Positions 1 through 64,000 of a stretch of 64,000 bases of DNA are shown here, in pieces. Position 1 is the stretch's first letter; each line of letters opens with the position of its first letter. The position numbers and the translations under genes are program-made. The DNA is from Zygnema cylindricum (taxonomy: Eukaryota > Streptophyta > Zygnematophyceae > Zygnematales > Zygnemataceae): contig JBBHKE010000793.1 in NCBI GenBank assembly GCA_037447655.1, positions 1 through 64,000 on the forward strand. The letters run 5' to 3'. Under the pieces are notes generated by a model. That model was not told the DNA's origin. It saw only the letters and a program-made list of their open reading frames with translations, and made no database searches.

Positions 1-20
1 ACTCCACATAACTCGTGTAG
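1..20. other. Left edge, no feature
   Basis: Twenty bases before the first MITE; nothing recognisable. Confidence 0.5.
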
Positions 21-241
21 TACACCACGTATCGCCATTAGTGTTAATGATTTTTTCTCCACTTAAAACGTCTTTTTTTCTAACACACACGTCCAAATTT
101 TGATTGGAGACAACCACGTCATAATGCGAGATCTTACATTCTAATCGCAACCATCGAATCCACATTCCAATATGTGTGTACAGAGGAAAGATGTTTGAAG
201 TGGCGGAAAAATATTTAACAAAAATAACAATATGCAGTGTA
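21..241. mobile_element. MITE family 1, copy a (221 bp)
   Basis: The two ends are long imperfect inverted repeats of about 50 bp. The left arm starts TACACCACGTATCGCCATTA and the right arm, reverse-complemented, starts TACACTGCATATTGTTATTT. Both arms then carry a CCACTT(A/C)AAAC block. There is no coding capacity. Copies of the same length class and ends occur at 61548-61768 and 14217-14434. Terminal TA on both sides is compatible with a Tc1/mariner-type TA target, but this is inference. It ends 9 bp before the C1 target duplication. Confidence 0.75.
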
Positions 242-689
242 TTTGCAATGTCCTTTGCAATTCTGTGTCCCCCATAGGACTACAAAATTCATAAAGCCTC
301 TAGATAGTTTTTGACTAACCCTTCTTCAGCTAGGATCACAGGTACCCAAGTAGGCAAGCAAGAATCTGACTGCACCCCTCTGCAATCTCGACTCCCCTGA
401 GTCCAAAGGAAAATAAATCACTAAAAACGCCCAACCAAGCAATTAATAATCAAGTGGCAAAGATGCCAAAATATATACAAGCTCACTGGGAGAGAGGCGT
501 GTTGATATTTATGTATTTTCTAGGTCTGTTTTAGGATAGAAAAGTAGCAGAGGCAGTCTGCCTCTAACCTCCTTCTCCAAGCCCTCACACTTGTTGTAAT
601 CACAAAAGGCTGGAGAGGGAGCTAGAGCCATAGCTGCCTAAACTCTCTAGAGAGACAGGAGTAGGTAAATTAGGTAGATTTACCAAAAA

Positions 690-780
690 GATACTTGACG
701 GACCCAGGATTTGATCGTGATACATACCGTCCGTCAAGTCACACGTAGTCGTTAGCTTTGTTCGTTTAGTCTAGGACTAT
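690..780 (-). other. tRNA-like module in solo LTR (antisense)
   Basis: On the minus strand a B-box-like GATCAAATCCT (706-716) follows an A-box-like stretch (about 751-775). The B-box sits between ACTTGACGGAC and its reverse complement GTCCGTCAAGT, an 11-bp stem at 693-739. The position matches the modules in the C2, CB and 59003-60151 LTRs. Confidence 0.5.
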
Positions 781-1301
781 TGCTAAAACATACAGGGTTT
801 GATTAATATTTAAATAGTTACAAGTAGACTAATTCGTTTAACAAAAAAAATACTTATTGCATAGATATAGTTTAATATAGTACGGTGTATGGTAAGGGGA
901 TGGAACGGATACCGCGCATTTGTTTCACTAGCGAAACAAATACCGCGCACCAATTTTCGACGGCTAAAATTGAATGTCGGTTAAGATCGGACGGCCGCAA
1001 TAAATGTCGATATCGCGGAATAGGTTTTTGGCAGTTTGCGGTCATCGCCACGTCAATTAACACATGGCACGACCACATTGGCTTGCAGCATCACCGGGGA
1101 TAATAGGAACAGATCAGGATATGGCATGTGTCGACATTTTGGACATGTCGTATGATGGCCGTACTAAAGGTACACCGGCAACTTACCTTTATGTACTTAA
1201 TAGTCTTGTTATTTGTTCGTACCTTAGTAGTAGGGGGCTGAGAGAGGGGTTTTAAGACTTATAATATTTCTGGTAGGTAGCCTCTCCCAGAGAGCACCTT
1301 G

Positions 1302-1309
1302 TATAAAAG
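1302..1309 (+). promoter_or_regulatory. TATA box of solo LTR
   Basis: TATAAAAG lies about 25 bp past a CTCTCCCAGAGAG block, the same context as in both C2 LTRs. It is the presumed Pol II promoter of the LTR. Confidence 0.65.
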
Positions 1310-2164
1310 GCAAACTTTGGCTAGCCATAACTATCAATTACGTTGACCATTTTCAGCGATTCTTGTTGCTGCAGACTCAGGGGAGTCCAAGCTACACACG
1401 GGTGTAGTCGGTTAGAGTTTTTGCTTGCCTAGGTGATAGCATTTCTAAGGGAAAGTCAAATTGGGTGAATGTGTCTATATCTGATATTCTAACTTTGCAT
1501 TTTGTGGTGGATCTGAGCACACATAAAGTCTTATTTCACTCGGATAAAGCTGTAATGGGGTTTTGATTTTCAAGGAGTCAATCATTTGGGTTTATATAAA
1601 CTTGGAGTCGGCACTATCTAGATTAGCTTCTTTTGATCTGCGAATTCTGTATGGCAATGGAGCCCATAAAATTTCAAGGCAGCTACCTCCTAAATCTACT
1701 AAGTCCTAAACCCCTCTCACAACCCCTATCTACTAATATACAAACGAATCAAAGAACAGTAATGTACACAAAGGTACTGTGGCCGATGTACTTTCTGTAC
1801 GGTCTGTGTACAACTCAACCATTGAGCGGACGTCTGTCTCCTCTAGAATTGTCCTCATGCTCTCCGAGATTCCCGCTTCCCAATGTTATCTTCCCACGTG
1901 GCGCCAGGTCATGTCACGCCCGAAAATCGCCAAAGCGACCGTTTTGATATCTTGTCGATGATGCGTGTCATCGGATCCAAATCAGCTTTGAATAGTAGCT
2001 GCTAAAAATCAATTTCCAGTAAATTTATTTCGTGCGGTTTCACGTTCGCACTATATTTCATTTTGTTTCTATGTTACTTATCCATAATTCCGTTTATTAG
2101 ATTAGTGAACTGTGACATGTTTAAATACTAATCACACCCCATGTACTCTAACGAACTTCAAAGA

Positions 2165-2232
2165 CAGACCACCTAAAGCAGACAGCTACACCTTGCTCTG
2201 CCGGTTAGAGGTTCGAGTCTTGCCAGACTCAA
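2165..2232 (+). other. tRNA-like module in C1 3' LTR (antisense)
   Basis: GGTTCGAGTCT at 2210-2220 matches the Pol III B-box consensus at 10 of 11 positions. An A-box-like CTAAAGCAGACAGC lies about 35 bp upstream. The module is antisense to the LTR, as in the other copia LTRs here. Confidence 0.5.
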
Positions 2233-2444
2233 CCTTTATGTTAGAAGTGACTTATGTCATTTCTTTTGACCTGCCTAAGGAGCCAAGGCAACCATGGCTC
2301 CACCACCCTCTCTTAACTTCACTAACTACAACAAGTATGGGGGATAGAGGGAAGAGGGGGAGGCACTCTGCCTACGAATTTATTTTCTATTTTCACTAAG
2401 CTATTTAGACCTATAAAATACTTAATATATCTAGTAATTCAACA

Positions 2445-2459
2445 CTCCTCTTATTTTCT
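2445..2459 (-). other. C1 polypurine tract
   Basis: AGAAAATAAGAGGAG (minus strand) directly abuts the 3' LTR start. It would prime plus-strand DNA synthesis. Confidence 0.8.
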
Positions 2460-5400
2460 AGTCTAATTTAAATTTTTCTCTTAGTCCACACTTCTCTCTA
2501 CAATATTTCAGTTTGGGTGAGCGCACAGCTTTGGTCATCATATCAACAATAATTTCTCCATCTTGTTTATATACAAGACTCAAACTTTTGTTTTCAACTT
2601 TTTCCCTCACAAAACTCAGCTTTATGTCTATGATTTTTGGGTTGAAACGATGTTTTCGATTGGCTGCAATTTGAATTGCAGCCTGATTATCACATAAAAC
2701 TTCATGCACCCCTTTCTTCATGTACCCCAGTTCTTGCAACTATGACTTTACCCACTTCAATTCTTTCACAGCAGAAGAATAGGCCATGTACTCAACCTCC
2801 ATAATAGACTGAGCAACCACCTTTTGTTGTTTGCTACTCCAACAGCAAGCACCTTCCCCCACATACAACACATACCCATAAGTGCATCTTCTCATAAGTG
2901 CATCCTCTATAACTGGCATCACTCCAAGTGGTGATGGCATTGTACTCCCCTCCAAAATGCAACCATAATTCCCTTATACCCACCAGATATCTCATTAGTC
3001 TTTTTTCTGCCTCCCAATCTCTCTTAATAGGATCATTAAGACTCCTACTACGAACTCCAACTGCTGCCACTATGTCCAACCTAGTACAATTCATAAAGTA
3101 GATTAGACTTCTTACAAACTGCCTGTAAGGAATATACATCATAAACTGTCTTTCTGCAAGACTCATTTGATCATCTAAGATTCTCATTCCTTCTCCTACA
3201 CTCCCATCACTTATTTTCTTCAAGTCCATGGGAGTGGTACAACTGTTTGCCTTTTCCATTTGGAATTTCTTGAGCATATTCCCCATTGCTTCTTTTTGAG
3301 TAAGTTTAATAATCCTTTTCCCCTTATCTCTTTCCATTTGTATTCCCAAGATGTATTTTTCCCTATTAGATCCTTCGTATTAAATATGCTTCTAAGATCT
3401 TTTTTTAACTTATTGATCTTTTCCATAGATTTACTTAACACCTGCAAGTCATCCACATAAATTACAATGAAAATAACACCATTTTTATCCTAGAACATAT
3501 AAATAGAATGGTCTGAACTGATCTGGATATATCAGTAGCTCGTGAGAAACTCATCTAGTTTCTTATTCTATTGCCTATGAGCCTGTTTAAGTCCATATAA
3601 AAACTTTATAAGTCGGTAGACTTTGCTCTTCTCACCTTCCTCTACAAATCCTTCTTGTTGCCGCATGATTTCTTGCTCTAGTTCACCATTGAGGAAGGCA
3701 GTCTTAATATCCATCTAGTGTATTTCCATGTATTCCGTTGTCGCTAGACTAAGGAGAATCCTTACTGATGGGAACCGTACCATAGAAAAAATGGTATCTT
3801 TATAATCTATCATTTTTTTTTAAGTGAACCCCTTTGCTACCAACCGAGCCTTATATCTTTCAATGGTGTTATCTGGGTTAAGTTTCAGTTTAAACACCCA
3901 TTTGCACCCGATGGGTTTTTTGTTCGGAGGACAGTCCACTAGTTCCCACGTATCTGCTTCCATGATGGATGCCAACTCATCATTTATGGCTCTTACCCAT
4001 CTATCCTTCTCCGGACAGTCCATTGCCTCCGAGTATGACTGAGGCTCATCAAGGTGAGACAACTTAGTTACCTTGTGAGTAGCTTTTCTTTCTTGCAACC
4101 TTTTGTTGCTCCTTCGTCCTCCTTCAAAGTCTAAAGCTGGGATGGAGGGAAGTCCCGCAATCCTCTTCACTACCTCATTGCTTCCCCTTTCCATGGAAGC
4201 CGGTTCCATCTCCTCCTCTTCTGTTTCTTCAAAGTGTGTAGGGATATGGGTAGATTCTTGTTTATCTCTTTCATCATGGATCTCCCCTAAATGTGTAATC
4301 ATTTTGTCACTCGTTTCTCTTTTGGGAGGATCTTAGTCTTCCTCACCCTCGGACTCAAAGCTCATTTTTATCTTCTTGGTGTATTTGAAAGGGTCAAATG
4401 ACATCCCTTCGTCCATTACAACTAGATTTTTACCAGAATGATATCTTGTTTAGCTAAGTCATAAACTCTATATCCCTTAACATCCTCATCATATCCCAAA
4501 AAATATCTCGGTTTCCCTTTAGCATCTAATTTCCTGTTCTTTCTATTTGTGTCAAGACTGTAAACTTGACAACCTAATACTTTCAGGTGAGAAATATTTG
4601 GTTTCCATCCAACCCATCTCTCATAAGGTGTCATTCCTTTCATATCTGAGGTAAGCACTCTATTCCCAAAACCTTTTTCCTATCCTTTTGTCGGCCAGCA
4701 TACTACATACACTATCTCCTAGAGTCCAGTTCAACCTCTCAGCTACCCCATTTTGTTCTGGATTATAAGGTGCAAATTTTTGATGCTGGACTCCCTCCTC
4801 CCTCAAATATTCCTCAAACTGGTTCAAGGTATATTCTCCCACATTGTCACTCTTTATTCTTTTAATGGGGGTTCCGTGCAACTTCTCAATCCAGGCTTTA
4901 TATTCTTTGAAGTAAGATTGTGCTTCAGAATTTGTTTTTAGGAAGTAGACTCCAGAGTATCTGGACCAATCATCAGTAATTGTATTCGTGAACCTCTTAC
5001 CTCCTACTGAAGGTACTTTTGCTTGTCTCGTCATATCTGTGTGGACCAAATCTAGTACTTTCTCACCTTTATAAGTGGCAATTTTGGGAAATGGAAGTCT
5101 GTGAGCCTTACCTTAGGCATAGCCACTACGATCATCAAACATTTCCTTATCCCCAAACTGAATGCCTTCTACTACACCTAGCTTCTTCATTTCCTTAAGC
5201 CTATCAAAGTGCACATACCCCAACCGCTTATGCCAAATCATCAAGTTTGGAACACCAACATAGTAAGCATTTTTCTTTTCATTACTCCGGTTTAGCCTAA
5301 ACATTCCTTGGCTACCCTTATCTGCTGTGAAGTAGACTTTATCCCCATACTTAGCTTTAAAGACTTCATTTCTACTGAAAGTATCAAACTCCTTATCATC

Positions 5401-5720
5401 TAATATAGAAGTACAAACAAGATTTTTGCTCAGCTGACGGATATAAAGTACATTTGAGAAAGTGAGTATGGAAGTCTTACCCTTTACTAAGACTTTCAGA
5501 TCTACCAATCCAACTAGATTTGTAGTAACTACTCTCCCATCCCTATACTCTATCTCTACAGTGGGGATCTTATTTAGCTTAGTAAAGAGGTTTTTGTCAC
5601 GACACATATGTATAGATGCACCTGAATCGATGATCCATCCTTCCTGTGGAGGTTCCCGATTAGCTCTGAGGGCACACTTTGTTTTTTTTGAGGAATCTCC
5701 TTCTCCTCCAAATTCTAGTC
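2458..5720 (-). pseudogene. C1 pol (PR-IN-RT-RNase H), broken
   Basis: Fragments in order on the minus strand: retropepsin with intact DSGAS at 5614-5628; GAG-pre-integrase (MIWHKRLGYVH) within 5113-5607; integrase core 4660-5049 with D (HTDM), D (SDN) and E (NGVAERLN) all visible; RT from about 4080 to 3240 with YVDD near 3450; RNase H 2458-2955 (WSSKQQKVVAQS, CDNQAAI). The stop is TAG at 2458-2460. At least six frame changes or stops separate the pieces, so no polyprotein can be made. Catalytic residues that survive show descent from an active copy. Confidence 0.9.
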
Positions 5721-5747
5721 AAGGAGAAGCTCTCCATCCTCCTCCTC

Positions 5748-6761
5748 TTAGGACTCATCTTCCTCGGTCTCCCCTTTCACTTGTGTGACCATAAGTGCAT
5801 TTTTCTTTCCACCAGAAGAACCTCCTCCATGGTTTTTTTGAAGCCTCGGCTCCAACAGCTTAGTGCAATCAACTATGAAGTGTCTCGATGTTTTGCACAT
5901 ATGACAAAGGCCCTTTGGATGCCTCAAACCTCCTGTCTGCTCTCTCTCTCCCTTGAAGTTGTTGTATGGCCTCCTCAAATCCTTCCCCCACCTGTTTGTT
6001 CCGGCAACTAGAGCTTGAACCTCTTTCCTCCTCTCTCAATGTGGATAGTGTTCTCCAACATAAGTATCATCCGGACCACTGTCTTCCACTTCCACAAACT
6101 GTCATCCATTTTCTGTATTCGGTATACTATGTTCTCAAACTCATTAGGCAGCTTCGTGATGAGAGTGTTGTCTTTCATCTTCATTGTACCAGTCCACCCA
6201 GCACTCTCCATCTCCATATACAAAAAAGAGAGGTAATTATAATAGTCTAGCATTTTCCCCTCTTAGTAAGTATACTCCCCTAACTGTTGCTTGGCCAACT
6301 GGAGATCTTGAATGGTACTGGCTCTATAGATCTCCACAAAGGTCTCCCATAACTCCTCGGCCTAAAGATGTGGAGATGGGAGGTTGCCAAAGCTTGAGTA
6401 AGATGCGTCTGAATGAAAAGCCTTGCAACCATGTTTGTGTATTCCCACATTTGAATATTGTTTTCTTCGGTCTTCACGGCCGCCGCTTCGGGTGCCGTGG
6501 CGATAACAGTAAGAGGTGTCTCCTTCCCTTTCCCTTTTTCGGATACACTGCTGTCCCCGCTGTCTGCCTCCTCCGTGGGAGTAGATACTACTGCAGAAAA
6601 CCACACTCCACTAAACTTGGTGGAATTCCTTGAGATGGACGTTTCACTTCTCCAATTGCGATACCCCAGTATCGTTTTTCACATAAAGCCCCTACCATCA
6701 TGACTTCCCAATAAATGAACCTCGATCAATTGAAGATGGGCACCCTAGAGGGTGAGCCCAT
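5748..6761 (-). pseudogene. C1 gag, broken
   Basis: The gag frame opens at an ATG inside the PBS (6759-6761) and reads MGSPSRVPIFN before a TGA. Capsid pieces follow in 6280-6606 and 6008-6253 (TKLPNEFENIVYRIQ). A CCHC zinc knuckle (CHMCKTSRHFIVDC) lies in 5748-5978. Gag would form the virus-like particle and bind the RNA. Several stops separate the parts. Confidence 0.85.
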
Positions 6762-6765
6762 AACC
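6751..6765 (-). other. C1 primer binding site, half-tRNA type
   Basis: GGTTATGGGCTCACC directly abuts the LTR end (TTGCA) with no spacer. It is complementary to the anticodon arm of eukaryotic initiator tRNA-Met, not to the CCA end. The same type of site is known from Drosophila copia, yeast Ty5 and Volvox Osser. Confidence 0.8.
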
Positions 6766-7772
6766 TGCAATTTTGAGTCCCCCATTGGACTACAAAATTC
6801 AGGTAGCCTCTAGCTAGTTTTTGACTAACCCTTCTTCAGCTAGAATCATAGGTACGCAAGTAGGCAAGCAAGCAATCTGACTGCACCCTTGTGTTGTCTG
6901 GACTCCTCGAGTCCGTTGCATAAGAAATCAATGAATATGTCTAACCAGGCGATGAATTTTCAAGTGCCAAATATGCCAAAATATGTACAAGCTCACTGGG
7001 AGAGATGCGGCTACCTACTAAATCTCCTAAGTCCTTAACCCCTCTCATAATCCCTATCTACCGATGTACGAACCAATAAAAAAACAGTAAAGTACATAAA
7101 GGTACTGTGGCCGATGTACTTTCTGTACGGTCTGTGTACGACTCAACCATTGAGCGGACACCTGTCTCCTTTGGACTTGTCTTCATGCTCTCTCGGATTC
7201 GCGCTTCTCAATATTATCTTGCCACGTGGCGCCAAGTCATGTCACGCTTGAAAATTGCCAAAGCGACCATTCTGAGATCTCGGCGATGATGCGTGCCGTC
7301 GGATCCAAAACGACTTTGAATACTAGCCGTTGAAAATCAATGTCCAGTAAATTTCTTTCGTGCGGTTTCACGTTCGCACTATATTTTATTTTGTTTATAT
7401 GTTACTAATCAGTAATTTCGTTAGTCGGATTAGTGAACTCTGACATGTTTAAATACTAATCACACCCCAAGTACTCTAACGCACTTCTACGATAAACCGG
7501 CTAAAGCTGACGGCTACGCCTCGCTGTGTCGGTCAGAGGTTAGAGTCCTTTCGGAATCAACCTTTTTGTTACAAGTGACTTATGTCACTTCTTTTGTCTT
7601 GCCTAAGGAGCTAAGGCAGACATGGCTCCACCACCCTCTCTTTCCTTCATTGACTACAACAAGTATGGGGGATAGAGGGAAGAGGTGGAGGCAAACTGCC
7701 TACGCTTTTCTTTTCTATTTTCACTAAGCTATTCAGACCTAAAAAATACTTTATAAATCTAATAATTTAACA
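6766..7772 (-). repeat. C1 5' LTR (1007 bp)
   Basis: TGTTAAATTATTAG...TTGCA in element orientation, followed outward by the target duplication TCCTT (7773-7777). A degenerate TATA-like run lies near 6972-6985. The tRNA-like module is at 7493-7562. Confidence 0.9.
7493..7562 (+). other. tRNA-like module in C1 5' LTR (antisense)
   Basis: CGGCTAAAGCTGACGGCTAC (A-box-like) is followed by AGAGG-TTAGAGT-CCTTT. That is a five-pair stem with a seven-base loop, the geometry of a tRNA T arm. It is the counterpart of 2165-2232. Confidence 0.5.
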
Positions 7773-8169
7773 TCCTTCAACTGCCATAGATTCTCTATAT
7801 CAAGATTATTCAATTTTGACTCCTTTCCCCTGATATCTATATGAGTTTCTTCACCAAAAGTTGTCCATTATTGTATTTCTTGTAGACAAACTATATTGAG
7901 TCGTGAAAGAGAATTGGTTTTTTTAAATTTCAAAAAAAATCCTCATTTTCATTCTGTTCGTCAACATCAAGGTCTCTTTCGTCCACGTTCTACTTTCATT
8001 TCCATTTCCTTTCTTTGTTGCGTCTTTGTTGTCGTTCTCCGTACTCTCATGACTAGAGTTGGACAATGTCACAAAATTACAAAAATCTAGACGTCTACAA
8101 CTGTTGTTGGTATTGTTGGCGTTAATGATTGTCGAAATTTTTGTATTCGTCTTCATCTGTCACAAAATT
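7773..8169. other. Intergenic, nothing recognised
   Basis: AT-rich single-copy-looking sequence between C1 and the minisatellite. Short open frames show no family motif. Confidence 0.5.
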
Positions 8170-8770
8170 TTAACTACGTTTACAACCGTCACATGTCAAA
8201 GTACATAAAATGCCTACGTCTACAACTTTCACATTTCAAGGTACTGAAATGCCTACGTCTACAACCGTCACATGTCAAAGTTCTGAAAATGCCTACGTCT
8301 ACAACGGTCACATGTCAAAGTACCAAAAATGCCTACGTCTACATCCGTCACATGTCAAAGTTCCGAAAAATGCCTACGTCTACAACAGTCATATGTCAAA
8401 GTACCGAAAATGCATACGTCTACAACCGTCACATGTCAAAGTTTTGAATCTGCTATACATCAACAACCGTTACATATCAAAGTACCAAAAATGCCTAAGT
8501 CTACAACCATCACATGTCAAAGTTCCGAAAATGCCTAAGTCTACAACTGTCACATGTCAAAGTTCCGAAAATGCCTACGTTTACAACCGTCATATGTCAA
8601 AGTTCCGAAAACGCCTAAGTTTACAACTGTCAAATGTCAAAATTCCGAAAATGCCTACGTCTACAACCGTCACATGACAAAGTTCACAAAATGCCTAAGT
8701 CTACAACCATCACATGTCAAATTTCCAAAAATGCCTACGTCTATAACAGTCACATATCAAAGTTATGTTG
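8170..8770. repeat. 40-bp minisatellite, about 15 copies
   Basis: Tandem units of 39-41 bp share the core GCCTACGTCTACAACCGTCA and a following CATGTCAAAGT. Unit starts fall near 8212, 8251, 8291, 8331, 8372 and 8412. Units lack stop codons in several frames, so long repetitive frames cross it (for example 8210-8677). Because 40 is not a multiple of three, each frame cycles through three peptides. I read it as non-coding. Confidence 0.88.
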
Positions 8771-9788
8771 TTCCAGGACCACTAAAGCAGGTGGAGCATT
8801 AGCAGTAGTAGTGGAAGTAGACATAATCTGACTCATAGAAGCTTATCAAGAATCCTATCAAACAGTTGTTTTCTACAGTTCACCAAATCTGACACAATAA
8901 AACAAACTGCTTCAAACTATACCACCGTATAGAAAATCACAAAGACTGACAACTCCCAAAGTTTCAGCTCAATTGATTGAACATACACCAAGATATGCAA
9001 CTCAAAAGTTTCCCAAAAACAGTCTGCAGATTACACAGTCACGAAGTTTGGATGTACAAAATGTTCGACGTCCTAAGTCTTTTACTCTTCACTCTGTTGT
9101 CCTACTACATAGTGCTGTACCGCCGATACAAGTGTTCCCAAAAGATACGTCATAAAGAACTAAACTGTCACTAAGATCTAAGTGCCCCTAATCATGCTAT
9201 AATTAATCTATCACTTTACAATCAATATTACTGAGAATCCTATACAGGTGATTTGTTCAAATACTTGTCGCCTGGCTTTAGTGACAATTGATTAGGTACG
9301 TCTATCCGGCTGTTGTAGAACATCTGTTAGCGAGTCATTTAATTATTCTCTTATGAATCTCGTCCGTTGACTCGATCCATATCAACCGCAGCAGCGCAAT
9401 CCAATTCCTCATCACATTCAAAATATCTGCAGTTTCGTTGCAGCTGCGCTGTCCCATACCAAAACCGCTGCAGCTGCGTTTGTCTTGTTTCGTAGCAACT
9501 GCGTTGTCTTATACCAAAATATTCGCAGTTGTGTTTGTCGCGTTGCGTCGCAGGCTGCGTTCATCCTTACAGACCATATCAAAAATAACCGGAGCTGCGC
9601 TTGTTCCATCTGCGTCGCAGCTGCGTGTTTCCAGTGCTAGTGTCGGTACCATTCAAAAACCTTCACTGTGCTTCAAGTGATGACGCGTGTCCCTATAGAT
9701 ATATTTTTCCGCCGTTCTATAAATTTGCTGAGACTTAAAGCTTTCCAAAAACAACAAGTTCCGATTTCATTTTTGCACATTGGGACCA
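8771..9788. other. Intergenic, with GCAGCTGCG-rich patch
   Basis: No gene recognised. From about 9420 to 9625 the motif GCAGCTGCG and variants recur irregularly with CCATACCAAAA spacers, a degenerate short tandem array. Confidence 0.5.
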
Positions 9789-9868
9789 TAGTTCAAAAGT
9801 AGGTGAAAGTAGGCCTATACAATATGCCTATTGTACGCAAAACATACAGTATGGCCTAAAGACCCATA
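9789..9868 (+). mobile_element. MITE family 2, left end only
   Basis: It starts TAGTTCAAAAGTAGGTG and follows the 62292 copy for about 80 bp (through AAGACCCATAT). It then breaks directly into copia gag sequence at 9869. Confidence 0.65.
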
Positions 9869-11439
9869 TGGTATTGATCGATGGAACAGACTTCACTTAT
9901 TGGGAGTTTACTATGGAGGGATTGCTTTTCGAGAAGCACTTATGGGGAATTGTTTCAGGACAAGTGAGGTGTCCGCCAACGGGCTTTGGAGGAACTCACT
10001 ACGGAGAATCATTTGGGGCTTCCCAAAAAACCAACTGTATTTCAGATGCAACAGAAGGTGAAGGGAAAAATATTGCCATGGAAGGGGGAAAAGGGGGCAA
10101 GGATAAAGGGACACTTATGGTGAGGGGAGCTATGCTCTCCACCACAGCTCCACTTAGAGGGGTTATAAGTAAAATTGAAGAAAATGATAGTAAAATTTGG
10201 GAGTATAAAAACACTATAGCAAAACATCTTATACTTAGATATGTGTCTAAATCCATAGCTATCACTCTTTTAAGTCTTACGAAGTCTTCGAAAATATGGG
10301 AAACACTAAGGCAAATTTATAAGAGTGAGACTATTTAGAGGCAGCAGTTAGTAAAACAGGAAATAGAAGCCTATGTTTATAAAGGCGGTAACATGATAGA
10401 GTTTTGCAATGATATTGCTACGTTATATGTTGAGCTTGCTAGTGCGGGGTATGTAGAATCTGAGGAGAGAAAGATCAATACACTACTCATGAAACTCCCA
10501 GATGAGTACGAAAACATCATTAATCGTATGCAGGCAATGGGTGGCTCCTCATGGACTTGGAGCTTTACCGTGGGGATAATTCTTGTGAGAGAAAGCACTT
10601 TGGAGCTTCATAGGGGAAGTGAGAGGGTGACTGCATTTACAGCTGGTGGTGATTGGCGGAAGCGTGATGAGAGGAACGGTGGTGACGAGCGGAACCGTGA
10701 TGAGAGGAAGAAAGACGAAGGTAAACCTTATCGAAAATCTGGTGGAAAGAGAGGGAGAGGAAAAGGAAAGGGAGCTTTGAAAAAGGGTGTTTGCTTCTTT
10801 TGCAGAGAACCGGGTCACCATATGGAGGAGTGTCCTTGTTTGGAAGAACTTAGAAGTTGGAATGTGGATGAGGAAGAAGAAAAGGAAGAGCAAAAAGAGG
10901 ATAAAGAAATCTTAGAGCTTCTCCACATTGGTAGAATGGAGAAGAGAGAAAAGTACACAGAAATTCCACGAAAGCAACAGTGTGCTTTTGGAGGTATAAG
11001 GGAAGTAAAGGGAAGGGAAGAATTTAAGGGAGTTAGACATGATGTGGTTGTCAAGGAGTATAGAAAGTCAGATCTAGAATCTATAATTGAAAAAGGGAAA
11101 GATAAATATAATGAGGATAATTTTATAGATATTTTGGAAACAGAAAACTGGTCGGAAAGGGATACTTCAACGGATTCCGAGGAAAGGGGAGAAGTAAATC
11201 TAGAGGGGGTTTTAAAAGATAGGGGAGTAGAGGAATATTTAATGAAAGGTTTAGGGGAGGAGAAATATTTATTGGGGATAAAAATAGAAAGTGACAGCGG
11301 AAAGATTTCCATGGGAGAGAGTGAGGAAAGTTCAGAAAATGGGGTGAGTATCATGGATAAAAATATGAGTACCGAAGACGTAGATCTTATGAGGAACTTA
11401 GTGGGGACACTTGTTTTTTTGGGAAAATTTGGGGGGTAA
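9869..11439 (+). pseudogene. CB gag fused to pol remnants
   Basis: One frame is broken only by a TAG at 10336-10338, where C2 has CAG. Capsid is recognisable (DGTDFTYWE near the start; MKLPDEYENIINRMQ around 10490). The CCHC knuckle is CFFCREPGHHMEEC near 10793-10834. After EIPRKQQCAFGGI, the linker just before the protease in C2, the frame stays open through a charged, Glu/Lys-rich tail. That tail ends with EEKYLLGIKIE and LMRNLVGTLVF, matching two RT/connection segments of C2 (EAKYILGIQVE; YRQVVGSLIYF). The stretch from 10393 is 348 codons without a stop, unusually long for an otherwise decayed element. It may supply Gag in trans or simply be young. Confidence 0.75.
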
Positions 11440-11766
11440 TGGATTTGACATCACTAATGGGAGGGATGGCATTTATGAAGGTGTGCCTATAAAAGGGTTA
11501 GCATCTGGGTGTATGTTGCATATTGGAGATGGGGCTGGCTGTTCGAATTGCAAGAGGGAAATTGGATTTAGTGTGGATGGAAAAGAGATGAGGTGGATAA
11601 AATCTTTTCTCGGATCTATGAAAAATGGAATGCAAAATAAAATGTGTGATGCAATTATTATTTTGGTTCATCTAATACACTTCTTTAAATACGAGGGTAT
11701 TAACTCAAAGTTTTACGAAAAGAAAAGAAAGAGGAATAGGAAGAAAAAAAAAAAAAGGGGGTTATA
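11440..11766 (+). pseudogene. CB RNase H remnant
   Basis: In a shifted frame, ITNGRDGIYEG and GCMLHIGDGAGC align with ITTWSDASYGD and GYVLYVGDGACC of C2 RNase H. The active-site WSDAS has become GRDGI. It ends in an A/G-rich run before the PPT. Confidence 0.65.
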
Positions 11767-11806
11767 GTGGGAGTTGAAAAGAAGGTAGACTATAAAATAA
11801 GGGGAG

Positions 11807-12903
11807 TGTTGAAATTTATGTATTTTCTACGTCTGTATTGGAAAAATGAATAGAGTGTTGAAAAGAGGTGACTAATAGTTCACTTTTATATTTTAGTTAG
11901 AATGTAAAGAGAGAGAAAGAGAGGACCAAAGGCACGCCATGGTTGCGGCATCATTTAGAAGGAGGCAGGATGAATTAGAAAGTATTTTACTAGTTTTAGC
12001 AAAATACTGCCGCCGGCCGGATTTGAACTGGGGTCTGTAAATTACTAAATATACCAACGCCTTATCCATTAAGTTACTACGAAACGATACACGTGAGACG
12101 TTTTACGCATATTTAGCTATTGATTCAAAGGACTAATTCGCAGCAGACTAACGAAAACGCGCATTAATCAATTGATGCATGGAAGCGAATCGAAGCCGTA
12201 TAAATACAATTGATCGGACGGCCACCATTACAGCCGCCACCCGCAATAAGCTTTCGGCGGCCTTTGGGGATAGCGTCAAGCGGTGCCACGTGGCGCCACA
12301 TTATTTGACACCGGAGAAGATGGGAGGAGGAACCATGGCTCCCGATTTGGCACATGTCACCTTTTAGACCATGTCGTACAATGGCCGTACAATAAGTACA
12401 TCGCCCATCGTACCTTCTTGTACTATATAGTGTTCCTATTGGACTAGGGTTTAGTAGTAGGTAGTCATGAGTAGGCAGACTAAGACTTAGAGATATTTCG
12501 GTACCTCTCTCTAAGAGAGCTTGTAACTCTAAAGGTCATCTTTGACCAGCCATAACTTAATGCTCGGGTGAGCAAATTCAGTGATTCTTTTTGCTGCGGA
12601 CTCAAGGGAGTCCACACTACACAGGGGTGTAGTCGGTCAGGGTCTTTGCGTGCCAGGGTGGCACTTATTCAGTGGGAAAGTCAAAGTGGGGAATATTGTC
12701 CAAAAACACATATTCAAGCTTTACATTCTGTGGTGGAACTGAGCACACAGAAGGTCTTCTCTTCACAGGGATGAAGGTGTATTGGGGTTATGATTATCAA
12801 GGGATCATTCATTTGGGTTTATATCAACTTGGAGTCGGCACTATCTAGATTAGCTTCTTTTGGATCTGCAAATTCTGTGGGCAATGGAGCCCATAGAATT
12901 TCA
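11807..12903 (+). repeat. CB 3' LTR (1097 bp, LTR-B type)
   Basis: It starts TGTTGAAATTTATG after the AAAATAAGGGGAG polypurine tract and ends GAATTTCA. It is related to the solo LTR at 500-1676. The TATA box is degenerate (near 12512). Confidence 0.85.
12008..12082 (-). other. tRNA-like module in CB 3' LTR (antisense)
   Basis: On the minus strand TAACTTAATGGATAAGGCG (12058-12076) looks like a tRNA D-arm/A-box, and AGTTCAAATCC (12019-12029) like a T-loop/B-box. Stems are imperfect, so this is not a functional tRNA gene. Confidence 0.5.
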
Positions 12904-13053
12904 TTTATCATTTTAGACAACCCAAATTACAATTAGTGATTAATTAGTATACATAATTAAAAAAAAAAAAAAAAAAATCCCGATTAGTGTTAATAACACT
13001 AATTCTTTTTTTACGCTATTTATTCCTTTACTCTAATAGCGATTGACGGTGTA
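12904..13053. mobile_element. MITE family 1, right-end fragment
   Basis: It ends TAGCGATTGACGGTGTA, the family-1 terminus. The left end is missing where the CB LTR stops. It contains a poly-A run (about 12958-12977) and the palindrome ATTAGTGTTAATAACACTAAT region. Confidence 0.55.
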
Positions 13054-14080
13054 CATCGTAAAATCAGCGCTAAATTCCATAATAACGTTTCAAAATATGG
13101 GTTACATGGGTACACGCCCTTACTACAGTCCAAAATGATTTATGAAAGTACCGATTACATGGTGACGTACCCTTATTAAAAAAAAGTACGCTTCAAAGTT
13201 TCGCTAACATGCGCACATCCAAAAAGACGCCAAATACAAAAGTACATTTCAAAGGTGAAAGATGACGCCCATTTTCCGTAAGGCAATTCATTTTCTCGTT
13301 GCCATTTCAGTTTCGTGCCAAAACGACAAAAAATATTTCTACTTTGACACATGGGCACACCTCTTTGCCGTCGCTCATTACCGCCACAAATGACAAACTC
13401 AATTCCTTCGACAGAGAATCTCACAGTTTTGTTGTGCACGTCACATGAACCATTTTTATAACAAAGTCAACTATTATCGAATATTCGAAATATGATGGAA
13501 GGAATATTCCAGGTTATACCGCCAACTGTTCTGACAACTGGGCAAGTCCATGTTCGTACGGTCTCTCGTCGACCTTTTTTGAAAATTGTTGGATGACGTA
13601 CATTTACATCTTGCATATTTGTCGTTTCGTGTAGACGGTCCAATGGTCAAAACCCGACCGTTCGTCAGAAAAGACAAAAAGATACATCTACACAAGCCTG
13701 AGTACTAATTTTGTACTTTGCCCGATTAGGTTTATTGCATTGATGTCTCATTCGTACGGATCTTGAGAATTCAACAGTTTGTGACGTCCTTGTTTTTTGT
13801 CTCTTTCTTCTTTTTTTTGTCCTTTTTATACACTATACTCATGTTTTTATTGACACGTCAGGTTCCGTCAGGTCCGAGAACAATTGGTCGGTTTTTTCGA
13901 TTGGTTGGCCGATCTGTGGCCGTATAATTTCAATCTGAGCCGTCGTTATCTGCCCATTCAATTGTACGGCTTTGAAATGACGGCTACCGGGCTGTGATTG
14001 GTCGTAAGAAGTAAACGCTTTTGTTTTCATTTCTTTTATTTTCTTCGTCACGTTTGTTTTGTTGTGTACAATCTGAGTCA
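13054..14080. other. Intergenic, nothing recognised
   Basis: No gene, repeat array or TE domain seen on either strand. Confidence 0.5.
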
Positions 14081-14130
14081 TAGTTCAAAAGTAGGCGTTT
14101 TTATGGTAGGCCTATGGTAGGCGCACAAAA
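14081..14130 (-). mobile_element. MITE family 2, terminal fragment
   Basis: TAGTTCAAAAGTAGGCGTTT followed by TTATGGTAGGCCT equals the right end of the 62292-62563 copy in reverse orientation. The other end is not found. Confidence 0.55.
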
Positions 14131-14216
14131 CTCGGCACAAAATTCGTAGGCATACTGTATGTGTGTGCGTTGTGCACACCCTTGTACGAATGTAAGAATT
14201 TGACGTATGATCATAG

Positions 14217-14434
14217 TACACCGTGAATCGGTATTGGCGTAATGGACGCTATTTAAGGTACCTTTTTTTTTTTTATTCTCAAATAGAATTATCCACACTA
14301 TTTAAAAAAACCCCTAATTCCTAATTAGAATAAACGATTTCGTTGAAAATTTCCAAATTCTCAATTAGCGCAAATGACGGTAATTGTTCCTACACGCTAA
14401 AGAAACCTTTACGCGAATAACGATTCACGGTGTA
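14217..14434. mobile_element. MITE family 1, copy b (218 bp)
   Basis: The left arm TACACCGTGAATCGGTATTG and the reverse-complemented right arm TACACCGTGAATCGTTATTC continue matching for about 45 bp. Same length class as copies a and c, without coding capacity. Confidence 0.75.
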
Positions 14435-15829
14435 CTTGTAACTTAGCGAAAAAACTTTGTTTTTTAGCGCAGATCCGGCAGACCCGAATTTCAAGTGTCC
14501 CTATGTGTACCAACCGAAGTAGTAACTTAAGGGCCTGACAATTGCATACATCGACAATGCCCGTGACGGCTATCGACACTGTATAACCTGTGATAACGCA
14601 CCAAATTGTGAAAAATTGCTTTGAACGTCACATAACCTTGCGTGACATTTGTAGACGTTTAGCCTTCCAACACTCTGCCATGGAGGGTGTCCATGGCTGA
14701 AGAAGTGTCGTTTTCGCTACCTTTCCTGTACGGTTGCCTCTTTGGCAAATTCCACGCGCTTTGAAGCAAAAAAAGTGCTTGAATACCTTTGGTAGTGGTC
14801 GAAAAACGATACTCTCACTGTTTTCTATAGCTTCCCACCGGTCAACGTAGAGCCGCCTGGTGAAAGTATGAGGAATAGTGAATTTTGAAGGAGTGATGAA
14901 GTTTAAAGGAGAGAATGTGAGGCTGCGTGAGAGAGCCGGCGTGTGCGACTTGCTGGGGCGCCCTCGGAGATTTCTCACGATTTCGTGAAATGGCATCGTA
15001 ATTTTCAGAGCCCTGGAATTGAAATGTCTGTACTGAACGAAAAGCGACAAAACAAAACAATGTGTACTTCGATGGACGCAAACGGAAAAAACATAACAAA
15101 TAGTGTACCTTTCACCGTCGCTTGAAATCGTTTGGAATTTTTGTAAAAAAAATTACACGTGCGAATACACATGTTCCTATTTTTTTTTCAAAATTACTTT
15201 GTTTAAAACACATCAGCCCTGTGTTTTAAAGAAAAGTTTGAAGATAACGTTTTTTGGCGTGGTCGTGGGTCGAAGAACACAAAACGACAACATGTAGTAC
15301 ATCCTAAATTTGACGATGACGCAAAATCTACTTTTCCTTTTTACGATTTTTTTGTACGGGTAAAACTTACGTGGTACGGCTCTAAGTTTTACAAGAAAAC
15401 GACAGAAAAAAACCCTTACTTTGGCTCATGGAGACGCACCCTAAGTAACAGTCGTACAAAGAAATCGAAAAGAATAGAAGTACATATAGACTATTGATAT
15501 ACTTTAATCTTCCAATCCACCGACAGTTGGTAAGGCAAAAAGAAGGTCCACATCCACTAGTGGATAGCTAATAGCGGCAGACAGCATAGTTCGCTACGTA
15601 TCACTAACAATGAAATGGAATTAATCACTAATCAAAAAAGGACATCCCCTCCCACATGGTGCACTGACCATCACTAGGAGTGTACTAGTGTAAATGAGCA
15701 ACTAGAATGAACAACATATAAATTTGAGGCAAAAGTTAGAACTAAATGACAACTAAATGTCAGAGTCGGGTTAATGATATTAGCACAAATATCAATAGAA
15801 AGTGTTGCATGTTGGATAGAACTTAAAAG
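14435..15829. other. Intergenic, nothing recognised
   Basis: A 140-codon frame on the minus strand (14628-15050) has no family motif and no partner exons. I do not call it a gene. Confidence 0.5.
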
Positions 15830-16500
15830 CTATAAGTAGCTGCCATATTTAATATAATGTTACAGCCAGATATAGTTGTTATGTTTACTATAACGCAACA
15901 ACTACATATAACAACTGTTATATTAAATAGAATATAACACTTATAACTAATTGTCGTATTTGGTATAGAATAAGAGTCAGATATAGCTGTTATAATTTAT
16001 AAAATATAACAAGTAGATATAGTTGTTATAATAACAATGATATAACAGTTACATGTAACTGTTGTAATTAGTTTAATAAAACAATTATAACTAGTTGTTA
16101 TGAGTAATGTAATATAACAGTTAAGTATAATCAATATATTAAAACAGTATAATCAATATAATCAATATATCAAAACAGTATAATCAATATATTAAAACAG
16201 TTATAACCAGTTGTTATTTTTAGTATAGTATAACAGTTATGACTAGCCCTTACAATATGTATTATATAAGATTTAGAAAAAATTGCTAAAATAACTTAGT
16301 ACCGAAAATTATATTATATATAATGTGTCATGTAACACTTATTACCGGCTGTTATAATGTAAAAATTGTGTCAGTTAGATATAAGTATTATAAATTATTT
16401 AGTATAGTAGTCATAACTACCTGTTATAGTACATATAGTACACAAGCTACAAATAACTGTTTTACTTATATAAAAATTATAACTAGCCCACAACAACCAA
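15830..16500. repeat. AT-rich field of TAACAGTTATAACTAGTTGTTA-like palindromes
   Basis: Short inverted repeats built on ATAACAGTTA and TAACTAGTTGTTA recur many times in both orientations. Around 16130-16200 a tandem run of TATAATCAATATATTAAAACAG units occurs. No coding potential. Confidence 0.65.
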
Positions 16501-16580
16501 AAATTATATCCTACCTAAGAAACACACATAGTTGAGACTCTTATCAATCAAAACCCATTCACAACTCCTTCAAAACTTCT
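16501..16580 (-). other. Presumed 3' flank of the 16581 exon
   Basis: Short stretch after the TAA/TGA-terminated exon reading leftward. No clear poly(A) signal. Confidence 0.3.
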
Positions 16581-16811
16581 TCATAAACCCCAAGATTTGT
16601 CTCCCACCTTTGCGGCTCTCTTGGTCTCCAACTTCCTCATAGCCTTAGCCGCTGCCTTCGCTATCTTCTCAACCCTCTCCCTCCTCAGAAGATCTGGATC
16701 GTCCATCTCCCAAACCGAGGGACCTGTCGCCGAATCCTTGCATCGAACTCCCAAATCGACCAAAGTATAGTCTCTCATTTTATCCCTCATCGCAAGGAAT
16801 TCCTCCCTACA
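16581..16811 (-). pseudogene. Candidate cysteinyl-tRNA synthetase C-terminal exon or fragment
   Basis: About 76 codons read REEFLAMRDKMRDYTLVDLG then VRCKDSATGPSVWEMDDPDL and a Lys/Arg/Ala-rich helix (AKAAAKAMRKLETKRAAK) before a stop. The pattern (L/M)RD.TL.DLGVR..D...G.SVW..DDP..LRRER is what I know from the C-terminus of eukaryotic cytosolic CysRS, which charges tRNA-Cys. At the right edge, minus strand, TTGTAG|GGAGGAATTC looks like a splice acceptor, so this may be the last exon of a gene whose remaining exons lie outside. I found no second exon up to 18600, and the gene could equally be a dispersed fragment. The family match is from memory. Confidence 0.5.
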
Positions 16812-16817
16812 ATTCAA

Positions 16818-18088
16818 TTAACAATCCACATTTAGTCCATATTCACGATTGCCTCTCTCTCTCTCTTTTTTTCTCTCTCTCTCTTTGTCCTAATAGAAAA
16901 GAGCTCTCCCAACCTTCAGAAAACCTTAAAAAGTAAACACTGTATCTTCATTTCCCCCCAAATTCTTCCTCGAAAATCACAAAAAATGGCACATATTCTA
17001 AATATAGGAAGTGTGCGTATTGAAAGCTACAATAAAAAAAGGAAAAAAAATATTGATCTACAGGAGAACTAAAGACTACCGTACAATACTTTATACACTG
17101 ACTGCAAAAGGGACTTTATACACTGACTGCAAAAGGGGAAAGTATACTGTCAAAGAATAGTGACTCGGATTGCCATAGGGTACTACTGACAGATGTCATT
17201 GGAGATGCTTCAGTTGGCGCTTTAGGGAATATACGACAGGTGACACGTGGCGTTTCGTGATTGCGTAAACATAAGGGATAGTGTGGCGACTAATTTCGGT
17301 GACAAAACCGCCAAGTCCGAAAAGGAACGCTACAGTTGTAAGTTCAACAAGTAGCAACTCATTGGAGGGCTATAGTTTGGTTCATCTCGGGCCGATTTGT
17401 ACAGAATACACATGTTTTGTAGCATCATAACTACAGTACAGTAGTGTAGTTTAATATACTGTACTCTATTGTAGAGAAGTTTGGATGATTATGTTGAGCT
17501 TGAAGTGATCGTTTTGGGACAAAAATAGAGTGCGATTGGAGATGGATAAAGATTACGGAAACTAGAAAGCGACACGTGGTCATGTACAGAAGTCATGTAC
17601 AAGTATTTTCAGTGCAAACTTTTACGAGGTATCTTGTAGGCAGTATGAACTAATGAAAGATGTCATGTACGGTTTATGTGTAACGATTAAGTGGTGGAGT
17701 GTATTTGGTGCTTGTACTTTGTGGGCGTCAACGTACGAACCGACAATTGTAGTAACAAATCCCATGGCCGACCTCACCGGTCGTCTAACTTCTAGAGTCT
17801 ACAGTTAATGATACATTTTGCCGTACTGTCGACAGAATGTATTGTATGGAAACCTCAGAAAGCGCCGTCGATGTGAGATTGCGAAACGAGAACCATAATT
17901 TCAGTGATGGTGTCACGTAAGATGTTCGTACATAATAGGTACAGTACTATCGCATTTTACATGGTAGAGTACGGTACTGTTCAAAAACGAAAGGCCCTTG
18001 GCAACCAAAGGGCAAAGCACCAAGTTGCCCACGACTATTATTTTTATCGTCCCATACTGCCTGGTTGGTCAACTTGAGTCTTTATTTA
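16818..18088. other. Intergenic, GTAC-rich, with CT microsatellite
   Basis: A (CT)n run lies at about 16853-16885. A 23-bp unit (CTTTATACACTGACTGCAAA plus AGGG) is tandemly duplicated at 17088-17138. GTAC palindromes are frequent from 17400 to 18000. No gene seen. Confidence 0.5.
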
Positions 18089-18444
18089 GTGTGGCTTTCA
18101 AAATTGCAAAAGCTTTTATAACAGATTGTCCTATAAGAAGTTGTGTTATGGGATTTTTATGTGATCTTCTTAGATAGCTACTTTTATCAGCGACCGTCAG
18201 ATTGTCCAAATCTGACAGTTAAAATAAAAAGTACCTCAAAACCACAGAATTTTTTTTTTTTGATAGAATTTTTGAAAAAATTTAGACATGATGTTTAATT
18301 CTCTATCCATCGATGTGTAACTCAACCCTGTTAGTATTTTGTTTCATTTTGCGGCCGATATAACATGGGTCTTAAGGCCATATTGTATGTTTTGCATACA
18401 ATAGGCATATTGTATGGGCGAACTTTCACCTACTTTTGAACCAT
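18089..18444 (-). mobile_element. MITE family 2, reverse copy
   Basis: The right end reads CACCTACTTTTGAACCA, a decayed family-2 terminus. The interior shares GTTGTGTTATGGG, TGTGATCTTCTTAGAT and AGCGACCGTC with the 62292-62563 copy in reverse orientation. The left end is eroded, so 18089 is approximate. Confidence 0.6.
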
Positions 18445-18445
18445 G

Positions 18446-18660
18446 ATGTGAATGTACCATTGTACTATCTCGATGTACGATATGTTCAATATATGATAAG
18501 TTCAATGTACCGTATGTTCACCATACGATATGTTCACTGTACTATATCTACTTAAATACTTTAATACTCCAAATCTCTATTTGTCTTTACAATCCGCGGG
18601 CACGTGATTTTAGCTCATCTTATTGTCGAGTATTAAAGTACTAAAGTACATATAGTACAT
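18446..18660. repeat. Short ATATGTTCA/GTAC repeats next to G1
   Basis: About four imperfect units of GTACGATATGTTCA type at 18475-18545. The stretch ATGTTCACCATACGAT recurs in reverse at 36026-36041, beside the 5' edge of G2. Confidence 0.5.
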
Positions 18661-18940
18661 TGTCGAGCGTGCCTGAGTAACGTGAGGGAAGGGGCCACAA
18701 CTTGGAGTTGTCGCCATAGGAGTCCTACAAATAACCCCCAAATGCGAATGTTTCTCACAATGATGATCATGCCCACTGCTGCCCACATCCATCCCATAGA
18801 TATACATGCCAAATAGGAGAGACACATGGACCGGGAATTGAAATGAGTGCATGGGAAGGCAAAAGTAATCTCCTCCCCCTTCCTTTCCCCACCTAACCGG
18901 GGAATGGGATCTGGGTCTCGGAAATCAGGCTGGTATCCCA
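18661..18940 (-). repeat. Gypsy module A, outer copy at G1 (280 bp)
   Basis: In element orientation it starts TGGGATACC and ends GCTCGACA. It has the same ends and length as 20128-20407 and 26002-26281. It is separated from module B by TTTTA. Confidence 0.8.
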
Positions 18941-18945
18941 TTTTA

Positions 18946-20127
18946 TGTGATTTCCCTACGAGAAGTCTATCGCACTTGTTCCCTCAATACCCACTGTCGT
19001 GATCAAGGGGGTTTCAGTTTGCTCCGAAACGGTCACTCTAAAGCAAAGAGAACTCCAGATGAAGACACAAATGCACTACAATGTCGATATATATAAAAAA
19101 ATATGATCGGCTTTTCAGATTTAAGAATATCACTTTGCCCCCGAAACGAGAATATAAGATAGAAAATGTGAAAATGTAGCAAAGCAAGCTTAACATACCA
19201 CAACAATCAACGATGACAATTAGAAAAAGGCGAACCCTCCCTCGATAGTATCGTAAAAAGGTATGGTACTCTTGCAACCTTCAGTGTCCGCAACTCAGAA
19301 CCGACCAGACTCTTCTTGGTTTCAAACAACAAAAAGTTCAAAAATCGCCCAAATAGCAAATAGTGCCAACTACCCACTCGTACTGTGATTCCCACACAAG
19401 AGAGATCCAAAACAAAGATGTCAATAGAGTCAAAACAAAACAAAGATTCTCCAAAAGAAGGTTTGTTGGATTTTCTGAGGGTTTTCACAAGAGAGAGTAC
19501 TGAAAAGCAACTTGTCTCTTTTGGGCCCAAGTGTCTTATACATCAAAGTTTGTCAAATTGCAGGTCCAAAAGTCAAATCTTTGCTATTAACGAATGAGCG
19601 GCAAACAAGTTTAATCAGACTGGCAATAGACAAAATAATCCATACTACACTTGGGGGCAAAAGGTTTTGCTCCGAACTGCGGCTAGATCCGCGGCAGGAA
19701 GTAATTATTTTGTCCACTATTATAAGACAAAGTCCTGAAAAGGACATTAACCTACCAGACTTTGACCTATTGTAATTAATGGACCAAAAATCACCCGAGC
19801 CTGAGCTAAATTCCTACTGACGGCTAAAAGCATAATCTAGATGCAAATCCGGAAAGTTACGTGGCAATCCACAATATACCCCCCACGGGGGCTGGTGGAA
19901 ACTGGTTCCATGTAACGAAATTGCTATCTTCGAGATGGTACAACTTTGTTGTCCGGCCTTCGTTAGGCGCAAAATAAAGTGTGTTTTGCTCAATTTAGGA
20001 AATACAACGATCTCGTTTGGCTTGATGCACTCGTTCCTCCGTACTGTGAAGACCGAACAATGTAAAAAGGGCCCGTCAATCCTTGGTGATATAAAGGTGT
20101 GCCTTAAAAGCACACAAGCTTGACACC
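18946..20127 (-). repeat. Gypsy module B at G1 3' end (1182 bp)
   Basis: Minus-strand sequence ending GGGAAATCACA. It contains a TATA-like TTTGATGTATAAG (near 19538-19550) that is conserved in the B copies at G2 and G3. It is either the rest of a long LTR (A+B) or a leader. Confidence 0.75.
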
Positions 20128-20407
20128 TGTCGAACGTGCCTGAGTAACATGTGGGAAGCGCCCACAACTTAGAGTCGTCGGCATAAGAGTCCTGCAAATA
20201 AGCCCCAAATGCGAATGCTTCCCACAATGATGATCATGCCCATTGCTGGCCACATTCCTCTCATAGATATGGATGCCAAATAGGAGAGACACTGGGACCG
20301 GGAATTGGAACGAGTACATGGGAAGGCGAAAGTAATCCTCTCCCCCTTTTTTTGCCCACCTAGCCGGGGAAAGGGATCGGTGTCTCGGTAATCGGGCTGG
20401 TATCCCA
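20128..20407 (-). repeat. Gypsy module A, G1 3' LTR start (280 bp)
   Basis: TGGGATACC...GTTCGACA directly follows the polypurine tract (GGGGGGAAAT, 20408-20417). This marks it as the beginning, or all, of the 3' LTR. Confidence 0.8.
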
Positions 20408-20419
20408 ATTTCCCCCCTA

Positions 20420-21750
20420 TTAGTCAATTGGGACTAAGACAAACAACAAAATTAATTACCCGCTCCATTCCCAGTTCCCACAGAACCATGAGCTGGAGGA
20501 TAGTGGGAATGGTTTCCATGAGGAGGGGAGATTGGATGGATGCCAAAATTGACATCATTGATTGCAGACCAAGACGTCGTGAAGCTGGACGGGCTGATTG
20601 CAAACTGATGAACAGGAGGGAGGATCGCCAAAGTAAGTCAAATGGAAAGTTGGTTCGTCCTCTAATCCCTGAAGATGGCAAGGGGCCACATTGATTTGAT
20701 TCTATTTAATTCTTCGACCATCCTTTCCCTCCAATGTAAAAACCCCTTTATTGGAAACTTCCACCACTCTCCAAATTACCCGGCCAGCAAAAATATTCAG
20801 CGTGTCTTTTTTCTGTTACATTCGATATACAAAGTCCCCCGGCATTAATCGTTGCTGCCATGGTATTTAATTCCCACTCAGGCACTAAGAATACCACAAC
20901 CGATCTCGATGTTGAGCCGCGTGCAAATTTCCCACGGCAAGAGGCAAACTTTGGTGAAATATCTTGGTTCTGTCGGCGATCAGTTTCTCGATTGTTCCCT
21001 TGTCATCCATCTTCGACGGACAACCGCTTGGGCTGATGCGGCCCCGGGAAGGATGGGATGTCGTCCAAATAAAATAAAGTAAGGACTATAGGAGTGGAGA
21101 GAAGCCTTCCTCCTGAATTTGTAACCCATAATAATCCACGGCACCCTCCTGTCCCACTCCCCCAAATCCTCTTCAATTGCATATTTTCGTAGTGACCGAT
21201 TTATTGTCTATACGCACCTTTCAACCAAACCGTCGGCCTCCGCGTGGTCACGGCTGGTTAGCCGATGGTCGACAAGGCATTTTTCCAAGAGGTTAAAAAA
21301 TTCTCCAACAAATTTGGAGCCTTGGTCGATTAGAACTTTTGCAGGCGCCCCGAACTGGGGTAAAACCCTTTCCAAAAGGCATCTGCAATTGACTTGGACT
21401 CCTTTCACGGTAAAACAACCAATTTGATCCACTTGGAAATTTTTTTTTATAATCACCAGCATGAAGCAATTCCCAAGCCTGCAAGTATGAAGAGGTATCA
21501 AAAGATCCAGAATCCACTGATAAAACATCCCCCGGATAGGGAGCGAATGAAGCTCAATTTTGCCTTTCCTGTCAAACGTTGCCTTTACTCGATCGTAGGA
21601 GGAGCAAGTCTGTACAATCCGGTTGACTTGGTTCCGCAACCCGTGCCACCAATAAGTGCCTGCAATAACGGAAGTGGTCCGCTTTTAACCAAAATGTCCA
21701 TATTGCTGATGGAGATTGGAAATCAGATGCAAAAAATCAGATTTTGCCGG
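20420..21750 (-). pseudogene. G1 integrase (broken)
   Basis: Zinc-binding region (QQYGHFG...TSVIAGTHWWHG near 21660-21740), then the catalytic core in 21208-21639: D in WILDLL, D in LIDQGSKFVGEF, E in DGLVERCV. The C-terminal part is in 20980-21165 (LGEWDRRVPWIIMGYKF) and 20430-20860. Integrase inserts cDNA. The core residues are intact, but stops separate the parts. No chromodomain is recognisable. Base-identical to G2 from 21049 rightward. Confidence 0.85.
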
Positions 21751-22000
21751 CGCATTCTTTAGCGCGAATGGCATGTAAATCCATTCATAAAGCCGAGAAC
21801 CTGCCCAAAAGGTTGTTTTTTCCTAGTGCTTTGGTTTCATAGCAATCTGGTGGAAACCATTCTTCATGTCTAGAGTGGAGTAGATAGTGGCGCCCGTTAG
21901 AGAGTCAAATATGTCTTCTGGTGTCCGCATTGGATACCGGTCACATATGGTTGCCGTGTTCAACATGTAATAATCTCCTCACATTCGGAAACCTAGAGTC
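21745..22000 (-). pseudogene. G1 RT N-terminal half only
   Basis: Reads TATICDRYPMRTPEDIFDSL, then GATIYSTLDMKNGFHQIAM and MPFALKNAPAK, the fingers and first palm motif of gypsy RT. It then jumps directly to the integrase zinc finger. The YxDD motif, thumb and RNase H (about 1.2 kb in G3) are deleted at 21752. Confidence 0.8.
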
Positions 22001-22569
22001 TTCTCGGAAGAATCCTTCTTAGGGGTGGAGAACTGTCGGGGAAGCAAACCCATGAAGTCTTGTTTTTTCCTGAACCAATCCGGCTTCCACCAAAGTCTGG
22101 ACTTTAGATTTTATGAATTGCTTTTCCTTGAAGCTCAAAGGATACTGCTTCTACCAAATAGTAGCCGTTTTGTCAATCAAATCGATTCGAAAAGAGGTTC
22201 ACTTGTAAATACCGACATCTGTTTCTAAACATAAGAACGCGTGCTTGTTTTTGGCCAATAGCTCAAAGAGCTGCGTCTTTTGCTAAGGTTCCAACTACTC
22301 CCCTAGGGTCATTTTCCCAGGCTTTACAGCATCCCAAGTCTTTGGCGGTCTACACTAGAGGTTAATGTCAAATTCCAATCCTACTGGTGGATTTGCCTTT
22401 ACCCCTCCGGCTAGGACGCTACTGCTGACAACTTCCGCTAAGCTGTTGCCATCTGAGCCGCTGCCCCCCCCACTGGGAAAACCTGCGGTGATGAAATGTG
22501 AATTTTTCTCCTACTTCCTCCCCCCCCCTCAAGCTACAAAGTTGCCTACATCGCTAACAACCTAAGAGC

Positions 22570-23565
22570 TTGAAGGTAAATAGCTCGTGATTTTGGGGAC
22601 TTGAGACTGGAAAAGGCGAGTGCATGCTTGAGCACCCATGTGATGGAATTCAGATCAATACTTTTCCCTATTAGGCTGCACTGTTGAAGGTGTGATATAC
22701 CTGGTGCTGTTGTGGTGCCTTTATGAAATCCCATTGCTTCTTCCTGTTATGCAATCGTCGTTGTTGTCCAGATTTTCTCGCCTTGCTGTCGAAAATCATT
22801 CCCGCTTCCATTTCGATAAGCATGACTGTGAGGCAAAGGGACCAGATTCAGGAGTTCTTTTCGTCGTAATTCAGGTTTGTTGCACCGAAAGAAAGGGGAG
22901 CGATTGCGTCGTATCACAGTGGTGGCCATCCTACCTTCCCCAAGGATTTGATGCACAAAATTCTGTGGAACGGAGATTTGCTTGTCCAACAGTTGCCGGA
23001 GGACAGGAAGCGGGTTCATCTTTGTCTAATATGCCATAACTCTGTGTGCTCGGGATCCTATGTGTCTGGTGTCGAAAACCAAGGGAGCTCCTAAAATCCA
23101 GGTTACGTGATTCCAACTGTCCGTAACTTGTTTTCTTTTGTCATCTCCCTGGTGGACATTTTCTAGAACCTATCCCACCGGTGTGTTCAAGAGCTTTTGA
23201 AGCAATGTGATCAATTCGATCATCCGGTAAAATGTTCCACTTCAGCGGTCTTGATGCCCTCTTCCTTGTCTTGCTAGGGAGTATCCATGACAAGGCTAAC
23301 CTGCCAACACCAAATCCACTCTTCCCAAACTGGTTAGATTGGTCGCCATGATGTTTTTTACATTTAAGGGAAGACTACGGTGGGATTTCGAAAAGGCTAA
23401 TACTGGAAGTTGTTGAGGATATAAGTGATGAAGTTGGTGGAGGCGATGTTCGCTGACAGCCCGCGCCTCGGGTGATATTTTCACGGCTGCGTATGACTCC
23501 ACTAGATATCATGTTTGTAAAACTACTTCCAAATATGAACTAATTCCTAAAAAGAGATAAAATAC
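22570..23565 (-). pseudogene. G1 DNA cytosine-5 methyltransferase domain (broken)
   Basis: Same sequence as the G2 domain, 5866 bp away. Motif I LFLGIS is at 23542-23556, motif IV PC at 23290-23295, motif VI ENV at 23155-23163 and motif VIII GSRAHR near 23035-23058. The C-terminal IGKSIDLNSITWVLKHAL is in 22546-22734. Family knowledge: such enzymes transfer methyl from S-adenosylmethionine to C5 of cytosine. TAG codons replace Trp before the PC motif and after motif VIII. See the G2 and G3 entries for the reasoning. Confidence 0.82.
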
Positions 23566-23974
23566 GGCGTTTGGAATCACGGGCTGCCAATAAAACCAGT
23601 TGTCGATCGAATTCCATGTTGTCATACTTGGGTTGGGAAGCATCAAAGAGGGGTGTAGAAACGGTTTCCTTCAATGATAAGGCCGAGAAAGTCTTATCCA
23701 CTCCCAGCCAGAGTTACGCCGCCTGTAATAATCTATGTTTGTATTCCTCTTCCCATCGCTTGGAAATGGGGAATTGCTAGATTTCTTTTGCAATATTTGT
23801 GGAACTGCCAAATAGTTCTACCGGAGATGCGATAGTATACACCGGGTAGCAACCAGACACCGAGAAATTTGTCTTCCCCCAGTTCCTTAAATCCAAAGGA
23901 ACCACCACTTTAGTTGCTTCGGGATTTCTTGGTTCATGAACTGTGTATTGTTGTTTCCACACACTCAAGCTCCT

Positions 23975-24250
23975 ATTTAGCTAGGTCAAAGTGGCCATTC
24001 CCAACAAAATTTCAAATTGAGTCCCTTCCACCACTAACAAGGGAAGCTCAATTTTCACCCGTTGGCCTCCGTCATAAAAAAAATCTATTTCCATGGCCTT
24101 GATAATCCCATGGACTAGTTGACTGCCGCTTCTTACAGTGCTTAAGTAGATGTTGCTTGGGCAAATTTCGGGCCAGAGTTTTTTGGGAATTTTTTGCAAA
24201 ACGGAGGCAGTGATGAGGTTAGGGAGCGCTTCGATGTCAAGCATAGCGTC
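23975..24250 (-). pseudogene. G1 retropepsin (broken)
   Basis: DIEALPNLITASVLQ... then LPLLVVEGTQFEILLG, a gypsy aspartic protease. The catalytic D-T-G is changed to D-I-E (24227-24238). G3 keeps DTGA. Identical to G2. Confidence 0.75.
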
Positions 24251-25359
24251 TTCGTATCCTCAGTACCCGTTGAGCTTAATGTTTATGGTTTTGTTAAATA
24301 TAAGAGCCACTGATAAGGATTTGTATTCCCTATCCACTATAGGTGTCTTTGGATCTGTGGAAAAAATGACTACAGTTGGCGTAATGGTCTTGTCGACTCT
24401 TCTTTTCCGGAGTGGATCTCTTCTCCCAAGGTTTGAATGAGAATTTATTCGGGGAAGATGTGGGAGGAAGTTAGAGTCTTCACGTGTGTGAGGGCGAATG
24501 GCATGAGGTGGTGGACTACCATGACAGCTAGTTTGGAGGAAGGAACGCTAGCTTTTGGTGAAAATGGGGGTGAATTTGGTTCCTACGGATCCTGATATTG
24601 TACTTGTTTCTCCCCCTCGAAGCCGGAATTGGGGATTGGGGGTGTTTGGGGAGTGTCATTATCCGGGCATTTTGCCATGCATATCTCAAACCAGTCATGA
24701 TTGACCTTTTTTTCTTGTTACTGCGACTCCTTTTCCCGCTACTGTTTCTCGTTCTGGTAGTTATCCAAAGCGAGAGGCAATTTAGGTTTGTGAGGAAGAG
24801 ATAGAGGGTGATTGGGTTTGAATCCGAGGCCGATGTTGTTGTTCACCATCACTGCTCTTAGAGTAAATGACAAAGGACTTGTAGCTTTCCGGTTGTGATC
24901 CCTCTGACCCATTTTCTACCTGTCCTGTCTTTGCATTGGGTGGAATTGCGTAGTTGGCGGCGGCTCTCTCTCACCCCAACATTCCAAGCTCTGGACAAGA
25001 AGGTTCGAGCATGGTGGGCATTTGGGGGTTCCAAATCCCAGCCCAATAAATCACCATCATTAGCACCAGCTGTGCTTTGAAGTTTAAGCTCCGCGAGCTT
25101 TTGTAACAACTCCTCTTTTTGTTTCTCGAGTCGTTGTGCTGCTGTGAGGGGAGCAGGCCGTGAAAAAGATCCCACACGGAGGGCAGCCAAATCTATAGCC
25201 ATTACGGCTAGTTGCTGACTCTACTGCTGGATTATGAATTCCGGTGTAATTCTAGTTGTATCTCCCGATGCTCGCTCAGGTTCCTCCTGGGAAAGTGGAA
25301 CCCGACGTCCCCAAGGATAGAGTAGTTGGAGTGGGAGAGGGTTAACAGCAATTTCTCCT
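24251..25359 (-). pseudogene. G1 gag-pol linker region
   Basis: Contains a 114-codon frame (24858-25202) with a coiled-coil-like AAQRLEKQKEELLQKLAEL stretch, then upstream sequence (EIAVNPLPLQLLYPWGRR). It lies between nucleocapsid and protease in G2. G1 breaks off at 25359 before the zinc knuckle. Confidence 0.6.
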
Positions 25360-25998
25360 GTCTGCTGGCCGGTAGGTACCAGGATCAAATCCTGTGGCCG
25401 GCACATATCTTTTAGAAAATTAAACCCCTAACTAAAATATATTTTCCCGTAAACCTCTGGATAGCCTAGGTAGCCATGGCTCTAGCTCCCTCTCCAATTT
25501 CTTAGTGACTGCGACAAGTTTGAGAGTTGGAGAGAGAAGTTAGAGGTAGGTTACCTCGGCTTCTTTCTTATTTCTATTCAAACCTAGAAAATACTTTAAA
25601 AGACCATTAATTTCTACATATACTGCTCAGTAGTATTGTCCGAATTTAGTTTTAATTAGAAAACCCAGTTACATCCAATTGGTTTTCAATCTGGTGGACA
25701 GTTCACCAACTCCCATATATCAGCCGCCATGATTGAAGCCATTTCTTCATTGATGGCCGTCTTCCACCGGTTTTTTTCTGGGAAATTCATTGCCTCTCTA
25801 TATGTTGGAGGTTCATATGGGTGAGGCAGTTTTGTTACCTTGTTGTTAACTTGTTTCTCTTGAAGCCTTTTGTTGCTTCTTCTACCTCCCTCAAAATCTG
25901 CGGCTAGAATAGATGGTTCTCGTGGATTCTTTTGAATCACCACGGCTTCTCCCATGCCCTCGGATCCCTATCTGTTTCCACCACGTCTTCCGCTTTAG
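25360..25998 (-). mobile_element. Copia scrap: LTR piece joined to IN/RT piece
   Basis: 25362-25618 is a piece of a C2-type LTR (minus) ending at the LTR start, with tRNA-like B-box GGATCAAATCC at 25382-25392. Immediately beyond, 25619-25998 encodes the IN-RT linker and RT start (NPREPSILAADFEGGRRSNK; WKTAINEEMASIMAADIWEL). About 1.4 kb of RT, RNase H and PPT are missing between them. It sits between the broken end of G1 and the 3' end of G2. Confidence 0.8.
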
Positions 25999-26001
25999 GT
26001 A

Positions 26002-26281
26002 TGACGAGCGTGCTTGAAAAGCATAAGAGAAGGGCACATTGCCCGGAGTAGTCGACTTCTGTGCCCTGCAAATAACTCCCAAATGCGAATGCTTCCCATA
26101 ATAATGATCATGCCCACGGCTGCACACATCCCTTCCTTAGATATGCATGCAAAATAGGGGAGACATTCGGACATGGAAAAGGGATGAGTGTATAGGAAGG
26201 CGAAAGGAATCCCCTCCCCCTTCTTTTCCCCCATCTGGCTGAGGAAAGGGATTGGGGTCTCGGTAGTTGGCAGATATCCTA
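26002..26281 (-). repeat. Gypsy module A, G2 3' end (280 bp)
   Basis: It starts TAGGATATC (TG mutated to TA) next to the PPT and ends GCTCGTCA. It stops exactly at the A boundary, against the copia scrap. Confidence 0.8.
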
Positions 26282-26289
26282 ATTTCCCC

Positions 26290-27615
26290 CCCTCTTAGGC
26301 AACCGTGAATAAGACATAAAATTACCCGCCCCATTCGCAGTTCCCACAAAACCAGGCGCAGGAGGGTAGAGAGCGTGGCTCCCAAGAGGATGGGAGACAA
26401 GTTCAATGCAAACACTAACCACACTGATTGCAGACCAATAAGTCGTGTAGCTGGGAGTACTGATTGCAAGCTGATGAACATGAAGGAGGATTGGCAAAAA
26501 AAGTTAAGTGAAAAGTGGGTTCGTCCTCCAGTCTCCAAAGTTGGCAAGGGGCCACATTGATCGGATTCTCTTTAAATCTTCGACCATTCTTTCCCTCCAA
26601 TGTAAGAACCCCTTTATTGGAAACTTCGACCACTTTCAAAATTACTCGCCCGACAGAAATATCTAGCGTGTCCTTATTAGGTTGCATCCGATATACAAAG
26701 TCCCCCGTTATAAATTGTCACTTACGTGGCATATAATTCTTGCTCCGGCGCTGAGAATACAACAATTGATCTTGGTAATGTGCCACCTACAAATTTTCCA
26801 TGGCGAGAGGCATCTGTCGGTGAAATATCTTGGCTCTGTCGCCGATCAGTTTTTCAACTGTTCCCTTGTCATCCATAAGGGAAGGACCACCGCTTTGGCC
26901 GATCCCGCCCCAGAAAGGATGGGATGTCGTCCAAATAAAATAAAGTAAGGACTATAGGAGTGGAGAGAAGCCTTCCTCCTGAATTTGTAACCCATAATAA
27001 TCCACGGCACCCTCCTGTCCCACTCCCCCAAATCCTCTTCAATTGCATATTTTCGTAGTGACCGATTTATTGTCTATACGCACCTTTCAACCAAACCGTC
27101 GGCCTCCGCGTGGTCACGGCTGGTTAGCCGATGGTCGACAAGGCATTTTTCCAAGAGGTTAAAAAATTCTCCAACAAATTTGGAGCCTTGGTCGATTAGA
27201 ACTTTTGCAGGCGCCCCGAACTGGGGTAAAACCCTTTCCAAAAGGCATCTGCAATTGACTTGGACTCCTTTCACGGTAAAACAACCAATTTGATCCACTT
27301 GGAAATTTTTTTTTATAATCACCAGCATGAAGCAATTCCCAAGCCTGCAAGTATGAAGAGGTATCAAAAGATCCAGAATCCACTGATAAAACATCCCCCG
27401 GATAGGGAGCGAATGAAGCTCAATTTTGCCTTTCCTGTCAAACGTTGCCTTTACTCGATCGTAGGAGGAGCAAGTCTGTACAATCCGGTTGACTTGGTTC
27501 CGCAACCCGTGCCACCAATAAGTGCCTGCAATAACGGAAGTGGTCCGCTTTTAACCAAAATGTCCATATTGCTGATGGAGATTGGAAATCAGATGCAAAA
27601 AATCAGATTTTGCCG
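26290..27615 (-). pseudogene. G2 integrase (broken)
   Basis: Core identical to G1 (27074-27505; D, D and E present). The C-terminal part in 26415-26687 (DTLDISVGRVILKVVEVSNK) differs from G1 because it lies outside the identical tract. Confidence 0.85.
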
Positions 27616-27870
27616 GCGCATTCTTTAGCGCGAATGGCATGTAAATCCATTCATAAAGCCGAGAACCTGCCCAAAAGGTTGTTTTTTCCTAGTGCTTTGG
27701 TTTCATAGCAATCTGGTGGAAACCATTCTTCATGTCTAGAGTGGAGTAGATAGTGGCGCCCGTTAGAGAGTCAAATATGTCTTCTGGTGTCCGCATTGGA
27801 TACCGGTCACATATGGTTGCCGTGTTCAACATGTAATAATCTCCTCACATTCGGAAACCTAGAGTCTTCT
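27611..27870 (-). pseudogene. G2 RT N-terminal half only
   Basis: Same fragment and same deletion joint (NAPAK|SDFLHL) as in G1. Confidence 0.8.
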
Positions 27871-28435
27871 CGGAAGAATCCTTCTTAGGGGTGGAGAACT
27901 GTCGGGGAAGCAAACCCATGAAGTCTTGTTTTTTCCTGAACCAATCCGGCTTCCACCAAAGTCTGGACTTTAGATTTTATGAATTGCTTTTCCTTGAAGC
28001 TCAAAGGATACTGCTTCTACCAAATAGTAGCCGTTTTGTCAATCAAATCGATTCGAAAAGAGGTTCACTTGTAAATACCGACATCTGTTTCTAAACATAA
28101 GAACGCGTGCTTGTTTTTGGCCAATAGCTCAAAGAGCTGCGTCTTTTGCTAAGGTTCCAACTACTCCCCTAGGGTCATTTTCCCAGGCTTTACAGCATCC
28201 CAAGTCTTTGGCGGTCTACACTAGAGGTTAATGTCAAATTCCAATCCTACTGGTGGATTTGCCTTTACCCCTCCGGCTAGGACGCTACTGCTGACAACTT
28301 CCGCTAAGCTGTTGCCATCTGAGCCGCTGCCCCCCCCACTGGGAAAACCTGCGGTGATGAAATGTGAATTTTTCTCCTACTTCCTCCCCCCCCCTCAAGC
28401 TACAAAGTTGCCTACATCGCTAACAACCTAAGAGC

Positions 28436-29431
28436 TTGAAGGTAAATAGCTCGTGATTTTGGGGACTTGAGACTGGAAAAGGCGAGTGCATGCTTGAGCA
28501 CCCATGTGATGGAATTCAGATCAATACTTTTCCCTATTAGGCTGCACTGTTGAAGGTGTGATATACCTGGTGCTGTTGTGGTGCCTTTATGAAATCCCAT
28601 TGCTTCTTCCTGTTATGCAATCGTCGTTGTTGTCCAGATTTTCTCGCCTTGCTGTCGAAAATCATTCCCGCTTCCATTTCGATAAGCATGACTGTGAGGC
28701 AAAGGGACCAGATTCAGGAGTTCTTTTCGTCGTAATTCAGGTTTGTTGCACCGAAAGAAAGGGGAGCGATTGCGTCGTATCACAGTGGTGGCCATCCTAC
28801 CTTCCCCAAGGATTTGATGCACAAAATTCTGTGGAACGGAGATTTGCTTGTCCAACAGTTGCCGGAGGACAGGAAGCGGGTTCATCTTTGTCTAATATGC
28901 CATAACTCTGTGTGCTCGGGATCCTATGTGTCTGGTGTCGAAAACCAAGGGAGCTCCTAAAATCCAGGTTACGTGATTCCAACTGTCCGTAACTTGTTTT
29001 CTTTTGTCATCTCCCTGGTGGACATTTTCTAGAACCTATCCCACCGGTGTGTTCAAGAGCTTTTGAAGCAATGTGATCAATTCGATCATCCGGTAAAATG
29101 TTCCACTTCAGCGGTCTTGATGCCCTCTTCCTTGTCTTGCTAGGGAGTATCCATGACAAGGCTAACCTGCCAACACCAAATCCACTCTTCCCAAACTGGT
29201 TAGATTGGTCGCCATGATGTTTTTTACATTTAAGGGAAGACTACGGTGGGATTTCGAAAAGGCTAATACTGGAAGTTGTTGAGGATATAAGTGATGAAGT
29301 TGGTGGAGGCGATGTTCGCTGACAGCCCGCGCCTCGGGTGATATTTTCACGGCTGCGTATGACTCCACTAGATATCATGTTTGTAAAACTACTTCCAAAT
29401 ATGAACTAATTCCTAAAAAGAGATAAAATAC
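28436..29431 (-). pseudogene. G2 DNA cytosine-5 methyltransferase domain (broken)
   Basis: About 330 codons between protease and RT. Motif I is LFLGISSYLEVVL (29408-29422 onward) and motif II is AAVKIS. Then come DLVLAG, a TAG where Trp is expected, and PCHGYSLA: the PC of motif IV, with the catalytic Cys, is at 29156-29161. Motif VI VLENV is at 29021-29029 and motif VIII GSRAHRVMAY at 28895-28924. The variable target-recognition part runs to SHAYRNGSG. Motifs IX/X (MGFHKGTTTAPGISH; IGKSIDLNSITWVL) end the domain. Order I-IV-VI-VIII-X is unpermuted, unlike plant DRM, and no chromodomain interrupts it, unlike CMT. DNMT3 is the closest type I can name. In-frame stops abolish activity in this copy. 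Confidence 0.85.
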
Positions 29432-29840
29432 GGCGTTTGGAATCACGGGCTGCCAATAAAACCAGTTGTCGATCGAATTCCATGTTGTCATACTTGGGTT
29501 GGGAAGCATCAAAGAGGGGTGTAGAAACGGTTTCCTTCAATGATAAGGCCGAGAAAGTCTTATCCACTCCCAGCCAGAGTTACGCCGCCTGTAATAATCT
29601 ATGTTTGTATTCCTCTTCCCATCGCTTGGAAATGGGGAATTGCTAGATTTCTTTTGCAATATTTGTGGAACTGCCAAATAGTTCTACCGGAGATGCGATA
29701 GTATACACCGGGTAGCAACCAGACACCGAGAAATTTGTCTTCCCCCAGTTCCTTAAATCCAAAGGAACCACCACTTTAGTTGCTTCGGGATTTCTTGGTT
29801 CATGAACTGTGTATTGTTGTTTCCACACACTCAAGCTCCT

Positions 29841-30116
29841 ATTTAGCTAGGTCAAAGTGGCCATTCCCAACAAAATTTCAAATTGAGTCCCTTCCACCAC
29901 TAACAAGGGAAGCTCAATTTTCACCCGTTGGCCTCCGTCATAAAAAAAATCTATTTCCATGGCCTTGATAATCCCATGGACTAGTTGACTGCCGCTTCTT
30001 ACAGTGCTTAAGTAGATGTTGCTTGGGCAAATTTCGGGCCAGAGTTTTTTGGGAATTTTTTGCAAAACGGAGGCAGTGATGAGGTTAGGGAGCGCTTCGA
30101 TGTCAAGCATAGCGTC
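29841..30116 (-). pseudogene. G2 retropepsin (broken)
   Basis: Same as G1: DIEA in place of DTGA at 30093-30104, with a later EGTQFEILLGMATL strand. It lies between the gag linker and DNMT. Confidence 0.75.
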
Positions 30117-30723
30117 TTCGTATCCTCAGTACCCGTTGAGCTTAATGTTTATGGTTTTGTTAAATATAAGAGCCACTGATAAGGATTTGTATTCCCTATC
30201 CACTATAGGTGTCTTTGGATCTGTGGAAAAAATGACTACAGTTGGCGTAATGGTCTTGTCGACTCTTCTTTTCCGGAGTGGATCTCTTCTCCCAAGGTTT
30301 GAATGAGAATTTATTCGGGGAAGATGTGGGAGGAAGTTAGAGTCTTCACGTGTGTGAGGGCGAATGGCATGAGGTGGTGGACTACCATGACAGCTAGTTT
30401 GGAGGAAGGAACGCTAGCTTTTGGTGAAAATGGGGGTGAATTTGGTTCCTACGGATCCTGATATTGTACTTGTTTCTCCCCCTCGAAGCCGGAATTGGGG
30501 ATTGGGGGTGTTTGGGGAGTGTCATTATCCGGGCATTTTGCCATGCATATCTCAAACCAGTCATGATTGACCTTTTTTTCTTGTTACTGCGACTCCTTTT
30601 CCCGCTACTGTTTCTCGTTCTGGTAGTTATCCAAAGCGAGAGGCAATTTAGGTTTGTGAGGAAGAGATAGAGGGTGATTGGGTTTGAATCCGAGGCCGAT
30701 GTTGTTGTTCACCATCACTGCTC

Positions 30724-31422
30724 TTAGAGTAAATGACAAAGGACTTGTAGCTTTCCGGTTGTGATCCCTCTGACCCATTTTCTACCTGTCCTGTCTTTGC
30801 ATTGGGTGGAATTGCGTAGTTGGCGGCGGCTCTCTCTCACCCCAACATTCCAAGCTCTGGACAAGAAGGTTCGAGCATGGTGGGCATTTGGGGGTTCCAA
30901 ATCCCAGCCCAATAAATCACCATCATTAGCACCAGCTGTGCTTTGAAGTTTAAGCTCCGCGAGCTTTTGTAACAACTCCTCTTTTTGTTTCTCGAGTCGT
31001 TGTGCTGCTGTGAGGGGAGCAGGCCGTGAAAAAGATCCCACACGGAGGGCAGCCAAATCTATAGCCATTACGGCTAGTTGCTGACTCTACTGCTGGATTA
31101 TGAATTCCGGTGTAATTCTAGTTGTATCTCCCGATGCTCGCTCAGGTTCCTCCTGGGAAAGTGGAACCCGACGTCCCCAAGGATAGAGTAGTTGGAGTGG
31201 GAGAGGGTTAACAGCAATTTCTCCTTCTCCAGTGAATAGGGCGAACTGCATCATTTCTTTAGGCACCCCATTCTTTTGGAAACATTGCATTTCCTTATCC
31301 CCGTGGAAGCTGCAAGCCTCGCATTTTGTTCCTTCGGGGGTGTATTTACTGCCGATTTCAATTGAGATATGAGCGTCATCATACTTTGGAAGTTTTATTT
31401 GTCGCAGCTGGGAATGCGACAT
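30724..31422 (-). pseudogene. G2 gag-pol linker
   Basis: 30724-31068 has a heptad-like AAQRLEKQKEELLQKLAEL. 31087-31422 reads LPKYDDAHISIEIGSKYTPE and then a Cys/His cluster (CEACSFHGDKEMQC). The function of this part is unknown to me. Confidence 0.55.
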
Positions 31423-34400
31423 TTTGGCGGTTTCTGCTCGGGGAGTCGGATTGCAAGTTTCCTTGGTTACTGGCGTCTTCTTCCCCCCTCTTTCCCCTTT
31501 GAGCTTTTCTTTCTACTTTTGGGTCCTTTTTGCACTTTCTTTCTCCCATTCCATGAGTTTCAAGGCCAGCTCCGGTTTAAGTTTCCGTGTGCAGTGTTTT
31601 CACCCATGACCGGATTGTTGACAATTTAGGCAATTGTAAAGAAAAACTTTGTCGTCTGCTCCCATTTCTTGTTCTAACTCGTTGTTAGCTACTTGCTTCC
31701 CTTTGAGCTTCCGCAAAGCTTGATGTTCAGCCTTTTTTCTCCTCACCCAAGGAGGTCTCCCCGCCGAATCCTACAAAATTTGCGTCGGCCTTGCTGGTCA
31801 CGGCCTTCTCCCTTGCCTCACTATGGACAAAGTGATCGTACAACTTCATCTCCACCAGTGAAATGTCCTTGGATGAGGGATTAATGTCTTAAATTGTCTT
31901 TCCGGCAATCTAATTATCCAAAGCAGTCTACCCTGTTGGCCAAAAGGAATTATGGACGGCGATGAAATATTTGGTTGCCATTGTCGGAAGGTCCATAGAG
32001 GACAACTTTGCCTTATGACAAGGGCTCGAGAGACAATACAACAGGGTTTGCGTAGTCTCGTTCTTTAAACAGTGAAATTCCGTGAATTTTTGGATCAGAG
32101 ACTCGTTCCTCTCGGTGTAGAGGAGCCTCCAGATATTCAACAGAGTAGTACAAGGGTTGGGGTTGGCAACCCATGCGAATTGTAGCCGGGCCGCCTGAAT
32201 GGCTTGTAGCTGGTTAACATAGGCTATTCCTTGGGCTTGTAGTATCATGTCATCTGTGAAGGTAGCAGTCACAAGTGTTGCGCCCGCTGCAACGAAGTCA
32301 GCCTCTGCTTGTAAAACAGCAATGTCGAGAGCTAGATCGAGATCTTGATGCTGGGAGCCATCAAGAGTTGTTGTCGCTCTTTAAAATTAACCTACGCCTC
32401 TCCTAAAAGGTTGTTGACCATCATTGGGAAAAGGGTTGTCTCGAAGTCATCCATAATGGCGCCTCCCCTGTACTTGTTGATTTCAGACCGTGTGAAAGAT
32501 TTCAACAACAACTCGAAATCCGAAAATGCTATCCCCAAGCTATCTCCTGTAAAGTTTCGGATGTCCCCCATTTCTATTTCTTCCTCGCTAGAATTGGTGA
32601 AATGGGAGGAGGAAGGCCCTATGGGACTGACAAATTTGAGCCGGTGAGATGACTCATGTTTCCTCTTCCTTTGTACTAGAACAGTGTCCTCCTCTTGTAG
32701 AAGGAGCTGGTCTGATATATGTTGATCCCCCCCCAAAGAGGAAGTACAAGAGCGCCCGTAGATAAACCTGGAGGAAGGATATTCCCCACTACTCTATATC
32801 CAAGAGAGTATTATTTTTCCTGGAGAACTTGATCCACTGATGGGATGCGGAGGCGAGGTGGAGGTCCTTGGGGAAGGGTTGGTGGCGGAGAAGGGGATGA
32901 CTGGTGGCTTTGACGAGAAGGTGTCTTTCTCCTCAATGGTGTCTATCTCCTTTGTCACCTTCGAGAGGACTCTGTAGGAGGAGTTCCTCAACTGGAGGAT
33001 GGGGAACGCCAATAAGGAGGCGAGTATACATCTTGTTTGTAGAGTAAGAAATGCAGATCCGGTGACCCATAGACTACTGCAATGGGAGAAAAGGATGAAG
33101 AGGGAGAGGAGGCGTGAACGTCCTGGGGCTCTGTTGTAAGACCTGAAAGTTAGAAGTTGGAGGAGGAGGAGAAGATGGGAGATCTCGGGATATTCCGGGA
33201 GATGGTGAAGGGGGTGTAGACGGCCTCTATGGAATGTGAATCGTCTCGTCCGGTCGCAACTCCACCAAAGCCTCCACGGCGGAAGCAACCTCCTCGAGAC
33301 AAAGGTAGGTTCTTCCCGAGGAAGAGAAGCAAACTCATGAGGTAAATATGCACCCAAACCTTTCATGTTAGGTTCAATTTTTCCCCCCTTTTCTTGCTGA
33401 AGAGGAGGCTCTCGGCTAGTTTTCAGGGAAGGAACTTTTGGCGAGGGCTTGTAAGAGGAGAAGTCCCTTAAGCCGGCGCTTCAGGATGCGGCTCGGTCCT
33501 TGATGTAGAAAGAATTTGCCCGCTGAGAATCCCACTAGATCTACGCTTAGCTTCCCGGATGAGTTCCAAATCGTGTTCCCATAACTTTCGCCTTTCTACC
33601 CCTAAGGCTTCCTAATCAACCGTGACGGGTCCGGCCCCCGCTATAGCTTTGCCCTGAGATTTTAGAACTTCCACTAGTTCCTAGGCCTTTTCAATTACTT
33701 TGGTAAGATCCGCTATCTCCATCCCCGGATTTTTGGGTTCATTTGGTCTGATCCGCCACCCTCCCTCTAAGCCCGTACCCGCAACCTCTAGATCAGTTGG
33801 TCTGGATCGCCGGAGCCCATCAAAAGGGCGGTCACGAGTTGTTGTAGGAAAAGGTCTCTCGGTTGAGGTTGACACAAGAGTTGGGGACATCTCCTCTTTC
33901 GAAAGAGGTGCAAATCTCCCCTTGCTGTCCTTCTGGACAAACCTCTTTCCCCTCAAGGTATCTCGAGCTTCCCTCTCGCTACCCCTTTCTCCTCTACGAG
34001 GCCTCGAGGAGGTTTGCCTCCGGGAGGTTCTGCTGGCAGTTGTATCCAAAGAGGAAGATGGGGGAGGCCTAGAATAGGGAACTTTGTGTGACCTGTCGGG
34101 CAACGACAGTGAAGAGCTGCTCTGTGAAGAACTGCTCAAAATCTCCACCATCCCTCCCACGGGTCTAACTACCCTGACTCGATCTGTCCGAGCCACCGTT
34201 TGCAACAACTCTTTTTTTAACTTCAACTCATAGAGGTCGTGAAGGGCAAGGAGTTCCTTACGACCTGGGCGATAGGGATCCATCAAAACCGCGGGGTATA
34301 TCTTGATCTCGACCCGAGGAATCTTAGATCTGGTGTGGAGCCTGACCTTCGAAGGAGGACCCAAATGAGGCTCCCTATGTGACTGCCGCTTTTGCCAGGC

Positions 34401-34800
34401 CTTGTGACTGTCGCTTTTGCCAGGCCTTGGGAGTCACTCTGTTCCTTCCCTGGGCGTGAGCCCGGGCTTCTTTCCTTTCCTCAGCAAAGGTTCTAGCAGC
34501 CTCCACCAAGGAAGGGTAATGTTTGGGAGTTAAACAAGGAGGAGGTGGAGGAGAAGAAGCACCAGCGGGTTCCTATGTCGGAAAATCAACGGTAGACTCC
34601 AAAATCCTAAAAAACCCTAAAAAACAACTCCTTGGACCTCTTAGGCTCTTCCTCTTGTACAAGCCTCTCATGCCGACCTTCCTCTTCAGATACATTATCC
34701 AAAGTCTCTCCTCCCACCATGATGACAATGGTAAAAAGAGAGATGAATAATAAATGTAACTAGAGCTCACTTCGAAAAAGGGAGCTTCCAAAATTAAAGC
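31423..34800 (-). pseudogene. G2 gag (broken)
   Basis: From the N-terminus: YPSLVEAARTFAEERKEARA near 34460-34540; a Ser/Arg/Pro-rich region (33681-34364, KELLALHDLYELKLKKELLQ at its start); capsid-like SEINKYRGGAIMDDFETTLF in 32392-32736 and 31928-32272 (LLNIWRLLYTERNESLIQKF); and a CCHC knuckle CLNCQQSGHG*KHC at 31591-31632, with Trp replaced by TGA. Gag should build the particle. There are several frame changes. Confidence 0.75.
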
Positions 34801-34845
34801 TCCTATCCTCTCTATTTCGAGCAGACAGGGTTGCCTTTTCAGTAA

Positions 34846-36024
34846 TGTGCTTTCTATACGGGAAGTTTATTGCACTTGTTCCCTCAAAACCCACTTCTGT
34901 TTGCTCTGAAACGGTCACTCCAAAACAAAGAGAACTCTAGATGAAAACACAAATGCACTAAAATGAAGACAAAGGTCGATATATATATAAATAAATATGA
35001 TCGTCTTTCTAGATTTAAGAATATCACCTTGCTCAGAAACGAGAGTATAAGATAGAAATTGTGAAAATGTAGCAAAGCAAGCTTAACATACCCCAACAAT
35101 CAACGAAAAAAATTAGAAAAATGCTACCCCTCCTCCGAGAGTATCGTAAAAAGGTATAGTACTCTTGCAACCTTCCGTTTTCGCAACTCGGAAACGACCA
35201 TACTCTTTTCGGTTTGAAACAGGAAAAAGTCCAAAAATCACCCAAAAAGCAGATAGTGCCAACTACCCGCCCGTACTCTGATTCCCACACAAGAGAGATC
35301 AAAAACAAAAATGGTAATCGAGTCAAAAAAAACAAAAATTCTCCTAAAGAAGGTTTGTTGGATTTTATGAGGGTTTTCAGAGACCGTACTTAAAAGCAAC
35401 CTTTCTCCTTTGTCCCCAAATGCCTTATACATCAAAGTTTGTCAAATTGCAGGTCCAAAAGTCAAAGCTACGCTATTAACAAATGAGCAGCAAGCAAATG
35501 TAATCGAACTGGAAATAGACAAAACAATCCGTACTACACATGGGGGCAAAACGTTTGTCTCCGGATTGCGGCTAGATCCACGGTAGGAAGAAATTATTTT
35601 GTCCACTATTATAAAACAAAGTCCTGAAAAGGACACTAACTTGCCATACTTTGACCTACTGTAATTAATGGACCAAAAGTCAGTTAAGCCTGAGCTAAAT
35701 TCTTATTAACGGCTAACATCATAATCTAGATGCAAATCCGGAAAGTTACGTGGCAATCCACAATGTACCCCCCTCCGGGCATGGTGGAAAATTGTCCCAT
35801 GTAACGGAATTGCTATCTTCGAGACGGTAGAACTTTGTCGTCCGGCCTTCGTTAGGCGCGAAATAATGTGCGTTCGACTCAGTTTAGGAAATACAAGGAT
35901 CTCGTCATGCTTGGTGCCCTCGCTCCTCCGTACACTAAAGAGCGTAAAGTGTAAAAAAGGCCCGACAATCCTTGGTGATATAAAGGTGTGCCTTAAAAGT
36001 ACAAGAGCTTGACAACATCGAACA
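34846..36024 (-). repeat. Gypsy module B at G2 5' end
   Basis: It aligns along its length with B of G1 (18946-20127) and ends GAAAGCACA next to the gag leader. It begins exactly at the A/B boundary with no module A in front. Confidence 0.75.
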
Positions 36025-36097
36025 CATCGTATGGTGAACATATCATACGCATGATAGTAGATTGGCCTATTTAGTATGTACAGCTCATCTTATCGTG
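36025..36097. other. 73-bp spacer between head-to-head G2 and G3
   Basis: Contains ATCGTATGGTGAACATAT, shared in reverse with 18505-18525, and AGCTCATCTTAT, also found at 18613. Confidence 0.5.
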
Positions 36098-36876
36098 ATA
36101 AGTTAGTTAATCTGATCTGAACTCTCCGCCACGGATCTAGCCGGAGTTTGAATTATAACATTTTGCCTTGAGTGTGGTATGGCCTAATTTTTCCAATGTC
36201 AATTCGATATCATTTGCTCTTCGTTCATTGGCTACTTGCATTGGGTTGACCTTTTAGATCTAAACTGGACAAACTTTGTTGTATAAGGCTCTTCGGGCCG
36301 AAGGAGATAGGTTGCTGTTTTCAGTACTGTCTCTTAAAAGAAACCCTAGAAACTTCGAACAAACAATCTTTTGGAGAACTTTTATCTTATTTGTTGTGTC
36401 TCTATTGCCATCTTTAAGTTAGAATTGTCTCGTGTGGAAATCATATTTCGGTTGGGTAATTGGTATTATCTTTCTCTTGGGCGGTTTGAGTCTTTTTGAT
36501 GTTGGACCCGGGAAGAGTCTGATTGATTTTGTGTCGCCGAAGCCGAGGGGTGAGGGAGAATCTTACGGTTTTTGGTGCCATGTGGGAGAAATTTCGTCTC
36601 TTATTTGTGTCATCGTTTATCTTCGGGGTAGGTTGAGCTCGCTTCACCATTATTCTTCATTCTATCTTTATTTCTCTTTTCTAAGGCAGGGTGATATTGT
36701 TAAATATGTAATGACATATTCTTTTTTATAAATATTTATGCGTGGAAGTTCCTTTGTGAACTTGTTTGTGGTTCTTTTGGCTTCGACAGCAATCGCACGA
36801 GGGTGGGCTGCTTTACCTATGGGATAAGAGAGGGATTATCGTGTAGCCATTGGCAGACTTCTAGCAAACTAGCACA
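36098..36876 (+). repeat. Gypsy module B, 5' truncated, at G3 5' end
   Basis: It matches 51583-52355 (for example GCCACGGATCTAGCCGGAGT) and ends CTAGCACA before the leader. Module A and the first part of B are missing. Confidence 0.75.
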
Positions 36877-39400
36877 GTACTAAAAACAATAATTGTCCCA
36901 TCAGATTAGTGGGGATAGTAGCTTCATCTTTGGTACCTAATCCTCCTCTACAAGAGTCAGATTATATTCTTGGTTAGGTTGTGTCTCCCTCTTCTCTCAC
37001 CTAATGGGAGGAGGAGAAGCCCAGGATAGGGGTATATAGATTTTGTATCACAAGAAAAGGACAAACAAAAGAGAGTTGCACAAGAGGAAGAGTCCCAAAT
37101 TCTCGAGGAATCAGCTCCGGCTTCATTCCTCTTTGATTCTCCATTCAAAGAAACAGCTGGGGATCCCAAACATCCACCTCCTCCTAATTTGACCTCTGAG
37201 CAATTTCCTTCTTTGGCCGAGGCCGCCAAGGCCCAAGCCGAGGAGAGAAAGAGAACATCCTTTACCTCTCGGAGAAAGGGGCTAGCTCATAAAGAACCCG
37301 CCTCTAGTCCCCTTTTGAAGGCTGGATTTTATACATGGTAAAAGGTACCTAGGAACGAAATCCACATAGATCATGAACTTTGAAGAGATCCTCATCAGCC
37401 TTATCGAATGGAGCTCCTCGCCTTTCACGATATGCATGAGATAAAGGTGAAGAGGGAGTTGGTTTAGAGGGTAGCCCGCAAAGATTGAGCTTGCGCAGTC
37501 CATTCTGTGGGAGGGGTTATGGAGATTTTGAGCAGCTCCTCAGAAAGCAGTTATTGTCAGTCTGTACCGGACGACCCTGGAGGGTGCCAGCTTCACTTAC
37601 CGAGACCACTCAATCCCAATATTCGGCTACCAGTAGTTATCACCGAGGCCTAACAACCTCTCGGGTATGTGCTGAAGAAGGCACCAGCACGAGGAGTTAT
37701 CAAAAGCCTTGGAAGGGGAAAAGATTTGACCAGCAAGACATGAAAGGAAGGTTTGCGCTGAAGGTTAAGGTGGAAACGTCTCCTCCTCTTGCAACAACCG
37801 AACCTAGAGGGTCTTTTGAAGCAGCACGTACCATTCAACCTTTTGGGGGATTGTGGCTAACAAGACCTACCAACCCAGAGGTCTCGGAGGTGGATCTGGA
37901 GGATTTGACAGGGGTATTGAGTATTGCCCAAGAATTGATGAAAAATTTGAAATCCGAAGGCGGAGCATCAACAAGGGCTGAGCCTGTCACAATAGATTGG
38001 GAGGCATTAGAGGAAGAAAGGAAAAAATTATGTGAGCATGAATTACGTCTGATACGGGATGCTCGGCTTAGGTCGAAAGGGCTTTTTAGGGAGCAGGTTT
38101 CACCCTCGCCAATTATATCTCCTTTTTTTGGAGAGCCAACGCGGGAAACTGCTAGTTCCCTTGCAACTCATCCCAAAGAGAAGTTATCGAAAACACAACA
38201 GGAACCTCCTCTTTGGTGGGAAATGAGGATATTACAGGACCTAATAGAAAGGGTTTGGGTGCAAATAACCTTTCTGAATTTGCTCTTCTATCTCGGAAGC
38301 TTCCTACGTTTGTCTCGGTGGAGATCTCCTCTGCCGTTGAAGGTTACGTGGAATTGAGACCGGACAAAAGGGTCCACATCCCCCTCAGACAGTCCACTCC
38401 TCCTTCATCACTTCCCATACCATCTCCTAATCTTACCTCTACTGCTACTCCACTTCCTTTCTCTCAGTCCCAAGGACCTACAGTCTACCCGAAAAACACT
38501 CCCGCTTCACGGTCTGAGTTGGTGGCTGCACACCCTACTACATCATCTCTTCTTGAAACTACTATCTTTCTTATTCTCCCCCTCACCGACGTTCCCCATC
38601 TTCTAGCTTTTAACATCTACCTTCATTTCGATCGGGACGCACCGCTTGAGGGCATACACTGTATCCTCGGACGGGGCCTCCTCCTTCTCCTTTATATTCC
38701 TTGTCTCGAGGTACTCCGCCGAGCACTCCCCACCTCCAAATTCCACCTATCTAGACAAGTCGTCGGGCTCGGACACCGTTTGAACAAAGGGGATCAAGTA
38801 TCATCCCAGCTGGATACACCAAACCTCTTGCCATATTTTGAGCAGCAGAAACTTCCTTTATGGGGGGGGGGGTCACCTCTTCTAGGGCCGCACCTTCTAC
38901 CAGAGAAGGAGGCGGTTCCAGTCTCAAGGATGAGGACAAAGGGGTAATCCAACCTGCTTAATTTGTCAGTCCCATCAGGCCGTCTTTTCCACACCTCACG
39001 AATCTTGCGGATGAGGATAATGAAATAGGAGATGTTAGGATATTCATAAAGAGAGTTCAAGGATTGCCTTTTCGGATTTTGAATTATTGTGGAAATCCCT
39101 CAACCAATATGAGATTAACAAGTACCGAGGAGGAGCCATTCCTGATGATTTCGAAACGTCCTTTTTCCCTATGATGGTTAAATACCTTTCTGGTGGTGTT
39201 TTGGCACATTACAAAGATCGACAACCTATCCTAATGGCTCTTAGCATCAAAATCTCGGACCGAAATCTCGATGCGGCAATTTTGCAAGTGAAAGCCGACT
39301 TGGCTGCAACTGCGGCTGCCTCGGTCAATTCCACCTTCACGGATGACATGAAGCAACGACCTCTATTGCGAATAGGGATAACAAGGCTTTATCGGTAGCC
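36877..39400 (+). pseudogene. G3 gag (broken, nucleocapsid deleted)
   Basis: FPSLAEAAKAQAEERKRTSF at about 37205-37265 and RMELLAFHDMHEIKVKRELV near 37400-37465 match the G2 gag N-terminus. A 290-codon frame (37485-38357) holds GKRFDQQDMKGRFA and an acidic helix (WEALEEERKKLCEHELRLI). Capsid is NKYRGGAIPDDFETSFFPMM in 39087-39398. After TFTDDM the sequence jumps to the protease, so the rest of capsid and the zinc knuckle are gone. Confidence 0.75.
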
Positions 39401-39439
39401 CTCATCCTCAATCAAATCGAAAACTTCAAACACAACAGA

Positions 39440-40100
39440 TACTGAGGATATCAAAGAGGCCAAGGTCGATACTGGGGCACTCTCTAAGTTATTACCACTT
39501 CAGCTCGGCAACAGATGCCAAAGGAACTCCGACTTGATATTTGACCAAGCGACATTTGTTTGAGCACGGTTAGCAGCGGAAGCCAACCAGTCCACGGGAT
39601 TATTAAAGGCATGACAATCGAATTCTCGATGACGTTGGCCAACAGGGTTGGATTTAACTCTTCTTCCTAGTGGTGGAATGTAAGCAGTTTGAAATTTTGT
39701 TGGGAATGGCTAGGTGGACAAGGCTGAATATGGGGCTGAGCATCAAGAAAGAATAGTTTACTATCCAAGATCCAGAGGATCTTGAGGGGACCAAGGTGGT
39801 GGTTCCTTTAACATTGTGGAATAGGGGAAGGACTACTGTTCCGGTGTCTGGGTGCTACCTTGTGTATGCCACAACCACTCTGACAATCTCTTTGCTAGTT
39901 CAACCGATATAGCCGAGGCAATTTAGCAATTCCTTATTTCTAAGCGGTGGGAACAAGAATACCAAGAAATATTATAACAAGTAGTTAAATTTCGGCGGGA
40001 GGTAAACCAAATTTTTGCACCAATTATACACGATGGCATAACGTACTTTCGATAAGAACATTCGGATGTCCCCATCGATACTAAGAGATTCAACCGACAA
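39440..40100 (+). pseudogene. G3 retropepsin (broken)
   Basis: The catalytic DTGA is intact at 39468-39479 (VDTGALSKLLPL), followed after a shift by FEILLGMARWT. Stops follow. It precedes the DNMT domain. Confidence 0.75.
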
Positions 40101-40136
40101 ATGGTGTTAATGATTGTTCCCTAAACAGGACTCTGA

Positions 40137-41090
40137 ATATTAACTCTATTTTCTAGAATTTGTTATAATCTGGAAGTTGTTGTAAAGGCAGGATACCAAG
40201 TGGAGGACTATACAACAGTAGAAATAGCACAGGTAGCTTGGGTTGTTATTGAGCACCGTCTGCAACCACTTCACCAGCTGTATTGGCAGCAACTACCCGT
40301 GTCCTCCGTTTCCAACTCTCACAAGATACTCCCCCTGAATGTGGACAACATTATGACCTCTCATTTAGAAAGTCTAGGGAGGGTGGATCTTCTGATGGCT
40401 GGCTGTCATTGTGAAGGATACACCTTAGCGAAGAAGGAAAAACACACCAAGATAGCTCGAGTAGAACTTTCTTTCTGATGATCCGATAGATCTTAGAAAC
40501 ACGACAGAAACACAAAACGCCAATAGGGTACGTAATCGAAAATGTTAACCTGATATATGAAAAAAGAAAACATGTTGCCAACAGCTACAATCAGATCATG
40601 CAGATTTTAGGGGCACCATTAGTTTTCTAAGAAGCCCATATGGGATCCCGCTCACATAAGGTTAGAGCTTATAAAACCAACTTGGTCCCACTCTCAATCT
40701 TAAAGCAAATTTTGGCCGAACAAGTTCCAAACCCCAAATTTACAATCCAACAGATTTTAGGTAAGAGGCGAATGGCCACACTTGTGACCACAACTGACAA
40801 GTCCGCGTTCTTTCGTTGCAATACACAAGGCCCCAAGACGAGCACTTCTAACCCTAATATCTTTCCCACATAGCCACGCCTACAGGAAAGGAGCCCCTGG
40901 AATGATATATGATAGCATAACTAAATCATGGACAACGCCAAACATCGAAGTACGAGGAGAAGCTATGGGATTCCAACCTGCAACAACAGCTGCATTAGGT
41001 ATTTCAAACATCCGAAGGTACAACTTAATAGGACAAAGCATGGATATGAATTCTATCTCCTGGGTCTTAAAGCATTCTCTAGCCTTTTCT
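40137..41090 (+). pseudogene. G3 DNA cytosine-5 methyltransferase domain (broken)
   Basis: About 315 codons between PR and RT. Motif I LFSRICYNLEVVVKAGY is at 40146-40196 (expected LFSGIG). Motif II VEI is at 40218-40226. LGRVDLLMAG leads to motif IV, read as HC at 40407-40412 (Pro lost, Cys kept). Motif VI YVIENV has ENV at 40538-40546. Motif VIII GSRSHKVRAY is at 40643-40672. The target-recognition stretch (PKFTIQQILGKRRMATLVTT) is followed by motifs IX/X AMGFQPATTAALGIS and LIGQSMDMNSISWVLKH, ending near 41085. The conventional motif order fits a DNMT3-like enzyme. The presence of the same domain in the diverged G1/G2 shows it belongs to the family. Stops at about 40479 and 40627 inactivate this copy. 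Confidence 0.87.
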
Positions 41091-41690
41091 AGTATTTTTT
41101 CCCTACATGCTAAGACTAGGTACCTTTAAGCTTCAAAATTGCTAGCGATGCAAGCCACATTAAAGCTTGAGGCGGGTAGAGAGGCAAGGAGAAAGTATTC
41201 AAAGTTTTTACCTTCTAGCATCATATCGGATCCAAGGATTTCCTCAGTAAGGGGGAGCGAAGGCTCAAAAACGGATAGCTTAGCGGAAGTTTTCAGCAAC
41301 AGCGTTCTAATAAGAGGAGGAGAAGTAGATCAACCGGTAGGGTTGGAATTTGACATCTCCCGATGGGGCAGACCAGCGCAAACATGGGTAGCGGTGGAAC
41401 CCCGGAAGATGGATGGGACCTTGGGGGAGCAGCTAGACCTTTAACAGAAGGCGCGACTCTCTAAACTGTTATAAGAGAACAAGTAGATGTTCTTATGGTT
41501 AGATATCGATGTTGGCATTTACAAAGGGACCCCTTTTCAGATCGATTTGATAGATGAGACGGTAACCGTTTGGTAAGTAGTACCCCCTCAGCTTCAAAGA
41601 AAAGGAATTCATCACGACAAAGATACTAACCCTGGTTGATACAGGATAAGTGTAGGAAAGTACACGACTCCATGGGTTTGCATCCCTAAC
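41091..41690 (+). pseudogene. G3 DNMT-RT linker
   Basis: A frame at 41139-41444 reads MQATLKLEAGREARRKYSKF and resembles G2 sequence on the other side of its DNMT. No domain recognised. Confidence 0.45.
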
Positions 41691-42330
41691 AGTTCTCCCA
41701 TCAAAGAAGGACTTGTTTAGAAAAATTGTAGATTTTCGGATGTGTGGGGACTACCGGATGCTTAACACGGCAACTTTATCCGACGGATACCCGATGCCAA
41801 CACGGAAGATATATTTAACTCCCTAGTTGGTGCCACAATTTATTCCACGCTAGATATGAAGAATTAGTTCCACCAAATCGAGATGGATCCGAAGCACCAA
41901 GAGAGGACAACTTTTTGGGCGGGGTCCAAGTTGTATTAATGACTCTACATGCCCTTCGGACTAAATAACGCACCAGCCAAATTCCAACGAACAATGGATG
42001 AGGCGCTTCGAGGAATCGACTATGCCCGTTGCTATATCGACGATGTGATTATCTTCTATAAGACATTCGAGGAACACTTGGAGCACATACAGATTGACCT
42101 CCGCGCCCTTCAAGCAAGGGACTTGAATTTTCACCCAGGTAAGGGAATTTTTGGAATTTTTTAAATTATTTACCTGAGCCATGAGGTTACCCCCGCGATA
42201 GTGGGTCCTTATATGGTTAAGTTAAAAGCCTTTGATGGCTTGCCTCCTCTGCAAGACGTCTTTGCACTTCGCACATTCTTAGGCCTAGCCAACTACAATA
42301 GGAGATTTATCCCCGGATTCAGCAGTCATG
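41690..42330 (+). pseudogene. G3 reverse transcriptase (broken)
   Basis: GATIYSTLDMKN, MPFGLNNAPAKFQRTMDEAL and YIDDVIIF (YIDD at 42033-42044) are diagnostic of Ty3/gypsy RT, which copies the element RNA. Stops precede MPFG and follow GIFGIF. Confidence 0.88.
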
Positions 42331-42870
42331 CACAACCTTTGAACTAGTTATTGGGAAAGGACTAATAATGAAAATAGGCGGAGGAACAACAGATTTTATT
42401 CCATTTTTTTAAGGATTCCCTTAAGAATGACCCGTTCTCCGAATGCCTGATCATTAGAGGCCTTTTCTCCTTTACACTGATTGGAGTAGGTTTGGATTGG
42501 GAGCGGTTTTGGCTCAATAAGACGATGCTTGGGCAAAGTATGTGATGGCTTATGCTAGCCAAAGCGATAAAAGAGTAGAAAGGAATTACAATAGTTATCA
42601 TGGGGAGTTACTTGCCACAAACTGGGTGATTCAACATTTTAGGACCATATATTTATACAGTTTATTTCATGTAGATTATGGATCACAAACCGCTCAAGTG
42701 GATCATGGAGAACAGTAAGTTAACTGGCAAGCTGGCCATATGGGTGTTAATATTGCAGGAATATGATTTCAACATAATTCACCCGGCAGGTAAAAAATTT
42801 TCGAACGCCGACGGACTTAGCAAAAATCCGAATCCTTCCACCCAAAAATCTAACGCGGTTCGTCACGATG
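42331..42870 (+). pseudogene. G3 RNase H and connection (broken)
   Basis: DHKPLKWIMENSKLTGKLAI and WVLILQEYDFNIIHPAGKKF, then NADGLSKNP, form the typical C-terminal part of gypsy RNase H (42678-42850). Upstream pieces are in other frames. Confidence 0.82.
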
Positions 42871-43179
42871 AAGATTCCAAAATTAGTGTGGGGCTTATTC
42901 GCGCCTCCTCGGCCTTTATTTTCTCCCTTGATCTAGGGGGAGCTTACAACATTTTTTGCAGATGTGGAGGGGTAGGCTTCGTTAGGGGATGGACGTAAGG
43001 ATATTTAGAACAATCCCGATTCCCTCCAATCCATCCAGCAAGGTTCTTCCTTTCCCTATTTGTCTAGAGCTCATTTATCCTGTGTACAGACTTCAATGGT
43101 GGCATACAAATGGGAAAAGGGCATTCTAATCCGGAAGTGGGCCGATGGAACGACGAAAGTTGTTACTCCCCCATCCAAC

Positions 43180-44002
43180 AGATAAACTCTCATTTTTCGC
43201 CTCCACGAGCAATGTGGTCATTTTGGGCAAAAATGGACTACTTCCCTTGTTACAGGATCGTACTGGTGGCATGAGTTGAGGACCCAAGTTAATCGGATTG
43301 TGCAGACGTGTCTTTCTTTGGACCAAGTGAAAGCGACTTTCGACAAAAGAGGAGGGAGAGAACTTGATTCTCTTCCTATCATAGGAATGTTTTACTTGTG
43401 GTCTTTGGATTTGTTGGGCCCTCTCCCCACTAGCAAACGGGGGAGCCGCTTCGTTTTGGTGATGATAGAACATTTTTCCAAATTGATAGAATTGGTTGAG
43501 GTGTCGAGGAAGTAGTCCAAGGCAATTGCAGACGCATTATTGTAGAGAGTGTTGTTTGAGTTCGAGGCACCAACAGAGGTTCTAACCGACCAAGGCTCCG
43601 ATCGCGGGAGAATTCTCCAACTTGTTAAAATTGTGCTTTATCAAACACCGGTTGACTAGCCGAGACCACCCTTAAGCCGACGATTTTGTAGAAAGGTGCG
43701 TACAAACAGTGAAGCGGTCACTGCATAAATAAGTTGTTGAAGAATATTTGGGGGAGTGGGATAGACGGGTTCCTTCGATTCCCATGGGGTACAGATTCAG
43801 TCGGCAAGCCTCCCTCCACTCTTATAACCCTTATTTCGTACAACATCCCATTCTCCCCGGCGCTGCCTCGGCCCAAGCAGTGGTCCTTTCGGAGATGGAT
43901 AACAAGGGGACACGTGGGAAACTGATTGCCGACCGAGCCAAGGTATTTCACCTAGAAAGGCCTCTCGCCATGGGGAACTTGTAGGCAACTCAGCATCGAT
44001 AT
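43180..44002 (+). pseudogene. G3 integrase, N-terminal part
   Basis: HEQCGHFGQKWTTSLVTGSY is the zinc region. The core in 43276-43515 has LWSLDLLGPLPTSKRGSRFV; later VLTDQGSD and DDFVERCVQTVKRSL give the second D and the E. LGEWDRRVPSIPMGYRFSRQ follows. C2 interrupts the frame at 44003. Confidence 0.85.
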
Positions 44003-44214
44003 TGTAGAAACTAATGGTTTTAAAGTATTTTCTAGGTCTGAAAAGAAATAAAGAAGCCGAGGCAGTCTATCTCTAACTTCTCTCTCCAACTCTCAAACTT
44101 GTTGCAGTCACTGAGAAATTGAAGAGGAAGCTAGAGCCATGGCTACCTAGGCTATCCTGAGGTTTACGGGAAATTATATTAGTTAGGGTTTATTTATTTA
44201 AAAGGTATGTGCCG

Positions 44215-44290
44215 GCGACAGGAATTGATCCTTGTTCCTACCGGCCGAGAGACAGGAAATAGCCGGTAGCCTTAGCCGTTAAGTCTAGCA
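44215..44290 (-). other. tRNA-like module in C2 5' LTR (antisense)
   Basis: Minus strand: TAACGGCTAAGGC (A-box-like, 44269-44281), an anticodon-arm-like TACCGGC...GCCGGTA stem, and GGATCAATTCC (B-box-like, 44221-44231). Confidence 0.5.
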
Positions 44291-44808
44291 GTAGTGTTAC
44301 GAAGTATATAGTTTGATAATTATTTAATTATGTATACGTACGATAATTCATTTAACTATAATTGATTACGTGATACATAGATCCGGTACGGACTACGGTA
44401 CGGATTACGAATCAATACCGCGCATTTGTTTCGTAAGTGAAACAAATACCGCGCATGCATTTATTACGGCTACAATTAAATTACATTCTAATCGGACGGC
44501 CGCAATTAACGCCGAGATTGCGGAGGAAGATTTCGGCGGTTTGTGGCCATCGCCACATCGGATGACGCGTGGCGAAATTACATTGGATCGTGGAATCTCC
44601 GGAGATTATGGCACCGAATCCGGATATGACATGTGTCGACATTTAGGGCATGTCGTACAATGTCCGTACCTAAAGTACACCGGCAGCTGTACTTTTGAGT
44701 ACAGAACTCAATTCTGATTGGTTCCGTACATCAGTAGATAGAGTCTGTGAGAGAGAAAGGACTTAGAAAATTTTAGAAGATAGGACCCTCTCTCCCAGAG
44801 AGCTTCTG

Positions 44809-44817
44809 TATAAAAGG
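44809..44817 (+). promoter_or_regulatory. TATA box of C2 5' LTR
   Basis: TATAAAAGG. The identical site in the 3' LTR is at 50199-50207. It sets the presumed Pol II start of the genomic RNA. Confidence 0.75.
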
Positions 44818-45039
44818 TCAACTTTGACCCTCCATAACTTACTGCTCAGGGGAGCAAATTCAGAGATTCTTTTTGCTATCGACTCAGGGGAGTCTTGCCT
44901 TCACAAGGGTGCAGGTGGTCAGGGTTTTTGTCTGCCAGAGTGGCAGTTATTTTTGCTGAAACACAAAGGGGTCAGGATTATCCTAGAGGCTTCTTTGAAG
45001 CTGTCTACTCTGAGGACTTATGGAGGTCTCAGAGTTGCA

Positions 45040-45054
45040 GGTTATGGGCCCACC
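45040..45054 (+). other. C2 primer binding site containing the gag ATG
   Basis: GGTTATGGGCCCACC abuts the LTR directly and is complementary to the anticodon arm of initiator tRNA-Met. Its ATG (45044-45046) is in frame with gag. Confidence 0.82.
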
Positions 45055-46140
45055 CTCTAGGGTACCAATCTTTAATGGAACCGACTTCATTTACTGGGAA
45101 AGTATGATGATAAGAGCTGTATGCGAAAAAAGGTTTTGGGGGATAGTGAGTGGACGGTTGGGGCGTCCATCAAGTCTTGGAATTCCTCCAGGGTTTGGAG
45201 GAACCAGATTCACCAGGAAAGAGGATCCATCTTCAACGGAGGAAACAAAAGAAGGAGAGGTGGTGGACAAAGTAAAGGAGAAGGAGACGACCACACCAAT
45301 AGCAACTGGTTCGACATTCATGTCGCCTATTCCGAGGAATGAGGAGAATGATACTGAAACCTAGGACTTCAACAATATGGTGGCAAAGCACTTCATCCTA
45401 CGCCATCTCACTCAAGGACTTGCATGTCCTCATTTGCAGGTAGAAAGGGCATCCGATCTTTGAATGGCTCTCATAAAGATGTACCGAAGTGGTACGATTC
45501 AGCAACAACAGTTGGCTGATCAGAAAGTTAAAGAGTATGTATACAAAGGGGGAAACATGTTGGATTTTTGCAATGAGCTTGCCACACTCTTCATGGAGCT
45601 AGAGAGTGCGGGAAAAGATTTTAGTGAAAAAGAAAAGGTTAATTGTTTACTGATGAAGTTACCTGATGATTTCGTGAACATAGTTTACCGTGTGTAGGAC
45701 TTGCTTGACTCAAGGTGGATATGGAACTCAGTGGTAGGGATGATTCTCGTTCAAGAGAATACAATTGAGATCCGAAGGGGAGGAAAGAGTGGCCAAGCCT
45801 TGGCAACAGCGACTGATTGGAGGAACAAGGATTCCCGAAAACCGGTCGCAAACTATGGGGGTAGGGAGCAGAAAAAACAGTCCGACGAGTTCAAACCAAG
45901 GGCTCCCAAAGGTTTATGTCATTTTTGTAAGAAACCGGGGCACTATATGGCAGAGTGCACTAAGCTAACCGAGCTGAGGTTAAAGGAGGAGCAGACCGGT
46001 GGTACCCCGAGAGGAAAGAAAAAGGTCATTGTCACACAGGTACTTAAGGCGGAATCCGAGGACAAGGACGATGAGCTCCTTTTGGATGAGGAGTTGGAGG
46101 CGAAAAATGATGTCGAAATTCCACGAAGGCAGAAATGTGC
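45044..46140 (+). pseudogene. C2 gag, three stops
   Basis: One reading frame from the PBS ATG: MGPPSRVPIFNGTDFIYWE, capsid helices (VKEYVYKGGNMLDFCNELAT; LLMKLPDDFVNIVYRV) and the CCHC knuckle CHFCKKPGHYMAEC at 45917-45958. Stops are TAG 45362-45364 (Trp in relatives), TGA 45461-45463 (Trp) and TAG 45695-45697 (Gln). All three are explained by single C-to-T or G-to-A changes. Gag forms the particle. Confidence 0.9.
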
Positions 46141-49100
46141 TTACGGTGGATTGAAAGGTGAAGCAAGCTCGATTGTAGATTCAGGTGCCTCCATGCACAT
46201 GTGTAAGGATAGACACCTGTTCACTAAGATAAGAAAGATTCCCACCGTAGAGATAGAGTACGGGGATGGGAGGATAGTCACCACTACTCTTGTAGGATCG
46301 GTAGTTTTGAAAGTGTTAGTAGAAGGAAAGACATCCATATTAACATTCTCCGATGTATTGTTTATTCCGGAGCTGAACAAAAATCTTATCTCTACATCAG
46401 TATTAGATGATAAGGGTTTTTTCACTAGCACTAGGGAAGGAGTCTTTACTGCTAGTTATGAGGAGGATGTCCATTTCATTGCTGAGAAAGGTAGCCATGG
46501 GATGTATAGGCTGATCTTAAGTAATGAAAAGAAGAAACTTTGTTATGCTGTTGTTCATGATATTATGATGTGGCATAAGAGGATTGGGCATGTGAATCTA
46601 GATAAGTTAAAAGAGATGAAAAAGATGGGAGTGGCGGAAGGGATTCAGTTCAGTGAAAGTGATGATATAAGTGATTGTAGTGGATGTGCTCAAGGTAAAG
46701 CACACAGATTACCCTTTCCTAAATCAGCCACCTATAAGGGAGAAAAAATTATAGATCTAGTACACACAGATATTTGGGGACCAGCTAGAGTGCCCTCACC
46801 GGGGGGGAAGAGATTTATGATGACTATAATTGATGATTGGTCTCGGTATTCCCGGGTATATTTTTTGAAAAACAAGTCTGAAGCTGAGGATTGTTTTAGA
46901 CAATATAAAGCATGGAGCGAAAAACTCCATGAAACTCCAATCAAGAGAGTAAGGAGTGACAATGGTGGAGAGTATACTTCTAACCAATTTGAGGATTTTC
47001 TAAGGGTAGATGGGGTTCAACACCAAAAGACAGTCCCAGAAAATCCGGAACAGAATGGGGTAGCTGAAAGGTTAAATAGAACACTAAGTGATAGTGCTAG
47101 AAGTATGTTGTCAGATAAAAAGATAGGAAAAATGGTTTTGGGCAAAAGCAATGAACTGTGCTAATTACCTCAAGAATAGAGTTCTTACTTCAGCTATAAA
47201 AGATCAAACACCTTATGAGAGATGGACAGGCCGGAAACAAGACATATCTCACTTAAAGGTTTTCGGCAGTCAAGTGTTCAGTCTAGATACTGACCGGTCC
47301 AATTGGAAGCTAGATCCTAAAGGAAAACCGGGATACTTATTAGGATATGATGAAGATGTTAAAGGATATAGAGTTTATGATCTAAAAAGGGAAGATATAA
47401 TCTTAGTAAAGCATCTAGTAGTTATGGATGAAGGAAAGTCTGTGGATCCCTTCAAATATACGAAGTCAGTAAAAATCAGATTTGAGTCAGAAAATTCCGA
47501 TGACTTTGAGCTTCCTAACTATCCAGGTTTTAGAGAAGATGACATTCTTGCAGGAACAAATCAGACCGAAAAGGACTCGGCTGTGGAAACTCCAGTGACA
47601 ACTCTACTCGAAGCGGAAGACGTGGTGGAAATTGATTCAGAATCAAGGGATAGGGGAGAAGCCGAGTTTGTTCGAAAGAATCCACGAGAACCATCTATTT
47701 CGGCCTCAGATTTTGAGGGGGGGAGGAGAAGTAGCAAAAGACTGCAAGAAAAACAGGTTAATAACAAGGTAACTAAACTATCTCATCAAGATGAACCTCA
47801 AACTTATGGAGAGGCGATGACTTGTCCAGAAAGAAACCGGTGGAAGACAGCCATCAATGAGGAGATGGCTTCAATCATGGCAGCCGATACTTGGGAGCTG
47901 GTGAACTGTCCACCTAACCGAAAACCAATCGGTTGTAAGTGGGTTTTCAAATTAAAACTGAACCCAGATAACATAATCGAGCGCTACAAGGCCAGATTAG
48001 TGGCAAAGGGATTTACACAAAAGGAAGGAATTGACTACGAGGAAACCTTTGCCCCGGTGGTCAGATTTCCCTCCGTCCGCATACTTCTCAGTTTAGCAGC
48101 GGCGGAAGACATGGAAGTGCATCAGATGGACATCAAAACAGCCTTTTTGCATGGAGAATAAAAAGAGGAGATCTTCATGCGACAACCCGAAGGTTTTGTG
48201 GAGGAAGGAGAGGAGAGTAAGGTATGCCGGCTGATTAAATCTCTTTATGGTTTGAAACAGGCGCCTCGACAATGGAATAAGAAGCTTAACGAGTTTCTTA
48301 CCGGTCTAGGATATATTCGGATCAGCTCAGATCACTCAATCTATGTTTTCGAAGATGAGGAGGGTTTGATATTTATTGCAATTTATGTTGATGATTTGCT
48401 TGTTTTAAGTAAATCAATGGAAAAAATTAATAAACTGAAAACCGATCTTAAGGGGAGATTTGAAATGAAGGATATGGGGGAAGCAAAATATATTTTGGGA
48501 ATTCAAGTAGAGAGAGACCGAAAAAGAAAAATTATAAGATTGACTCAAAAGGAAGCAATAGGGAACATGCTTGAAAAATTTCAAATGGATAAAGCTAATA
48601 GTTGTACAACTCCAATGGAGTTGAAGAGGGGAAGTGAGGGGAGTGAGGAAGAAGGAGTCATAGTCTTAGACGAAGAATTATCTCCTGAAGAACAGAAGTT
48701 CATGCAGACCATTCCTTACAGACAAGTAGTGGGAAGTCTAATTTATTTTATGAATTGTACCCGGCCGGATTTAGCAGCAGCTGTAGGAGTGCTGAGTAGA
48801 AGTCTAAATGCTCCCACTAAGAAGGATTGGGAGGCAGCTAAGAGAGTCCTTAGATATTTAATAGGAACTAGGGATCTATGGTTGCATTTGGGTGGGGAGA
48901 ATACTGACATCACTACTTGGAGTGATGCCAGTTATGGTGATGCTCCGATGAGGAGATGCACTTCTGGATATGTATTATATGTGGGTGATGGGGCTTGCTG
49001 TTGGAGTAGTAAACAGCAAAAGGTTATTGCTCAGTCCACCATGGAGGCTGAGTATATGGCCTCTTGCTCTGCTGTAAAAGAATTAATGTGGGTCAAGTCT

Positions 49101-49379
49101 TTGCTTGGTGAGCTTGGCCACCTTAAGAGTGGTGTGCAGAAAATATTTTGTGATAATCAGGCAGCAATCACTATTTCTGCCAATCCTAAACATCATTTTA
49201 AAGCCAAACACATGGACATCAGACTCAGCTTTGTTAGAGAAAAAGTAGAAAACAAGATAATTAGTTTAGAGTACAGACCAGATAGTGAGATGGTAGCGGA
49301 TATGATGACCAAACCTGTGCCTTCCCCTAAGCTAATTTTTTGCAGGGAGAAGTGTGGTCTGAAATTAAAGATTGACTAG
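46141..49379 (+). pseudogene. C2 pol (PR-IN-RT-RNase H), one frameshift and one stop
   Basis: Continues in the gag frame. Retropepsin DSGAS is at 46178-46192. GAG-pre-integrase MMWHKRIGHVN leads to integrase with D 46769-46771, D 46958-46960 and E 47066-47068 (35 residues between the last two). A 1-base insertion near 47135 (GATGGTTTTGGG region) shifts the frame. RT starts WKTAINEEMASIMAADTWEL and is cut by TAA 48159-48161 after FLHGE, with YVDD at 48384-48395. RNase H has WSDASYGDAP, WSSKQQKVIAQSTMEAEYMA and CDNQAAI. It ends TAG at 49377-49379. All catalytic residues are present, so only a few mutations separate it from an active form. Confidence 0.94.
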
Positions 49380-49392
49380 AAAAAAAGGGGAG
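49380..49392 (+). other. C2 polypurine tract
   Basis: AAAAAAAGGGGAG between the pol stop and the 3' LTR. Confidence 0.88.
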
Positions 49393-50429
49393 TGTAGAAA
49401 CTAATGGTTTTAAAGTATTTTCTAGGTCTGAAAAGAAATAAAGAAGCCGAGGCAGTCTATCTCTAACTTCTCTCTCCAACTCTCAAACTTGTTGCAGTCA
49501 CTGAGAAATTGAAGAGGAAGCTAAAGCCATGGCTACCTAGGCTATCCTGAGGTTTACGTGAAATTATATTAGTTAGGGTTTATTTATTTAAAAGGTATGT
49601 GCCGGCGACAGGAATTGATCCTTGTACCTACCGGCCGACAGACAGGAAATAGTCGGTAGCCTTAGCCGTTAAGTCTAGCAGTACTGTTACGAAGTATATA
49701 GTTTGATAATTATTTAATTATGTATACGTACGATAATTCATTTAACTATAATTGATTACGTGATACATAGATCCGGTACGGATTACGGTACGGATTACGA
49801 ATCAATACCGCGCATTTGTTTCGTAAGTGAAACAAATACCGCGCATGTATTTATTACGGCTACAATTAAATTACATTCTAATCGGACGGCCGCAATTAGC
49901 GCCGAGATCGCGGAGGAAGATTTCGGCGGTTTGTGGCCATCGCCACATCGGATGACGCGTGGCGAAATTACATTGGATCGTGGAATCTCCGGAGATTATG
50001 GCACCGAATCCGGATATGACATGTGTCGACATTTAGGGCATGTCGTACAATGTCCGTACCTAAAGTACACCGACAGCTGTACTTTTGAGTACGGAACTCA
50101 ATTCTGATTGGTTCGGTACATCAGTAGATAGAGTCTGTGAGAGAGATAGGACTTAGAAAATTTTAGAAGATAGGATCCTCTCTCCCAGAGAGCTTCTGTA
50201 TAAAAGGTCAACTTTGACCCTCCATAACTTACTGCTCAGGGGAGCAAATTCAGAGATTATTTTTGCTATCGACTCAAGGGAGTCTTGCCTTCACACGGGT
50301 GCAGGTGGTCAGGGTTTTTGTCTGCCAAGGTGGCAATTATTTTTGCTGAAACACAAAGGGGTCAGGATTATCCTAGAGGCTTTTTGGAAGCTGTCTACTC
50401 TGAGGACTTATGGAGGTCTCAGAGTTGCA
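49393..50429 (+). repeat. C2 3' LTR (1037 bp)
   Basis: Same length as the 5' LTR, about 23 substitutions. tRNA-like module at 49605-49680 (B-box-like 49611-49621). TATAAAAGG at 50199-50207. Confidence 0.95.
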
Positions 50430-50434
50430 GATAT

Positions 50435-50908
50435 CAAGTATAGTATTTGCAACGCTAGTGCTGGAATTCTGTCTCACGGCAACGGCAATTTATGCCCGGG
50501 GATTTCGTGTACTGGACGCAACAATAAAAGAAAACTCTAGATATTTTCTAAAGACGAGTGATTTTAAAGGCGGTAGAGGTTTCTAATAAGGATGTTCTGA
50601 CGATGGAGGGAAAAGATGGTTGCAAAATCAAGGAGAATCAAATCAATATGGCCCGCTATCACCTTTTAAGATTGAAAGATGAGACGTTCCACCTGACATA
50701 TTTTGCCGACCCCCCTTTTTGTTCCTCCTGCTGCACTTTGTCATCCCAGCCGGGTCGTGTTTTGGTTTGCGATCGATGCCACTAGTATTGGCATCAGTCT
50801 TGCGATACCTCCTCCTAAGACTCTCGTCCTCAATTCTCTACCCCATGGTTTTGCGCGAACGACAAGTTGGGCGGGTAACTCATTTATTTTCTTAGTTCGA
50901 TGACTAAG
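50435..50908 (+). pseudogene. G3 integrase, C-terminal part
   Basis: It resumes after the C2 target duplication: PGDFVYW, then VILKAVEVSNKDVLTMEGKD and LLRLKDETFHLTYFADP (50558-50785), equivalent to 26415-26687 of G2. Confidence 0.8.
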
Positions 50909-50920
50909 AGGGGGGGAAAT

Positions 50921-51197
50921 TAGGATATTAGCCCACACCTTTTCTCCCCACCTCATGGGAATAGGGGGGGAATAAAGGGGGGGGGGTATCTTCTTTTTCT
51001 TCATTTGCCCTGCATTCATTCATCCGGCATGTCTCCTCCTTCCCTAAGTTTGCATCCATCCTTATGAAGGGATATCAGCATAAGGGGGCATTACCATTTT
51101 TCAAGGAAGCATCCGCATCTGGGAAACTCGCAAGTCTCTTTTGGACAACTTTGTGGACCATCGCCACTCTTTTTTTACTAATTAAGCACGCTCTACA
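50921..51197 (+). repeat. Gypsy module A, G3 3' LTR start
   Basis: TAGGATATT...CTCTACA directly follows the PPT. At 277 bp it has the same boundaries as the other A copies. Confidence 0.78.
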
Positions 51198-52355
51198 ACT
51201 GTGAAGCTCGACACACTCACTTTTATCTAAGATTTTTGTACCCTTTTTTACCCCGTACTGCCACAATTGTATAGATATTGGGGTGTAACCAACCAGACAG
51301 GATCCCTTTATTTTCCACTCAGAGCCGAATGCAATTTGGTTCACGCCTAACAGAGGCCAAACCACCTAAGTTATTTCGCTTTCAAGATTGCATTTTCACC
51401 ACCTAAAAGCACTTTCCAGCGTCCTTTGCAGAGGGTATATTCTAGATTTGCACGTAAAATTTGGGATTGCCATCTAGATAATGCTGTTAGACTTTAGTAA
51501 TACTATAGTCTAGGTCCAATCGGCTTTCGGTTCACTAATTACCCAAGGTCAAAGTCTGGTGTTTTCAGCACCACTTAAACACTTCTGATAGGTTGGTAAA
51601 TCCGATTTGAACTCTTTGCCACGGATCTAGCCGGAGTCTGAAGTATAACTTTTTGCCCTGAGTGTGGTATGGCCTAATATTTCCAATGTCAATTCGATAG
51701 CATTTGCTTTTCGCTCATTAGCTCCTTGCATTGGTTGACCTTTTAGAGCTAAACGGGACAAACCCTGATGTATAAGGCACGTGGGAACGAAGGAGACAAG
51801 TTGTTGTTTTCAGTACTTTCTCTTGAAAGAAACCCTAAAAATTTCCAAGCAAACTATCTTTTGGAGAAGTTTTGTCTTATTTCTTGTGACTCTATTGCCA
51901 TCTCTGGGTTGGAATTGTTTATTGTGGAAATCGTAGTTTGGTTGGGTAATTGGCATTATCCTTCTTTTGGGCGGTTTGAGTCTTTTTGCTGTTGGACCCG
52001 GGAGGAGTCTTGTCTATTCTGTGTCGCGGAAGCCAAGGGGTGAGGGAGAATCTTTCCGGTTTTCAGTGCCTTGAGGGAGAGATTTCGTCTTATATTTTTT
52101 TCATCATTAATAACCGAGTAGAGTGAGCTTGCTTCACCATTATTCTTCATTCTATCTTTATTTCTCTTTTTTAAGGCAATGTGATATTGTTAAATCTAAA
52201 ATGGCATATTTTTTTGTATAAATGTTTTTGCGTGGAAGTTCCTTGTTAGTGGTTCGTTTAGCTTAGGCGGCAATCGCATTGGGGTGGGTTGCTTTACCTA
52301 TGGGATAAGAGAGAGGTTATCGTGTAGCCATTGGTAGAATTGTGGCAGACCAGCA
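51198..52355 (+). repeat. Gypsy module B at G3 3' end
   Basis: Its second half matches 36098-36876. TGATGTATAAGGCA near 51767 is the TATA-like site shared with G1 and G2. It ends CAGACCAGCA. Confidence 0.75.
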
Positions 52356-52362
52356 TGAAAAT

Positions 52363-52641
52363 TAGGATATCAGCCCACCCCCTTTCTCCCCACCTCATGG
52401 GAACAAAGGGGGGAGTAAAGGGGGGAGGTATCTTCTTTTTCTTCATTTGCCCTGCATTCATTCATCCGCCATGTCTCCTCCTTCCTTAAGTTTTCATCCA
52501 TGCCTACGGGAGGGATTTCGGCATAAGGGGGAATGGCCATTTTTCAGAGAAGAATTTGCATGTGAGAAATTGTGCAAGTCTCTTTTAGACAACTTTATGG
52601 ACCATTGGCACTCCCTTTATACTAATAAAGCACGCTTGACA
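52363..52641 (+). repeat. Gypsy module A, outer copy at G3 (279 bp)
   Basis: TAGGATATC...GCTTGACA follows B after TGAAAAT. It stops at the same base as the outer A of G1. Confidence 0.78.
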
Positions 52642-52669
52642 ACTTTCCCACTGAATAAGTGTTGCCCAT

Positions 52670-53639
52670 TTATTGTCATGAGGCAACCAGTACACCAGAA
52701 ATAGAAGAAGAAGAAGCACGAGCAATTGCCATAATAACTATACACAAAGAGGAAACTCTCACGATATCCAACAAAAGACCAAGTTCGCAATGAAGCACCA
52801 AGCGAACCAGATTTACCCTAGGTCTGCAAATTTGCCACAATATAAAATATACACGAAAGAAACCACATGCAGAATTTCATAAAGTTCTGCCAAAAGATCA
52901 CAATGATCTTATAATTCAACCACACCATAAAACTGCTTCGCAGTTTTTCCTACACAGCAATCCTACTTTTCTTAAAGTAATCTAAGTCCTATATATACAA
53001 GTGAGCCTGATCTACATCGTACCACAATTACCATGGTCGATCGGTAAACTAAACTTTATCAAACCAAAAACCCCGCCATCAAACGTACACAAGTATTTAC
53101 ACAAACCCAAAACTAACAGCCGCTAAAGTAAAATAGTACGCGGTCAAAGTTAGTCCGCTCAAATGACGGCGCAGTCAATGTTTTTCTTCCAAAATGACGG
53201 CGGACTCTTTCCGCCGTTAGCGCATTCTTTCATCATCAAAGATGATCCTCCAAGTGTAAATCAGGCCCCCAAGTGAACCTGTACTTTTCCGTCAAGAACA
53301 ACTAATCTTGACTTCCTCGCAGACTGACACGTGTGCTTGAAGAATACCGAGTCTGTGTACTCCTTCTTAAGTCACGTATAACACTAAATCTTGTCTACGA
53401 TAATTTATCCTTTAACCAAAAATGACTCAACACAAACTGTTATGGCTGCGAGGTTCGATTAGCGCAACACGACAACACAACATCATCCTTATACACACTG
53501 CTATGACTACGGTGTGACCAGCGTAGCATGGCAGCAGAGTATCCTTCTTACACAAGCTGCTATGGGTGCGGTGTGACCAGCAGCATAGCAGCATCTCAAA
53601 TGTGAAATAAAAAGGGCTAAAGGTTTCCAAAAACTAACA
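52670..53639 (-). repeat. C3 3' LTR
   Basis: It starts TGTTAGTTTTTGGAAACC at 53639 in element orientation. It contains three imperfect ~60-bp tandem units (53440-53605) with GCTGCTATG/CATAGCAGC hairpins. The outer boundary is uncertain by about 10 bp. Confidence 0.8.
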
Positions 53640-53644
53640 CTCCC

Positions 53645-55190
53645 CTAAATCTTTAGCATCTCTGAGCCACTGAGTCCACATTCCTCTCTACAAAACTTCA
53701 ATTTAGGTGCAAGTAAAGGCTTAGTCATCTTTTCAGCTATTATCATCTCATCTGGCAGATAACTCAGTTTCAAAAACCTATTCATCACCTTCTCTCTCAC
53801 AAAATGCAACTTAATATTAATGTGTTTGCTTTTGAAGTGATGACTTGAGATAGATGCAATCGCAATAGCTGCCTGGTTATCACACCAAACTATTTGAGAT
53901 CCAAATTGCATGAAATGAAGCTCTTGGAGGAGAGACTTTACGCACAGTTTCGCCTTTACAGCTGAGCTTGACGCCATATATTTAGCCTCTATTGTAGACT
54001 GAGGTCTTACCTTTTCAAGCTTGCTGCTCTAGCAGCATGTTCCACTTCCAATTTTCAAGATAAATCCAATGGTGGAACGACGGCTTGGCATGTCTTTGTA
54101 ACTAGCATCACTCCAAGTCTGAATTTTTACTGTGTGTCCACCAAGAGCAAGTCGAAGATTCCGTGTTCTTGCAAGGTACCGAAGAACTCTCTTTGTTGCC
54201 TCCCAATCAGCTTTCCTCGGATTTTGCAAACTTCGGCTCAGAGCACCGACTGCTGCAGCAATGTCCGACCTACTGCAGTTCATGAAGTAAATTAGGCTGC
54301 CAACAATCTGCAGGTATGGAATGGTGGCCATTAAATATGCCTCCCCTGACTCCAAGGTGTTGTGAATAATGACTCCTTTGTCAATCTATGTGCCTTCAAC
54401 TTTCTGCTTAACATCCAAAGGAGTGGCATTTCCCTTTGCCTTTGACATGCCATATTTTTGAAGCACATTCCCTATTGCTTCTCGCTGCGTTAGATAAATT
54501 ACTCTACTGTCTTTATCCCTTTCTACTTTAATTCCAAGAATATACTTTGCCTCCCCTATATATTTTATCTCAAATAATAAATTCAAGGCTGTCTTTATTT
54601 TATTGACCTCATTTAATTGACTTACTCAGTAGCTGCAAATAATCTACATACACAGCAATGTAAATAATCCCACCTTCCCCTTCCATAACGTAGACTGAGT
54701 GATCTTAGCTAATCTGTACAAAGCCAAGACTGGTTAAAACTCATCTAGTCCACTGACGGGGAGCCTGCTTTAAACCATACAGAGATTTCAACAGCTTACA
54801 GACCAGATTTTCGTTTCCGGTCTCTACATACATTTCAGACTGATTCATATAGATCACCTCCTCTAAATATCCATGCAAGAAAGTTGTCTTAACATCTATT
54901 TGATGTCATTCCATATTTTCAATGGTCGCTAAAGATAACAAAATTCTAAGAGTTGGAAACTGGACAACCGAAGAGAAAGTCTCCTCATTGTCAATTCCCT
55001 CCTTCTGACTATAGCCTTTTGCAACAAGTCTAGCTTTATATCTTTCAATGGAATTATCCGGATAAAGCTTAACTTTGAAGACCCACTTATAGCCGATTGC
55101 CTTTCTGTCCGGCGGAAGTTTTACAAGCTTCCAAGTGTGAGCCTAAGTTATCGATCGCATTTCATCATTCGCCGCGGAGATCCATTGATC
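53645..55190 (-). pseudogene. C3 RT and RNase H (broken)
   Basis: RNase H: TWSDASYKDMPSRRSTIGFI (54029-54355) and WCDNQAAIAIASISSHHFKS (53645-53977). RT: EAKYILGIKVERDKDSRVI (54386-54586). The palm reads YIAVYVDYL near 54630-54655, so the second Asp of YVDD is now Tyr. The RT start is in frames up to 55190. The polypurine stretch AAAGATTTAGGGGAG (53640-53654) abuts the LTR. Not functional. Confidence 0.87.
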
Positions 55191-55216
55191 CCTTTTTGGA
55201 GCTGAAAAAGCCTCTT

Positions 55217-55774
55217 TTATGGTTGCCGGTTGTGCTGGTAGAAAATAGAGCATGCTCTACCGGTGCACTTCGCAGCATTGCATCTTTGCAGCGTTGCAAC
55301 CTCGTAGCTTCGCAGCCTCGCAGCTTTGCAATTTAGCATCGCAGCTTCGCCGGTGCAGTTTAGCAGCGCAGCTTCGCAGCGTCGCAGGTTCACAAATTCG
55401 CTGCTTAGTAGCACAGCTTCGCCGCCTCGCAGCTTGCTGCTTTGCCTTCTTCCACACGGAAATTTTGAGGGTGGATTTGTTGGATCCTTAAGTTGCCGCC
55501 GAGGAGGAGGAGGTGGAGGTGGAGGTGAATGACGAGTATCTCGGACAAGCAAAGTGTCCAGAGGAGAAATAGGAGAAGATGAGGTGGAAGATGTAAAATG
55601 GACATTTTCAAAAATTACATATTCTTGGATTTCGGCATTTTTCTCAATATCTGTCATGCCAAATATATCAACTGATTGACTTTCCTCTTTAACCAAAATA
55701 TACCCAGCAACTTGAAGATTTTTCCTAACTGTATTGTATACACTATAGCTGAGTGACTCATCATCAAATCCCAT
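55217..55774 (-). pseudogene. C3 IN-RT linker with expanded repeat
   Basis: A 185-codon frame starts in the IN C-terminal domain (GFDDESLSYSVYN). It has a Pro run (RHSPPPPPPPPRRQ) and then a low-complexity tail encoded by GCAGCTTCG-type repeats (55262-55440) before joining RT. The repeat has no equivalent in C1 or C2. Confidence 0.7.
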
Positions 55775-55834
55775 AAAAATCCCAGGGACCGATTTCGGAC
55801 TAAGCTTAGAAATAGGTAGATTATCTAAAATAAA

Positions 55835-56338
55835 TCATTTGCTCCCAAAAACCCGGAAATGACTAACATTAGGTTTTTTCCCAGTCCACACTCCATATGG
55901 TGTTTTTCCTTTCACTGCATTAGTTTCCACTCTATTTCTTATATAAAAGGTACAAAAGAAAGCCTCACCCCAAAACTTAAAATCTATCCCTTTATCTGAC
56001 ATCATAGATTTTGCACTTTCCGTTAAAGTTTGGTTAAGTCTTTCTGATACTCCATTTTTATCTGGACTATACGGAACTGTTAATTGCCGGGAAATTCCAT
56101 TTTCTTTTAGATAGTTTGAAAATGCATGGGAAATATATTCACCTCTGTTGCCTGACCGAAGGAAGAGGATCTTCGTCCCATGAAGCTTTTTCGCCCATCC
56201 CCGAAAAAGCTTGAAGTGAGTGAGTACTTCACTTTTCTCCTTCATAAAATAAACCTTGCTGTATCGGGAGAAGTCATCTATAAAGGTGACCAAAAACCGG
56301 CTGCCACTGAGGGAAGGAACTTTTGATGGTCCCCACAC
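55835..56338 (-). pseudogene. C3 integrase core, second Asp lost
   Basis: GSRFLVTFIDDFSRYSKVYF and PYSPDKNGVSERLNQTLTES are typical copia integrase. The second catalytic Asp of the SDN motif is Gly (LRSGNRGEY). The frame itself is open for 167 codons. Confidence 0.87.
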
Positions 56339-56386
56339 ATCTAAATGAATAATTTGTAGCAGATCCGTAGCCCAGTTATCCGCGTC

Positions 56387-57193
56387 CTAAGGTAGGGGTA
56401 ATTTATAAAGCTTTCCTAATGCACACCCATCACATACACGGGATTCCTTTTTGCTTAATTTAACACCATCTATCATATTTTTGTTTACCATATTATCAAG
56501 TCTCTCATGATGAACGTGACCAAGTCTCTTATGCCAAAAAACATTTTCCAAAAGAACACTGGAGTATGCAAAATCGATTTCATTAGCCAAGTCCATCCGG
56601 TACATCAAATTTTGGCATCTAGTTCTTACCAAGGCTACCCTCCCATCTTTGCTTACTACCTTTTTTCCATTCTTTTGTAAAATTTCAAATCCTTTCATTT
56701 CAGCCACCGAAGTGGAAAACATATTATTCTTAGACTTTGGAATAAAAAGAACATCATGCAATGTTATTTTCACAACTTGACCATTGATGTCACAAGCTAA
56801 CTCCACGCTTCCCTTAGCTATTGCTTCCACACCGCTGTCATCCGCATAATAAATTCGGCGAGTGGGAATCGGAGTGAGTGTTTTGAAGTAAGCTCGGTTG
56901 CCGCACATTTGGGAAGAGCATCCTGAGTCCATAATCCACCATTTTTCTTGAGGCCCCTCTATGAGATCCTTTGCGACAGCTAAGAATTCATCATCATTCG
57001 ATTGCGGAAATCTTACCATATCATCGTTTTCCTTTGGTGAATCGTCTTGTTGCGTCTCATCAGTTGCAAAGAACGCCTCATTTTTAATTGGCAATTTTGA
57101 TGCCGCCACTCTGGTTCGAGAATCCTCTGACCGCACCTTCCATCCCGCACGGTAAATTCCTATTTCATATGCTTTTACAAAAGCTGGACACAT
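56387..57193 (-). pseudogene. C3 protease and GAG-pre-integrase
   Basis: A 268-codon open stretch. WWIMDSGCSSQMCGNRAYF carries the protease DSG, and VFWHKRLGHVHHERLDNM with CDGCALGKLYKLPLP is the GAG-pre-integrase zinc region. Retained open, unlike the rest of C3. Confidence 0.88.
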
Positions 57194-57880
57194 CCGGTAA
57201 AGATGAACTTGACCAAAGCAATAGACACACCTATCATATTGTCTATAATTTGGATTAGGTGTGAAATTCTTATTTCCGGAGAATCCGACCTATTTATAAG
57301 TCTGAGCATTGTAAGCTACCTTTGACTGTCAACCATTTAATGGTATCTGAGTTGCTTCCTCCTCTAAGATATATGCTTGTGCTAGAGCTTAATTCCATTT
57401 ACTCTTTTCTAACCTCTTTAACTGTTCCACAGCTCCTCTATATTCTGTAGGAAGCCCTCTCATTAAAATCATTGCTTGATGATAGGGAGGAAAATTCGGC
57501 CCGGAACATGCATTTTCCGACAAAAAAAGTTTCAATCCATTACAATATGAGCTAATATCCCCCCATTGTATACTTATAATCCCAAATTTTCCTTGCAATT
57601 AAAACCTCATTTTGCTGACAAGCTAACACATAAGATTCCTTTAAGTCCTGCCATTTTTTAGACACCATAGAGACTTTGATATATTGCATGTTCAGATATT
57701 ATGATAAGAGTAATTTAAGAGCGTGCAAAACATCCTCATTTTTCTTATCAAAATCAGGATTAGTATCTGGAAGAACACCAAAAACCATATCATATAGTTT
57801 CACTTGCTTGAGGTACGACTTAGTTTAATCCGCCCAAAACAATTACTTTTGCCCATTAAACACCGAGATCCGTGAGGATG
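57188..57880 (-). pseudogene. C3 gag (broken)
   Basis: The CCHC knuckle CVYCFGQVHLYRMC is at 57188-57229. Capsid pieces are in 57389-57598 (MILMRGLPTEYRGAVEQLK) and further right. The N-terminus follows the PBS as GSSSRISVFNGQK, matching the C1/C2 gag start, but the ATG is ACG. Confidence 0.82.
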
Positions 57881-57891
57881 AGCCCGTTACC
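57877..57891 (-). other. C3 primer binding site, decayed
   Basis: GGTAACGGGCTCATC is a variant of the half-tRNA site of C1/C2 (GGTTATGGGCTCACC). Confidence 0.65.
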
Positions 57892-58862
57892 TATTATTCT
57901 TAGGCAATTGGTACACCAGAAACAAAAGAAGAAGCACCAGTAGTTGCCATAATAACAATACACAAAGATGAAACTCTCACGATATCCCACAAAAGACAAA
58001 CTTCGCAATAAAGCCCCAAGCAAACCAGACACATCCTAGGTCTGCAAACTTGCCACAATATAAATTAAACAAAAAAGAAACCAGATGCAGAATTTCATAA
58101 TATTCTCCCCAAAGATCACAATGCTCTTGTAATTCATAAAACAACCAAAAAATTGATTTGCAGTTTACATCCAAGGCATCCTAACTCCAAATTATTCTAC
58201 ATCCTACATGTGCAAGTGAACCTATAGCTGATCTACATCGTACCGCAATTAGCGTGGTCGACCAGTAAACTAAAGTTTATCAAACCAAAAACCCCGCCAT
58301 GAACCGTACAAAAATATTTACACAAACCTAAAACTAACAGCAGCTAAAGTAAAATAGTACGCGGTCAAAGTTCGTCCGCTCAAATGATGGCATAGTCAAT
58401 GTTCTTTTTCCAAAATTATGGCAGACTCTGTCCGCCGTTGGCGCATTCTTTCATCACCGAATATGATCCTCTACGTGTAAACTAGGCCCCCAAGTGAGCT
58501 TGTAATATTCTGTCCAAAACAACTAATCTTTACTTCCTTGCAGACTGACATGTGTGCGTGAAGTGTACCGAGTCTGTGTACTCCTTCTTGAGATAGGTAT
58601 AACAATAAATCTTGTCTACGACAATTTATCCTTTAACCAAAAATGACTCAGCACAAACTGCTATGGCTGCGGTGTTCGACCAGCGCAGCATGGCAATACA
58701 ACATCATCCTTATACACGATGTTTTAAATGCGGTTTTACCAACTTAGCATGGTAGCCGAGTATCCTTCTTACACACGCTGCTATGGCTACGGTGTTGCTA
58801 GCGGAGCATGGTAGCATCTCAAGTGTGAAATAAAGAGGGCTAAAGGTTTCCAAAAACCAACA
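57892..58862 (-). repeat. C3 5' LTR
   Basis: It pairs with 52670-53639 and carries the same three-unit hairpin region at 58660-58820. Its outer end is TGTTGGTTTTTGG. Confidence 0.82.
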
Positions 58863-59002
58863 CCAAGCCCACAAATATTTTGACCACTATCACACTTGTG
58901 AGAAGAAGACTTCTTTGAGTCAAACTCAAAAATAATCACCGAGTTTGCTCCTCTAAGCAGTAAGTTATGACTGGCCAAAGATGGCATATAAATTGAAAAA
59001 GC
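58863..59002 (-). repeat. Copia LTR fragment
   Basis: Minus-strand sequence from a decayed TATA region (TTTATATGCC) through CATAACTTACTGCTTAGAGG, aligning with 44810-44930 of the C2 LTR. Cut on both sides. Confidence 0.65.
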
Positions 59003-60151
59003 TATAATTCTATGGGCTATATTGCCACACAGAATTCACAAGTTTAAAGAAGCTAATCTAGATAGTGCGACTCCAAGTTTATATAAACCCAAATGATAGA
59101 CCCCTTGACAATTAGAACCCCATTACAGCTTCACCCGTGTGAAATAAGACTTTATGTGTGCTTAGTTCCACCACAGAATGCAAAGTTAGAATATGATTTT
59201 TGGATAACATTTCTCATTTTTACTTTTCCTTAGAAATGCAGCCACCCTGGCAAGAAAACACTCAGACTTACTACATCTTTGTGTAGCCTAAACTTTGTTG
59301 AGTCTGCAGCAAAAATAATCAGTGAAAATGGTCAACTGAGTTGATAGTTATGGCTGGCCAAAGTTTGCCTTTTATACAAGATGCTATTTGGGAGAGGCAG
59401 CTACCTACCCAAAATATTCTAAGTCCTAAACCCCTCTCTAAACACCATAGTACTGAAGTACTGACCAATCACAGGATTGTATTGTACAATAAAGTAAAGA
59501 TGCCGGAGTACTTTCTGTAAGGGGAGTGTACGACATCGCCATAATGCGACATTTATCACATCCGGATATTTTATCTTCAGTTCCGGAGATTCCGTAACCT
59601 GTATGATGTTGCCACATGTCATGCTGAGTGGTGGAGTCTGCACCTTGCCAAATTGTCCTTTCCGCGATGGCGGCGCTAATCACGGCCGTCCGATTGATAT
59701 CGGTATTTTACAAGGACCGTCGAAACAAATGTCCGTACTATTTGTTTTGTTCGGTACTAATAGTACAGCTGTTTCTATGCCCTATAGACCGTAATCTAGT
59801 CAAATAGAAAAGCCTATGTGTACATGTTTAAATACATATCAAACCCAATATATCTTAGCACTAGTCCTAGACTAAACGGACAAAGCTACCGGCTACGGTT
59901 GACTTGACGGACGGCAGGTACCAGGATCAATTCTTGGGTTCGTCAAGTACCTTTTGGTAAATCTACCTAGTTCACCCCCTGTCTTCTCTAGTGAGCTTTA
60001 GGCAGCCATGGCTTTAGCTCCTTATCTAGCCTTAAATGACTACGACAAGTGTGGGGCTTGGAGAGGGGAGTAAGAGGCAGACTGCCTCTACGCATTTCTA
60101 TCCTAATACAAACCTAGAAATACAAACCTAGAAAATACTCAAATATCAACA
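59003..60151 (-). mobile_element. Solo copia LTR (LTR-B type)
   Basis: In element orientation it starts TGTTGATATTTGAG at 60151 and ends near 59003. The TATA box TATAAAAGG is at 59368-59376 (minus). It is related to 500-1676. No target duplication seen. Confidence 0.82.
59865..59955 (+). other. tRNA-like module in solo LTR (antisense)
   Basis: ACTAAACGGACAAAGCTACC (A-box-like), then CCAGG-ATCAATT-CTTGG at 59921-59937. The latter is a five-pair stem with a seven-base loop like a tRNA T arm. This is the best-formed copy. Confidence 0.55.
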
Positions 60152-61389
60152 GTGATGTCACAAGCAGTTTTAAAAATGAGGTGCGACAACACAAAATGTA
60201 GACGTTGACAACCGTCACAGCCATTGTCGACTTATAGTAGCTATTTTCGACTTATATTATCGGCACAGACTTAAGTATGATTTCTTTACAATTTCGATTT
60301 TAACCATTAGGACAGTTGAAAACAATGTACTAAAATCTTCTCTACGATACAAAGTAAGTTAGCTAAGTTACGATTACATGGGGACGTGAGCCAATGCTTA
60401 ACGATTAGATTTAAAATTTGTTAGTTGTTGCATATCAAATATGTTTTGCCCATAGCCGATGTGTACATTTTTGAAGGGTCTAGATATTGATATATGCTGA
60501 AAAGGCTAAGGTCGGACTTCCATTTAGTGGTTTCAATAAATATACGGATACGTTTACTGATTGTCGTGTCTTCCATTAGGCTGGGTCAGTAAACCACTTT
60601 TTATTTGCGTGGATCATTTGGTTGGTACCACATAGGTTCATATTTGATGTTGATAATGGACAAAGAATCTTCGAAGGCAAGTTTTAACGCAATATCTGTA
60701 CCATCGAAGGTAACTTATGAATCGTACAGAGTGCAAGTATAATGTAATATCTACAATTTTAAATGGAATGACAAAAAGGCGGTGACAAAGTTTGATTGTT
60801 GGAGCGTGACGGGATTATTTGGGCGGATTCGAATCCACCCTGGCGGAAGGCACATGGCCCATGCGGCATATACGCACATAATCGCGCATTCCTCGTGGAT
60901 TATTTTCTTTTTTCCACGCAGTCCAATTTCACACGTTGAGTGTGTGCAAAGTGTCTTCTCTGAGAGTATTCGACACACACTGATTGGTTACCGACATGAC
61001 GTCTCAAATTAATAAAGCAACATATTCGATAACCTTGGAGATTTTTCCGTAACGATGTTTTTCTAGAATAAAAATAATGGAACTAACTTGCAGGAAACGG
61101 TAGGGCTACGGGAAACAACCACGGTTTTTCGCTAGTGGAAGTTTGGCCTAATGCTTTTGTCTATTATAACAATTCATCAATTTCAACATTTCAATGTCAC
61201 CAGTATATGTACATTCGTATATGTATTGTTTGCACATTTTGTTCCTTAAGCCGTCGAGGCTGAAAAAATATTGTAATGAATTCCCCCTTTCCTATTTTGG
61301 AAATACTTTTTGTGTACCGATTATGGTGAGCTGGCCGGAGGTCACAAACAGTACCCGAATCTAGCTATACACAAAAAAAAAATGTTTTA
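60152..61389. other. Intergenic, nothing recognised
   Basis: One near-palindrome of 20 bp (GGGCGGATTCGAATCCACCC, 60820-60839) stands out. No gene found. Confidence 0.5.
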
Positions 61390-61970
61390 TTGTTTTTGAA
61401 TCACCCGGCCGAATCCGGTCAGCCCCCAAAATTTGGCACCCGAATCCGTTCCACATCCGACGGTGCCGGCCGGGTACAGATCGGGTACGAATTCGGGTAC
61501 CGGATTGCGACTTGTGGAGCTGGTCGATAATTTCTCTACCACTACTGTACACCGTATATCGCTATTAGTGTTAGTATTTTTTTCGTCACTTAAAACACTT
61601 TTTCTCCGTATACACTCATTAGAATATCATATGGAGACCGCAGATAGGAAGCTTAGAATCTTTCCTTTCAATCGCAACCGTCAAATCAGCAATCCGACAT
61701 GTGTGTACGGAGAAAACATGTTTTAAGTGGCGAAACAAATATTAACATTAATAGCGATACACGGTGTAGCGTGATATATCGGCCTCGATTTTGATCGTTA
61801 TGGAAAAACCAAACATTAAACACCACCCACAAAAGCAGAGTTCGTTATCGGGTACCCGAATCCGTACCCGACCGGTACCCCACCGCCCGCCTCGAACCCG
61901 GTACGGATTCGGGTGCCAAATCTTGGAGGCCGGTCGGATTCGGGCGGGTGATTCACAAAAAAAATAAAAA
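61390..61970. repeat. GC-rich foldback around a MITE
   Basis: 61395-61507 and 61835-61965 are inverted copies: both read TTGGCACCCGAATCCGT and CGGGTACGNATTCGGGTACC when aligned. They enclose about 330 bp that includes MITE 61548-61768. GGGTACGG motifs continue to about 62210. Confidence 0.65.
61548..61768. mobile_element. MITE family 1, copy c (221 bp)
   Basis: Left arm TACACCGTATATCGCTATTA and right arm (reversed) TACACCGTGTATCGCTATTA. These are the best-matched inverted repeats of the family here, with CACTTAAAACA blocks inside. Confidence 0.82.
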
Positions 61971-62291
61971 AAATGGATGCGGTCGGATAAGCGAAAAATG
62001 AAAAAAACTTAGTTTTTGTACTGTCCATATCATCCAACATTATTGTACTTTGTACTCTTTGTATCGTGGAAGGTATGAGGAAAGGCGTACATTTAATTTT
62101 GTACATATTCGGGTACGGGCGGGTACGGGTAGTCGCGAGGATTCGAGTTTCGGTCGTATCGGGTAACGGTTAACAATTTAGGAGTGTGACATAACCCGGT
62201 CGGGTTTCCGGTGTTCAGATTATTGAAAAAAAAAATTGTCAGTTTCGGCTTATCTAAAATTTTGACTTTTGCGACCTCTGGGCTAGACTCA
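61971..62291. other. Intergenic with GGGTACGG motifs
   Basis: GGGTACGGGCGGGTACGGGT near 62110 and related motifs; no gene. Confidence 0.45.
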
Positions 62292-62563
62292 TAGTTCAAA
62301 AGTAGGTGAAAGTTGGCCCATACAATATGCCTATTGTATGCAAAACATACAATATGACCTCAAGACCCATATTGTATTTGGACCTATTCGGACCAATTAA
62401 AACATTCAAACCAAAAAAAATTATTTACACCGTCAGATTCGGATGATCGGACGGTCGCTGATCAAAGTAGCGATCTAAGAAGATCACATGAAAAGCCCAT
62501 AACACAACTTACGATAAAGGCGCCGACCAAAGGCCTACCATAAAAACGCCTACTTTTGAACTA
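62292..62563. mobile_element. MITE family 2, full copy (272 bp)
   Basis: Termini TAGTTCAAAAGTAGGTG and CGCCTACTTTTGAACTA form a 17-bp inverted repeat, with further partial inversion inside (AGGCCTACCAT). It is related to 9789-9868, 14081-14130 and 18089-18444. No coding capacity. Confidence 0.75.
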
Positions 62564-62721
62564 TATTTCAAACACAATTTGTTGAAATCTTAGTGTACTG
62601 ACCCAACAGTGTACCATAACCTGCAATACTGTTGAAAAACGTTTCATAAGACCTTTAAAAAAAGACGTGTCAAATACTTATCAAATGTCCCCAAAATAAC
62701 GTATTTAAGTATGGACACAAA

Positions 62722-62945
62722 AAGAGACACTTCAGAGGCACTTCAGAGACACTTCACTTAAGAGACACTTCACTTGAGAGACACTTCACTTAAGAGACAC
62801 TTAAGAGACACTTAAGAGACACTTAAGAGACACTTAAAAGACACTTAAGAGACACTTAAGAGACACTTAAGAGACACTTAAGAGACACTTAAGAGACACT
62901 TAAGAGACACTTAAGAGACACTTAAGAGACACTTAAGAGACACTT
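62722..62945. repeat. 11-bp minisatellite (AAGAGACACTT)
   Basis: About 14 almost perfect 11-bp units from about 62793. They are preceded by three 16-bp variants (GAGACACTTCACTTAA) and two irregular units. Confidence 0.9.
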
Positions 62946-63123
62946 CTAACAAAACTCCTGTGATAATATGATGTACTTCATGAAGAAGAAAACAAATAGT
63001 GATATCACCTCCGACTTACCCAGTGTACACACATGGACACAGCCATGCCTTTTGCTCGAATACGACTTGGGAAGATTTCAGGAAGAAGGAGAGCCGGTAC
63101 TGGACCAGCTCCCATTGTGAATG

Positions 63124-63360
63124 CGACAACATATCTGAATACAAAAAAACAATTGTCATCAGTACAGTGTTAAACCAGGATTACTAAGAAAACAAGAAAG
63201 AGCCGACATATTTGAAAACACAAGAAGTAATCGTCGTCAGTACTGAGTTAACCAGGATTACTGAGAAAACAAGAAAGAACAGACACATCTGAATACAAAA
63301 GAAGTAATTGTCATTAATACTGCGTTAAACCAGGATTACTAAGAAAACAAGAAAGGACTG
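63124..63360. repeat. Three tandem units of 77-78 bp
   Basis: CCAGGATTACT recurs at 63175, 63252 and 63330, each followed by A(A/G)GAAAACAAGAAAG and an ATTGTCAT-type segment. Confidence 0.8.
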
Positions 63361-64000
63361 GATTTTAGGATTTTAAGCTCCATTGTTTATCCACGCTAAT
63401 GTATAAAAAGGAGCAAAAAGCTAAACAAGAGCAAAATGACAAAAACCTCGGATAAAAAGATCAGGCTCTTCTAATTCAAATGGTAATAGAATTTGGTTTC
63501 ATTCGCTGCGCTCTCTTTTCAATATTGAAGTGATTTACATGTCCTACTGTATTAGGCTTTTCCTAATATCTTTATTAATTTCTTCTTGGTATAATCAATG
63601 AATGAATTTGAAGTACATACACAATAAGTTCCAGAAGCAGAGACTTCACTGCTTCCTTTTCCTGAACATAAATCATTTTTGCAGACTTCTACTCTAATCT
63701 TAACATACATTTTTTTATTGTTATACAAAAACAGGTATTAATGAATTTGAAATACATACGCAAGTGTTCCGAACACAGAAACAGCTGGTGCAAAAGATTG
63801 AAGGGAAGGCGTAGCCATTGCTACTGCTTGAAGCACCATAGCAACACCCTGTCCCTCCAAGACTCCACCAATCAGACTCAGCCTGGTTTCTTCATTTTTC
63901 ACCCCAAGCCCCCAACAATCAATCTCAGCCTGTTTTCTTCAAAATCTTTTTTAGCGTTTTATTTTTTGGTACTCGCGTTACTGCCTTCAAATGCATTCCG
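63361..64000. other. Intergenic, nothing recognised
   Basis: AT-rich. The stretch TTGAA(A/G)TACATAC occurs twice (63610 and 63748). No gene recognised up to the window edge. Confidence 0.45.

Follow-up and report, generated by a model that had tools for sequence, protein, structure and literature searches.

The closest described relative of the elements analysed here is KnitGypsy-Dnmt3 of Klebsormidium nitens, reported by de Mendoza et al. in 2018, in which a DNMT3-type domain lies within the Pol frame of a Gypsy element (PMC5890265; here and below, published work is cited from the accessible part of each source). KnitGypsy-Dnmt3 has DIRS-like A-coding-B-A-B repeats and expanded, intronless copies, with a Ka/Ks below 0.2 in the methyltransferase, and was interpreted as having been acquired within the K. 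nitens lineage. Its domain showed no activity in yeast, in a test that the authors call inconclusive. The same paper describes retroelements with a cytosine methyltransferase in Symbiodinium, namely SymbioDIRS-Dnmt3 and SymbioLINE-Dnmt. SymbioDIRS-Dnmt3 is alike in repeat order and in having a DNMT3-type domain, which methylated CG when tested in yeast; however, the Symbiodinium elements belong to other retroelement classes, being either DIRS elements with a tyrosine recombinase or LINEs. Further, anti-viral roles have been proposed in a 2019 opinion article, which names DNA-methylase-coding Ty3/Gypsy and DIRS elements from green algae among others (PMC6338049), and a 2025 survey mentions in passing that DNMT3 occurs in streptophyte and dinoflagellate retrotransposons, described as LTR Copia and DIRS elements (PMC12344493). 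The accessible parts of PMC11244446 and PMC6947507 contain nothing on such elements.

We analysed a 64,000-nucleotide stretch of Zygnema cylindricum DNA (hereafter, the window), much of which consists of retroelements. In the assembly, no RuBisCO large-chain match was found, and an HSP110-like protein is 81% identical to a metagenome protein and 64-76% identical to the named proteins among the 120 matches listed (8000 candidates scored), all of these being land-plant proteins, which makes a streptophyte likely. The initial annotation had pointed to earlier reports of retrotransposon-encoded methyltransferases and left open whether this family was among them; the window elements belong to the KnitGypsy-Dnmt3 kind, and a gypsy element with a methyltransferase was already published in 2018 (PMC5890265). 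Common to both are the DNMT3-type domain in a Ty3/gypsy Pol, the A-coding-B-A-B repeats, purifying selection, and expanded intronless copies. To this, our analyses add how widely the family is distributed and how old it is likely to be, a motif IV variant with ECQ in place of PCQ, and an end structure together with the insertion route that it suggests. In contrast to KnitGypsy-Dnmt3, the present family resides in another host and comprises two divergent subfamilies, one of them ECQ, and its relatives span streptophytes and chlorophytes rather than a single lineage of acquisition. Moreover, it has a PHD finger, target duplications, TG..CA ends, a palindromic junction, and a self-complementary primer site, none of which was found in the accessible portion of the main text of PMC5890265.

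The plus-strand element of the window (G3) carries the C5-methyltransferase domain where the initial annotation had placed it, with the Ty3/gypsy protease and the reverse transcriptase (RT) on either side (Table 1). Although the domain is fragmented by stops and frame changes, its motifs LFSRIC, VEI, YVIENV, and GSRSHKVRAY and its C-terminal tail read as annotated, as does the motif IV remnant ending in Cys, where PCQ is worn to HCE; the Cys and the ENV are kept. Up to position 43999, the domain order in G3 is protease, DNMT, RT, RNase H, and integrase, followed by a younger copia element (LTR pair 97.8% identical, K2P 0.023) and then by the PHD finger and the 3' repeats. In the family, the pol frame runs from protease through the DNMT3-like methyltransferase, RT, RNase H, and DDE integrase to the PHD finger; the window copies are old and broken.

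Table 1. Features of the methyltransferase-bearing elements and of an inserted element in the window (A1, B1, A2, and B2, terminal repeats)
Feature	Position	Strand	Evidence or remark
G1/G2 whole element, with internal duplication	18661..36014	-	ACAT at 18657-18660 and 36015-36018 (on the plus strand)
G1/G2 A1 repeat	34845..36014	-	87% identical to A2, K2P 0.141
G1 DNMT domain and preceding linker	22588..23776	-	tblastn E 4e-121
G2 DNMT domain and preceding linker	28454..29642	-	letter-for-letter identical to G1
Duplicated block	21049..25359	-	100% identical to 26915-31225
G1 B1 (20128-20411), A2 (18945-20125), and B2 (18661-18944)	18661..20411	-	joined GACA-GG-TGTC
G3 A1 repeat (5'), partial	36096..36874	+	~386 bp of 5' part missing; 85.5% identical to 51586-52355 over 768 sites
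G3 gag region remnants	38225..39353	+	tblastn with L035 gag-side ORF
G3 aspartic protease remnant	39350..39879	+	tblastn E 4e-59
G3 DNMT3-like C5-methyltransferase domain and preceding linker, broken	39927..41117	+	tblastn E 8e-85 (query, DNMT region of the open copy L024), 43% identity
G3 RT remnant (YIDD)	41538..42362	+	tblastn E 1e-112
G3 RNase H remnant	42330..42884	+	tblastn E 9e-42
G3 DDE integrase remnant	43123..43999	+	tblastn E 5e-120
Ty1/copia element, later insertion into G3	44003..50430	+	LTRs 44003-45040 and 49393-50430; Pfam domains
G3 PHD finger remnant, 3' of integrase	50624..50875	+	tblastn E 4e-27 with L033 PHD segment
G3 short hairpin and G-run directly before B1 (polypurine-tract position)	50890..50916	+	7-bp stem
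G3 B1 repeat	50917..51197	+	85% identical to B2
G3 A2 repeat	51200..52355	+	joined to B1 as TACA-AC-TGTG
G3 B2 repeat	52359..52641	+	ends GACA

Two further domains, G1 and G2, had been annotated as separate, diverged copies with PC and ENV intact. Both lie on the minus strand, at 23565-22588 and 29431-28454 (59% identity to the L024 DNMT query in tblastn), and PC (as PCH) and ENV are indeed kept, with six stops in frame across 23565-22588. Their standing as two independent copies did not hold: G1 and G2 are 100% identical across 4,311 bp with abrupt edges, despite many inactivating changes, and a single outer repeat set and a single 4-bp duplication enclose both. We therefore read them as one element with a very recent internal duplication, or as an assembly duplicate. 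The 3' half of the RT is missing from this element, and RNase H gave no match there in tblastn. G1/G2 and G3 stand head to head at window positions 36015-36095, where the 5' part of the G3 A1 repeat is missing.

Four open relatives match the PF00145 profile (E 4e-12 to 7e-14), which bears out the identity of the domain. By both sequence and fold, its nearest solved structures are DNMT3A/B, and its motif order is that of DNMT3, not rearranged as in DRM. Foldseek returned DNMT3A at 2.2e-18 and a phage C5-methylase, the best among viral models, at 4.5e-17; these values are similar, and thus the fold alone leaves the source of the domain unfixed. The RT matched Ty3 best (E 1e-78), and the order PR-RT-RNaseH-IN was found. 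The same LTR at both ends, as in Ty3/gypsy, was not, the 5' end carrying A alone and the 3' end B.A.B.

Across the 352.8 Mb of genome searched, PF00145 gave at least 123 matches (123 of 782 candidates scored). A PCQ-domain query gave at least 120 matches at 61-100% identity (119 of 1864 candidates scored) and an ECQ-domain query at least 125 at 66-100% identity (124 of 1847 scored), a few of these being paired fragments of a single copy or copies that recur identically on a second contig. Among the matches listed for the two queries, no shared place was seen by eye. Two divergent subfamilies carry the DNMT domain, some copies in long open frames. The longest open frame comprises 2395 residues, carries ECQ, and belongs to a copy with identical A repeats. 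Among 17 open-domain copies, dN/dS in the domain was 0.08-0.41, with many pairs above 0.2 (31 of 136 pairs, with dS 0.05-1.5), which points to purifying selection in a sample that, consisting of open copies only, is biased toward low values. A PHD finger follows the integrase in L031 (7200-8219), in L033 (6654-8528), and in G3, as well as in relatives of a second architecture (see below), and is a possible chromatin reader for target choice. Neither RIP-like nor strong CpG decay was seen in the window copies G1 and G3 (ts/tv 1.1-1.8), where 13/65, 6/27, 20/78, and 5/22 transitions fell in CpG context.

The end structure was read from younger copies. In the well-preserved copy on contig C1344, an A1 repeat of 931 bp precedes the coding region, which is followed by B1 (242 bp), the dinucleotide GC, A2 (100% identical to A1), and B2 (99.6% identity). 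The copy on C1915 is arranged in the same way, with 99.5% identity. These insertions are flanked by TTGG/TTGG and CCCT/CCCT, respectively, and, together with G1/G2, all three insertions readable at both ends carry 4-bp target duplications. A full repeat set was found in these two of the five contigs with flanks examined, whereas C1407 has only the B pair, and C544 and C82 have no clean repeat set. The split direct repeats, A-coding-B-A-B, are common to the two young copies and both window elements. The elements begin with TGTC and end with GACA, and the internal B1|A2 joint, GACA-GC-TGTC, forms a palindrome. The divergence of the A and B pairs is nearly equal within G3 (0.162 and 0.167) and within G1 (0.141 and 0.149), which indicates that both pairs were probably identical at insertion.

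Two features adjoin the repeats. First, a short inverted repeat and a G-run directly precede B1 in all four elements read (50890-50916, 20412-20437, L044, and L049). The stems of 9, 7, 6, and 7 bp in C1344, C1915, G1, and G3 were matched by 0, 26, 24, and 4 of 1000 shuffles, respectively, and their arms (CCAGCTCCT, CCAGCTC, TTAGTC, and TCTTAGT, with their complements) differ between the window and the young copies. Second, a stretch at the A1 edge is exactly complementary to a site inside A, over 18 nt in C1344 and 21 nt in C1915, against shuffle maxima of 10 and 12 (100 shuffles each). G1 and G3, with scores of 9 and 11, do not exceed a shuffle maximum of 12, which is expected of decayed copies and gives no support either. 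A tRNA primer site was rejected, as in none of the four elements read does the sequence following A1 start with TGG. Tf1/sushi-type gypsy elements prime themselves, through a primer site after the 5' repeat that is complementary to a site inside the repeat. Self-priming has been described (PMC5006619). In comparison with the Tf1/sushi type, the matches of 18-21 nt found here lie 457 and 901 bases into A.

The B|A joint is also widespread in the genome: the pattern of the ECQ subfamily, drawn from that subfamily itself, occurs at 527 places with up to three mismatches, compared with 7 for a reversed-pattern control, and these places represent joints, not complete elements with A1 and B2. Among 100 listed joints, at least 23 are found downstream of a scored DNMT, no more than 10 kb away and in the same orientation, and none in the opposite orientation was seen by eye within that distance. 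Our literature search, which covered few subscription journals, found no paper in which these elements are said to have target duplications, to prime themselves, or to form a circle-type joint, and none with the RNaseH-DNMT-integrase order considered below; it likewise returned no paper on split LTRs and no mention of the ECQ variant, which does not prove their absence from print.

Under the usual rules of reverse transcription, plus-strand priming before B1 and priming after A1 together would make B+A the working LTR. The explanation that we favor overall, and consider fairly probable, is a self-primed element with a B+A LTR that would insert from a two-LTR circle and methylate its own cDNA, with both route and role read from sequence. 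A transcript starting inside A would fold back and prime reverse transcription just after A1, as in Tf1-like self-priming, and the plus strand would be primed at the hairpin and G-run before B1. The integrase would cut one LTR of the two-LTR circle at its internal palindromic B|A junction, opening the circle and yielding the inserted A-coding-B.A-B order. The methyltransferase, either released from or within the polyprotein, would methylate the newly made cDNA, with CG as its most likely target, either ahead of insertion or in the course of it; the methylated cDNA might then pass as host chromatin or be quietly silenced, and the PHD finger on the integrase might steer insertion to certain histone marks. 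Several observations weigh against this explanation: G1 and G3 show neither strong CpG decay nor a self-complement above shuffles, three of the five contigs examined gave an incomplete repeat picture, the K. nitens domain was inactive in the yeast test that its authors call inconclusive, several relatives have Glu for Pro in motif IV, and the similar Foldseek value of the phage C5-methylase leaves the source of the domain unfixed. More tentatively, we suggest as a possible wider account an LTR lineage that green plants would have carried since around the time of the streptophyte-chlorophyte split or earlier, self-priming and inserting from two-LTR circles, whose integrase sites would lie inside U3 (the GACAGCTGTC palindromic junction), whose copies would be circularly permuted, and whose DNMT3-like domain would methylate the circle or cDNA before insertion. 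Retroviral integrases have been reported to cut a palindromic two-LTR joint (PMC1905944, PMC1180852). If true, the circle reading would provide a natural example of a circle-junction integration route long set aside for retroviruses, and the junction arrangement makes this specific insertion route testable.

DIRS/PAT elements have split direct repeats in the order A1-coding-B1A2B2, with an internal circle junction. The elements described here share the split direct repeats, and the A-B-A-B order could also arise with no opening of a circle by integrase, either through a bridging step of the DIRS kind or through template jumping on linear cDNA. That DIRS/PAT elements, which proceed by other steps, typically show this arrangement lends the possibility some substance, although it is not the one that we would expect. 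DIRS/PAT elements use a tyrosine recombinase, whereas a DDE integrase, TG..CA ends, and 4-bp duplications in all three readable insertions are found here. In the 2395-residue frame, Pfam identified an rve integrase, and no tyrosine recombinase matched at E 0.01 in the scanned pieces, which covered all but ~120 bases. Further, the primer site and the purine tract lie where an ordinary B+A LTR would have them, in favor of integrase-mediated opening of a two-LTR circle.

The methyltransferase lies at the same pol position in both subfamilies and was thus captured before these split, as the initial annotation had argued. A search in which scoring was confined to the DNMT portion of a 1137-residue piece yielded 27 relative proteins with two architectures, labeled from their domain order (by eye for partial proteins): protease-DNMT-RT (architecture A) and RT-RNaseH-DNMT-integrase-(PHD) (architecture B). 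An RT tree with 15 rows (15 of 18 hits being long enough) separates A (10) from B (5) at 100/99, and a DNMT tree with 20 rows, hand-picked to match the RT tree where possible, separates A (13) from B (7), also at 100/99. Among these 27 proteins and the best 120 of 281 in a profile search, the organism-named members, as placed by two DNMT trees, are Klebsormidium (3), Closterium (5), and Mesostigma (1, by its label) in the A half, and Haematococcus (1) and Scenedesmus (2, short fragments) in the B half; in the 20-row DNMT tree, the A half includes the K. nitens protein P0006. The order inside the A half is weak: the RT tree joins our PCQ sequences to Closterium (89/89), one DNMT tree is unresolved, and another puts our PCQ sequences outside (88/77), with a DNMT3A segment as its only outgroup, bacterial-like rows having been dropped by a coverage filter.

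The simplest reading of these trees is that one capture preceded the split of the two element lineages and that the domain later moved within pol; horizontal transfer would be an alternative source of the distribution. A further possibility, which we regard as rather unlikely, is that the methyltransferase entered the PR-DNMT-RT and RNaseH-DNMT-IN lines through two separate captures from related hosts. The two different places in pol would fit this, as would the profile scores, which descend from 457 to 93 bits within the family and to 83 for the next protein with no clean gap (low family scores being those of short pieces). The trees hold no host DNMT3 genes except the one DNMT3A segment, and the nearest kinship of groups A and B is thus unsupported. 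However, the RT and DNMT trees share the A|B split at 100/99, a W-P/E-C-Q motif IV occurs in both groups, and a C-terminal PHD finger in many members, all of which speaks for a single capture. With streptophyte and chlorophyte hosts, two domain orders, and matching RT and DNMT splits, what appeared to be a local capture may be an old, long-kept partnership.

In motif IV, PCQ was read at 19 and ECQ at 5 of the 24 Z. cylindricum loci readable in open frame (30 examined); these loci are the top PF00145 scorers, some near-identical, so that the counts are not frequencies, and the reading pattern required the Cys, so that they cannot test its conservation. ECQ also occurs in Closterium, Mesostigma, and further relatives. 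Among architecture B methyltransferases, P0008, P0012, P0016, and P0190 have PCE or SCE instead of PCQ. Since the 2395-residue open frame carries ECQ, this variant is not simply decay, although some relatives with Glu for Pro may be weak or inactive enzymes. It is conceivable, but in our view unlikely, that the domain, at least in the Glu-for-Pro subfamily, no longer methylates and is kept for DNA or RNA binding, as an aid in packaging or strand transfer. Such a role would suit the recurrent motif IV variants and the inactivity of the K. nitens domain in yeast (PMC5890265). Against it, an alignment of five sequences, two of them ECQ, shows no change in the catalytic Cys or in Glu-Asn of motif VI; among 20 aligned relatives, the Cys does not vary, nor does the Glu corresponding to position 151 of P0149 (taken as motif VI); 19 of the 24 loci read PCQ; and the ECQ copy with the longest open frame has identical A repeats. 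The recurrent Glu-for-Pro change beside the catalytic Cys offers a natural series on whether catalysis is needed. Under the favored reading, in which the element would methylate its own cDNA, a transposon that carries the silencing enzyme of its host is relevant to the question of why selfish DNA should mark itself.

Lastly, the chance landing of an unrelated host methyltransferase gene or pseudogene beside a retroelement, which the initial annotation had named as a refuting case, is rejected as extremely improbable, as the domain lies in-frame inside the pol of open copies, recurs in many copies, and is found likewise in other green lineages.

Two other features were observed in the window. 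A tandem repeat of ~80-bp units, 83-86% alike, occupies 8174-8767 and overlaps a 167-residue stop-to-stop frame. A further element, probably on the minus strand, spans 52681-58863; its end repeats are 84% alike, and it is copia-like by its match to 47889-49100.
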